Part shown: positions 1 to 39,139 of the stretch, piece by piece
Layout: every line of letters starts with the position of its first letter
How positions within the stretch are numbered: position 1 is the first letter of the stretch
Origin: an uncultured Roseburia sp.
GTDB lineage: Bacteria; Bacillota; Clostridia; Lachnospirales; Lachnospiraceae
Assembly (NCBI GenBank): GCA_947088675.1
Contig: CAMUHN010000027.1
Span: forward strand, 1-39,139
Length of the DNA: 39,139 bases
Direction of reading: 5' to 3'
Program-made: the position numbers and the translations under genes
Notes under the pieces: generated by a model
Databases searched by the model: none
Seen by the model: the letters and a program-made list of their open reading frames with translations, nothing else
Told to the model about the DNA's origin: nothing

Positions 1-93
1 TGATACGGAATCTTTCAGGGTCTGTTCACTGTTCAGTTATCAAGGTTCCTGTTTTACTTCTCTGTGCTGCCGTTTTGTGTTCCCCACGGTCAG
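1..93 (-). other. probable pre-rRNA leader running off the left edge
   Basis: Read on the minus strand, this stretch lies just downstream of a strong promoter and has no reading frame. It contains AACCTTGATAACTGAACAG, resembling the CCTTGAAAACTGAA-type sequence common in Firmicutes rRNA leaders and 16S-23S spacers. I infer that a 16S gene, or another stable RNA, begins just left of the window. No rRNA sequence itself is visible. Confidence 0.45.
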
Positions 94-165
94 CTTGTTT
101 ATATTACCATCTAAAAACTAATATGTCAACACCTTTTTTCAAAAAAATTTATTTTTTTTCATTTT
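94..165 (-). promoter_or_regulatory. strong rrn-like promoter with UP element
   Basis: On the minus strand a perfect -35 TTGACA (124-129) is followed by a 17-base spacer and a -10 TAATAT (101-106). Immediately upstream of the -35 (131-165) lie long phased A and T tracts, as in UP elements that bind the RNA polymerase alpha C-terminal domain. This near-consensus design is typical of rRNA and tRNA operons. Transcription would start near 94 and run leftward out of the window. Confidence 0.7.
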
Positions 166-253
166 TTTCCAAAAATGCTGTTTTCAGGCAGTGCAGCGCT
201 CCAAAACGGTTCCACTTATCCGCATGTCCACGAATCATTTTATAAATCAATTT

Positions 254-302
254 CAAAGAGCCTCCGAAAAAAACAAATTGTGTTTTTTTCGGAGGCTCTT
301 TG
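254..302 (-). terminator. terminator after the cohesin-like gene
   Basis: A perfect 22-base inverted repeat (254-275 with 281-302) with a 5-base loop starts about 20 bases after the stop of the minus-strand gene ending at 322. Each arm includes a run of seven A or T, so the T tract is inside the stem, and the hairpin could act on both strands. Confidence 0.8.
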
Positions 303-321
303 CGAACGCAATTTGCGTTAC

Positions 322-1464
322 TTAACGGATTTTTGAAATACTTCTGACTCTCTTACTCCATTTCCCGTAACTTGTAACGCCTTTCTTTGTTGTATATGCC
401 CTCACCTTAATATATACGTTTTTCCCGGAATCAAGCTGTTTCAAGGTCTTAGACAATGACTTGCCGTTCTTAACGTCAACGGTAGAATACGTTTTCATGC
501 TTTTATCATAATAATAACGAACCTGATATCCGCTTGCTCCCTTTGCCTTTTTCCATGTTACAGTCGCTGAACCTTTTTTGCTGGTAGATTTTACACTGAC
601 ATTCTTTACCTGTGCCGGCTGTACCGGTTTTACAACGACCGAAACCTTTACGCTCTTCTCTTTGTAAGCGCTGTTTCCCGCCGCTTTTACAGTGATCGTT
701 GCTTTTCCTACTGCTTTTGGCGTGACTTTTCCCTTTGACGTCACTTTTGCAACTTTTGAATTGCTGCTCTTATATGTTACTTTTCCCTGTGCTTTCGACA
801 CTTTTAACGTCTTAGCCTTATCGCCGATTGTAAAGGTAAGCGCACTTGTATTTACCTTCATGCTCTGTTTCTTTCTGTTATCCGTTCCGCCCGACGGTTC
901 TTTTTTGTCCGTATTGTCATCAGGCGTCGGTTTTATATCCACAATCGGTTCTCTGCCACCGTTACCGACAGACAGATCAACCGGCTGCGATACATTTACA
1001 GCCGCCTCCTGCATATGAAAAGCTCCATTCACACGCTTAAAACCATCCTCCACCACACTTACAGACGCTGATACACCGTCTTTCGCCGACGATTCCAATA
1101 CTACTTTTCCAAGCACAATCGAAGGATTCTGATAAAGGTTCTGCTTTCCCGAGATGTAAAGTGTCAGTATACCGGTATCGGCCTGATAACGGGAAAGCCG
1201 AACAGAACTTGTGATACCGCTGTCAAACTGGAACGACACTTTATTTTGTGTCGCATCCCCCTGTTTTGTTTCTATCTTAAGCCCCATCTGCATAGAATAG
1301 ATCTCATCATTGCCTTCTGTCTGCGGCTGTGTCAGCACGACGTTCGCCGTGTTACCGTTTGCACTCAACGTTACGGACTCTCTGGAATCGGCATAAACGG
1401 GCAATATACCCGCAAATAAGCATACTGAAAAAAGCACCATAATCCGTACAAATTTTTTCAACAT
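322..1464 (-). CDS. secreted cohesin-like / Big_2 / FN3-like protein
   Basis: A 380-residue exported protein. I chose the second ATG (1464) because GAGGG lies about six bases before it; the first ATG (1476) has no ribosome site. Residues 1-25 are a signal peptide (cleavage near VYA/DS). Residues about 28-165 form a beta-rich domain whose pattern (GILTLYISG, then VLGKVVLES, then a late Gly-Ala strand) resembles cohesins. Residues about 201-278 are a bacterial Ig-like (Big_2) domain with repeated KVAKVTSKGKVT-type strands. The last 95 residues are FN3-like and match the C-terminal domain of the secreted GH95 protein at 29318-34318. It lies 160 bases downstream of the dockerin-bearing M60 gene, so it may be that enzyme's docking partner. 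No LPXTG or S-layer anchor is visible. The cohesin call rests on pattern only; it could be another carbohydrate-binding beta-sandwich. Confidence 0.6.
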   Translation of the reverse strand: MLKKFVRIMVLFSVCLFAGILPVYADSRESVTLSANGNTANVVLTQPQTEGNDEIYSMQMGLKIETKQGDATQNKVSFQFDSGITSSVRLSRYQADTGILTLYISGKQNLYQNPSIVLGKVVLESSAKDGVSASVSVVEDGFKRVNGAFHMQEAAVNVSQPVDLSVGNGGREPIVDIKPTPDDNTDKKEPSGGTDNRKKQSMKVNTSALTFTIGDKAKTLKVSKAQGKVTYKSSNSKVAKVTSKGKVTPKAVGKATITVKAAGNSAYKEKSVKVSVVVKPVQPAQVKNVSVKSTSKKGSATVTWKKAKGASGYQVRYYYDKSMKTYSTVDVKNGKSLSKTLKQLDSGKNVYIKVRAYTTKKGVTSYGKWSKRVRSISKIR

Positions 1465-1624
1465 GTTTTCCCTCATTTCTGCGTGACTTTACTGTGAAAT
1501 GCCATTTATGGCGCAGGTATGCGTATGCCACGCGAATACAAACCTGCTGCGTGCACCGGGAGGCGCAATCACAATCAGATCCTGACCTGACCCCGTAGAT
1601 TGCCCCCGTACACACCTTTGCATT

Positions 1625-4600
1625 TTAGTTGGATTCAGTCAGATTAATCGCCGGAAGCTCTGTTGGAAGTTCTGCAGACAATGTATCGCTGACCATTCTC
1701 TGCCCCTCGTTTGTCAGTGCATTGTCCACACGATACAATTCAGCCCGCACTTTTGCCGGAAGCGCAATATTGTGCTGCGGCTCAATCCAATATATCCATC
1801 TTCCTTCCGATGTCTCTCCAAGCAGTGCATTTTCTGTTTCAGGCGCCAGAATAATCTGCTGTGCTACAAGATTTTGATTAGCGTCTACGCCACCGACAAC
1901 CTCTCCGTTTTCGTCATACAGTACCACCATGTTGTATGCCGGATTTCCTTTATAAGCGCCGGTAAATACAATTGATCCAGCCGGTATTTTTTCACCGCTA
2001 CTCTGCTCATATACATAATCGCTGCTCAATCTGCCGATACCTGTTACACCATTCTCTGAAGTCAGAAATTCCACATTATCTCCTGACGGGCCATACAGAT
2101 CCAGCTCGCTGACAGAAAGCTCTGTCCCTGCCTGCCCTACTGCCGTTAATTTTACGTAAGCTGCATCATATGTGCAAATCCAGGGATCTTTGCCGTTCTC
2201 AAAATATACGATTGAGCTGCCGTCCGTGAGTGTAAATTTACCTTCTTTGACACTGGTATATGTCTCTCCGTCCGCGCTGACCTCAATCTTATAATCCGAT
2301 ACAGACGTACCGCTGCCGCTGTTCACATAACGAAGCGCCGATACTTCTGTGGACTGATTTAACTCCAGTACAATACAGGGATCCTCTGCCTCTGTTTTAC
2401 CGGTAAATGTGGTTGTTTTATCATCGTCAATGATTCTGTCGGACGCTGCAACTTTACCCGTTTCACACGGCAGATCTTCCGTCGCGTCTACCGTTACGTC
2501 ATCCTCCGATACCATATTAGTAACAACATTCCAGAAAGATTTGTCCTGCAGTCCGTCTCCCTCCGCTTTCACTGCATCTGCGCGGAAGACAGCAGAACGG
2601 TTCATACATTTATCAATTGCCGTCACTTCATAAATGACAGCCCTGTTCGCAATTATACGGTCAGAGAATGTACCGTCCTGCGTAAATCCGGCAACTTCCT
2701 TTCTCTCTTCTCCAAATTCAGTATAAACGCGAACAATCTCGTAACCCTGAAGCGCTTCTTTATTTCCGGAAATATCCATAGTGAGTGTCACTTCACTTCC
2801 GCTCGCCAAAACCTGCGCAGACACCACGTTTTTGCCTGAAATATCCGTTTGTGTACCGTTTTCTATCTCATAGACTCTTGCCGCATCATCCACATAATAA
2901 ATAGCGCGCTCTTCTCTGTCAAACTGCCCCGCATATGCTTTTGTCTCTTCATCCGGCGTCATACCCCAACGTTCGAAGAATTCGAGTAAGTTGCGCTCTG
3001 CCGCCGCACTTGCCAGACGCATGATATTCTGGTCACGGTCAGAGGCCAGTGTCAGCCCAATATTTCCCGGTGCAGGAGCTGCCGCCGTATTTCTCGCATA
3101 ACTGTCCACTCTTGCGAAGAACAGATTCTGTGTAATCTCCTGATACGTATCATACGTCTTATAGTTATAGTCTCTGTCATATGCAAGATGGAGCTGCCAG
3201 TACATACCAAGCTGTGTAAATACATTATTCGCATATCCTTTTGTACCGGATGTTACTTTCTCAAATACATTCGGATATTTGAATCTTACAGTGTCATTGC
3301 TGTCTTTGGCCTGTGCCAGTACGGAAAAATAATTGTTTGTCACTTCGGCGTGCGCGTACGCGCCCTCATTCAGCACATGGCCAATCTCATGCGCAATACC
3401 CCAGCCAAAATAGCGGCCGCTGATATACTGTCCGTTTTCCGTCGAAACGACAGGAACGCTTCCCACCATTCCTTTTGTTTCATTCCACTCAATACCGATA
3501 TGGTTTCCGGAGGCATACATAAATGCGCCGGCAAACATTCTCATATAACGAATATTCTGGTAACGGTTCGGCAAATGATTCTTTTCTGTAACAGCTGCTT
3601 TTGTGCCCTCCGCAAACGAATTTGTCAAACCCTTATGCTGATAAAACAGTAGCAGCATATTTTCCATTGCAGTAATCGCATCTGCAAGTTTTGTCTCGCG
3701 ATTTTCTGCACCAAGCCCTGCAAGCACCTGACTGGCCGGAATGGAATACATCATCTGATCCATTACGATATCTGTTGAATTAGCAATACAGTTTTTCGCA
3801 TCGTAATCATATACTACATTCAGGTTTTGGCTGTTCTTATGCGCCTGTTCATGATTCTCCTGCAGACCGGCAACATAATCGTTTAATTCTGTCACATATG
3901 CGTTGATTTTTTCGGTGCGCTCTTCCCCTGTGACGCCATACACATTTAAAACAGGGTATTTCGTGCCACCGCTCACTCTGACTGCATACGCATCCTGCTC
4001 ATTGCTTCCGCCATACGAAACATAGAGGGCTCCTCCCTTTTCTCCTTCTGTCGAAGAGATCTTTGGAACCGTAATCTCATTTCTGCCGGCCTTTAATGCA
4101 GTACTTTTGAAAAATCCTCCGGACTCAGCGTGATACTGTGTAAATACAAGCTGCAGATCGGTAGCTTTTCCTGCCGGCATTCCCGGATAACCTACATATA
4201 CTACAATCTCCTCACCGGCTGCTGCCGCAACCCCCAGAGGCTGCCAGGCATTCAATCCTCCAACTGAAATTCCGGCATCTTTCTTTGCGGTGATCTTTGG
4301 ATTTACCGCAACAATATCATTCAGTCCAGGTGTTTCCAGAAGCTGTTTCGCCATATCCAGCTCTTTTTGAAGCGCCTCTTTTAACGGATGCAGCTCGCCG
4401 CTCACCGGATCCGGCGTCTCCAGCCGCTGCTGTAATTGCGCAATCACTTCAGCTGTTACATTATCTTTTAATACAATATGCAGATTATCCGCATACAGAT
4501 TCATAATATCCTGTTCTATACTGTCATACTCGTAAAAGCGAACCTCAGAAATTGTTACGCGCCGCGGAGAAGAACCATATCTTCCAACGCCAAACTGAAT

Positions 4601-6838
4601 TTTGGATGCATTTACAGGTTCGCTGAAACGAATCAGATAATACTTACGGCTGTCGCTTGTCTTCTGCTGGATCGACACATTCTTCGCCGCCTGTCTGTTA
4701 CCGTTTTCATCCCAGTAGAATACACTGGCAAAACTGTAAGAACCAATATCAACCGGCTCCGCAAACGCGATCATGCCAATCGAATATACCGCGTCAAATT
4801 CTGCAATCACGCCCTTTTCTGCTGCCGGATATGCACCGCCGTAATCCCAGTCTTCTCTCTGCAGAAATGACGTAAACTGATTGTCAAAAAGTCCAAGTCC
4901 GCTTCCGTTTTCCAAATCAAGAGGACTGTCAACCATAGATGCTCCGGGAACGGAAGCCGAAACAATATGACTGCTTACCGCACCCTCTCCATTGGAAGTG
5001 TTAATCAGTTTATACTCTGGAAGTTTTGCCGGGGTCATGCCGTCAAGCGTGATATCGGATGCGGTCAGCGAAGCCGGACCTTCTCCAATCTCGTTAGAAG
5101 CAGTTACATATACCAGATACTTCGTATAATCCGCAAGCCCCTCAATCTGGTGAGACAGTTCGGTTATATCAGATATCTTCTGAAACTCCTGCGCGCCATC
5201 TTTTTTGTAATAAACCGTATAAGTTTCTGCGTCCTCTGTCTCACTCCAGCTCACCGTAATACTGCGATATCCGCCAGTCACTCTGACTCTGTCGGGAGCA
5301 TCCGGTTTTTTACTCGCTTTCGGCGTTACCGTAATGGTATCCGAATATCCGCTGCGCCACTCACCGTTTAGCGACTGCACAGAAACTGTATATTCCGTAT
5401 TATTTTTCAGCTTATCCTTGTTAAACTGACTGACATTTAATGTAGTAACCGTTGTTCTGATATAATCAGTAATGCCATCATTTGAAATACAAACTTCGTA
5501 TCCGGTTACATTGCTCTCTCTGCTCCAGCTCAACACAAATTCTTTGTCTTTTGCAACTGCCGTCAGATTTTTCGGAATATTCATGACAGGCTCCGGAATC
5601 CGGCTCTCCATATCATTTAAAAATTCCACTTTTGTGATCTCTGCAAGATTCTTTCTATTTGATGTTGCGGTGATCGTAAGCGTAACCTTTTTTACGGCAA
5701 CCATTCTGCCCAGATCGATGCAGATCTCTCCGTTTTCACCTACTGTTACGCCGGACGGCGCGTCTGCTCTCAGCGAACTGTCCATGGCCTGACGCTGCGT
5801 CGAATCAATTCGGATTTTCTCCTCTTTTTCTCTGCCGTTTTCTTCATATATTACAGTGACATAACCCTCGGATACGGCATTTTCACTGCCTTTCGGCGTA
5901 GTAAATACAATGCCGTCCATGTCGGCCCTGCCTGACGCCGTAAAGTCGAAAGCCAGTTCAATCGGATTGGACTCGGAGATATCGCCGCCGTTAGCCGGCT
6001 TCAATACGACTCCGTCGCCTGTTCCGGAAAGCGATTCGATCCTTCCTTCCTCAATGACAGTGCCTTCTCCCTGACTGATCGTCGCCGCCTCAAACGGAAT
6101 ATATTTGATCGGCTGTGCCTCCTGCGGATTCATGCCATCCCGAAACTCAGTAAAATAATTTAAATCCAGCAAGTCAACTTTGCCGTCTCCGTTTAAGTCA
6201 CAGGGTCCTGACTGCTGTTTTGCCTCAATCGCATCGGCGATCAGAGCTGCATCAGCATCGTCAAGAACGCCGTCTCCGTTCACATCGCCTTTCATCAGAA
6301 GCCCTCGCTGTGCGCCTCCTGTCCCGGAAATGTTTCCCGTACTCAATTCCACACGATACAGAAGTCCCTGCACGGAAATATTCTGCGTATAATTCAGATA
6401 ACCGTCTCCAACCACAGTAAGTACATACTCGCCGTCCGCAAGATCCGGAAAACTTGCCAGCACTCTCGGCGCCGACATTTCATCACTGCCCTGCGTTTTC
6501 AGCACCACATTTCGTACTGACACCGGCTGATCCTGCCCTTCCTCTTTTAAAGTCACAGTAAACGCCGATGACGACTGCAGCGGTATTCCGGCAGTAATAA
6601 AGATCTCCACCGCTCCTTTTACCGCTTTTGACATATTGTCTGCCTGATCCGCCGCATTGGAATCAGGAGACTGTCTGGCCGGAAACGCATCATACCCCTC
6701 CAATGAAAATGAATTGTCTGTTTCCTGCATCCAGTCTTCACGCACAGTGTTCTGCGCCGAAACCGGATGGGTTCCGGAGGTAAAAACAACTGCGGCAGCA
6801 AGTATGCCTGCAAAAAATCTGGAAAATTTGTTTTTCAT
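1625..6838 (-). CDS. secreted M60-family metallopeptidase with dockerin-like, FN3 and F5/8C-like domains
   Basis: A 1737-residue secreted zinc peptidase of the M60/enhancin (gluzincin) family, many of which cleave mucins and other O-glycoproteins. I start at 6838 (MKNKFSRFF), which follows GGAAAGG and opens a clear signal peptide ending near VSA/QN; the upstream extension has neither. Domains in order: dockerin-like pair of calcium loops at about 183-232 (DVNGDGVLDD and DLNGDGKVDL); a beta-rich region; two FN3 domains (about 413-600); a discoidin-like region (about 610-780); the M60 catalytic domain (about 855-1290) with HEIGH at 1150-1154, the acidic third ligand probably in the following NEGAYAHAE stretch; and an F5/8-type C (CBM32-like) domain at about 1434-1586. 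No wall anchor is visible, so retention may depend on the dockerin. The cohesin-like gene follows on the same strand. Substrate is inferred from the family. Confidence 0.88.
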   Translation of the reverse strand: MKNKFSRFFAGILAAAVVFTSGTHPVSAQNTVREDWMQETDNSFSLEGYDAFPARQSPDSNAADQADNMSKAVKGAVEIFITAGIPLQSSSAFTVTLKEEGQDQPVSVRNVVLKTQGSDEMSAPRVLASFPDLADGEYVLTVVGDGYLNYTQNISVQGLLYRVELSTGNISGTGGAQRGLLMKGDVNGDGVLDDADAALIADAIEAKQQSGPCDLNGDGKVDLLDLNYFTEFRDGMNPQEAQPIKYIPFEAATISQGEGTVIEEGRIESLSGTGDGVVLKPANGGDISESNPIELAFDFTASGRADMDGIVFTTPKGSENAVSEGYVTVIYEENGREKEEKIRIDSTQRQAMDSSLRADAPSGVTVGENGEICIDLGRMVAVKKVTLTITATSNRKNLAEITKVEFLNDMESRIPEPVMNIPKNLTAVAKDKEFVLSWSRESNVTGYEVCISNDGITDYIRTTVTTLNVSQFNKDKLKNNTEYTVSVQSLNGEWRSGYSDTITVTPKASKKPDAPDRVRVTGGYRSITVSWSETEDAETYTVYYKKDGAQEFQKISDITELSHQIEGLADYTKYLVYVTASNEIGEGPASLTASDITLDGMTPAKLPEYKLINTSNGEGAVSSHIVSASVPGASMVDSPLDLENGSGLGLFDNQFTSFLQREDWDYGGAYPAAEKGVIAEFDAVYSIGMIAFAEPVDIGSYSFASVFYWDENGNRQAAKNVSIQQKTSDSRKYYLIRFSEPVNASKIQFGVGRYGSSPRRVTISEVRFYEYDSIEQDIMNLYADNLHIVLKDNVTAEVIAQLQQRLETPDPVSGELHPLKEALQKELDMAKQLLETPGLNDIVAVNPKITAKKDAGISVGGLNAWQPLGVAAAAGEEIVVYVGYPGMPAGKATDLQLVFTQYHAESGGFFKSTALKAGRNEITVPKISSTEGEKGGALYVSYGGSNEQDAYAVRVSGGTKYPVLNVYGVTGEERTEKINAYVTELNDYVAGLQENHEQAHKNSQNLNVVYDYDAKNCIANSTDIVMDQMMYSIPASQVLAGLGAENRETKLADAITAMENMLLLFYQHKGLTNSFAEGTKAAVTEKNHLPNRYQNIRYMRMFAGAFMYASGNHIGIEWNETKGMVGSVPVVSTENGQYISGRYFGWGIAHEIGHVLNEGAYAHAEVTNNYFSVLAQAKDSNDTVRFKYPNVFEKVTSGTKGYANNVFTQLGMYWQLHLAYDRDYNYKTYDTYQEITQNLFFARVDSYARNTAAAPAPGNIGLTLASDRDQNIMRLASAAAERNLLEFFERWGMTPDEETKAYAGQFDREERAIYYVDDAARVYEIENGTQTDISGKNVVSAQVLASGSEVTLTMDISGNKEALQGYEIVRVYTEFGEERKEVAGFTQDGTFSDRIIANRAVIYEVTAIDKCMNRSAVFRADAVKAEGDGLQDKSFWNVVTNMVSEDDVTVDATEDLPCETGKVAASDRIIDDDKTTTFTGKTEAEDPCIVLELNQSTEVSALRYVNSGSGTSVSDYKIEVSADGETYTSVKEGKFTLTDGSSIVYFENGKDPWICTYDAAYVKLTAVGQAGTELSVSELDLYGPSGDNVEFLTSENGVTGIGRLSSDYVYEQSSGEKIPAGSIVFTGAYKGNPAYNMVVLYDENGEVVGGVDANQNLVAQQIILAPETENALLGETSEGRWIYWIEPQHNIALPAKVRAELYRVDNALTNEGQRMVSDTLSAELPTELPAINLTESN

Positions 6839-6967
6839 AAGTATCCTTTCCGCATCTGCAACAGACATATCAAATATGACTGCCTGCAATGCTAAATTTT
6901 TATGAGCCGCACCGGCCTGCAGATTTCTTCGCTGGTGCTGCCACAAAAAACAATAGAGTTTGCACCA

Positions 6968-6996
6968 ATATTACCAAAGTATGGTAATAATTTCAA
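6968..6996 (-). promoter_or_regulatory. promoter of the M60 peptidase gene
   Basis: On the minus strand TTGAAA (6991-6996) and TAATAT (6968-6973) are separated by exactly 17 bases, about 130 bases before the M60 start codon. The leader is thus roughly 120 bases long. Confidence 0.6.
6969..6989. promoter_or_regulatory. palindromic operator between -35 and -10 of the M60 promoter
   Basis: A perfect inverted repeat TATTACCA-N5-TGGTAATA fills the promoter spacer and overlaps the -10. A protein bound here would block RNA polymerase, so this is most simply a repressor operator. No matching regulator gene is adjacent and I cannot name the family. Confidence 0.55.
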
Positions 6997-7079
6997 TTAC
7001 TTTTATTAAAATTTATTTGACAATTTTGTATCAAATGTATTGAATTCTGTAAAAAATTGTGACTGCAAGAAACTGACGC

Positions 7080-7119
7080 AAAGAACCGCCGCACGAAAAC
7101 ATTCGTGCGGCGGTTCTTT
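7080..7119 (-). terminator. terminator after the flavodiiron gene
   Basis: A perfect 18-base inverted repeat (7080-7097 with 7102-7119), GC-rich in the middle with AAAG/CTTT ends and a 4-base loop, begins about 33 bases after the stop codon at 7152. The terminal T run is short. Confidence 0.8.
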
Positions 7120-7151
7120 CTGATTTCATGTCTGCGATTCTCAGATTTCAT

Positions 7152-8315
7152 TCAGGCATTTGCTACTGCATCTGCCAGTTTCTCAAGATCCGGCATATTT
7201 TCTTCTTTTAACGTCGATTTGATCGTCACTGTCGGTTCCAGAATGGTAACATTTTTCATGGACTCCAGCATGCCTTTCATCACTTTCGCCGCGGTCGGCC
7301 CCCAGGAACCGTTTTCCAGAATACCGACCGTGCGGTTCTGATATGTTTTGGACTGAAGATGATGTAAAAAATCGTGCATGCATGGGAAAACCCCACCGTC
7401 GTAGCTTGCGGCCGCCAAAACCATCCGGTCATAACGAAACGCGTCTTCAACGACTTCAGCCATGTCCTCCCGCGCGAGATCGCTGACAACAACCTTTTCC
7501 ACACCTTTTTCGCGCAAAAGCTCTGCCAGCTTTTCCGCCGCTTTTTTTGTATTTCCGTGTATGGATGCATATGCGACAAGCACGCCCTCATCCTCCGGAC
7601 GATAACTGCTCCATGTATCGTAAAGCCCTATATAATAGGAAAGATTTTCATTTAAAACCGGTCCGTGCAGCGGACAGATCGTTTCGATGGACAGGCCCGC
7701 CGCCTTTTTCAAAAGCGCCTGTACCGGTGCGCCATACTTGCCGACGATATTAAAATAATATCTTCTCGCTTCGCATGCCCAGTCCTCTTCCGAGTCCAGC
7801 GCGCCGAATTTCCCAAATCCGTCGGCGGAAAACAATACTTTTTCACTGCTCTCATATGTTACCATAACCTCCGGCCAGTGAACCATCGGCGCCATAAAAA
7901 ACTGAAGCGTATGCGTACCAAGGGAAAGCGTATCCCCCTCTTTTACCGTAAGGGTGCGCCCTTCCAGTGAAAAATCAAAAAACTGTGGCAGCATCGCAAA
8001 TGTTTTTGCATTTCCAACCAGCGTTACTTTTGGGTAGAGCTCTAACAGTCTGCCGATACTTCCCGCGTGGTCCGGCTCTAAATGGGAAATTACAAGATAA
8101 TCGGGTTTTCTGCCCGAAAGCTCTGCCTTAACGTTTTCCTCCCACGCTGACATGCCCCTTGCATCCACGGTATCCATCAGCGCTGTTTTTTCGTCCAATA
8201 TCAAATAAGAGTTGTAGGATACGCCGTCCGGTACGATATACTGGCTCTCAAACAAATCGATGGTTTTATCGTCAACACCGACATAACGAATTGCATCCGA
8301 AATTGTAGTATTCAT
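7152..8315 (-). CDS. fprA: flavodiiron protein (FprA-type oxygen / nitric oxide reductase)
   Basis: A 387-residue A-type flavoprotein. Members use a diiron site and FMN to reduce O2 to water or NO to N2O in the cytoplasm of anaerobes, usually taking electrons from rubredoxin. The N-terminal metallo-beta-lactamase-like domain (1-240) keeps all expected iron ligands: H78, E80, D82, H83, H146, D165 and H217. The flavodoxin domain spans about 245-387 and opens with the phosphate-binding ASIHGNTKKA. Length is normal for the two-domain form; no fused rubredoxin or flavin-reductase domain is present and no rubredoxin gene is nearby. GGAGG stands seven bases before the ATG. The gene has its own consensus promoter (8369-8397) and terminator (7080-7119), so it is probably a single transcription unit. 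Confidence 0.95.
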   Translation of the reverse strand: MNTTISDAIRYVGVDDKTIDLFESQYIVPDGVSYNSYLILDEKTALMDTVDARGMSAWEENVKAELSGRKPDYLVISHLEPDHAGSIGRLLELYPKVTLVGNAKTFAMLPQFFDFSLEGRTLTVKEGDTLSLGTHTLQFFMAPMVHWPEVMVTYESSEKVLFSADGFGKFGALDSEEDWACEARRYYFNIVGKYGAPVQALLKKAAGLSIETICPLHGPVLNENLSYYIGLYDTWSSYRPEDEGVLVAYASIHGNTKKAAEKLAELLREKGVEKVVVSDLAREDMAEVVEDAFRYDRMVLAAASYDGGVFPCMHDFLHHLQSKTYQNRTVGILENGSWGPTAAKVMKGMLESMKNVTILEPTVTIKSTLKEENMPDLEKLADAVANA

Positions 8316-8368
8316 AGTTCCTCCATTCTTTACTGCTTCTGTTTTGCATGACTTATTTTTCCGGATAC

Positions 8369-8397
8369 ATTATATATGATTTGTCCCATGCTTTCAA
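8369..8397 (-). promoter_or_regulatory. promoter of the flavodiiron gene
   Basis: On the minus strand TTGAAA (8392-8397), 17 bases, then a perfect TATAAT (8369-8374). It lies about 54 bases before the start codon at 8315, between the lipoprotein stop and the flavodiiron start. Confidence 0.75.
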
Positions 8398-8443
8398 TAT
8401 CCGAATTACACAAATTTAATATGATGTCAGATTTGGGAGCCTT

Positions 8444-9361
8444 TCAATCTTCCTCTGCGCTGAATTTATCTAAATTATCAGCCAATTCCGTCAAATAGCC
8501 ATCCATCACATCCAAATCTTTTCCTATCTCATCTACAAAATATGAAACATCTTCACGATCTTTTTCTTCAATAGACTCTAATAACCACTTAAAATTACTC
8601 ACGCTGCGCTGAACCATGGTAGTAATCTCTGATAAATCCTCTTTCAAAAATTCCTCTTTAAATTCCGGATATTTTTCCAGCGTTACTTTCATAGCCTTAA
8701 ACGATGTCATAAACTCCAAATAAGTATCATACGCTATCTGCAGATCACCGTTTTTTATATCAGAAGCTAACTGTGTATATTTTAACATCGTTGTCACAAA
8801 ATCAATTTTCAACAGCATAGCAACATCTTCAACCGTAATTATGCTTACCGTTTTTTTATACTCCATAACATCATTTTCTTCTATGTAAAGCCTGAACTCC
8901 TCAAACAGATCGGCTGATGGAGATTCCAAAAATGCCTGACGGTACTTTTTCAATTCCTGCTCATAACCGCTGTCTGCCTGTTCTTCTTTTTCTGTCGCCC
9001 GCACCTCACATTCCAACAAATTCAACAGAGAAAAATTATAAGTAAACAATACAAGTTTCTGCTCTTTCTCGTTATCCTCACTCTGCGCATATAAATCAAA
9101 ATAACTCTCCGCGATCTCTTTTCGAATTTCCCCCGTTTCCTTTTCCGCCTCTTTTTCATCAAATGTTCCCTGACCATAATCGGCATAAATATCTGCAACT
9201 CTCTGCGCAAATTCATCGGAATAGTATTGCTCCATGATTGTCAATGCCGACTGATAATATTGTTCGGATACGCCCAACGCCTCGAAATCAATCTCCTTTC
9301 CGCATCCTGTCATAACAATTGCCAGAATCGCCGCCAACACTACTGTCACTGCCTTTTTCAT
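8444..9361 (-). CDS. lipoprotein of unknown function, helical
   Basis: A 305-residue predicted lipoprotein. A short basic start and hydrophobic stretch end in VMTGC, placing the lipidated cysteine at residue 20. The mature part is highly acidic and lysine/glutamate-rich, and reads as a series of amphipathic helices with no cysteines or catalytic motif that I recognise. GGAGG is nine bases before the ATG. It lies 43 bases downstream of the AlkD-like gene on the same strand and is the last gene of the minus-strand run before the flavodiiron promoter. It probably sits on the outer face of the membrane. Function unknown; I would not assign it to a solute-binding family, because those are usually longer and mixed alpha/beta. 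Confidence 0.8.
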   Translation of the reverse strand: MKKAVTVVLAAILAIVMTGCGKEIDFEALGVSEQYYQSALTIMEQYYSDEFAQRVADIYADYGQGTFDEKEAEKETGEIRKEIAESYFDLYAQSEDNEKEQKLVLFTYNFSLLNLLECEVRATEKEEQADSGYEQELKKYRQAFLESPSADLFEEFRLYIEENDVMEYKKTVSIITVEDVAMLLKIDFVTTMLKYTQLASDIKNGDLQIAYDTYLEFMTSFKAMKVTLEKYPEFKEEFLKEDLSEITTMVQRSVSNFKWLLESIEEKDREDVSYFVDEIGKDLDVMDGYLTELADNLDKFSAEED

Positions 9362-9404
9362 AATCTTCCATCCTCCCTGTTGTTTTTTGAAATTTTTGTA
9401 TTTT

Positions 9405-10115
9405 TCATTGCGCCGGCTTTTCGGCGCGAACCGGATCTTTCAGTCCTCTAAGATATTCTTTCTGCTCCGGCGTAATCCGTCTGCTCTCGATCGCCTTTTG
9501 AATCGCTTTATTGTGCGTCCAGGGCTCCAGGCGCTTCTCCTCCAGAAACGGCAGTACCGCGTCATACTGCTTTGCAAGCGCAGTCGCAAAGTACCAGGCA
9601 ATCATCATATTGATATAGTACTCCTTGGAACGAACGCCGCAGATCAGACCGGGATATGCCAGATCAAAATCGTCGTCCAGAAAATGCGCCATCAGCATTC
9701 CGACCGCAAAACGAACCTCATAGGTTTTGTCCGATGCAAGCCATGTTTTTATATATGGAAGCAATTCCTGCCGATGACGGCGAAATACCTTTGGAGACAT
9801 CTGGTCGCAGGTCGCCCAGTTATCGACAAACGGAAGAAACGGCGTTATTTTTTCCATACAAGGGGAAAAATCTTTTATCTCTGAGATCAGAAACGCATGC
9901 AGTTGATTCTCTTCAAAATATTCATGCGGAAGCTGACAGAAAAACAGATCAATATCTTCCCGTTTGGCCAGCTGCTTTGCAAGTTTCCGCAGCGCCGGCG
10001 TGCGCACGCCGATGATCGCGCCGCGCTCAATCGTGGGGATTAGCCTGCTCTGAAAATCACGGTATTTTTCGTCCTGAAGTGAAAACAGTTCTTCTCTTAT
10101 CTCTTCTAAAATCAT
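9405..10115 (-). CDS. DNA alkylation repair protein, AlkD-type glycosylase
   Basis: A 236-residue HEAT-like-repeat protein of the AlkD family, which excises alkylated purines (N3- and N7-alkyl adducts) from DNA. I prefer the start at 10115 (MILEEIREEL), preceded by AAAGGG; the ten-residue extension upstream has no ribosome site. FVDNWATCD at 96-104 puts W100 and D104 four residues apart, the same spacing as the functional Trp109/Asp113 pair of Bacillus cereus AlkD, so the enzyme is probably active. The rest (VRFAVGMLMAHF, YYINMMIAWYFA) gives the expected helical pairs. Length matches the family. It lies between the broken LRR gene and the lipoprotein gene; the link with these envelope genes looks incidental. 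Confidence 0.88.
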   Translation of the reverse strand: MILEEIREELFSLQDEKYRDFQSRLIPTIERGAIIGVRTPALRKLAKQLAKREDIDLFFCQLPHEYFEENQLHAFLISEIKDFSPCMEKITPFLPFVDNWATCDQMSPKVFRRHRQELLPYIKTWLASDKTYEVRFAVGMLMAHFLDDDFDLAYPGLICGVRSKEYYINMMIAWYFATALAKQYDAVLPFLEEKRLEPWTHNKAIQKAIESRRITPEQKEYLRGLKDPVRAEKPAQ

Positions 10116-10230
10116 ATTTCCCTTTCTGTACAGTATCTCTGTCATATTTTATGCCGATCATGCATATATCAGTTCTAGGACAAATTTTTTAATATCTATC
10201 AATATACAAGATCCGCCGCATCCCCTGCCG

Positions 10231-10512
10231 TCAAAATGTGTGCCATTCCCAAACGCAGGAATAGCAGTCATATTTCTTATACCATTTTTTGTATACCGAA
10301 AGACTTTCCTTCGGCACATAAACGCTGGTAAAAATGGGCAGTGGCGCCATTTCCGGCCTGACTCCGGAAACATCAGGCGGTGTTGTCCCCTTAAAATATA
10401 CTTTTTCTGCACCTGATAATTCCGAAAATCCCGGCGCAACCACAGACCGAAGACTCGCAGGAAACACTACATTCTTCATAGATTCATCCCATGTTTTATG
10501 ATTAACAATACT
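10231..10512 (-). pseudogene. 3' remainder of the LRR gene beyond an in-frame stop
   Basis: After the TAA at 10513-10515 the same frame stays open for 11 codons, reaches an ATG at 10479 and continues 82 codons to the stop at 10231. The sequence (NVVFPASLRSV, then AEKVYFKGTTPP, then SVYVPKESLSVYKKW) is a typical last part of a BspA-type leucine-rich repeat protein. It therefore looks like the severed C-terminus of the gene just upstream. The ATG at 10479 could allow separate translation, but I see no ribosome site before it and the product would have no signal peptide. Confidence 0.7.
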
Positions 10513-11502
10513 TTACTCTTCCGTCAGCTTCTCAATCTGTTCAGACAGATAAATATCCCCGTTTTCATCCACAACCGCCACAGACAATGACTTATCTTTT
10601 TTATTGTAAATACACTGACCGTCCCTTGCATACACTTTATTCTGTGCAGATACAGTTACATTTTTGATCGCGCCGCTCTGATAGCCATACGGTTCGTGGA
10701 AAGCAAACATTTCAATCTTTGTCACGGAAGCCGGAATATGCACTGTACGGGCTCTGCAGTTATTGAGCGCGAATTTTTTGATCCGCTTCACTCCTTCCGG
10801 AATATTAAGCTGCTTGCCGGACGCAAACGAATAGACCAGCGACTGATCTTTCTTTGTAATGACACATTTATTTTTTATCCTGTATTTCCTGTTTTTGCCG
10901 GAAATTGTCATGCCCGTTAATTTAGGGCAGTCCCTGAATGCGCTGGTATGCAATGAGGTCAATGTAGCCGGAAGCTTTACATTTTTTAATTTGTCGCAGC
11001 CGTAGAATGCGTCTTCATTGATTGCTGTCACACTTTTAGGAATTTCCAGCGACCGAATGGAATCCATTCCGCTAAACGCAGTGTTCCCGATAATTTCCAA
11101 CGAATCGGGCAGCTTTAACTTCTTAATCTCTTTTACCGTTTTCCCTGAAGCGTCTGCGAGATGATATGGCTCGGCAATTTCCCCAAATATACTTATATCA
11201 GTGTCGGCACCATACGCTTCTTTCCATTCCCATCCCAGAACTGTGACAGTTTTGCCATCCAGTTTTTCCGGAATAGACAGCGTGGTGTGCTTTTTCTTTT
11301 TGTCAATATCGATCCGGTAGATCCATGCCTTATCGCCTTTTGCCGACGTATAGGCATGATAAGTAAACGCTCCAATTGTTTTATGTATCGTATTGTCACG
11401 GTTCCATACAGTCCGCTCGCCCGCCGCTGCATGTTCCGTCATACCAAAGACGAACAGCATTGCTATCAGAGTACTCATAAAAATCCATTGTTTCTTTTTC
11501 AT
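10513..11502 (-). CDS. BspA-type leucine-rich repeat surface protein (truncated by in-frame stop)
   Basis: A 329-residue exported protein with a signal peptide (residues 1-27, ending near AAAG) and several LRR_5/BspA-type repeats: LKLPDSLEIIGNTAFSG, LEIPKSVTAINEDAFYG, VKLPATLTSLHTSAF, then LNIPEGVKRIKKFAL and VHIPASVTKIEMFAF. Such proteins are usually surface adhesins or binding proteins. GGGGGATG precedes the start. The frame ends at TAA 10513-10515, but the repeat sequence continues in the same frame to 10231, so the ancestral protein was about 423 residues and this product probably lacks its last repeat and C-terminus. It lies 54 bases after the TPM-like gene on the same strand and is probably cotranscribed with it. 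Confidence 0.82.
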   Translation of the reverse strand: MKKKQWIFMSTLIAMLFVFGMTEHAAAGERTVWNRDNTIHKTIGAFTYHAYTSAKGDKAWIYRIDIDKKKKHTTLSIPEKLDGKTVTVLGWEWKEAYGADTDISIFGEIAEPYHLADASGKTVKEIKKLKLPDSLEIIGNTAFSGMDSIRSLEIPKSVTAINEDAFYGCDKLKNVKLPATLTSLHTSAFRDCPKLTGMTISGKNRKYRIKNKCVITKKDQSLVYSFASGKQLNIPEGVKRIKKFALNNCRARTVHIPASVTKIEMFAFHEPYGYQSGAIKNVTVSAQNKVYARDGQCIYNKKDKSLSVAVVDENGDIYLSEQIEKLTEE

Positions 11503-11556
11503 AAATCATCCCCCATTTCTTTTCAAAGAGCTTCACATTGGTTTCGTATTCCTCCC

Positions 11557-12480
11557 TTATTTCATAATCTGTTTTGCTGATTCCCGAAACACCCTTGCAA
11601 AATACGCTTCATCCGACAAGGAAGAATCTGTATAATATGTATCCGCATTTGTCAGGAAAACTTCCCTTGCGTCATCATCGATAATGACGGATGCCTCAGT
11701 TCCTGTATAAAGGTAAGTGATATATTCCGATGCGGCATACTCCATAAATACAAAGATCATATGCCCCTCATCCTGATACATCGCATTATATTTTTCTTCA
11801 AGATAACTCTCCGCTTCTTCATCTGTAATCTCTTCTCCTTTTCCATTGAGACGATCACAGATATACAAATAAGGCTGCACACCTGTCTTCTCATAAAACT
11901 CTTCCATTGCCTGTTTTACGGTATCAGTGTCCGAAAGCCAGTGCAGATCATCCTGTATCACCTGCTCCGTTCGCAGGCATTTTTCAGCGGCCAGTTTTTC
12001 CCTTGCTGTTTGTTTTTCCGCTTTTCCGTTATCCTCTGCACGTCTGTTATCGTCCGGAACAATTACCTGCTCCAGGTCTCTTACAAAATTCTGAACCTTT
12101 TCTGACCGAAGGGAAGCAAAAAATGCCGCCAGGATAACTGCCAACAGAAAAACAATCAGAAAAAAATTACCGCAGCAGCCTCTTCCTGCCCTCTGCCCTC
12201 CATAACCGCCCGGCGGCGGACCCCACGATCTGCGCGGCGGTGGCGAATCCCACGACCTGCGCGGCGGCGGTGGATTCCGTGGCGCCGACGAACCCCACGA
12301 CCCTCGCGGCGGCGATGGATTCCGTGGCGCCGACGATTTGCGATGTGACGAAAGCGATCCCATGCTGCCGCCTGATGACGTCTTTCTCCCCGAAGAACCG
12401 CCCGCTGATGACCTGTGGCTGGAAAATCCCCTGCCCTCTCTGCCGGGTTTTCCGCCTGCTGCTCCTCCACCTCTTCCCAT
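11557..12480 (-). CDS. membrane protein with low-complexity head and TPM-like domain
   Basis: A 307-residue protein in three parts. Residues 1-100 are low complexity (Gly, Ser, Pro, Arg) and include a 15-residue repeat. Residues about 105-123 form one transmembrane segment. Residues about 165-307 resemble the TPM_phosphatase fold: FYEKTGVQPYLYICD, then DEGHMIFVFME, YLYTGTEASVIID and a final helix. TPM domains occur in thylakoid and bacterial membrane proteins, some with phosphatase activity; here no activity can be assigned. With the basic head inside, the TPM part would be extracytoplasmic. An AGGAGG lies six to seven bases before the ATG, at the very end of the DUF1287 gene, only 12 bases away, so the two genes are surely cotranscribed. 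Confidence 0.7.
   Translation of the reverse strand: MGRGGGAAGGKPGREGRGFSSHRSSAGGSSGRKTSSGGSMGSLSSHRKSSAPRNPSPPRGSWGSSAPRNPPPPRRSWDSPPPRRSWGPPPGGYGGQRAGRGCCGNFFLIVFLLAVILAAFFASLRSEKVQNFVRDLEQVIVPDDNRRAEDNGKAEKQTAREKLAAEKCLRTEQVIQDDLHWLSDTDTVKQAMEEFYEKTGVQPYLYICDRLNGKGEEITDEEAESYLEEKYNAMYQDEGHMIFVFMEYAASEYITYLYTGTEASVIIDDDAREVFLTNADTYYTDSSLSDEAYFARVFRESAKQIMK
12211..12333 (-). repeat. 45-base in-frame tandem repeat
   Basis: Two full copies and one partial copy of a 45-base unit encode SAPRNPSPPRGSWGS, SAPRNPPPPRRSWDS and PPPRRSWGPPP (residues about 50-90 of the TPM-like protein). The block TGGATTCCGTGGCGCCGACG recurs exactly at 12271 and 12316. The region is a GC-rich minisatellite that could change length by slippage without breaking the frame. 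Confidence 0.85.
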
Positions 12481-12492
12481 CTGATTTCCTCC

Positions 12493-13209
12493 TTATGTTT
12501 TTAACATCCTCTGGCTTCTTCCACTTTGCTGCGATGAGCACCCTGCAGAAGAATCAATGCGGTAATGGCCTACAATCTCTCCCCATGTCTCTAAAATATC
12601 TTCCTCGTAACTTGCCTGTAAGGGGTGCGCGTTATGTATCACAAATGGAATCCCCTTTTTATTGCGGCTGTCAGAGACAATCCCGACATGCCCCGCAAAT
12701 ATCACGATATCCCCGCCCTGCCACTCATCAATCTCTGTAATATCCGTAGTCAAGGCAGTAGCATTATTTTTAAAATATACTTTTAAGTTTTTTACACGAC
12801 GAAAATCAATCTTATCATCTGCCTTATCCATCTCATAGTCGTCCGGGTGCAGCCGGATATCCTGATCGACCAGAAACCGAAGGTCATATCCTGCCCCAAG
12901 CAGCGCCTGTGCAACCACATCCGTGCAGACGCCGTATTCATCATCCGGATAACCGCCCGCATAATAGTTGCTCTTATATTTTGGCTTTGTGGCCACATAG
13001 TCTTTTGCGCTCTGCAGAATATCGGTCTGATCGTCGATATTGTCCCCGTCGGCATCCCGCCCGCTCCGACAGGCTGTTATGCCAAAATCTTCATTTGTAT
13101 ACTTTCTATGAGGAATATAATTATACCGATATAACAGATACACAATTGTCACGGCTGCCGCAAACAGAACTGCTGCCGCGGCTGTCCTGAAACATTTCTT
13201 CTTTTTCAA
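12493..13209 (-). CDS. DUF1287 family protein, membrane-anchored Cys/His hydrolase-like
   Basis: A 238-residue protein with an N-terminal membrane anchor (about 9-28) and a DUF1287 domain outside. DUF1287 proteins share the papain/NlpC-P60-like layout, and the pattern is complete here: a cysteine in YGVCTDVVAQAL (C95), a histidine in VIFAGHVGIV (H174) and the conserved HNAHP (192-196). A role in peptidoglycan or peptide hydrolysis is inferred from this layout only. The frame has no ATG; the start is TTG at 13209, eight bases after AAAGGAAG. An aspartate-rich DADGDNIDD stretch (52-60) may bind calcium. It is the first gene of the minus-strand run and has a promoter at 13241-13269. Confidence 0.8.
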   Translation of the reverse strand: MKKKKCFRTAAAAVLFAAAVTIVYLLYRYNYIPHRKYTNEDFGITACRSGRDADGDNIDDQTDILQSAKDYVATKPKYKSNYYAGGYPDDEYGVCTDVVAQALLGAGYDLRFLVDQDIRLHPDDYEMDKADDKIDFRRVKNLKVYFKNNATALTTDITEIDEWQGGDIVIFAGHVGIVSDSRNKKGIPFVIHNAHPLQASYEEDILETWGEIVGHYRIDSSAGCSSQQSGRSQRMLKT

Positions 13210-13240
13210 CTGTCATGCTTCCTTTCCCGTTACTGTCATT

Positions 13241-13269
13241 ACTATACTCCCTCACGGCAAAATTAACAA
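13241..13269 (-). promoter_or_regulatory. promoter of the DUF1287 operon
   Basis: On the minus strand TTGTTA (13264-13269), 17 bases, TATAGT (13241-13246), about 30 bases before the TTG start. It is divergent from, and 14 bases away from, the -35 of the two-component operon promoter. Confidence 0.55.
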
Positions 13270-13283
13270 GAGAAAGATATCCC

Positions 13284-13312
13284 TTGCCGCAGGCAGATAA
13301 ATGGTGTATGAT
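13284..13312 (+). promoter_or_regulatory. promoter of the two-component operon
   Basis: TTGCCG (13284-13289), 17 bases, TATGAT (13307-13312), about 35 bases before the TTG start at 13348. The weak -35 suggests moderate or controlled activity. Confidence 0.55.
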
Positions 13313-13347
13313 GAAAAAAATTTCACGACGGAATGGAGGGGAATTGT

Positions 13348-14454
13348 TTGAAATCTCAAAACTTTAGAAAGTATTTCCTCGCTGCTTTTGCCATATTTGC
13401 ACTCTTTTCCCCCTTATACAGATTGCAGGCGGAAGAAAAATTCAGAGCAGACGATAAAACTGTGCGTTCCCAATATATGGAATACCAAAAACGCCTGACT
13501 GCCGTAAAATCTTCGTCTGATCTTGCACAATATGGTTTTTCACCGATTGAAGACCAGACTTTCTCTTTTGAAATGGATGAATACAAAGATGTAACCATGA
13601 TCCCCGCACTGGACCGTACCTGGCACAGACTGATTCTGTTTTTTTCGGACAATACAGATCAAATTATATACTATACAGATCAGCTGGCGGCAAATAACTA
13701 CAATATTGGGCAAATGGAACAGCCCTGCCGCGGAATTGCCGCCGTTTCATTTCGGGACTTGAATAAAGACGGCTTCCTCGATATCATCCTGATCGCCTCC
13801 TGTGTAAACAGAGAAGGTCCTGCATCGGGCGCACCCTATAAGGCTGGGGACGTGCTGTTTGGCAATGGCCATGAATTTTACCGCGATTACAGGATTTCGG
13901 ACAAAATCAACCGTTTTGGAATGAACCAGAGTACGGAAGTGATTACCGCATTTGTACGGGACAGCTGTTCGACGGAATTTTTATATACATCCTCAACTTT
14001 AACTGATCTGTATGCCGGCGGTTTTTTGGTACATCAGGAACAGTGTTACGACAGATCATTCGAAAAATTCGGCACTTTACAGGTGGTGCCCGGAACCTAC
14101 CGTATCTCTGATTATGATATTTTTATGATATTTCTGGCAGACCGGCAGGGAAATATCGTATCGGTACTCCAGCCGATGGGCGATTACGAAAGCCTGTACT
14201 CGCTCACGGGAATCAACTGCCGGGATATTGACGGAGACGGGCTGAAAGACATCGTGATTCTGGCAAAATACAATTATGAAGATACAGACGGACAGACGCT
14301 TACCGCAAGCGACTATGCTGTCTATTATCAGCGAATTGCCGGCTTTGCGGCAGATACGGATATGAAAATCAGCTACCGTATCGATGACAATACAACCATG
14401 GAGGAATTGGTAAAACATGCGAGAGCTTACTGGGGGTGGAAATCTGAAAAATGA
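13348..14454 (+). CDS. secreted FG-GAP/VCBS-like protein linked to a two-component system
   Basis: A 368-residue exported protein. I start at TTG 13348 because GGAGGGG lies six bases upstream; the in-frame ATG at 13333 overlaps that ribosome site. Residues 1-28 are a signal peptide ending near LQA/EE. The body has two calcium-loop-like strands of the FG-GAP/VCBS type, FRDLNKDGFLDIILIAS and CRDIDGDGLKDIVILAK, suggesting a beta-propeller-like fold. No catalytic motif is seen. Its stop overlaps the start of the response regulator gene (ATGA), so the proteins are made together. I infer an extracytoplasmic accessory or sensory role for the kinase; the ligand is unknown. Confidence 0.75.
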   Translation: MKSQNFRKYFLAAFAIFALFSPLYRLQAEEKFRADDKTVRSQYMEYQKRLTAVKSSSDLAQYGFSPIEDQTFSFEMDEYKDVTMIPALDRTWHRLILFFSDNTDQIIYYTDQLAANNYNIGQMEQPCRGIAAVSFRDLNKDGFLDIILIASCVNREGPASGAPYKAGDVLFGNGHEFYRDYRISDKINRFGMNQSTEVITAFVRDSCSTEFLYTSSTLTDLYAGGFLVHQEQCYDRSFEKFGTLQVVPGTYRISDYDIFMIFLADRQGNIVSVLQPMGDYESLYSLTGINCRDIDGDGLKDIVILAKYNYEDTDGQTLTASDYAVYYQRIAGFAADTDMKISYRIDDNTTMEELVKHARAYWGWKSEK

Positions 14455-15107
14455 CAAAAATACTGATTGTTGACGACGAAAAACCGATTTGCGATCTGAT
14501 TGACCTGAATCTGTCTTCCGCCGGTTATCACTGCACAAGCGCACTTGACGGGTTATCAGCGCTTGATATGATAGAAAAAGAAAATTATGATTTAATTTTG
14601 CTTGATATCATGCTACCGGGAGCAAGCGGCTATGATATCATGGAATACATACGTCCGCTGGAAATTCCGGTTATCTTCGTCACTGCGAAGCATGAAGTAA
14701 AAGACCGGGTGAAAGGGTTAAAGCTTGGCGCCGATGATTATCTGGTGAAACCGTTTGATGTAATCGAACTTACGGCACGTGTCGAGGCCGTACTGCGGCG
14801 TTATAACAAGGTGGAGCAGAAGCTGACCGCAGGTGATGTTACAGCAGATCTGGACGCGCATAAAGTGACGAAAGCCGGAAAGCAGATTGAACTGACAAAC
14901 AAGGAATTTGGCCTTTTGGTACTCTTTATGAAAAATAAAAATGTCGCCCTGTTCCGTGAAACACTGTATGAAAAAGTCTGGGAAGAAGAATACTACGGGG
15001 ACAGCCGCACACTGGATCTGCATGTGCAGCGCTTACGCAAAAAACTTGGCTGGGAAAAATGTCTTGTCGCCGTCTACAAAGTCGGGTATCGTCTGGAATT
15101 ACCCTGA
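14451..15107 (+). CDS. OmpR/PhoB-family response regulator
   Basis: A 218-residue DNA-binding response regulator. The receiver domain (1-115) has the acidic pair D8/D9, phospho-acceptor D52 in LLDIMLPG, T79 and K100 (YLVKP). The C-terminal winged helix (about 122-218) has the family pattern LTNKEFGLLVLFM, then SRTLDLHVQRLRKKL and VGYRLE. The start overlaps the stop of the upstream gene by four bases, and the kinase gene follows after 21 bases. OmpR-family regulators bind head-to-tail sites about 11 bases apart; an array of exactly that spacing lies at 17352-17417, before the amidase/deacetylase gene, and is the best candidate target in the window. Confidence 0.95.
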   Translation: MTKILIVDDEKPICDLIDLNLSSAGYHCTSALDGLSALDMIEKENYDLILLDIMLPGASGYDIMEYIRPLEIPVIFVTAKHEVKDRVKGLKLGADDYLVKPFDVIELTARVEAVLRRYNKVEQKLTAGDVTADLDAHKVTKAGKQIELTNKEFGLLVLFMKNKNVALFRETLYEKVWEEEYYGDSRTLDLHVQRLRKKLGWEKCLVAVYKVGYRLELP

Positions 15108-15128
15108 TTTTCAAGAAGAAAGGAACTT

Positions 15129-16535
15129 ATGAAATTTTCATTTAAAATTCTGCTCTGCATGTTAATGGTCATGGCGCTCGCACTCGGCTTCAGTGGTTTT
15201 TACTTTGTCAACCATGTCTTTGAATCCTCGCTGGAACGGGAAATCGGACAATCGCTTGACGAGAGCAGTATTCTTGGCTTCGCACTCGAAACGGCGGCTT
15301 TAAATGTGCCGTCCAAATACCGCATTCTGCCGGACCATACGATTGACGAGATTGCGGCAAAACTGGAAGCAGGCGGCGCGCAGGGGAAACGGCTTCTGCG
15401 CATCTCGGACGAAGAAAAAAACGTGCTCTATGCCAGCGACGGCTTTGATGCGGACGAAAAACTTCTGGCATTGACCGACAAATCAATCAAGTCATACCAT
15501 ATTATGGCCGTTTCCGATCAGCACTATATCCATACCGTAACGGCAGTCACCGCATTAAACCGCGTTTTATATCTGGAGACACTGCGCAATGTCTCGGATG
15601 TTTTTACGGAACGCGCCCTGGGTTTCTCCCTGTACCGCCGTGTAACTGTCCTGATGCTGCTCGCCGGCGCACTGATTATGCACCTGATCTGTTCTGTGCT
15701 GACCAAACCGATCCGCATCCTCACACAGGCCACAAGAAAGATGGAAGAGAAAGATTACTCTTACCGTGCAAAACAGGTCAGTCAGGATGAACTCGGGCAG
15801 CTGACGCAGGACTTCAATCATATGGCCGAAACTCTCGAACAAAATATTGTAAAACTGGAAGACGAAATTAATGCAAAGGAAGAATTTATGGGCGCTTTCG
15901 CCCATGAACTGAAAACCCCGCTTACAACAATGATCGGCTATGCCGACCTTCTGCGTTCCAGAAAACTCGACACGGAAAAACACCTGATGGCCGCCAATTA
16001 TATCTATACGGAGGGAAAACGCTTAGAAGCGATGTCGCTGCGTCTTTTGGATATCATCGTCGCCGGAAAAAAAGAAGCCAGACTGTCCTTAATTCCGACA
16101 GAGCTGATCTTTGACTATCTTGCGGAACTCTACGCAGACAGAACGGATCTTATTTTTCTTTTTGAATATGAAAAGCAGAACGTACTGGCTGAATTAAATC
16201 TGCTTAAAACCGTGCTGATTAATCTGATCGACAATGCTGCCAAAGCATCCGATTCCGGCGGTGCGATTGAGATTAATGGCGTTCAGACAAAAAACGGATA
16301 TCGATTCTGCGTGAAAGATCATGGCATTGGTATTCCCGAAGACGAACTGCATAAAATTACGAAAGCGTTTTACATGGTCGACAAATCCCGCTCGCGCCAG
16401 AACAACGGCGCCGGGCTTGGTCTCGCACTTTGTTCACAAATTTTAAACATACACGGCAGTTCTCTCCTGATCGAGAGTGAACCGGGCAAAGGCTCCTGCT
16501 TTTCTTTCCTGTTAAACAATGCGGAGGAATCATGA
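15129..16535 (+). CDS. sensor histidine kinase
   Basis: A 468-residue membrane kinase, the partner of the response regulator. Two transmembrane segments (about 6-28 and 171-191) bracket an extracytoplasmic region of about 140 residues. A HAMP linker follows (about 190-242), then the dimerisation/phosphoacceptor helix with H259 in FAHELKTPLTTMIGY. The ATPase domain has the N box (LINLIDNAAKA), G1 (DHGIGIP) and G2 (GAGLGLAL). AGAAAGGAAC precedes the ATG. The stop overlaps the next start (ATGA). All catalytic motifs are intact. The signal is unknown, but the downstream cell-wall enzyme suggests envelope state or a cell-wall-directed compound (inference). Confidence 0.95.
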   Translation: MKFSFKILLCMLMVMALALGFSGFYFVNHVFESSLEREIGQSLDESSILGFALETAALNVPSKYRILPDHTIDEIAAKLEAGGAQGKRLLRISDEEKNVLYASDGFDADEKLLALTDKSIKSYHIMAVSDQHYIHTVTAVTALNRVLYLETLRNVSDVFTERALGFSLYRRVTVLMLLAGALIMHLICSVLTKPIRILTQATRKMEEKDYSYRAKQVSQDELGQLTQDFNHMAETLEQNIVKLEDEINAKEEFMGAFAHELKTPLTTMIGYADLLRSRKLDTEKHLMAANYIYTEGKRLEAMSLRLLDIIVAGKKEARLSLIPTELIFDYLAELYADRTDLIFLFEYEKQNVLAELNLLKTVLINLIDNAAKASDSGGAIEINGVQTKNGYRFCVKDHGIGIPEDELHKITKAFYMVDKSRSRQNNGAGLGLALCSQILNIHGSSLLIESEPGKGSCFSFLLNNAEES

Positions 16536-17359
16536 AACAAAAAACAAAAACGGCTCTTTTTATCGGCATAGCAGCGTTTACCGCCATCCTGTCTGTCTGG
16601 GGACCGGAATCTCTTGCAAAATACCAGGACCGCGGACGCTTTCAGCAAATCTATACCGAAACGGCAAATACTTCCCAGGCCGGCTACCTGTATAAACTCG
16701 GGGCGGATGAAAAGCTTACTATCCTGTCGCGCTGCTTAAACAGCCAGACACGCCCGGAAAGCGAGCAGCACAGCTTAACGCATCCCGACAATTCCAATAT
16801 TTACCCCGAATCAGACGGCTCCTACGCTTTCGTGGCAAACTACAGAAATCCTTACGATCAGGAGATTTCGGACGACAAAATCTATGATAAATGCAACGAT
16901 GCGCTCTCACAGTTAAAGGCCGTCGGCATACTTCCTGACGATGTCATGGAAATGGATGCCTCCTCCTATGATGCCACGCTCTATTCTGCAATCGACGTTT
17001 TGGAACCGCGCAACAACATTGCTGTCTGGATGCTGAATTTAAAAAGCAGCCCCAAAAATACGGCTAAGGAAAACCGCCTGATGGATGTCTGCATGGATGC
17101 TGAGGACGGAAAAATCTACGAATTTTTTGTGCGCACCTCACTGCTGTGGGAAGATATTGACACAGACCGGATAATGGAAAAATGGGCGCGCTATATGGGT
17201 CTTGACAGTCCTGCCCCCTATGAATCAGACAATCCTCTTCTGGAATCCACTCCATATTTCAAAAAATATGTTTTTTCCGGAGCAGGCGGCGAATCTACGA
17301 TTGTTACAATCGGCTATTATGAGGGAATTAACGAACTTTTTTTAAAAATATCCCGATGA
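16532..17359 (+). CDS. signal-anchored extracytoplasmic protein of the two-component operon, function unknown
   Basis: A 275-residue protein with one N-terminal hydrophobic segment (about 7-25) serving as signal or anchor; the remainder is soluble and mostly acidic. I recognise no family. RLMDVCMDAEDGKIYEFFV reads like a strand-turn-strand of a small alpha/beta domain, and two cysteines in the mature part (C120 and C190 by approximate count) might pair. GGAGG lies five bases before the ATG, within the kinase 3' end, and the start overlaps the kinase stop. It is the last gene of the four-gene operon; the stop lies in the first unit of the 11-base repeat array. By position it may modulate the kinase or act with the FG-GAP-like protein (inference). 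Confidence 0.7.
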   Translation: MKQKTKTALFIGIAAFTAILSVWGPESLAKYQDRGRFQQIYTETANTSQAGYLYKLGADEKLTILSRCLNSQTRPESEQHSLTHPDNSNIYPESDGSYAFVANYRNPYDQEISDDKIYDKCNDALSQLKAVGILPDDVMEMDASSYDATLYSAIDVLEPRNNIAVWMLNLKSSPKNTAKENRLMDVCMDAEDGKIYEFFVRTSLLWEDIDTDRIMEKWARYMGLDSPAPYESDNPLLESTPYFKKYVFSGAGGESTIVTIGYYEGINELFLKISR

Positions 17360-17417
17360 TGCAACTTTGATGCAACTTTGATGCCCTTTTGATGCAGAAA
17401 TGATGATGTTTTGATGC
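17352..17417 (+). promoter_or_regulatory. array of six 11-base direct repeats, probable response-regulator operator
   Basis: Six consecutive 11-base units end in GATGC (once GATGA): cccgatgatgc, aactttgatgc twice, ccttttgatgc, agaaatgatga, tgttttgatgc. One unit per helical turn is the spacing used by OmpR/PhoB-family regulators, and such a regulator is encoded at 14451-15107. The array ends 10 bases before a -10-like TATGAT (17428-17433); the expected -35 position (17405-17410) falls within the last units and lacks a consensus, as in activator-dependent promoters. The first unit includes the stop codon of the preceding gene. Confidence 0.75.
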
Positions 17418-17418
17418 A

Positions 17419-17463
17419 CCTCTTGTGTATGATGTCAGGCAACACAAGAGGTCTTTATTTTTA
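17419..17463 (+). terminator. terminator of the two-component operon
   Basis: A perfect 10-base inverted repeat CCTCTTGTGT / ACACAAGAGG (17419-17428 with 17442-17451) with a 13-base loop, followed by TCTTTATTTTT. It stands about 60 bases after the last stop of the operon. The -10-like element of the next promoter begins at the base of the loop, so the two signals are superimposed. Confidence 0.75.
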
Positions 17464-17483
17464 ACTTCAGGAGGAACTTCATC

Positions 17484-18941
17484 ATGTACGAAGGAAGATC
17501 ATATTCTGCCGGGCGCAGCATGTATCTCTATCAAATCAGACAAAAAAAGACAAAAAAAAGACGCCGCATCACTGCCGCTGTCATCGCGTCCTTTTTGCTT
17601 GGATCCGTTTTCTTTTCCGCCCCCAATACGCCGCCCATACAGGTTCATGCATCCGACGAACAGCTTTCCGCCGATCCCTCAAATGAGGCGCCGGATTCTG
17701 CGGATCAATTGGTTTCAAACCTTACAAATGAGCCGGCTTCCCAGGATTCTGACTCCAAAACTGCCGTGCTGCCGGACACTTCATCCGATGAAGCGGGCAC
17801 AAAGAATCCTGTCATCTTTATAGATCCCGGACACGGCGGTACAGACGAGGGCTGTGCATTTTCCGGCGTTCAGGAGAAAACCGTAAACCTTGCCATTGCG
17901 CAGCTTCTGCAAAAACGCCTGTGTGAACTCGGCTGCACTGTGATCCTTTCACGCAGCGACGACAGCTATATTGCCAAAGAAGACCGGGTGATCCTTGCCA
18001 ACGATGCAGACGCAGACCTGTATGTCAGCATCCATCAAAATTCCTCGGAAGACGCTTCCGTAAACGGATTGGAAGTCTGGTATGACGGTGCGGACACAAG
18101 CCGCAATAACCGCAGGCTTGCCGCGCTGATCAACCGTCAGACATTACTTTGCACCGGCGCAAAAAAACGGGAAATGCACAGTGATGCAGATTTTCATGTT
18201 ACAGGCAGCACCAGAATGCCCGCCTGTCTGATTGAGACAGGTTTTCTGTCAAATGCCGCAGAACGCCGTAAATTAACCGATTACGGATATCAGGCGCAGA
18301 TTGCCGATGGCATTGCAGCCGGTATTTCTATGTATCTCAACCCAAAAACAATGTACCTGACATTTGACGACGGGCCTTCCGCTGAAAACACAGTCAGAGT
18401 TTTGGATATTTTAAAGCGGCGAAATATCAAAGCTACCTTTTTTCTGATCGGGGAAAATGTGCAAAAACACCCGGAGATTGCACGGCGCATTGCAGCAGAA
18501 GGACATACAATCGGAATACACTGCAATGTACATGACTATAAAATGCTCTACCGGAGCGTGGACAGTTACATACAGGATTTTGAGACGGCACACCGTATCG
18601 TATATGAAACAACCGGAATCGACACGAAGCTGTTTCGGTTTCCGGGCGGCAGTATCAATGCATATAATGAAAATGTGAAAGACGCTATCATACAGGAAAT
18701 GAACGCGCGCGGCTATGTCTATTTTGACTGGAATGCAAGCCTTGAGGATGCGCTCGGCGACTCCACCCCCGAACAGCTGATTGCAAACGGTGTGGATACG
18801 ACGCTGGGAAGAAAAAACGTAATTCTTCTTGCGCATGATGTCGTTTACAATACAGGAATCTGTCTGGATGAATTGTTGGATGAACTTGCCGAATATGAAA
18901 TGCTGCCGTTAAACGAGCATGTGGCGCCGATTTGCTTTTAG
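17484..18941 (+). CDS. fusion of N-acetylmuramoyl-L-alanine amidase and polysaccharide deacetylase
   Basis: A 485-residue exported cell-wall enzyme with two catalytic domains. After a basic start and a hydrophobic segment (about 29-46) comes a Ser/Asp/Pro-rich linker. Residues about 109-287 are an Amidase_3 domain with zinc ligands H117 (DPGHGG), E131 and H184 (SIHQN), and catalytic E251 (CLIETGFLSN); it would cut the bond between muramic acid and the stem peptide. Residues about 289-480 are a NodB deacetylase with TFDDGPS (D295/D296), H346 and H350, RFPGG (385-389) and H451; it would remove acetyl groups from glycan-strand amino sugars. Both active sites are complete. GGAGGAAC lies nine bases before the ATG. 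The 11-base repeat array just upstream suggests control by the adjacent two-component system. Confidence 0.93.
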   Translation: MYEGRSYSAGRSMYLYQIRQKKTKKRRRITAAVIASFLLGSVFFSAPNTPPIQVHASDEQLSADPSNEAPDSADQLVSNLTNEPASQDSDSKTAVLPDTSSDEAGTKNPVIFIDPGHGGTDEGCAFSGVQEKTVNLAIAQLLQKRLCELGCTVILSRSDDSYIAKEDRVILANDADADLYVSIHQNSSEDASVNGLEVWYDGADTSRNNRRLAALINRQTLLCTGAKKREMHSDADFHVTGSTRMPACLIETGFLSNAAERRKLTDYGYQAQIADGIAAGISMYLNPKTMYLTFDDGPSAENTVRVLDILKRRNIKATFFLIGENVQKHPEIARRIAAEGHTIGIHCNVHDYKMLYRSVDSYIQDFETAHRIVYETTGIDTKLFRFPGGSINAYNENVKDAIIQEMNARGYVYFDWNASLEDALGDSTPEQLIANGVDTTLGRKNVILLAHDVVYNTGICLDELLDELAEYEMLPLNEHVAPICF

Positions 18942-19193
18942 CCATTGAAACAGCAAACGGGCAATCCCCCCGCATACCGAGATCAGAAACCCATTCTTTA
19001 CCAGGAGCCTGCCGATCCCCATATTGACGGCATATTGTATTTGTAATTCTAACGGCGGATCCTGGTAAGGGATACCCGCCTTAATGACACAATAATAGAA
19101 CCCTGTGATCAAAAGAATCATTCCGGCTAAGATTATGGCGTTTATGATCTGGCTAAGATACAATTCATATTTTGTTGTCTTTGTATCATTCAT
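18909..19193 (-). CDS. small two-helix membrane protein, function unknown
   Basis: A 94-residue protein with two predicted transmembrane segments (about 15-37 and 62-82) separated by a short polar loop (AGIPYQDPPLELQ). I recognise no family. The composition is that of a real membrane protein, not an antisense shadow, and most of it lies outside any other gene. The ribosome site is weak (AAGAAG before the ATG). Its last 11 codons overlap, on the opposite strand, the 3' end of the amidase/deacetylase gene, so the two converge with no room for a terminator between them. Confidence 0.6.
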   Translation of the reverse strand: MNDTKTTKYELYLSQIINAIILAGMILLITGFYYCVIKAGIPYQDPPLELQIQYAVNMGIGRLLVKNGFLISVCGGIARLLFQWLKANRRHMLV

Positions 19194-19276
19194 ACTTCTT
19201 TGTCACCTCTGCTTTGTTTCCATTTTACCGCAGCAAGCTTGTAATTGGAACTGCATACAGAAAAAAATCACGCCGT

Positions 19277-19441
19277 TTATCCTAAAAACTCGCTATTCCC
19301 ATGTCCCAGGACTTCGCCCACTGTGTAGAAGTCGCCCGTCAGTTGGTGCATATTTGCAGCCGCCGTATGCTGTAAATCATGGAAACGGATATGCGGCACT
19401 TCCAAATCAAAGCGTCGTTTTCGCCCGTTGGATTTTGGCGG
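19277..19441 (-). pseudogene. remnant of a tyrosine recombinase (integrase) C-terminal domain
   Basis: About 54 codons between two stops read, in order, RRFDLEVPHIRFHDLQHTA, AANMHQLTGDFYTVGEVLGHG and a short tail. This is the unmistakable core of a phage/transposon-type tyrosine recombinase. The conserved HxLRH has become HDLQH, so the second catalytic arginine is lost, and the frame stops before the catalytic tyrosine; the whole N-terminal part is missing. It is a dead fragment, evidence that an integrative element once sat here. Confidence 0.8.
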
Positions 19442-19513
19442 TCACATTTCCTCTATAACGGAAGTACTCTAATGTGCCTTACGCTGTCTTTTGATATTAA
19501 ATTGATTCTCTGA

Positions 19514-19684
19514 TTATGCTGACTGCATAACCTCGGCTTCGATTTCTTTTAATTTTTCAAAATCTTTCCCATAAGTTTTCATTATCTGCTCATCAAAAAC
19601 TTTTTTATCAGGTTTTCTGCCTTTATTTCCTGTAAAGATGATATTAGTGTACTCTGATGCGTCTGTTTTGTATCGTCTGACACC
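19514..19684 (-). pseudogene. frameshifted small gene of mobile-element type
   Basis: An open stretch of about 56 codons ends at 19514 and reads RRYKTDASEYTNIIFTGN, KGRKPDKKVFDEQIMKTYG, KDFEKLKEIEAEVMQSA, with the composition of a real protein, but has no start codon in its own frame. A GTG with a good ribosome site (GAGGTGG) lies at about 19677-19679 in another frame and gives only 33 codons (SDDTKQTHQS...). A one- or two-base indel near the fourth codon would join the two. I do not recognise the family; the setting between recombinase debris suggests element cargo. Confidence 0.5.
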
Positions 19685-19712
19685 TTACCACCTCGATATC
19701 TAAAATTCCATG

Positions 19713-19739
19713 CTTATGGAACTACGAATGTTCCATAAG
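19713..19739 (-). repeat. inverted repeat in the leader of the small gene
   Basis: A perfect 10-base inverted repeat CTTATGGAAC / GTTCCATAAG with a 7-base loop; a third half-site, TTCCAT, lies at 19707-19712. It falls between the promoter at 19783-19811 and the GTG at about 19679. It could be an operator or an RNA hairpin. Confidence 0.6.
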
Positions 19740-19782
19740 ATGTGACACAAGATCCGATATCTCCTGCTCCTGCCACACTTCA

Positions 19783-19811
19783 ATTATACAAAAAAACGCC
19801 TGCCTTTACAA
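19783..19811 (-). promoter_or_regulatory. promoter within the mobile-element scar
   Basis: On the minus strand TTGTAA (19806-19811), 17 bases, a perfect TATAAT (19783-19788). It points towards the frameshifted small gene and would give a leader of about 100 bases containing the inverted repeat at 19713-19739. Confidence 0.6.
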
Positions 19812-20087
19812 TAAAATTCACATTATATTTTCTTCCCTGTGTTATCTTATTCTTGCCGATTTGGCCGAACGGGAGTATAATACCCTTGTCTGAAAGCTCG
19901 TTGCGCCTGATTTTGTTATTGGAGGTTTCGTTTTTTCAGGACTTATCACTGCATTTATTTTCAATCTCAGATACATCAATTAAAAGCCGAATACGATAAT
20001 AAAAGATCAGAGATTGAAAAAAAGTATATATGGTTATAGGAATTTGCCTACAACAGGAAATCAAAAGCTGTTTTGTGGTTCTCAAAA
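19812..20087. other. gene-poor stretch, probably decayed element DNA
   Basis: No convincing gene. On the minus strand a 40-50 codon open stretch (reading IRRNELSDKGIILPFGQIGKN) has protein-like character but no start and no family I know; on the plus strand an 85-codon frame is hydrophobic and antisense-like. TTTTCAATCTC (19958-19968) and its complement (20010-20020) form an 11-base inverted repeat 41 bases apart. Confidence 0.4.
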
Positions 20088-20111
20088 TCATGCTCATTCA
20101 TGAGAGCATGA
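20088..20111 (+). repeat. inverted repeat upstream of the MATE gene
   Basis: A perfect 8-base inverted repeat TCATGCTC / GAGCATGA with an 8-base spacer, about 80 bases before the MATE start. It could be an operator. No consensus promoter is evident between it and the gene. Confidence 0.45.
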
Positions 20112-20189
20112 AAGGCAAAACTTTTTTGCTCCTGATATCATAATATGATTATTCAAAATACGCTATGGGCCAAGAAAGGCATATCACAT

Positions 20190-21566
20190 ATGAACAGACA
20201 AACACAAAAACTGTCTCAGTACGATAAAATGACAAAAACGCCAATTCCCAAACTTGTTGTGACACTGGCGATTCCTACGATATTGAGTATGATGATCACA
20301 AGTGTCTACAACATGGCGGACACCGCGTTTGTCGGACAGCTGGGCAACAGCGCTTCCGGCGCGGTTGGCGTGGTGTTCGGTTTTATGGCAGTGATTCAGG
20401 CGGTTGGATTCATGTTTGGCCAGGGGGCAGGGAGCATGATCGCCATGCTGCTGGGAAAGCAGGAAAACGACTCCGCCAGCGCCGCGGCGTCTACCGGTTT
20501 TTTTGTTGCGCTTTTCACCGGGTTCCTGATCTCGCTCTTTGGATTTTTGTTTTTGGATCCGCTTGTCTTTTTTCTGGGAAGTACCGAGACAATCGCACCC
20601 TATGCAAAAACTTATATGGTCTTCATATTGCTTTCCGCGCCGTTTATGGTGGTATGCTTTGTTATGAACAATATACTTCGCTATGAGGGCAAGGCGGCGC
20701 TTGGCATGATCGGCCTTATGACAGGGGGCGTTTTAAATATTATATGCGATCCGATCTTTATGTTTGGCTTTCGGCTGGGTATTGCGGGAGCCGGTTTATC
20801 GACGGCGTTTTCGCAGTGCGTCAGTTTCTGTATCCTGCTTTCCATGTTTTTGCGTGGGAAAACCGTTTCAAAATTGTCCGTAAAGCGTATTATGTGGAAT
20901 CCGCTTCGCATCTTAAATCTGATGGCTACGGGGCTGCCCAGTTTTTTAAGGCAGGGCCTGAACAGCATTGCAACCGTTCTGCTGAATACGCAGGCAGCGC
21001 TTTATGGAGATGCGGCAGTGGCCGCCATGAGTATTGTCTCACGAATCGCCATGTTTGTATTATCGATCGCAATCGGCGTCGGACAGGGATTTCAGCCTGT
21101 GAGCGGCTTTAATTACGGCGCGGGAAAATACAGGCGTTTAAGACGGGCCTATTGGTTTACCTTTTTGCTCTCTGAAATTCTGATCGCCGTAATCTCTGCG
21201 GGCGTTATGATCTTTTCAGGCAGTATGATACAGCTGTTTCGGGATGATCCTGAAGTGATTGCAATCGGGACAAGAGCGCTTCGGCTGCAGTGTATATCGC
21301 TTTTGTTTGTACCGTTTTCCATGGTGACTGAGATGCAGCTGCAGAGCACCGGAAAAAAACTTGGCGCGTCAACGCTCTCGGCGCTGCGAAGCGGGGTATT
21401 TTTTATTCCTGCGCTTGTGATTATGGCAAAAGCCAGGGGGCTTGCCGGAATCCAGGAAGCGCAGCCGCTGGCCGCGGTGCTCTCCTTTTTGCCGGCTGTC
21501 TTTTTTGCGGCATGGTTTTTTTCCCGTCTGCCAAAAGAAGAGGAGACTTCCATAGAGAGCACATAG
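20190..21566 (+). CDS. MATE-family multidrug/cation efflux transporter
   Basis: A 458-residue integral membrane protein with about twelve transmembrane helices, exporting drugs or other compounds in exchange for Na+ or H+ in this family. I start at 20190 (MNRQTQKLSQ), with AAAGG about ten bases upstream; the in-frame ATG at 20145 has no ribosome site. The sequence shows the MATE pattern in both halves: IPTILSMMITSVYNMADTAFVGQLG early, and GLPSFLRQGLNSI with IGVGQGFQPVSGFNYGAGKY in the second half. Length is normal. It borders the mobile-element scar, but its composition matches its neighbours. The next operon has its own promoter directly after its stop codon, so it is probably transcribed alone. 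Substrate unknown. Confidence 0.92.
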   Translation: MNRQTQKLSQYDKMTKTPIPKLVVTLAIPTILSMMITSVYNMADTAFVGQLGNSASGAVGVVFGFMAVIQAVGFMFGQGAGSMIAMLLGKQENDSASAAASTGFFVALFTGFLISLFGFLFLDPLVFFLGSTETIAPYAKTYMVFILLSAPFMVVCFVMNNILRYEGKAALGMIGLMTGGVLNIICDPIFMFGFRLGIAGAGLSTAFSQCVSFCILLSMFLRGKTVSKLSVKRIMWNPLRILNLMATGLPSFLRQGLNSIATVLLNTQAALYGDAAVAAMSIVSRIAMFVLSIAIGVGQGFQPVSGFNYGAGKYRRLRRAYWFTFLLSEILIAVISAGVMIFSGSMIQLFRDDPEVIAIGTRALRLQCISLLFVPFSMVTEMQLQSTGKKLGASTLSALRSGVFFIPALVIMAKARGLAGIQEAQPLAAVLSFLPAVFFAAWFFSRLPKEEETSIEST

Positions 21567-21595
21567 TTGTAAAGTTATAGAAAATAGTATATAAT
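21567..21595 (+). promoter_or_regulatory. promoter of the plsY-like/glycosyltransferase operon
   Basis: TTGTAA (21567-21572), 17 bases, perfect TATAAT (21590-21595), beginning at the base after the MATE stop codon and ending about 30 bases before the next ATG. Confidence 0.7.
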
Positions 21596-21625
21596 AGCAA
21601 AAAATGAGAGCGGGGTTTTAAGCAT

Positions 21626-22249
21626 ATGGCATATTATATGGCATTTATGATTGTGGGATACCTTGCGGGCAGCGTTCTGTCTGCCCGTATTTTCGGACGA
21701 TTACTCCGGCATCGGGATATCATTTCCGGTACAAAGGACGAAAATCCGGGCACGGCTAATGCATTTTTGCAGGGCGGCTTTCTCTGTGGAATTCTGACAT
21801 TAATATTCGATGTACTCAAAGGATTTCTTCCTGTTTTTCTTTGTGTAAGGCTGGAACAGTCGCAGAATCCGCAGCCGACGGAATTCGGGCTGGCGCTTGT
21901 TCTGTGCGCGCCTGTACTGGGACATATCTTTCCGCTGTTTTATCATTTTCAGGGCGGAAAAGGCATCGCTACGTCATTCGGGTGTCTTTTGGGTATGTTT
22001 CCGCATATCTACGGAGCGGAAGCGCTGGCGTTTTCTTTTCTTTTCCTGTCGTTCATCGTCCGCGTGACACCTCATTATTTCAGAACAATCGGGGCTTATC
22101 TTCTGACGATGACCGTTCTTTTTTTCGCAAAAGAGCGGTTAGCGCTTCGGCTCGGGTTTTTGTTCATCGGATGTCTTGTGCTGATTCGAATGCATTTGAG
22201 CAAAGAAGAGAAAGAAGCATGTAAAGTGAGGTTGTTATGGATGCATTGA
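21626..22249 (+). CDS. PlsY-like glycerol-3-phosphate acyltransferase, divergent
   Basis: A 207-residue membrane protein of the PlsY family, which transfers acyl groups from acyl-phosphate to glycerol-3-phosphate, the first step of phospholipid synthesis. Family motifs are present: DENPGTANAF (38-47, where typical PlsY has GSGNPGATN), DVLKG (62-66) and GHIFPLFYHFQGGKGIATSFG split over 99-119. About six hydrophobic segments fit. The first motif is altered and the C-terminus (IRMHLSKEEKEAC) differs from the usual RHREN-type end, so this is probably a paralogue and not the housekeeping enzyme. Its last 13 bases overlap the glycosyltransferase start, so the two are translationally coupled; they may supply and glycosylate a diacylglycerol lipid (inference). 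Confidence 0.85.
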   Translation: MAYYMAFMIVGYLAGSVLSARIFGRLLRHRDIISGTKDENPGTANAFLQGGFLCGILTLIFDVLKGFLPVFLCVRLEQSQNPQPTEFGLALVLCAPVLGHIFPLFYHFQGGKGIATSFGCLLGMFPHIYGAEALAFSFLFLSFIVRVTPHYFRTIGAYLLTMTVLFFAKERLALRLGFLFIGCLVLIRMHLSKEEKEACKVRLLWMH

Positions 22250-23376
22250 TTTTATCCTGTGGAACAGGAGGAGGGCATAATGCCGCTGGTCAGGCTGTGT
22301 TTGAGGAACTGAAAAGACGCGGTCATCATGCGGAAATGTTTGACCCGTATACGCTGGTCGGAAACAGACTTTCCCGTATGATTGCGAATGTCTATATCCG
22401 GATGGTACAGAAAGCGCCTCACATGTTCGGATTTCTTTACCGGGCCGGAAACATTTACAGAAAACTGCCGTTTCGGTCTCCTGTATACTTTTGCAATAAA
22501 AAACCGGCGGAAAAACTGGAACAATATCTGAACGAGCATCATACGGATCTGATCGTCATGCCGCATTTATTTCCGGCTGAGATTATGACCTGTCTGAAAA
22601 ATAAGGGTGTTTTGCTTCCCAGAACCATATTTGTTGCAACGGATTATACCTGTATTCCGTTTACGGAGGAGACAGACTGCGACTATTATATTGTGCCGCA
22701 CGAAGATCTGATCCCGGAGTTTGCTGCGCGCGGCATTGCACCGGAGAAACTGAAGCCTTTCGGAATACCGGTGAACAGGGCGTTTGATAGAAAATATCAA
22801 AAAAACAGGTTAAAGCGGAAGCTTGGTCTTATTCCGGACAAAAAATACCTTCTGATTGTCGGCGGGAGCGTTGGCGCCGGACATCTGTCAAGGACAGTGG
22901 AAGCGCTACTCTGGTGCATCGGCAAACGTGAAGATTACGGCGTGATTGTAATTTGCGGCAACAACAAAAAACTGTTCCGCAAAATCAACCGGCGGTATAA
23001 AAATCAGTATCCGGTCGTTGTATTAAACAGTACGAACCGGATGGCCGATTATATGAAAGCCTGCGAACTTGTCTTCTCCAAGCCGGGCGGTCTTTCCTCT
23101 ACGGAGGCTGTTACGGCTGGCGTACCATTGGTGCACATTGCTCCAATCCCCGGATGCGAGACCAAAAACAGAACTTATTTTGCAAAGCGAAAGATCAGTG
23201 CAGCCTGCTGGAATGGGGACTGGCATGGAATCCGAAAGATCAGAAGACTGATTTTACAAAATGAAATCTATTTTAATCGGGAACATATTCATACGAATGC
23301 GAGAAATACACTCTGCGACTGGCTTGAGCAGATTATTGCACAGTCGCAGAGCGCACAGGAATCTGTTCCACATTAA
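22237..23376 (+). CDS. MGDG-synthase/UgtP-like diacylglycerol glycosyltransferase (GT28)
   Basis: A 379-residue glycosyltransferase of the GT28 family, related to plant MGDG synthase, Bacillus UgtP and MurG; such enzymes add sugar from a UDP-sugar to diacylglycerol at the membrane. The N-terminal domain starts with the glycine loop SCGTGGGHNAAG (7-18). The C-terminal nucleotide-sugar domain has VGGSVGAG (208-215) and KPGGLSSTEA (282-291), the donor-binding signature. Length fits. The ATG lies inside the preceding acyltransferase gene, five bases after GTGAGG, so expression is coupled. With that acyltransferase it likely makes a membrane glycolipid, perhaps an anchor for a wall polymer. Acceptor and sugar cannot be told from sequence. 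Confidence 0.88.
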   Translation: MDALILSCGTGGGHNAAGQAVFEELKRRGHHAEMFDPYTLVGNRLSRMIANVYIRMVQKAPHMFGFLYRAGNIYRKLPFRSPVYFCNKKPAEKLEQYLNEHHTDLIVMPHLFPAEIMTCLKNKGVLLPRTIFVATDYTCIPFTEETDCDYYIVPHEDLIPEFAARGIAPEKLKPFGIPVNRAFDRKYQKNRLKRKLGLIPDKKYLLIVGGSVGAGHLSRTVEALLWCIGKREDYGVIVICGNNKKLFRKINRRYKNQYPVVVLNSTNRMADYMKACELVFSKPGGLSSTEAVTAGVPLVHIAPIPGCETKNRTYFAKRKISAACWNGDWHGIRKIRRLILQNEIYFNREHIHTNARNTLCDWLEQIIAQSQSAQESVPH

Positions 23377-23392
23377 CGCGGTTATAAACAGA

Positions 23393-23412
23393 CGGGCAAA
23401 TGCCCGATTTTA
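23393..23412 (+). terminator. short terminator between convergent genes
   Basis: CGGGC-AAAT-GCCCG (23393-23406) followed by ATTTTAC. It lies 17 bases after the glycosyltransferase stop and its T tract runs into the stop codon of the pyruvyl transferase on the other strand. Short stem, moderate confidence. Confidence 0.55.
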
Positions 23413-24780
23413 CCTGTTGTGAATCAGATCGTTATAGGAGTGATAAATTCTTCTCAGCTTCCGCTGCGTTTTTTCCTGCAGTTCTGCAGGGGTGGTGCCC
23501 GGGAAAGGAGGAAGCCTGTCCATAAGCTCCTCGCAGGAACAGGGCGCCAGGGTATCGTCGTCTGGGCGGAGTATGGATTTTATCCCATAAAACAGGGTGG
23601 AATAGACACTGTTCTGGTAATCCCTGTCGCAAATGACGCCCTCTTCCAGGATCTGCTCGACTTTATCCGCTGTATGGGACGGAGTCAGATCTTTTGCTTC
23701 AATTGCCCGGTCCGCATATCCGATGCTTTGATAAAAGCCCGTTACTTTTGGATTCCACACAATACCAAGAGACGGAATGCCGAGCGAATAGGCAATGATA
23801 CTCGGATGAAGCCGGCAGGATACAATAGCGTCGTATTTTGCAATTTTACTGACCAGACGTTCCGGCGAATCCATATGGAAGAAGCAGCGTTTTGTTCTGA
23901 CGCCATACGCGCGGATCAGATAATCCATAAAACTTTCATCACTGAAATGACCGCTTGTCAGAAGTTCGCAGCGATATCCCCGATGAATCAGCTCCCGGAT
24001 CAGGCCTTTCCAGAACAGGGCCGCATCTTCTCCGGACAGATCAATGTGATTGTCGAGAAAGGCTTTTTCCCGCAGTATAAAAAGACCGATTTTCTTTTTT
24101 TCCCGTTTCTTAGGAGGTTTTATAAAGTTACGAAAGACAGAGGAAGAAAACACAGCCGGATCGGCGACTTTCGCCAGTGGAATTGTCTCATCTTCCCGAT
24201 ATTTTTTCAGCGATACAAAGTCGTCGCGTGTCGTAATCTGTTTTACGCAGTTAAGCTGTAATGCGCTTTTAATGCGCTGGCATCTCGGATTGCCCTCGTC
24301 GTAGCCCTCAATGCCGACAGCGGAAAAAATCACCGGTTTCTGAAACTCTTCTGCCGCTTCCAACACCATTGCCGTTCTTTGGTAAAAAGGCTGATACAGA
24401 TAATTAAACATGGGAGCTCCGCCGTAGACAATAAGATCCGATTGTGCAATCTGCAGGGAAGCGGCCTCGGGAATGGATACAGAAGCTGCGTTGTCTTTGA
24501 CGGCTGCAATAGATGCCGCACAGCTGTCAATTACATAATTTGTGACGCCAAGATTTTCCATTACAGCAGAAAGCAGGCTTAAATCGCATATTTCTATCAC
24601 CTGATCGCCCACATTGTCAGAATCCCTGTTTGTCAGAAGCAGAATCCGAAACGGAGGCTCTTTCGATTCTTCGGCGATTTCGGCCGTTTTGTCTGATTTC
24701 CGTGTCGCAGCCGGATGCTGCCGTGCGTGGATTGTTTTGACTGTTTTTTTCAAAAGTCTGTTATTGCTGAATAATTTCAT
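23410..24780 (-). CDS. polysaccharide pyruvyl transferase family protein (CsaB-like)
   Basis: A 456-residue protein of the polysaccharide pyruvyl transferase family, which moves pyruvate from phosphoenolpyruvate onto sugars of cell-surface polymers, often creating S-layer attachment sites. After a basic N-terminal tail of about 45 residues, the GT-B-like fold opens with ILLLTNRDSDNVGDQ (46-60), has a middle GGAPMFNYLYQPFY loop, and ends with the signature CRLHPSIIAYSLGIPSLGI (about 315-333). AGAGG precedes the ATG. It follows the 50-residue membrane protein gene by 30 bases and converges on the lipid glycosyltransferase gene; both may build the same envelope polymer (inference). No S-layer-homology domains are visible in the proteins of this window. 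Some family members have other substrates. Confidence 0.85.
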   Translation of the reverse strand: MKLFSNNRLLKKTVKTIHARQHPAATRKSDKTAEIAEESKEPPFRILLLTNRDSDNVGDQVIEICDLSLLSAVMENLGVTNYVIDSCAASIAAVKDNAASVSIPEAASLQIAQSDLIVYGGAPMFNYLYQPFYQRTAMVLEAAEEFQKPVIFSAVGIEGYDEGNPRCQRIKSALQLNCVKQITTRDDFVSLKKYREDETIPLAKVADPAVFSSSVFRNFIKPPKKREKKKIGLFILREKAFLDNHIDLSGEDAALFWKGLIRELIHRGYRCELLTSGHFSDESFMDYLIRAYGVRTKRCFFHMDSPERLVSKIAKYDAIVSCRLHPSIIAYSLGIPSLGIVWNPKVTGFYQSIGYADRAIEAKDLTPSHTADKVEQILEEGVICDRDYQNSVYSTLFYGIKSILRPDDDTLAPCSCEELMDRLPPFPGTTPAELQEKTQRKLRRIYHSYNDLIHNR

Positions 24781-24810
24781 CAGAGCCTCTTTTTTTTTTC
24801 AAATGTGGAT

Positions 24811-24963
24811 TTAAAATATGATTTTGGATTTGCTCTTCAGCAACTTTGCGCCGTTGATAATTAAAAGGATGCCTGCCGCAATGCCGCCTGTCAGTATGCA
24901 GATCCCTAAAATCAAAGTTGTGATGCCGCCCGTACCGATAATTTTATAAGTTTTTTCGTCCAT
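24811..24963 (-). CDS. 50-residue membrane protein
   Basis: A tiny protein: MDEKTYKIIG start, one or two hydrophobic stretches rich in Gly and Ile (about 9-42), then a basic tail LLKSKSKIIF. I start at 24963 because a perfect AGGAGG lies six bases upstream; the longer frame beginning at 25017 lacks one. It sits 30 bases before the pyruvyl transferase gene and 72 bases after the flavin reductase gene, all on one strand, so cotranscription is likely. Function unknown. Confidence 0.7.
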   Translation of the reverse strand: MDEKTYKIIGTGGITTLILGICILTGGIAAGILLIINGAKLLKSKSKIIF

Positions 24964-25035
24964 GAAAAACCTCCTTGTAATTAGCAGAATCTGTATTTTT
25001 GCCGTTATGGTCTGCAATTGTCCCGAATAATATTC

Positions 25036-25542
25036 CTATCTTGCCAGCGCCTCTATAATTTCAGCGACATACATCGTGTGCATGTCTTCCTCCTGATACC
25101 ACTTATGCATAATATCCGGTGCAGTAAACATCTCCTTTGTCAGCCTGACCTGCGCGAGCTTTGCACAGAGAAAAACGAGGTTGCCCTCGTCGATAAACGG
25201 GATATTATGCCTTGCATTCAGTGTAAGATGCGCCTGTTCTATTTTATTTTCATTGCGGCCCGAATGTGATCCGCAATATTGAAGCGCCTCCCGGTGAGAC
25301 TGGTCAAAGAATGTAACAGAGAAAAATTCGTGTTTGTCCAGAAGTTCCTTTGTGTAACGGGAATCACGCAAAAAGACAGAAGTTGTGTTTTTGCCCCACA
25401 GCGTGCCGACGCTGCCCCAGCCGATCGTACACGGATTTGCCTGCGCTTTGGTGCCTACTGTGACAAGCGCCCAGTCCGTTCCGAATTTTGTAAAAGGATT
25501 AAATTCCAACATATCAATTGGGAATGGTTGGAAACTGTGCAT
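25036..25542 (-). CDS. flavin reductase-like (FMN split-barrel) protein
   Basis: A 168-residue protein of the flavin reductase / FMN-binding split-barrel family. These bind FMN and act as NAD(P)H:flavin or related reductases. Features that fit are an early LVTVGTKAQANPCTIGWGSVG segment, where the family binds the flavin phosphate (positions 30-50), SVFLRDSRYTKELL, and FFSVTFFDQSHREALQYCG. I start at 25542 (MHSFQPF), with GGGAGG seven bases upstream; five residues of the longer frame overlap that site. It has its own promoter (25572-25600) and heads a likely unit with the 50-residue protein and the pyruvyl transferase. The physiological substrate is unknown. Confidence 0.85.
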   Translation of the reverse strand: MHSFQPFPIDMLEFNPFTKFGTDWALVTVGTKAQANPCTIGWGSVGTLWGKNTTSVFLRDSRYTKELLDKHEFFSVTFFDQSHREALQYCGSHSGRNENKIEQAHLTLNARHNIPFIDEGNLVFLCAKLAQVRLTKEMFTAPDIMHKWYQEEDMHTMYVAEIIEALAR

Positions 25543-25571
25543 AGAAATACCTCCCATAAATCTTTTTTTCT

Positions 25572-25600
25572 ATTATAAATTTTTTTCGGTCGAAGTACAA
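25572..25600 (-). promoter_or_regulatory. promoter of the flavin reductase unit
   Basis: On the minus strand TTGTAC (25595-25600), 17 bases, perfect TATAAT (25572-25577), about 30 bases before the start codon. Confidence 0.7.
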
Positions 25601-25617
25601 GGATGATTAAAAAAATT

Positions 25618-26439
25618 TTACCGGTATTTCCTGCGAAAGGCAGTCGGAGACAGCCCGGTATACGCTTTGAAATCTTTTGACAGCTCTGCCAAAGCCGCAT
25701 ATCCGATCCGCTCAATCAGAACCGAAATGTTATCGTCGCTGTACAGCAGTTCCTGTTTTGCCAGTTCAAGCCGCAATGTTTTGATATATTGTGCGGGTGT
25801 AGTTGAAAAATGTTGTTTAAACAGGGAAATAAAATATTTCTCGTTAAAATGCATCTCGTCGGCGAGCTGCCGGACAGATATTTTTTCCGCAATATGCCGG
25901 CGGATATATTCGGACACCTGGTCCGCAAATGCGTTCTCCTGTTTTTCCGGCATTGACGCCCGGCTGTTGTCCTCCAAAAACAATGCGACCAGTTCCAGCA
26001 GCGTCGCTTCCAGCAAAAGGGCGGATTTGGCATCTGACCGAAGACGCAGCGTATCCAGCCGGTCAAACAGCGACCGGGCGTAAGAGATATCCCCAAGATG
26101 CCTGATGTTTGGAAATTCAAGCAGGTCAAACAGCGATGTCCCGTCTATCTGCATGATAAAATCGCACCAGTATTTATTGTAGCAGGTATCGCTTTTTGCG
26201 TAAAGCGACACCACGGAGTTTCGCGGCAGCAGTACCAAATCATTTTTTACCGGAAAAATGGATCTGCCGTTGATTGTAATACAGCCTTCGCCATCTAAGA
26301 TAAGGTAAAGCGTGTCGCGCCTTCTTTTGTGCGGCGGCCGAATCCAGTCGGGACAGGGGCCGTGGTCGACAAAAATAAAGTCGGTATGCATTCTTGAAAT
26401 ATATCGTTTGAATATCTGATTCTGATTAAATATATCCAT
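25618..26439 (-). CDS. AraC-family transcriptional regulator
   Basis: A 273-residue regulator. I start at 26439 (MDIFNQNQIF), seven bases after GGAG; the 19-residue upstream extension has no ribosome site. The N-terminal part (about 20-150) is a cupin-like AraC ligand-binding domain (RRRDTLYLILDGEGCITING, FPVKNDLVLLPRNSV). The C-terminal 100 residues carry two helix-turn-helix motifs: ISVRQLADEMHFNEKYFISLFKQ and the second ending IGYAALAELSKDFKAYTGLSPTAFRRKY. It is divergent from the GH95 pair with a 158-base shared region, so it probably senses a sugar released by these enzymes, perhaps fucose, and activates them (inference). Confidence 0.93.
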   Translation of the reverse strand: MDIFNQNQIFKRYISRMHTDFIFVDHGPCPDWIRPPHKRRRDTLYLILDGEGCITINGRSIFPVKNDLVLLPRNSVVSLYAKSDTCYNKYWCDFIMQIDGTSLFDLLEFPNIRHLGDISYARSLFDRLDTLRLRSDAKSALLLEATLLELVALFLEDNSRASMPEKQENAFADQVSEYIRRHIAEKISVRQLADEMHFNEKYFISLFKQHFSTTPAQYIKTLRLELAKQELLYSDDNISVLIERIGYAALAELSKDFKAYTGLSPTAFRRKYR

Positions 26440-26448
26440 ATGTAATCT

Positions 26449-26463
26449 CCGCTTCTTAAGCGG
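26449..26463 (-). promoter_or_regulatory. hairpin over the ribosome site of the AraC gene
   Basis: CCGCTT-N3-AAGCGG is a perfect inverted repeat whose 3' arm, on the mRNA strand, includes part of the GGAG ribosome site of the AraC gene. It lies between the -10 (26464-26469) and the start codon, so it is at the very 5' end of the transcript. It could be an operator for autoregulation or an RNA hairpin limiting translation. Confidence 0.45.
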
Positions 26464-26492
26464 ATTATAAATATTAATCAACCGTTTGTAAA
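26464..26492 (-). promoter_or_regulatory. promoter of the AraC regulator gene
   Basis: On the minus strand TTTACA (26487-26492), 17 bases, perfect TATAAT (26464-26469), about 25 bases before the start codon. Confidence 0.65.
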
Positions 26493-26520
26493 GCACAAAT
26501 CTGACTTTTTGACAAATACA

Positions 26521-26564
26521 GCATACTTTGCGCTGTAGTACAGTATCTGCGGGCAGGTTATAAT
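26521..26564 (+). promoter_or_regulatory. probable activator-dependent promoter of the GH95 operon
   Basis: A perfect TATAAT (26559-26564) lies about 34 bases before the TTG start, but the expected -35 position holds TAGTAC, a poor match. Upstream are two similar direct stretches, TACTTTGCGC (26524-26533) and TATCTGCGGG (26544-26553), about 20 bases apart, and the small palindrome CTGTAGTACAG (26533-26543). A weak -35 with repeats one and two helical turns upstream fits activation by the divergent AraC protein. Confidence 0.5.
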
Positions 26565-26597
26565 AGAAATAACAAAAAAAGGGGGCGGCGAAACAAT

Positions 26598-29321
26598 TTG
26601 AACAGATATCAAAATGTACCGCTTGTTGCGGACTGGATTACAGGAAAAAAATCGGGACACGGCATGGGCGAAAACATTATCGCGCCAGAAGGGGCCGCTT
26701 ATGGCGTGGATCCAAAACTGACCGACGTTTCGGAATTAAAGGTGCATTATACATACGACGAAAATTATCCGAAACAGACATCCCATTTTGTACTGTGGTA
26801 TAAGACGGGGGCATATTTAAAAAGCGCGGACGGAGCAAACAACAGCATTTATGCGAGAGACGGCGCGGACTGGGAACGGCAGGCGCTGCCAATCGGGAAC
26901 GGTTATATGGGCGGTATGCTGTTCGGGCTTCCCGATAAAGACCAGATCCAGATTAATGAGGAAACGTTCTGGGCGGCAGGATACCGCGGCATACAGGAGA
27001 AAGTGAAACCCGATACGGTAAACGAAAATATGAGCGAGTGCATCAACGGATTTATGAGCGTGGGAAATTTATTTGTAGATTTCCATATGCCGAAAAATGC
27101 GGCGGTTCATAATTACTGCCGTGATCTGAATCTCGAAGAATCAGTTGCCCATGTGCAGTACGAATATAACGGCGTGCGCTATCGACGGGAGTATTTTGCC
27201 TCTTATCCGAGAGAAACACTTGTGCTGCGCTACATGGCCGACTGCAATGCGCTTAACTTTGAAGTATCTCCTGTGTCGATGCACCCGGGCGAAATTACCG
27301 TCAGAGACGGGGAGATTACAATTACAGGAAAATTAAAGGATTCCGAGCCGTATGTATCCTGCGGCAATGTGACATGGTCGCAGGAATCCGATCTGGAATA
27401 CTGTACAAAGATCAAAGTGATTCCGGATGACGGAGAGGTGACGGATGAATTTAACAGTGTCAGCGTACGCGGGGCGAGCGGCGTTACCATTCTGGTCGCA
27501 GCCGCTACCGATTACGATCCGCACCAGTTTGTTCAAAAGGCTGACGGGCGCGTCGACTTTTCGCAGACTCCGTATAAAAACAGCAGGGGTGCGGCCGCAG
27601 CAGTCGAAAAGGCGTCGGCAAGAATAGAAAAAGCGATGAACCTGCGTTATCCGGAATTAAAGGCGGAACATACCGCCGATTACAGGGAACAGTTTGATGC
27701 GGTATCATTTTTCCTGACCGAACCGGATCAGATCTGCCCGATACCGACCGATGAACTGCAGCAGACTTATCGCAGGGCAATACGCATGGACAAAAGAGAC
27801 GACAATACGACCGTGGTTTCTTATGATCCGCGCGAATATGAAAATCTTGACCGTCATCTGGAGGAGCTTCATTTTCAGTATGCAAGATACCTGCTGATTT
27901 CTTCGTCCCGGGCAAAAACGCTGCCGTCGACGCTGCAGGGAAAATGGTGCCAGTCTACGGCAGAAATCTGGGGTTCCTGCTACTGTATTAATATCAATAT
28001 GGAAATGAATTACTGGTTTGCAGGCGGGGCGGGTCTTTTTGACAGTGCAAAAGCGCTGCTGCCATGGTTTCGCGCGCAGATTCCTGCAGGGCGCGTAACC
28101 GCTGCAAACATGTACGGCGTTACGCCAAAATCCTATCGCTGTACAGACGGCAAAATTGTATTTTCCGATTCAAAGAGAGACGAAGACGATGTATTTCTGA
28201 TGCATACCAAACAGGCTATTATGGGCACAACCGACATGACCGGTTCTGCCTGTATACAGTCGGCGGGCAACACGGCGTGGCTGATGTATAATCTCTGGGA
28301 TGTCTATCAGACGAGCGCCGATAAAGATCTGCTTGGCAATGAAATCTATCCGATTATACGGAAAGCGGCAAATTTTTATACGCAGTACCTTTATAAACAT
28401 CAGCGACGGACAACCGATGATCTGCACAGCTATCCGGACGGATACTACTATACCACATGGAGCGGATGTTCCCCGGAACACGGACCGAAGCAGGAGGGAA
28501 TCAAATATGATTTGCAGCTTGTGGCAGGGATGTATGACTATGTGATTATGGCATCTGAAATTCTTCAAACAGATCCGGAAAAAAGGGCGGTCTGGAGAGA
28601 AATTCGAACGCATCTTAAGGCTCCGGTCGAACTGGGTGCGGACGGGCAGATCAAAGAGTGGGAACAGGAAATGCGCTACAATACGGATAAAGACGGGAAT
28701 GCGCTTGGAGAAGCGGCGCATCGCCACATCTCTCATCTTGTCGGTCTTTATCCGGGAACTTTGATTACAAGAGAGCAGCCGGAATTTTTAGAGGGGGCAA
28801 AAATTGTATTGAGGAACCGGGGAGACGACGCGACAGGATGGTCCTGTTCCAATAAATTTCTGCTGTGGAGCAGGGCGCTAAACGGCGACAAGGCGCTGGA
28901 ACTGTTTCGCTACCAGCTTGCGCAAAAAACATATGCCAATCTTTTTGATACGCACGCGCCGTTTCAGATCGACGGAAATTTTGGTTCCGCGGCAGGCGTG
29001 ATGGAACTTCTGATGCAGTCGCAGACAGGGCCCATTTATATTCTGCCGGCGCTCCCGTCTGTCTGGGAGAAAGGCCAGATAAACGGGATACGGGCAAAAA
29101 ACGGCGCAGAGGTTTCGATTCAATGGAACGGCGGCAAAGCAGAAAAAATAGAGATTACGCCGGCAGCGGACGGAGATCTTGCAGTCGGTTATGAAAAGGA
29201 AAACCGAACATTTTCACTGGACGGTTCCCCGGCAGTGTTTGGCGATAACGGAATTTATACGATTGAAAACGCAAAAGCAGGGCGGACCTATACATTTCTC
29301 GCAGAAAGGAGCGGAAAATGA
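26598..29321 (+). CDS. GH95 alpha-L-fucosidase, no signal peptide
   Basis: A 907-residue glycoside hydrolase of family GH95, inverting enzymes that mostly cut alpha-1,2-fucose from host glycans and milk oligosaccharides. The start is TTG at 26598 after an AAAGGGGGCGG stretch; no ATG is available in this frame. Family marks: EQQALPIGNGYMGG-type opening (here WERQALPIGNGYMGG), QIQINEETFWAAG, CININMEMNYW with N465/N467, SPEHG with E627, and QIDGNFG with D792. By the Bifidobacterium AfcA precedent these are the asparagines, general acid and aspartate of the active site. It has no signal peptide and starts exactly where homology to the secreted paralogue (29318-34318) begins, so it probably acts in the cytoplasm on imported oligosaccharides. 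Its stop overlaps the next start (ATGA). Confidence 0.93.
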   Translation: MNRYQNVPLVADWITGKKSGHGMGENIIAPEGAAYGVDPKLTDVSELKVHYTYDENYPKQTSHFVLWYKTGAYLKSADGANNSIYARDGADWERQALPIGNGYMGGMLFGLPDKDQIQINEETFWAAGYRGIQEKVKPDTVNENMSECINGFMSVGNLFVDFHMPKNAAVHNYCRDLNLEESVAHVQYEYNGVRYRREYFASYPRETLVLRYMADCNALNFEVSPVSMHPGEITVRDGEITITGKLKDSEPYVSCGNVTWSQESDLEYCTKIKVIPDDGEVTDEFNSVSVRGASGVTILVAAATDYDPHQFVQKADGRVDFSQTPYKNSRGAAAAVEKASARIEKAMNLRYPELKAEHTADYREQFDAVSFFLTEPDQICPIPTDELQQTYRRAIRMDKRDDNTTVVSYDPREYENLDRHLEELHFQYARYLLISSSRAKTLPSTLQGKWCQSTAEIWGSCYCININMEMNYWFAGGAGLFDSAKALLPWFRAQIPAGRVTAANMYGVTPKSYRCTDGKIVFSDSKRDEDDVFLMHTKQAIMGTTDMTGSACIQSAGNTAWLMYNLWDVYQTSADKDLLGNEIYPIIRKAANFYTQYLYKHQRRTTDDLHSYPDGYYYTTWSGCSPEHGPKQEGIKYDLQLVAGMYDYVIMASEILQTDPEKRAVWREIRTHLKAPVELGADGQIKEWEQEMRYNTDKDGNALGEAAHRHISHLVGLYPGTLITREQPEFLEGAKIVLRNRGDDATGWSCSNKFLLWSRALNGDKALELFRYQLAQKTYANLFDTHAPFQIDGNFGSAAGVMELLMQSQTGPIYILPALPSVWEKGQINGIRAKNGAEVSIQWNGGKAEKIEITPAADGDLAVGYEKENRTFSLDGSPAVFGDNGIYTIENAKAGRTYTFLAERSGK

Positions 29322-32300
29322 AAAAAAGAAAAAAATTTGTTTCGTGGTTATTGACGGCCTCCATCCTCTGCGCGTCGTTTGGCGCGATTCCTGCCGAAGC
29401 GGCGGAAACCTTTTCGGCGCAAAGCGGGAGCGCCGGGCGGCAAAACGGCGCAGAGGGAAATGAGGAAAATAAGAAAGAAACAAAGACGTCTGCCGAAAAC
29501 GCACTTTATACGTTTGGCGGCAGTTTCAACCAGATCAAGGAATTTAATACTTCCCCGCTTTCAGAGACAAACGCGGGCGATACAGGGCTTACTGTATTGA
29601 CGGAGAGTTCCAATTATAACAATGTCGCGGTTATGGATGCGCAGACAAAGACGGGCACAGGGTATTATCCGCTGGGGAACAATCTTGCGGACAACGGTTT
29701 TTATCTGTTCTTTGGCTCGGGTGGAAACGGCGATGTGCGCGCGACGATTAAATTCGATCAACCCGTTGCAGCCGGCCAATACATAAAGGTTACATACGCA
29801 AAGCCGACGTCGACAAATAACGGCAGTACAAACAGAAGCGCCGGCAATGCCAATACCATGACAATAGGCTCGGAAGTCATAGACGTTGAGGATATCTGCG
29901 CATTTGACAAATGGTACGCCACCACGGTGAGGACAGCGGCAAAAGTAACTCAAATTGATATTAAGCTTGGCAAATGGAGTTCAACTGCTATTTCAAAAAT
30001 TGAGATTCTGGACAGTGCGGATGTACTTGAGATTACCGCAAAAGACGGTATCACGGAAAAATATATTATGCCCGAAATTCAGACGGTACAATACAGTGCA
30101 AACGTTTATAACAGCATTACGACGGAACTGGATTGCACAGAAATCGTTGCAAAAGGAACGGCGGATGAAACCGCTCAGATTACCTATTCCGTAAACGGTT
30201 ACAGCGGCGTGTCCATAAACGGAGACGGTCTTTTGTCTGTTACGCCTGACGCTGCGGCCGGAATGGTTACGATTCTGGCAGAATACAAAGAAATAAAAGC
30301 CTCGGTTTCCTTACTGCTCAAAGAACCGGGCAGCGCGGCGGCAGTTGAGATATATGGCGACGAGGTTGTGACGGAAGGAACGGCAAAGTATAAGGCTATC
30401 CCCGTTTCGGACGGCGCCACGCTGCCGGCCCGCAATACGCGCTGGGAAATTATCGGCGACACAAACGGCACGGACATCAGTCAGGACGGCCTTTTGACCG
30501 TTTCCAAAAACGCAGAGCCGGGCGTAATCAGAATCAGGGCGACGCTTATGGTATCGGATATTCAGAATATGGAAATATCCTCCGAGTTTGCCGTAACGAT
30601 ACGGCAGGACGGTTCCGTACCGTGCCCCCTGAAAATAAAAGGTCTGCTTTTTCAGGACGGCGCGACGGATATTACTAAGGCGGCCGGCACAGACGGCATC
30701 ATCATCGAAAAGACCGGCGATCTGACCGGCGAATATGATGTGACAGTAAAGATTTTTGACCGGAACGACAGACTGGTCGGAGAGAAAACAGATTCTGTCA
30801 GCGCGCTGCCGAAGGGAGTTTCCAGCCATGATTTTACAATGGCGTTTCCGAAAGCGGCGTCTGCAAAAGTTTATATTACAGATAAAGAGACAGGCGCCGT
30901 TGTATCGGACCGCGTATTTCTGACGGAAAAAGGGGAGTATTCCAATCTGCCGCTTGTCGCCGACTGGATCACGGGGGAGAAATCGGGACTTGGCATGGGC
31001 GCGGGCATCATCGCGCCTGATACGGACGCGGCTCCCTGCGGAGTCGATCCGTCTGTAACCGATATTTCCACCTTAAATGTAACGTATGAATACGGGGACG
31101 ATTACAGAGGCGCGGAAGAAGACAATGTGCTCTGGTATAAAACAGGCGCATTTCTTGCAAGCGCAAACGGTTCGAATAACAGCATTTACGCGCGCGACAG
31201 CGCAGACTGGGAGCAGCAGGCTCTGCCCATCGGAAACGGTTACATGGGCGGAATGCTGTTCGGGCTTGCGGACAAAGACCAGATCCAGATAAACGAGGAA
31301 ACGTTCTGGGCGGCCGGATACCGGGGAACACAGACGCAGGTTGCTCCGGATACAGTCAATCAAAATATGAGCGAGGGGATCAACGGTTTTATGAGCGTCG
31401 GAAATATCTTTGTGGATTTCCATATGCCGCGGGGCGCGACTGTAAAGAATTATTACCGCGACCTCAATCTGAATGAGGCCGTCGCGCATGTCCGCTATGA
31501 ATATGACGGCAAAAGCTACGCGCGGGAATATCTGGCGAGTTATCCAAAAGAGGTGCTGGCATTCCGCTATACCGGCGATGAACTTACATTTGATGTTAAG
31601 CCTGTGCTGATGCACCCTGGCAAAGTAACGGTCCGAAACGGAGAAATTAAAATCACTGGAAAGTTAAAGGACAGCGAGCCGTATTCGTCAGGCGGCAATG
31701 CGGCGTGGAACCAGGAATCGGATCTGGAATACTGTGCGATCGTAAAAGTGATCGCAGACGACGGGACGCTTTTGGACGGTTATAATACGGTAAGCGTGGA
31801 AGGCAGTACGGGCGTCACCATTCTTGTAGCGGCGGCGACAGATTATGACAAAGATCAGTTTACCTTAAACAGCGACGGCAGCGTAAATATGGAAAAAACG
31901 CCGTACAAAAGTGAAAGAGGGGTTCTGGCCGCAATTGAAAAAGCAGAAAACAGAATGAACGGCGCGTCATCCATAAGCTATGAGGATTTAAAGGCGGAAC
32001 ATATCGCCGATTATAAATCCCAGTTTGATTCGGTTTCGTTTACCCTGACAGACGAGGAAGAAATCTGCAGCATACCTACGGATGAGCTGCAGGATTCCTA
32101 TAAGAAAGTTGTCGGCGCAAGGCAGACGGATGGAAAAACAGTCGTTTCCTATGACAGGGCAGCTTACGCAGACCTTGACAGACATCTGGAGGAGCTTCAC
32201 TATAACTATGCAAGGTATATGATGATATCCTCCTCGCGTTCCAAAACGATGCCTGCGACGCTGCAGGGAAAATGGTGCCAGTCTACAGCGGAAATCTGGG

Positions 32301-34318
32301 GCTCCTGCTACTGTATTAATATCAACATGGAAATGAATTACTGGTTTGCAGGCGGCGCAAATTTAACGGACAGCGCAAAATCGCTGATTTCCTGGTTAAA
32401 TTCGCAGATTCCGGCGGGACGGGTAACAGCGAAAAATATGTATAAAGTAAGGCCCAAATCCTATCAATTTGCCGACGGAAAAATTACGTTTACAGATTCC
32501 ACAGACGATAAGGACGATGTCTTTCTTATGCATACCAAACAGTCGATTATGGGAACGACAGACATGACCGGTTCCAAAAGCATACAGTCTGCGGGCAATA
32601 CGGCGTGGCTGATGTACAATTTATGGGATATTTATCAGACGACAGGCGATCGGGAACTGCTTGCAAAAGAGATCTATCCGATTATGCGCAAAGCGGCCAA
32701 TTTTTACACCCAGTATCTGTATGTAAATCAGAGAAAAACAACATCTGATACAGAGAAATATCCTGACGGTTATTATTACACAAGCTGGGAGGGGCGCTCT
32801 CCGGAGCAGGGGCCGACACAGGAAGGGATCAAATATGATCTGCAGCTGATTGCCGGCATGTATGACGATACGATTCAGGCAGCAGAAATTCTGGGCCAGG
32901 ATGCAGATAAAGTGGCTGCGTGGAAAGAAATCCGGAACCATATGGAACTTCCTGTTGAAATCGGCGACGACGGACAGGTGAAAGAGTGGACGCAGGAAAC
33001 TGCATATAATACGGCGAAAGACGGCAGCACGCTCGGCGATCCGGTTCACAGGCATATCTCACATCTTGTCGGTTTATATCCGGGAAAATTGATTCACAGA
33101 GATACAGAAGAACTGCTGGAGGGCGCCAAAATTGTATTGACAAACAGAGGCGACGATTCCACGGGCTGGTCCTGCTCAAATAAATTCCTTCTGTGGGCCA
33201 GGACGCTCGAAGGCGACAAGGCGCTGGAATTATTCCGCTACCAGCTTGCGCAAAAAACATATGCAAATCTGTTTGATACGCACGCGCCGTTTCAGATCGA
33301 CGGAAATTTTGGTTCCGCAGCAGGCGTGATGGAACTTCTGATGCAGTCCCAGACAGGGCCGGTTTATATTCTGCCCGCATTGCCGCAGGCGTGGGATCAG
33401 GGGGAAATCAGCGGAATCAAAGCTAAAAACGGAGCGGAAATCTCGATCAGATGGGAAGAGAATCAGGCTGTTTCATTTGCCGCAACTTTGGCATCGGACG
33501 GAGATTTTACAATTGGGTACGAAAAAGGAGGCTGTTTTAAAATTCAGGGGGAGTCGTATGACGGCGTTTACGCCGACTTCGGAGAAAATCATCTCTATAC
33601 GATCCAAAACGCAAAAGCCGGGCAGACCTATACATTTACGAAAACAGAGAAGCCAGAGAATCCGGAAGAACCGGGGAACCCGGAAAATCCGGGAGAACCG
33701 GATAAGCCGCAGGAGCCGGATAAGCCGCAGGAGCCGGAGAAACCGACAGAACCGGGGAACAGCGACGGAACAAAACAGCCGCCGGTTGATATTTCGATAG
33801 CCGGGAAAATCCGGGCGGCGCTGAAAAAAACGTCTTATGTCTACAGCGGCAAACAGATAAAACCAATTGTCACCGTAAGCGCCGGCGGACAGAATCTGAA
33901 AAAAGACACAGATTATAAAGTGGCTTATAAAAATAATACCAATGTCGGAAAGGCGACTGTAACGATAACCGGAATCGGCCATTATACAGGTACGATCCTA
34001 AGAACATTTGAGATTGTACCGAACGGGACCTCTATTTCCGGAACGATTACCGCCAGGTCAAAGGGATTTTCCGTAAAATGGAAGAAACAGACAACGTCTG
34101 TCACAGGCTATGAGCTCTCGTATTCTACGAGTAAAAAATTTACGAAAAAAACAACCGTAACCAGGCGCATTAAAAAAGCCGGTACGACAAAACTCACAGT
34201 TGGCAGATTAAAGGCGAACAAAAAATATTATGTCAGAATCAGGACATATAAAACAAAAAAAGGGACAGATTACTATTCGAAATGGTCTGCCGTGAAAAAA
34301 GTAACTACAAAAAAATAA
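29318..34318 (+). CDS. secreted multidomain GH95 alpha-L-fucosidase
   Basis: A 1666-residue exported paralogue of the preceding enzyme. Signal peptide 1-29 (ending AEA/AE); a carbohydrate-binding-like beta domain at about 60-240; two Ig-like segments to about 430; a further beta region; GH95 domain from 541 to about 1440, with N1001/N1003, E1163 (SPEQG) and D1328 (QIDGNFG). Then a Pro/Glu/Lys linker (about 1446-1495), an Ig-like wall-protein repeat (about 1505-1570, YKVAYKNNTNVGKATVTITG) and a C-terminal FN3-like domain closely resembling that of the cohesin-like protein at 322-1464. No LPXTG is present. AAAGGAG precedes the ATG, which overlaps the stop of the first GH95 gene, so both are cotranscribed. 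It would release fucose outside the cell, from mucin or similar glycans. Confidence 0.94.
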   Translation: MKKRKKFVSWLLTASILCASFGAIPAEAAETFSAQSGSAGRQNGAEGNEENKKETKTSAENALYTFGGSFNQIKEFNTSPLSETNAGDTGLTVLTESSNYNNVAVMDAQTKTGTGYYPLGNNLADNGFYLFFGSGGNGDVRATIKFDQPVAAGQYIKVTYAKPTSTNNGSTNRSAGNANTMTIGSEVIDVEDICAFDKWYATTVRTAAKVTQIDIKLGKWSSTAISKIEILDSADVLEITAKDGITEKYIMPEIQTVQYSANVYNSITTELDCTEIVAKGTADETAQITYSVNGYSGVSINGDGLLSVTPDAAAGMVTILAEYKEIKASVSLLLKEPGSAAAVEIYGDEVVTEGTAKYKAIPVSDGATLPARNTRWEIIGDTNGTDISQDGLLTVSKNAEPGVIRIRATLMVSDIQNMEISSEFAVTIRQDGSVPCPLKIKGLLFQDGATDITKAAGTDGIIIEKTGDLTGEYDVTVKIFDRNDRLVGEKTDSVSALPKGVSSHDFTMAFPKAASAKVYITDKETGAVVSDRVFLTEKGEYSNLPLVADWITGEKSGLGMGAGIIAPDTDAAPCGVDPSVTDISTLNVTYEYGDDYRGAEEDNVLWYKTGAFLASANGSNNSIYARDSADWEQQALPIGNGYMGGMLFGLADKDQIQINEETFWAAGYRGTQTQVAPDTVNQNMSEGINGFMSVGNIFVDFHMPRGATVKNYYRDLNLNEAVAHVRYEYDGKSYAREYLASYPKEVLAFRYTGDELTFDVKPVLMHPGKVTVRNGEIKITGKLKDSEPYSSGGNAAWNQESDLEYCAIVKVIADDGTLLDGYNTVSVEGSTGVTILVAAATDYDKDQFTLNSDGSVNMEKTPYKSERGVLAAIEKAENRMNGASSISYEDLKAEHIADYKSQFDSVSFTLTDEEEICSIPTDELQDSYKKVVGARQTDGKTVVSYDRAAYADLDRHLEELHYNYARYMMISSSRSKTMPATLQGKWCQSTAEIWGSCYCININMEMNYWFAGGANLTDSAKSLISWLNSQIPAGRVTAKNMYKVRPKSYQFADGKITFTDSTDDKDDVFLMHTKQSIMGTTDMTGSKSIQSAGNTAWLMYNLWDIYQTTGDRELLAKEIYPIMRKAANFYTQYLYVNQRKTTSDTEKYPDGYYYTSWEGRSPEQGPTQEGIKYDLQLIAGMYDDTIQAAEILGQDADKVAAWKEIRNHMELPVEIGDDGQVKEWTQETAYNTAKDGSTLGDPVHRHISHLVGLYPGKLIHRDTEELLEGAKIVLTNRGDDSTGWSCSNKFLLWARTLEGDKALELFRYQLAQKTYANLFDTHAPFQIDGNFGSAAGVMELLMQSQTGPVYILPALPQAWDQGEISGIKAKNGAEISIRWEENQAVSFAATLASDGDFTIGYEKGGCFKIQGESYDGVYADFGENHLYTIQNAKAGQTYTFTKTEKPENPEEPGNPENPGEPDKPQEPDKPQEPEKPTEPGNSDGTKQPPVDISIAGKIRAALKKTSYVYSGKQIKPIVTVSAGGQNLKKDTDYKVAYKNNTNVGKATVTITGIGHYTGTILRTFEIVPNGTSISGTITARSKGFSVKWKKQTTSVTGYELSYSTSKKFTKKTTVTRRIKKAGTTKLTVGRLKANKKYYVRIRTYKTKKGTDYYSKWSAVKKVTTKK
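33701..33736 (+). repeat. 18-base tandem duplication in the proline-rich linker
   Basis: Two perfect copies of gataagccgcaggagccg encode DKPQEP twice, inside a longer degenerate EPxNPEEP-type linker. In-frame, so slippage would change only linker length. Confidence 0.85.
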
Positions 34319-34322
34319 ACAG

Positions 34323-34371
34323 GAGCGCAGGGAAGCAGGGAAAACAGCATGTTGACCTGCGCTCTTTATTT
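34323..34371 (+). terminator. terminator of the GH95 operon
   Basis: GAGCGCAGG (34323-34331) pairs with CCTGCGCTC (34356-34364), 24-base loop, followed by TTTATTTG. It starts 5 bases after the stop codon. Confidence 0.8.
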
Positions 34372-34440
34372 GTGTGCTAAAGCGATGCATTCCGCCATTG
34401 ATTTCCAGAACTGAATTTCCAGAATCGAAAGTATTTTATA

Positions 34441-34469
34441 TTGAAATTTTCTTTGAAAAGGGATATAAT
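34441..34469 (+). promoter_or_regulatory. promoter of the glycogen-debranching gene
   Basis: TTGAAA (34441-34446), exactly 17 bases, perfect TATAAT (34464-34469), about 60 bases before the start codon at 34529. Confidence 0.75.
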
Positions 34470-34528
34470 GGAAATTACTATTCGCTCATTTATTTGAATT
34501 ATTTTTCTAACAAAATCTGGAGGTAGGT

Positions 34529-36652
34529 ATGATTAACAGGCAGCACAAACAGGAACACGGGGCACGATTACAGCCGCTTGACGAAATCGCAGGATACAAG
34601 GTGCGTCCAGGATTTTACAACACAAACGGCGCGACGTGCGCAAACAACGGAGTCAGTTTTACCATTCAGTCGATGGGGGCGACAAAGTGTACACTGCTCT
34701 TATTTTATCCGAAACAGAAAGAACCGTATGCACGGATTGAATTGCCGGAGGCATACCATATCGGAAATACCTATTCGATTTTTGTATTTGGGCTGATGAT
34801 TGAAGAATTTGAATACGCCTTTCAATTAGACGGGCCGAACGATCCGAAAAACGGATTGCTGTTTGACAAAAACCGCGTACTGCTCGATCCGTATGCAAGA
34901 GCTGTCGTGGATCAGAGAAAATGGGGCGAACGGCACGAAAACAGCGATGAATATGTATATCGCGCCAGGGTTGTCCAGAATAATTTTGACTGGGGAACAG
35001 TCGGACAGCTGGAAACGCCGCAGGAAGATCTGATTATCTATGAGATGCATGTGCGCGGATTTACAAAACATGAGTCATCCGGCGTTACTGCAAAAGGAAC
35101 TTACGAAGGTCTTCGCCAGAAAATTCCGTATCTGAAAGATCTGGGAATCAATGCAGTCGAACTGATGCCCATCTTCGAGTTTGACGAGATGGAGGGCACC
35201 CGGGTGGTTGACGGGGAGCGTCTCTACAACTACTGGGGTTATAATACGATCTGCTTTTTTGCGCCCAATACCGGTTATACTTCGGTACAGGAACATAATC
35301 ATGAGGGCGAGGAATTAAAGCAGCTGATCTGTGAATTGAAAGAAAACGGAATTGAAGTATTTTTAGATGTAGTCTTTAACCATACGGCAGAAGGCAATGA
35401 GGACGGGCCGATTTTCTCGTTTAAAGGGATTGATAATAATATTTACTATATATTAACGCCGGACGGTTATTATTATAACTTCAGCGGCTGCGGCAATGTT
35501 ATGAACTGCAATCATCCGAATGTCCGTCAGTTTATCATTAACTGTCTGCGCTACTGGGTTGTAGAATACCGGATTGACGGGTTCCGGTTTGATCTTGCCT
35601 CGATCCTGACAAGGGATCAGGACGGCGCTCCCATGCCGAATCCGCCGATTTTACAGATGATTGCCTGTGATACAATACTCGGAAAAGTAAAACTGATCGC
35701 CGAGGCGTGGGATGCGGGCGGACTTTATCAGGTCGGCAGTTTTCCATCCTGGCGCCGCTGGGCGGAGTGGAACGGCAGATATCGAGACGATATGCGCCGC
35801 TTTCTGAAAGGAGATAACGGAATGGCGGGAGCTGCCATTGCACGTATTACCGGATCCAGCGACATTTATAATCCAAGTTACCGCGGCACGGGCGCATCCG
35901 TAAACTTTATCACCTGTCACGACGGATTTACGCTCTACGATCTGTATTCTTACAACGTAAAACACAATGAAAAGAACGGCTGGAACAATACGGACGGCGA
36001 TAATAACAGCCACAGCTGGAACTGCGGGACAGAGGGCGATACGGACGATCCGCAGATTGAAAAGCTGCGCCGCCGCATGGTCAAAAATGCATATGCAGCA
36101 CTGATGTGTTCCAGAGGGCCGGCAATGATCTATGCAGGGGACGAATTTTGTAATACGCAGTTTGGCAATAACAATGCATACTGTCAGGACAATGTGATTT
36201 CCTGGCTGGACTGGAACAGGCTGAATGAATACCAGGAGATCCATGATTTTGTACGTTTCATGATTGCCTTTCGCAAAAAATATGCCATACTGCGCAAAAC
36301 AACAAAGGCCGCCGCGTGCAAACTGCCGGAGATCAGTATTCACAATGGTTATCCATGGAACGGCGGTACCGATTCTTCGAGCAAACTGATCGGTATTATG
36401 TATGCCGGAAGAGATGACGACGATGTCAGGGACGATATTATCTTTTACTGTATGAATGCATACTGGGAAGAGCTTGTCATGCAGCTGCCGGAATTGCCGT
36501 ATCAGATGCACTGGAAGATTGCGGTGAACACGTTTCTGGAATATGAAGACGGAAAAGATATGGAACCGGAGACGGATTTTGCGTATAAGATGTCACTGCG
36601 TATGCCGCCGCGTACAACAGTAATTCTGGTGGCAGTGAAAGATACGGAGTAA
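34529..36652 (+). CDS. glycogen debranching enzyme / isoamylase-type GH13
   Basis: A 707-residue cytoplasmic alpha-1,6-glucosidase of the GlgX/TreX/isoamylase group (GH13_11 type), which removes branches from glycogen or similar glucans. The N-terminal 150 residues are a CBM48-like domain with the family opening GYKVRPGFYNTNGAT. The barrel follows with region I DVVFNH (280-285), region II GFRFDLAS with nucleophile D355, region III AEAWD with acid/base E392, and region IV ITCHD with H464/D465. The C-terminal beta domain is present and length is normal. GGAGG lies six bases before the ATG. It has its own promoter and terminator, so its place after the fucosidases may only reflect a shared role in carbohydrate use. 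Confidence 0.93.
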   Translation: MINRQHKQEHGARLQPLDEIAGYKVRPGFYNTNGATCANNGVSFTIQSMGATKCTLLLFYPKQKEPYARIELPEAYHIGNTYSIFVFGLMIEEFEYAFQLDGPNDPKNGLLFDKNRVLLDPYARAVVDQRKWGERHENSDEYVYRARVVQNNFDWGTVGQLETPQEDLIIYEMHVRGFTKHESSGVTAKGTYEGLRQKIPYLKDLGINAVELMPIFEFDEMEGTRVVDGERLYNYWGYNTICFFAPNTGYTSVQEHNHEGEELKQLICELKENGIEVFLDVVFNHTAEGNEDGPIFSFKGIDNNIYYILTPDGYYYNFSGCGNVMNCNHPNVRQFIINCLRYWVVEYRIDGFRFDLASILTRDQDGAPMPNPPILQMIACDTILGKVKLIAEAWDAGGLYQVGSFPSWRRWAEWNGRYRDDMRRFLKGDNGMAGAAIARITGSSDIYNPSYRGTGASVNFITCHDGFTLYDLYSYNVKHNEKNGWNNTDGDNNSHSWNCGTEGDTDDPQIEKLRRRMVKNAYAALMCSRGPAMIYAGDEFCNTQFGNNNAYCQDNVISWLDWNRLNEYQEIHDFVRFMIAFRKKYAILRKTTKAAACKLPEISIHNGYPWNGGTDSSSKLIGIMYAGRDDDDVRDDIIFYCMNAYWEELVMQLPELPYQMHWKIAVNTFLEYEDGKDMEPETDFAYKMSLRMPPRTTVILVAVKDTE

Positions 36653-36671
36653 ATGAACCTACAGGATGGTA

Positions 36672-37013
36672 TTATCCGGTTCTGTCTTTGGGATGGCAGC
36701 TCAGACTGGCTGCCATCTCTTCTAAAACAGACCGGTTATGGCTGTCCAGCAGACGGTAATTCCGAATCAGGCGGTCTTCCTTTTCATTTAGTATAAAATC
36801 GGACTGCAAATGCAGGCTGCGGTTTCCAAGCAGATCATAAAGAGATGTGCCAAGATATTCTGCAATTTTATTTGCCGTTTCAAAATCCGGAGATCGCCGG
36901 TTACGGATATAACCGTTTACAGTATTCGGATGAAGAAACAGGTCTGCGGCGAGTCTTCGCTGCGAAATGCCCTTTTCCGTTAAAAGCTCCTGGATACGTG
37001 AGCCGTTGATCAT
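36672..37013 (-). CDS. XRE-family helix-turn-helix regulator
   Basis: A 113-residue DNA-binding protein. Residues 1-62 are an HTH_3 domain: IQELLTEKGISQRRLAADLFLHPNTVNGYIRNRRSPDFETANKIAEYL (written here as one domain from residue 7 to 54, split as IQELLTEKGISQRRLAADL and FLHPNTVNGYIRNRRSP). The short C-terminal helix (ILNEKEDRLIRNYRLLD, then RSVLEEMAAS) is common in clostridial members of this type, probably for dimerisation. The start follows ACAGG by eight bases. It converges on the debranching enzyme gene with only 19 bases between the stops. Its targets are unknown; a small inverted repeat at 37037-37048 in front of its own gene may be an autoregulatory site. Confidence 0.88.
   Translation of the reverse strand: MINGSRIQELLTEKGISQRRLAADLFLHPNTVNGYIRNRRSPDFETANKIAEYLGTSLYDLLGNRSLHLQSDFILNEKEDRLIRNYRLLDSHNRSVLEEMAASLSCHPKDRTG
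36692..36722 (+). terminator. possible terminator of the debranching gene inside the XRE gene
   Basis: A perfect 9-base inverted repeat GATGGCAGC / GCTGCCATC (36692-36700 with 36709-36717), 8-base loop, followed by TCTTCT on the plus strand. It lies 40 bases after the debranching stop, but within the convergent XRE coding sequence. The T run is weak. Confidence 0.4.
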
Positions 37014-37036
37014 GTTTCAACCTGTCCTCTCCATAC

Positions 37037-37048
37037 AAACTTGCGTTT
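37037..37048. promoter_or_regulatory. small palindrome upstream of the XRE gene
   Basis: AAAC-TTGC-GTTT, 24 bases before the XRE start codon. The size suits an XRE-type operator, but such a short palindrome can occur by chance. Confidence 0.25.
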
Positions 37049-37090
37049 ACGTATTTTCGAAAAAGGTATTTGAAAACATCCCGCCCGACA

Positions 37091-37822
37091 CTATGTCCAA
37101 CCGCCGTCAAGCGTGATGATCTGTCCGGTCAGATATTCGCCGCTCTCGGCAATCTGTCTGGTCAAAAGCGCAGCCTCCTCGGGCGTGCCAAGACGTCCGG
37201 CAGGAATTTCATCGATCAGCGCCTGCAGTTCTTCCCCGGAAAAAACGGCATTCATACGCGTGTCGATCGCGCCGAAAGAAATGGCATTTACCTGAATATT
37301 ACTCGGCGCAAGTTCTTTTGCCAATGCCTTTGTAAAAGCGTTGACGCCGCCTTTACAGGCAGAATATGCAACTTCGCAGGATGCGCCGACACTGCCCCAG
37401 ACAGAGGAAATGTTAATGATTTTCCCCCTTTTTTTCTGCAACATAAACGGAATGGCCAGTTTACAGGTTGAAAAAACGGCGGTCAGGTTTGTGTTTACAA
37501 CGCGCGTCCAGTCGTCAAAATTCATTTCATGGAGCAGCCCGATGTAAGAAATCCCGGCATTGTTAATCAGTATATCAATGCCGCCGAACTGCCGCTCTAT
37601 TTCATGGAATAATCTTTCCACATAAGAATAATCGGAAACATCTCCTACGCTCGTCATAACAGTGACAGCGTATTTCTGCTGCAGCTCGTTTTTTAACTGT
37701 AAAAGCTCCGGTTCTGATTTACGGCAGGTTATGACAAGGCGGTACCCGCTCTGTGCAAAAGTCGTGGCAATCGCGCGCCCGATACCGGCGGAGGCGCCTG
37801 TGATCAGTACTGTCCGATCCAT
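37091..37822 (-). CDS. short-chain dehydrogenase/reductase, FabG-like
   Basis: A 243-residue NAD(P)-dependent oxidoreductase of the classical SDR family, most like 3-oxoacyl-ACP reductases. The nucleotide-binding TGASAGIG (8-15), NNAG (87-90), and catalytic S140, Y153 and K157 (YSACK) are all present, as is the C-terminal ITLDGGW. AAAGGGG precedes the ATG. Members range from fatty-acid synthesis to sugar-alcohol and steroid conversion, and with no fatty-acid genes beside it the substrate cannot be stated. It is 77 bases upstream of the XRE gene on the same strand, so both may be transcribed together. Confidence 0.93.
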   Translation of the reverse strand: MDRTVLITGASAGIGRAIATTFAQSGYRLVITCRKSEPELLQLKNELQQKYAVTVMTSVGDVSDYSYVERLFHEIERQFGGIDILINNAGISYIGLLHEMNFDDWTRVVNTNLTAVFSTCKLAIPFMLQKKRGKIINISSVWGSVGASCEVAYSACKGGVNAFTKALAKELAPSNIQVNAISFGAIDTRMNAVFSGEELQALIDEIPAGRLGTPEEAALLTRQIAESGEYLTGQIITLDGGWT

Positions 37823-37872
37823 AATAACCCCTTTCTAAACATGTGTATCACTCTTTGAATATGGGTTTATGC

Positions 37873-37934
37873 CTGCATCGATTAAGCTGATGCAGAATCA
37901 TTGCACTTTACCAAACGTATCGCTATATTGGTAA
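37873..37934. promoter_or_regulatory. two inverted repeats upstream of the SDR gene
   Basis: CTGCATC-N9-GATGCAG (37873-37895) and TTACCAA-N13-TTGGTAA (37908-37934) lie in the 195-base gap between the SDR and kinase genes. They may be operators or an RNA hairpin in the SDR leader. The second recalls TTACCA-N5-TGGTAA in the M60 promoter, but the spacing differs. Confidence 0.35.
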
Positions 37935-38017
37935 GCATATCATCCCGCCTTTTCTCCGGCTCTCTCCTGAACGCCAGGATGCGGTCTCTGTTATCACATC
38001 ATTTTTCCTATCTGTTT

Positions 38018-38554
38018 CTACTGTTTTTTCCATGACAGATCCCCTCTCTCCCAAAACTTTTTTACCTCAGACGGTGTTTTCAGTATGATCGTTTTCTCAA
38101 AATAGTCAATGCCAACCTGACGAAAAAAATCTTTCTGCGCTTTATTGCGCCCCCTGTACAAAATCCACCAGAGAAATTCGGCGGAAATACGCTCCCTGCA
38201 GCCTGCAGTCATTGACTCCCTGCTTTTTCCGCGATACATCAAATATCGCCTGATCACACGAAACAGGCATATGTACATCGGAAAGTTTAATATAATAATA
38301 TGTGTGGCGCTGTCAAACCGCCGTTTGAAACAGACAGACCGATAAGTGCCGTCGATGACCCAGCTCTGATTTTCATCTAAAAAACCGGATACAATACGTT
38401 CCCTGTCGTCTTTGTCTCGCTCCCTCCAGCCGGGCATCCAGTGCACACAATCCAGATGCAGCACCTTACAGCCGTATTTTTTCCCCAGCTGCTGCGCCAT
38501 TGTTGATTTTCCGCTGCCACTGAAGCCGATAATTACAACCCTTTGTTCGTCCAT
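38018..38554 (-). CDS. P-loop kinase, topology-modulation / adenylate-kinase-like
   Basis: A 178-residue P-loop NTPase of the group often labelled DNA topology modulation protein (FlaR-like) or adenylate-kinase-related. Walker A is GFSGSGKST (10-18). LHLDCVHWMPGW and SWVIDGTYRS follow, where these proteins bind the acceptor, and a basic middle region (RVIRRYLMYRGKSRESM) fits the lid. I start at 38554 (MDEQRVV), six bases after AAGGGAG; the longer frame begins upstream of that site. The phosphate acceptor is unknown, and the topology name comes from old genetics, not established chemistry. It is 195 bases upstream of the SDR gene on the same strand. Confidence 0.88.
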   Translation of the reverse strand: MDEQRVVIIGFSGSGKSTMAQQLGKKYGCKVLHLDCVHWMPGWRERDKDDRERIVSGFLDENQSWVIDGTYRSVCFKRRFDSATHIIILNFPMYICLFRVIRRYLMYRGKSRESMTAGCRERISAEFLWWILYRGRNKAQKDFFRQVGIDYFEKTIILKTPSEVKKFWERGDLSWKKQ

Positions 38555-38580
38555 AGTTCTCCCTTTCTGCATTTAAAATG

Positions 38581-38598
38581 TGTGCGTCCCGACGCACA
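38581..38598 (-). repeat. hairpin in the leader of the kinase gene
   Basis: TGTGCGTC-CC-GACGCACA, a perfect 8-base inverted repeat, followed by CGCG-N6-CGCG, both GC-rich and only 27-60 bases before the kinase start codon. In RNA they would form stable hairpins in the leader. Confidence 0.5.
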
Positions 38599-38688
38599 TC
38601 CGCGCCGCAGCGCGGCTGCTTTGGCAGCTGTTCTCCGGTTTTTATCCATTGACATTCTTCTCGATACAGATTTATTCCCAATTTTCTG

Positions 38689-38697
38689 ATTATAGCA
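38689..38697 (-). promoter_or_regulatory. extended -10 promoter of the kinase gene
   Basis: On the minus strand TGCTATAAT, a perfect extended -10. The -35 position has only TTCCAA. The leader would be about 125 bases and include the hairpins at 38581-38620. Confidence 0.5.
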
Positions 38698-38809
38698 CAT
38701 TGGAAATAAAGTTGGAACAAAAATTTATATTATCTTTTCTTTTTACGGAGTTGATGCATTACTGCGAAAAGTTCCAGGTCACACACCGGAGAACATCTCT
38801 CCAATCCAT

Positions 38810-38838
38810 TAGACTTTATCTCACGAACATGATATAAT
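38810..38838 (+). promoter_or_regulatory. promoter of the phosphoesterase gene
   Basis: TAGACT (38810-38815), 17 bases, perfect TATAAT (38833-38838), about 88 bases before the GTG start. Confidence 0.6.
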
Positions 38839-38859
38839 AACGACAGTCAACGGTAAAAC

Positions 38860-38886
38860 ACGGGATGTATCCTGTTTTTTATTTTT
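38860..38886 (+). terminator. weak terminator-like hairpin in the phosphoesterase leader
   Basis: ACGGG-N6-CCTGT (one G-T pair) followed by TTTTTATTTTTT. It begins about 15 bases after the predicted transcription start. With so short a stem it may be a partial attenuator or chance. Confidence 0.35.
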
Positions 38887-38925
38887 TCGACGCTGACATT
38901 TCGATGATCCTATTTATGGAGAGGA

Positions 38926-39139
38926 GTGATTATCACGACGCGAAAAAGAAAAGCATACTGGGTCGCAATTGCAGCGGCTTTCCTTTTTCTTCTGTTGCCG
39001 GTCCGGGGAATCGCATCGGATTCGTGGGACAGCTGGAAAAAGGAATGGAACAAAATACAGAATGACTGGACGCTTGTGGCAATGACGCCCGGAAGTGACG
39101 AGTCGCAGATGAATTTTGCATGGTACAGCAAAAAAGGAG
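38926..39139 (+). CDS. purple-acid-phosphatase-like phosphoesterase, N-terminal part
   Basis: The first 71 codons of a gene that leaves the window. The start is GTG at 38926, with GGAG four bases upstream; an in-frame stop at 38905 and the lack of other starts between leave no better choice. Residues 1-31 are a signal peptide (basic RKRK, hydrophobic core, cleavage near GIA/SD). The next stretch, VAMTPGSDESQMNFAWYSKKG split as VAMTPGSDES and QMNFAWYSKKG, is the N-terminal FN3-like strand pair seen in bacterial purple-acid-phosphatase-type metallophosphoesterases. The catalytic domain is outside the window, so the call rests on this motif. The enzyme would act outside the membrane. Confidence 0.7.
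   Translation, partial: MIITTRKRKAYWVAIAAAFLFLLLPVRGIASDSWDSWKKEWNKIQNDWTLVAMTPGSDESQMNFAWYSKKG

Follow-up and report, generated by a model that had tools for sequence, protein, structure and literature searches.

The window analyzed here is a 39,139-nucleotide stretch of contig CAMUHN010000027.1 (assembly GCA_947088675.1) from an uncultured Roseburia sp. Within it, an array of 11-bp direct repeats lies between a four-gene two-component run and a gene encoding a protein with Amidase_3 and Polysacc_deac_1 domains (Table 1). The 218-aa regulator encoded in this run shows the architecture of the OmpR/PhoB family, with a receiver domain (PF00072, 9.1e-29) and a winged-helix Trans_reg_C domain (PF00486, 4.2e-22), and it is the sole DNA-binding protein that Pfam recognized in the conserved run. 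The 275-aa protein had no match in Pfam or NCBIfam.

Table 1 Positions of the features at the array locus within the window.
Feature	Position	Strand	Remarks
373-aa protein, FG-GAP-like repeats	13333..14454	+	First gene of the conserved run; 4-bp overlap with the regulator gene
OmpR/PhoB-family response regulator, 218 aa, Response_reg and Trans_reg_C	14451..15107	+	Pfam
Sensor histidine kinase, 468 aa, HAMP, HisKA, HATPase_c	15129..16535	+	Pfam
275-aa protein, unclassified family, N-terminal hydrophobic stretch	16532..17359	+	
11-bp direct-repeat array, six units	17355..17420	+	Consensus WWTGATGCAAN; predicted to serve the 218-aa regulator as operator
Predicted intrinsic terminator of the upstream operon	17418..17465	+	Arms 17418-17428 / 17442-17452, then CTTTATTTTT
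TATGAT, predicted -10 element	17428..17433	+	First base exactly 18 bp beyond that of unit 6
AGGAGG, ribosome-binding site of the amidase/deacetylase gene	17469..17474	+	Sequence
485-aa exported fusion, Amidase_3 (CwlD-like) and polysaccharide deacetylase	17484..18941	+	Predicted target gene

Elsewhere in the window, two adjacent glycoside hydrolase family 95 genes (26598-34318) encode proteins of 907 and 1666 aa, the larger gene including an fn3 domain and proline-rich 18-bp repeats (33656-33759). A 1773-aa protein (1625-6946, minus strand) combining fn3, dockerin, M60 peptidase and F5/8 type C domains is, judged by this composition, likely a surface protein acting on mucin or glycoproteins. 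GC-rich tandem repeats of 27 and 45 bp (12211-12336) lie within an open frame (11557-12480, minus strand) for which Pfam returned no match.

The six units of the array follow one another head-to-tail over 66 bp (GATGATGCAAC, TTTGATGCAAC, TTTGATGCCCT, TTTGATGCAGA, AATGATGATGT and TTTGATGCACC). Six contiguous 11-base units had been described in the original prediction, and this part of it stood; that all six end in GATGC did not, since GATGC is found in five and unit 5 carries GATGA (TGATGC in five units, TGATGA in the fifth). Compared with itself, the 66-bp array matches best at lags of 11 (36) and 22 (30). When matches to TGATGC were summed over six phased units, the array scored 35 of 36, compared with a maximum of 24 and a mean of 21.4 in 100 dinucleotide-preserving shuffles of the window searched on both strands, which excludes a chance origin. 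An Rfam search of the window retrieved no family at the gathering threshold, and the window is thus devoid of known RNA elements. The array begins within the 275-aa gene, the TGA of unit 1 (17357-17359) being the stop codon of that gene.

Seven base pairs separate the end of the array from TATGAT (17428-17433), upstream of which no -35 hexamer was found. An inverted-repeat search identified a perfect 11-bp inverted repeat as the arms of the predicted terminator, and the -10 element is located in its 5' arm and loop. The corresponding RNA folds with -16.8 kcal/mol (z -3.2), a value equaled by one of 200 shuffles; a pattern-based terminator scan, with a loop limit of 8, missed this hairpin at the -10. 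Both the stop codon within unit 1 and the terminator spanning the -10 had been overlooked earlier.

Conservation of the array was assessed with the strict pattern WTGATGCN3WWTGATGCN3WWTGATG. Within the genus, an orthologue of the regulator (E<1e-100, 72-100% identity) was present in 10 of 60 genomes and the strict pattern in seven, all seven being among the ten with the orthologue (Fisher 3e-7); the reversed pattern, used as a control, occurred in none of the 60. The interval that separates the 275-aa gene from the amidase gene was readable in nine orthologue genomes of the genus (the window, L010, L036, L098, L099, L100, L102, L103 and L104), and phased units precede the amidase gene in all nine, those of L098 being degenerate (31/36). 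The tenth (G047), with its orthologue on a 3.9-kb contig, falls outside this count. Comparison of this interval among relatives had been set as a test, with absence of the repeats as the unfavorable outcome; the array is present, and its retention in front of the amidase/deacetylase gene bears out the choice of that gene as the target.

Across the family, where ten first-look candidates were scored per genome, the strict pattern was found in 9 of 299 genomes (298 genera), namely in eight of the 11 with an orthologue (E<=1e-105) versus one of the 288 others (p 1e-12), and the reversed pattern in none of the 299. The genomes being related, these p-values overstate the association. In the one exception, G072, the array lies just upstream of a paralogue gene encoding a protein 60% identical to the regulator. 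For four of the nine genomes an array is on another contig than the orthologue (G160:C44, G307:C32, G317:C29 and G343:C8). The three orthologue genomes in which the strict pattern was absent, even at one mismatch, comprise two with degenerate phased remnants (L315, L316) and one with none (L317), and the home interval of G317 (L321) contains no phased units.

A separate exact-pattern scan of named genomes yielded 48 stretches, of which Clostridia account for 28. Among the 43 genomes searched for the regulator, 24 of the 27 clostridial array genomes encode the orthologue (E<=6e-107), versus none of the 16 non-clostridial ones (best 7e-69); of the remaining clostridial genomes, G361 and G379 possess a more distant relative only, and G378 (L031) neither. 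Moreover, 20 of these 24 genomes were recruited through an array locus (up to 8 kb) holding no operon gene, and shared inheritance of the operon therefore does not explain those arrays. The proposed partnership with the 218-aa regulator is supported by these surveys, as the arrays track its orthologue. Binding of the array by some other protein, such as an OmpR-family paralogue, with the link to the operon reflecting shared ancestry only, would be compatible with G361 and G379, where arrays coexist with a paralogue only, and with the apparent use of the same half-site by paralogues that have a very similar recognition helix. We nevertheless regard this as improbable: arrays away from the operon still co-occur with the orthologue, the conserved run offers no other recognized DNA-binding protein, and among 56 family genomes with a distant regulator only (E 1e-70 to 1e-95) a single one, again G072, contains a strict array.

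In regulators 50-70% identical to that of the window, the helix RTLDLHVQRLRKKL, which in this family would be the recognition helix, is nearly the same or replaced by close variants. Two phased TGATGC-like units (at least 11/12) were detected within 250 bp upstream of the own gene for 9 of 36 such paralogues (letter shuffles, 0.05), for none of eight regulators below 50% identity with other helices, and for none of 44 orthologues of at least 70% identity, whose gene is not the first of its run. This distribution suggests that the paralogue group may autoregulate through the same half-site. Related regulators at L105-L117, L141-L155, L181 and L182 often have two phased TGATGC/TGATAC units approximately 45-190 bp 5' of the gene. 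Upstream of the 373-aa gene, an array was found at none of 28 loci at a threshold of 11/12 and at two of 28 at 10/12; the system thus apparently operates without classical autoregulation of its own operon. A tree of the regulators placed the orthologues in a clade without other sequences, with weak support (0.175), and the tree and paralogue rows include duplicate genomes (e.g. one place appears under both G343 and G368); identity was preferred over the tree for these two reasons.

The geometry of the arrays was analyzed in a set of 115 non-identical examples, orthologous groups included, drawn from the window, 27 clostridial loci of the exact scan (without L031), L098-L104 and L235-L314. The half-site across this set is TGATGCA. 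Relative to the first base of the last unit, taken mechanically, TAnnnT follows at exactly 18 bp in 110 of the 115 arrays, and no other offset between 8 and 33 accounts for more than 12. Were the repeats a chance minisatellite, or did they serve as curved DNA or at the RNA level rather than as protein sites, neither a constant core nor a fixed distance to the -10 would be accounted for: TGATGC is kept while the spacer bases diverge, the +18 spacing recurs in 23 of 28 clostridial versus 1 of 20 other exact-scan loci, and the arrays co-occur with one regulator. Tandem repeats can arise by slippage, and some of the non-clostridial matches (Algoriphagus, Paraburkholderia) as well as L031 look as if they had, yet for the clostridial arrays we judge such an origin extremely unlikely.

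The best match to TTGACA at a spacer of 16-18 is poor throughout the set (1/6 in 10 arrays, 2/6 in 78, 3/6 in 25 and 4/6 in two), and in most arrays TG directly precedes TAnnnT (T in 74%, G in 70%). The predicted promoter without a -35 box is therefore supported well beyond the window, given the +18 spacing and -35 matches of mostly 1-3/6. Because this spacing is fixed and a -35 is absent, the last unit occupies the position of the -35 box. Direct repeats that overlie the -35 region would suit activation and repression alike, and the operator could be imagined to mediate repression, with the bound regulator occluding the -35 region so that polymerase is kept out. Passages in PMC4415409 describe repression of some genes by Streptomyces PhoP, so that an operator of this family can act in this way. 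A -35-less promoter with an upstream site at a fixed distance is, in contrast, what activation requires, and 115 arrays with a poor -35 (mostly 2/6) and one exact distance from last unit to -10 make a repressor role improbable in our view.

Anchored on the -10, with the last unit chosen to favor TAnnnT at +18, the arrays comprise four units in 70 cases, six in 30, eight in three, two in three, three in four and five in five. At a stricter threshold the numbers are 67 with four, 22 with six, 12 with three, seven with two, five with five and two with eight units. Two-unit sites are under-sampled in both counts, since the array-finding pattern requires three units. The predominance of four and six suggests that operators may be built in steps of whole dimers. 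Two expectations of the original prediction need correction in this respect: six units is the second commonest size after four, with eight also occurring, and is not unusually long within this system, while the notion that OmpR-family proteins usually bind two or three tandem sites is too narrow, passages in PMC6283541 reporting Streptomyces PhoP operators that comprise at least four 11-nt units. Among 25 array-linked amidase/deacetylase-like genes in a wider set, two of which (L269 and L294) encode other proteins of about 340 aa, six units precede 17, four precede seven and five precede one. In 7 of these 25 (the window, L010, L271, L288, L291, L301 and L311), inspection by eye showed the -10 to be covered by a stem with a T-rich tail behind it.

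In relatives, the arrays extend to many promoters. Among the sites listed at up to one mismatch, G363 has at least 19, G387 at least 14, G388 at least 11, G385 at least 9, G383 at least 7, and G386, G394 and G396 at least 6 each, while the reversed pattern gave none in all 40 genomes included. By a crude score for export (N-terminal hydrophobic stretch or lipobox), 96 of 110 proteins encoded downstream of arrays are exported, versus 68 of 174 encoded by other genes at the same loci. Amidase/deacetylase proteins are the largest family, with 25 in one cluster, followed by VIT-VWA proteins with 15 in one cluster, the VIT domain being confirmed by Pfam in the seven scanned. One VIT-VWA array target lies at L018:4580-7336, and one VIT-VWA protein has an exosortase-like domain. 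Representatives of further targets include a sulfatase-domain membrane protein, LysM and leucine-rich-repeat proteins, a GDSL lipase, Amidase_2 and RHS proteins and a PdaC-like protein (weak, under the cut-off), and many belong to no family. The 14 of 110 genes whose products are not exported include one for DNA polymerase III delta (L309), and two regulators (L012, L313) are likewise exceptions. On the best reading of these data, the arrays would mark the envelope regulon controlled by an OmpR/PhoB-type system, with the amidase/deacetylase as home target. The genome of the window itself yielded only the array at 17355-17420, so the case for a regulon comes from relatives.

The Amidase_3 part of the predicted home target is best matched by the NCBIfam model CwlD (131 of 221.6 bits), and the deacetylase part is PgdA/PdaB/PdaA-like, with every model under its cut-off. 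CwlD and PdaA jointly produce the muramic delta-lactam of the spore cortex. CwlD-like and PdaA-like activities fused and regulated outside sporulation would be a noteworthy combination.

The repeat geometry of about 11 bp together with the co-occurrence fits binding by an OmpR/PhoB-type protein, and the six repeats are very probably the operator through which the 218-aa regulator activates the amidase/deacetylase gene, three genes downstream of its own. Array, spacing, conservation, co-occurrence and exported targets are direct observations; from these we infer binding, phosphorylation and activation in the following scheme. The kinase would sense an envelope condition, possibly aided by the exported proteins of 275 and 373 aa, and the phosphorylated regulator would fill the array head-to-tail and presumably cooperatively, one protomer per 11-bp unit, so that six units would accommodate three tandem dimers. 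The last dimer, at the -35 position, would replace the -35 box and touch RNA polymerase beside the -10, and this contact would switch on the amidase/deacetylase gene. The terminator would halt read-through from the sensor operon, leaving the amidase gene dependent on the array promoter alone. If its transcript begins around 17440, within the loop of the terminator, it would contain the 3' arm only and escape termination.

A broader proposal, which we put forward tentatively, is that Lachnospiraceae possess a dedicated envelope regulon whose operators come in dimer quanta (four, six or eight sites at a fixed distance to a -35-less -10), the number of sites setting the threshold and steepness of the response. 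From a single promoter, the state of some Roseburia-like genomes, such a regulon might have expanded until one relative had at least 19. Its home amidase-deacetylase of CwlD type might remodel the vegetative wall by the muramic delta-lactam chemistry of the spore cortex. If right, this would supply the regulator, the operator code and a list of targets for an envelope response in a major family of gut bacteria. The natural series of four, six and eight units at constant distance from the -10 would offer a handle on how site number relates to threshold and steepness in OmpR/PhoB-type control, and the array pattern allows targets to be predicted straight from sequence in unstudied gut genomes.

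The nearest solved chains to the regulator are RegX3, MtrA and PhoP, and its nearest models are PhoB, YycF and MtrA; it scores below the curated cut-off of each of its best 25 models. Membership in the PhoB/PhoP phosphate regulon was rejected on the scores of the PhoB models (199.5 against a cut-off of 296.2 bits and 190.1 against 270 bits) and on the half-site of the 115 arrays. A VanRS identity was likewise discarded (VanR-ABDEGLN, 181.7 against 350 bits), as was WalRK, the regulator reaching 192.5 against 340 bits for YycF and the kinase 174.1 against 725 bits for WalK.

WalR/WalK (YycF/YycG) nevertheless resembles the present system, in that it is an OmpR-family system acting on cell-wall hydrolases, WalK is the best NCBIfam model of the kinase and YycF the second best of the regulator. 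The WalR motif, TGTWAH-N5-TGTWAH, differs from TGATGC, and the scores lie far below the WalK and YycF cut-offs. The spa-box and nis-box of SpaR and NisR consist of two (A/T)TGAT repeats with 6 nt between them, and each adjacent unit pair of the array indeed reads (A/T)TGAT N6 (A/T)TGAT; those boxes have two units compared with four to eight here, and general Pfam scans of the neighbors named no lantibiotic biosynthesis or immunity genes. The Bacillus subtilis PhoP box, with four TTAACA-like repeats in a phase of about 11 bp needed as two dimers, comes close in repeat number to the four-unit norm observed here, with a different half-site. PhoB sites lie near the -10, in place of the -35, as the last unit does here.

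The PHO box of PhoB and PhoP (E. coli, Streptomyces) is a close parallel in layout, sharing tandem 11-nt units and multi-unit operators; according to passages in PMC4415409, PHO boxes are sums of head-to-tail 11-nt units, each with seven conserved and four less conserved positions, on which DNA-binding domains sit in tandem. The half-sites given there, CTGTCAT or GTTCACC, differ from TGATGCA, and the present system further departs from the PHO system in a regulator under the PhoB cut-offs, in its envelope targets and in its arrays of mostly four or six units. For PhoP of Mycobacterium tuberculosis, among the nearest solved relatives of the regulator, passages in PMC4832192 describe a 7-bp motif with a 4-bp spacer bound by a highly cooperative tandem dimer, and runs of three or four such motifs, present in some promoters, are bound more tightly than two. 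Half-site and targets again differ, and arrays of six and eight units are regular here. We found no description of the present system in the open-licence papers searched. The phased multi-unit operator is an already known principle, as the Streptomyces operators of four or more units imply, and what appears new, as far as the literature was searched, is the combination of half-site, regulator group, strict 4/6 architecture and envelope gene set.
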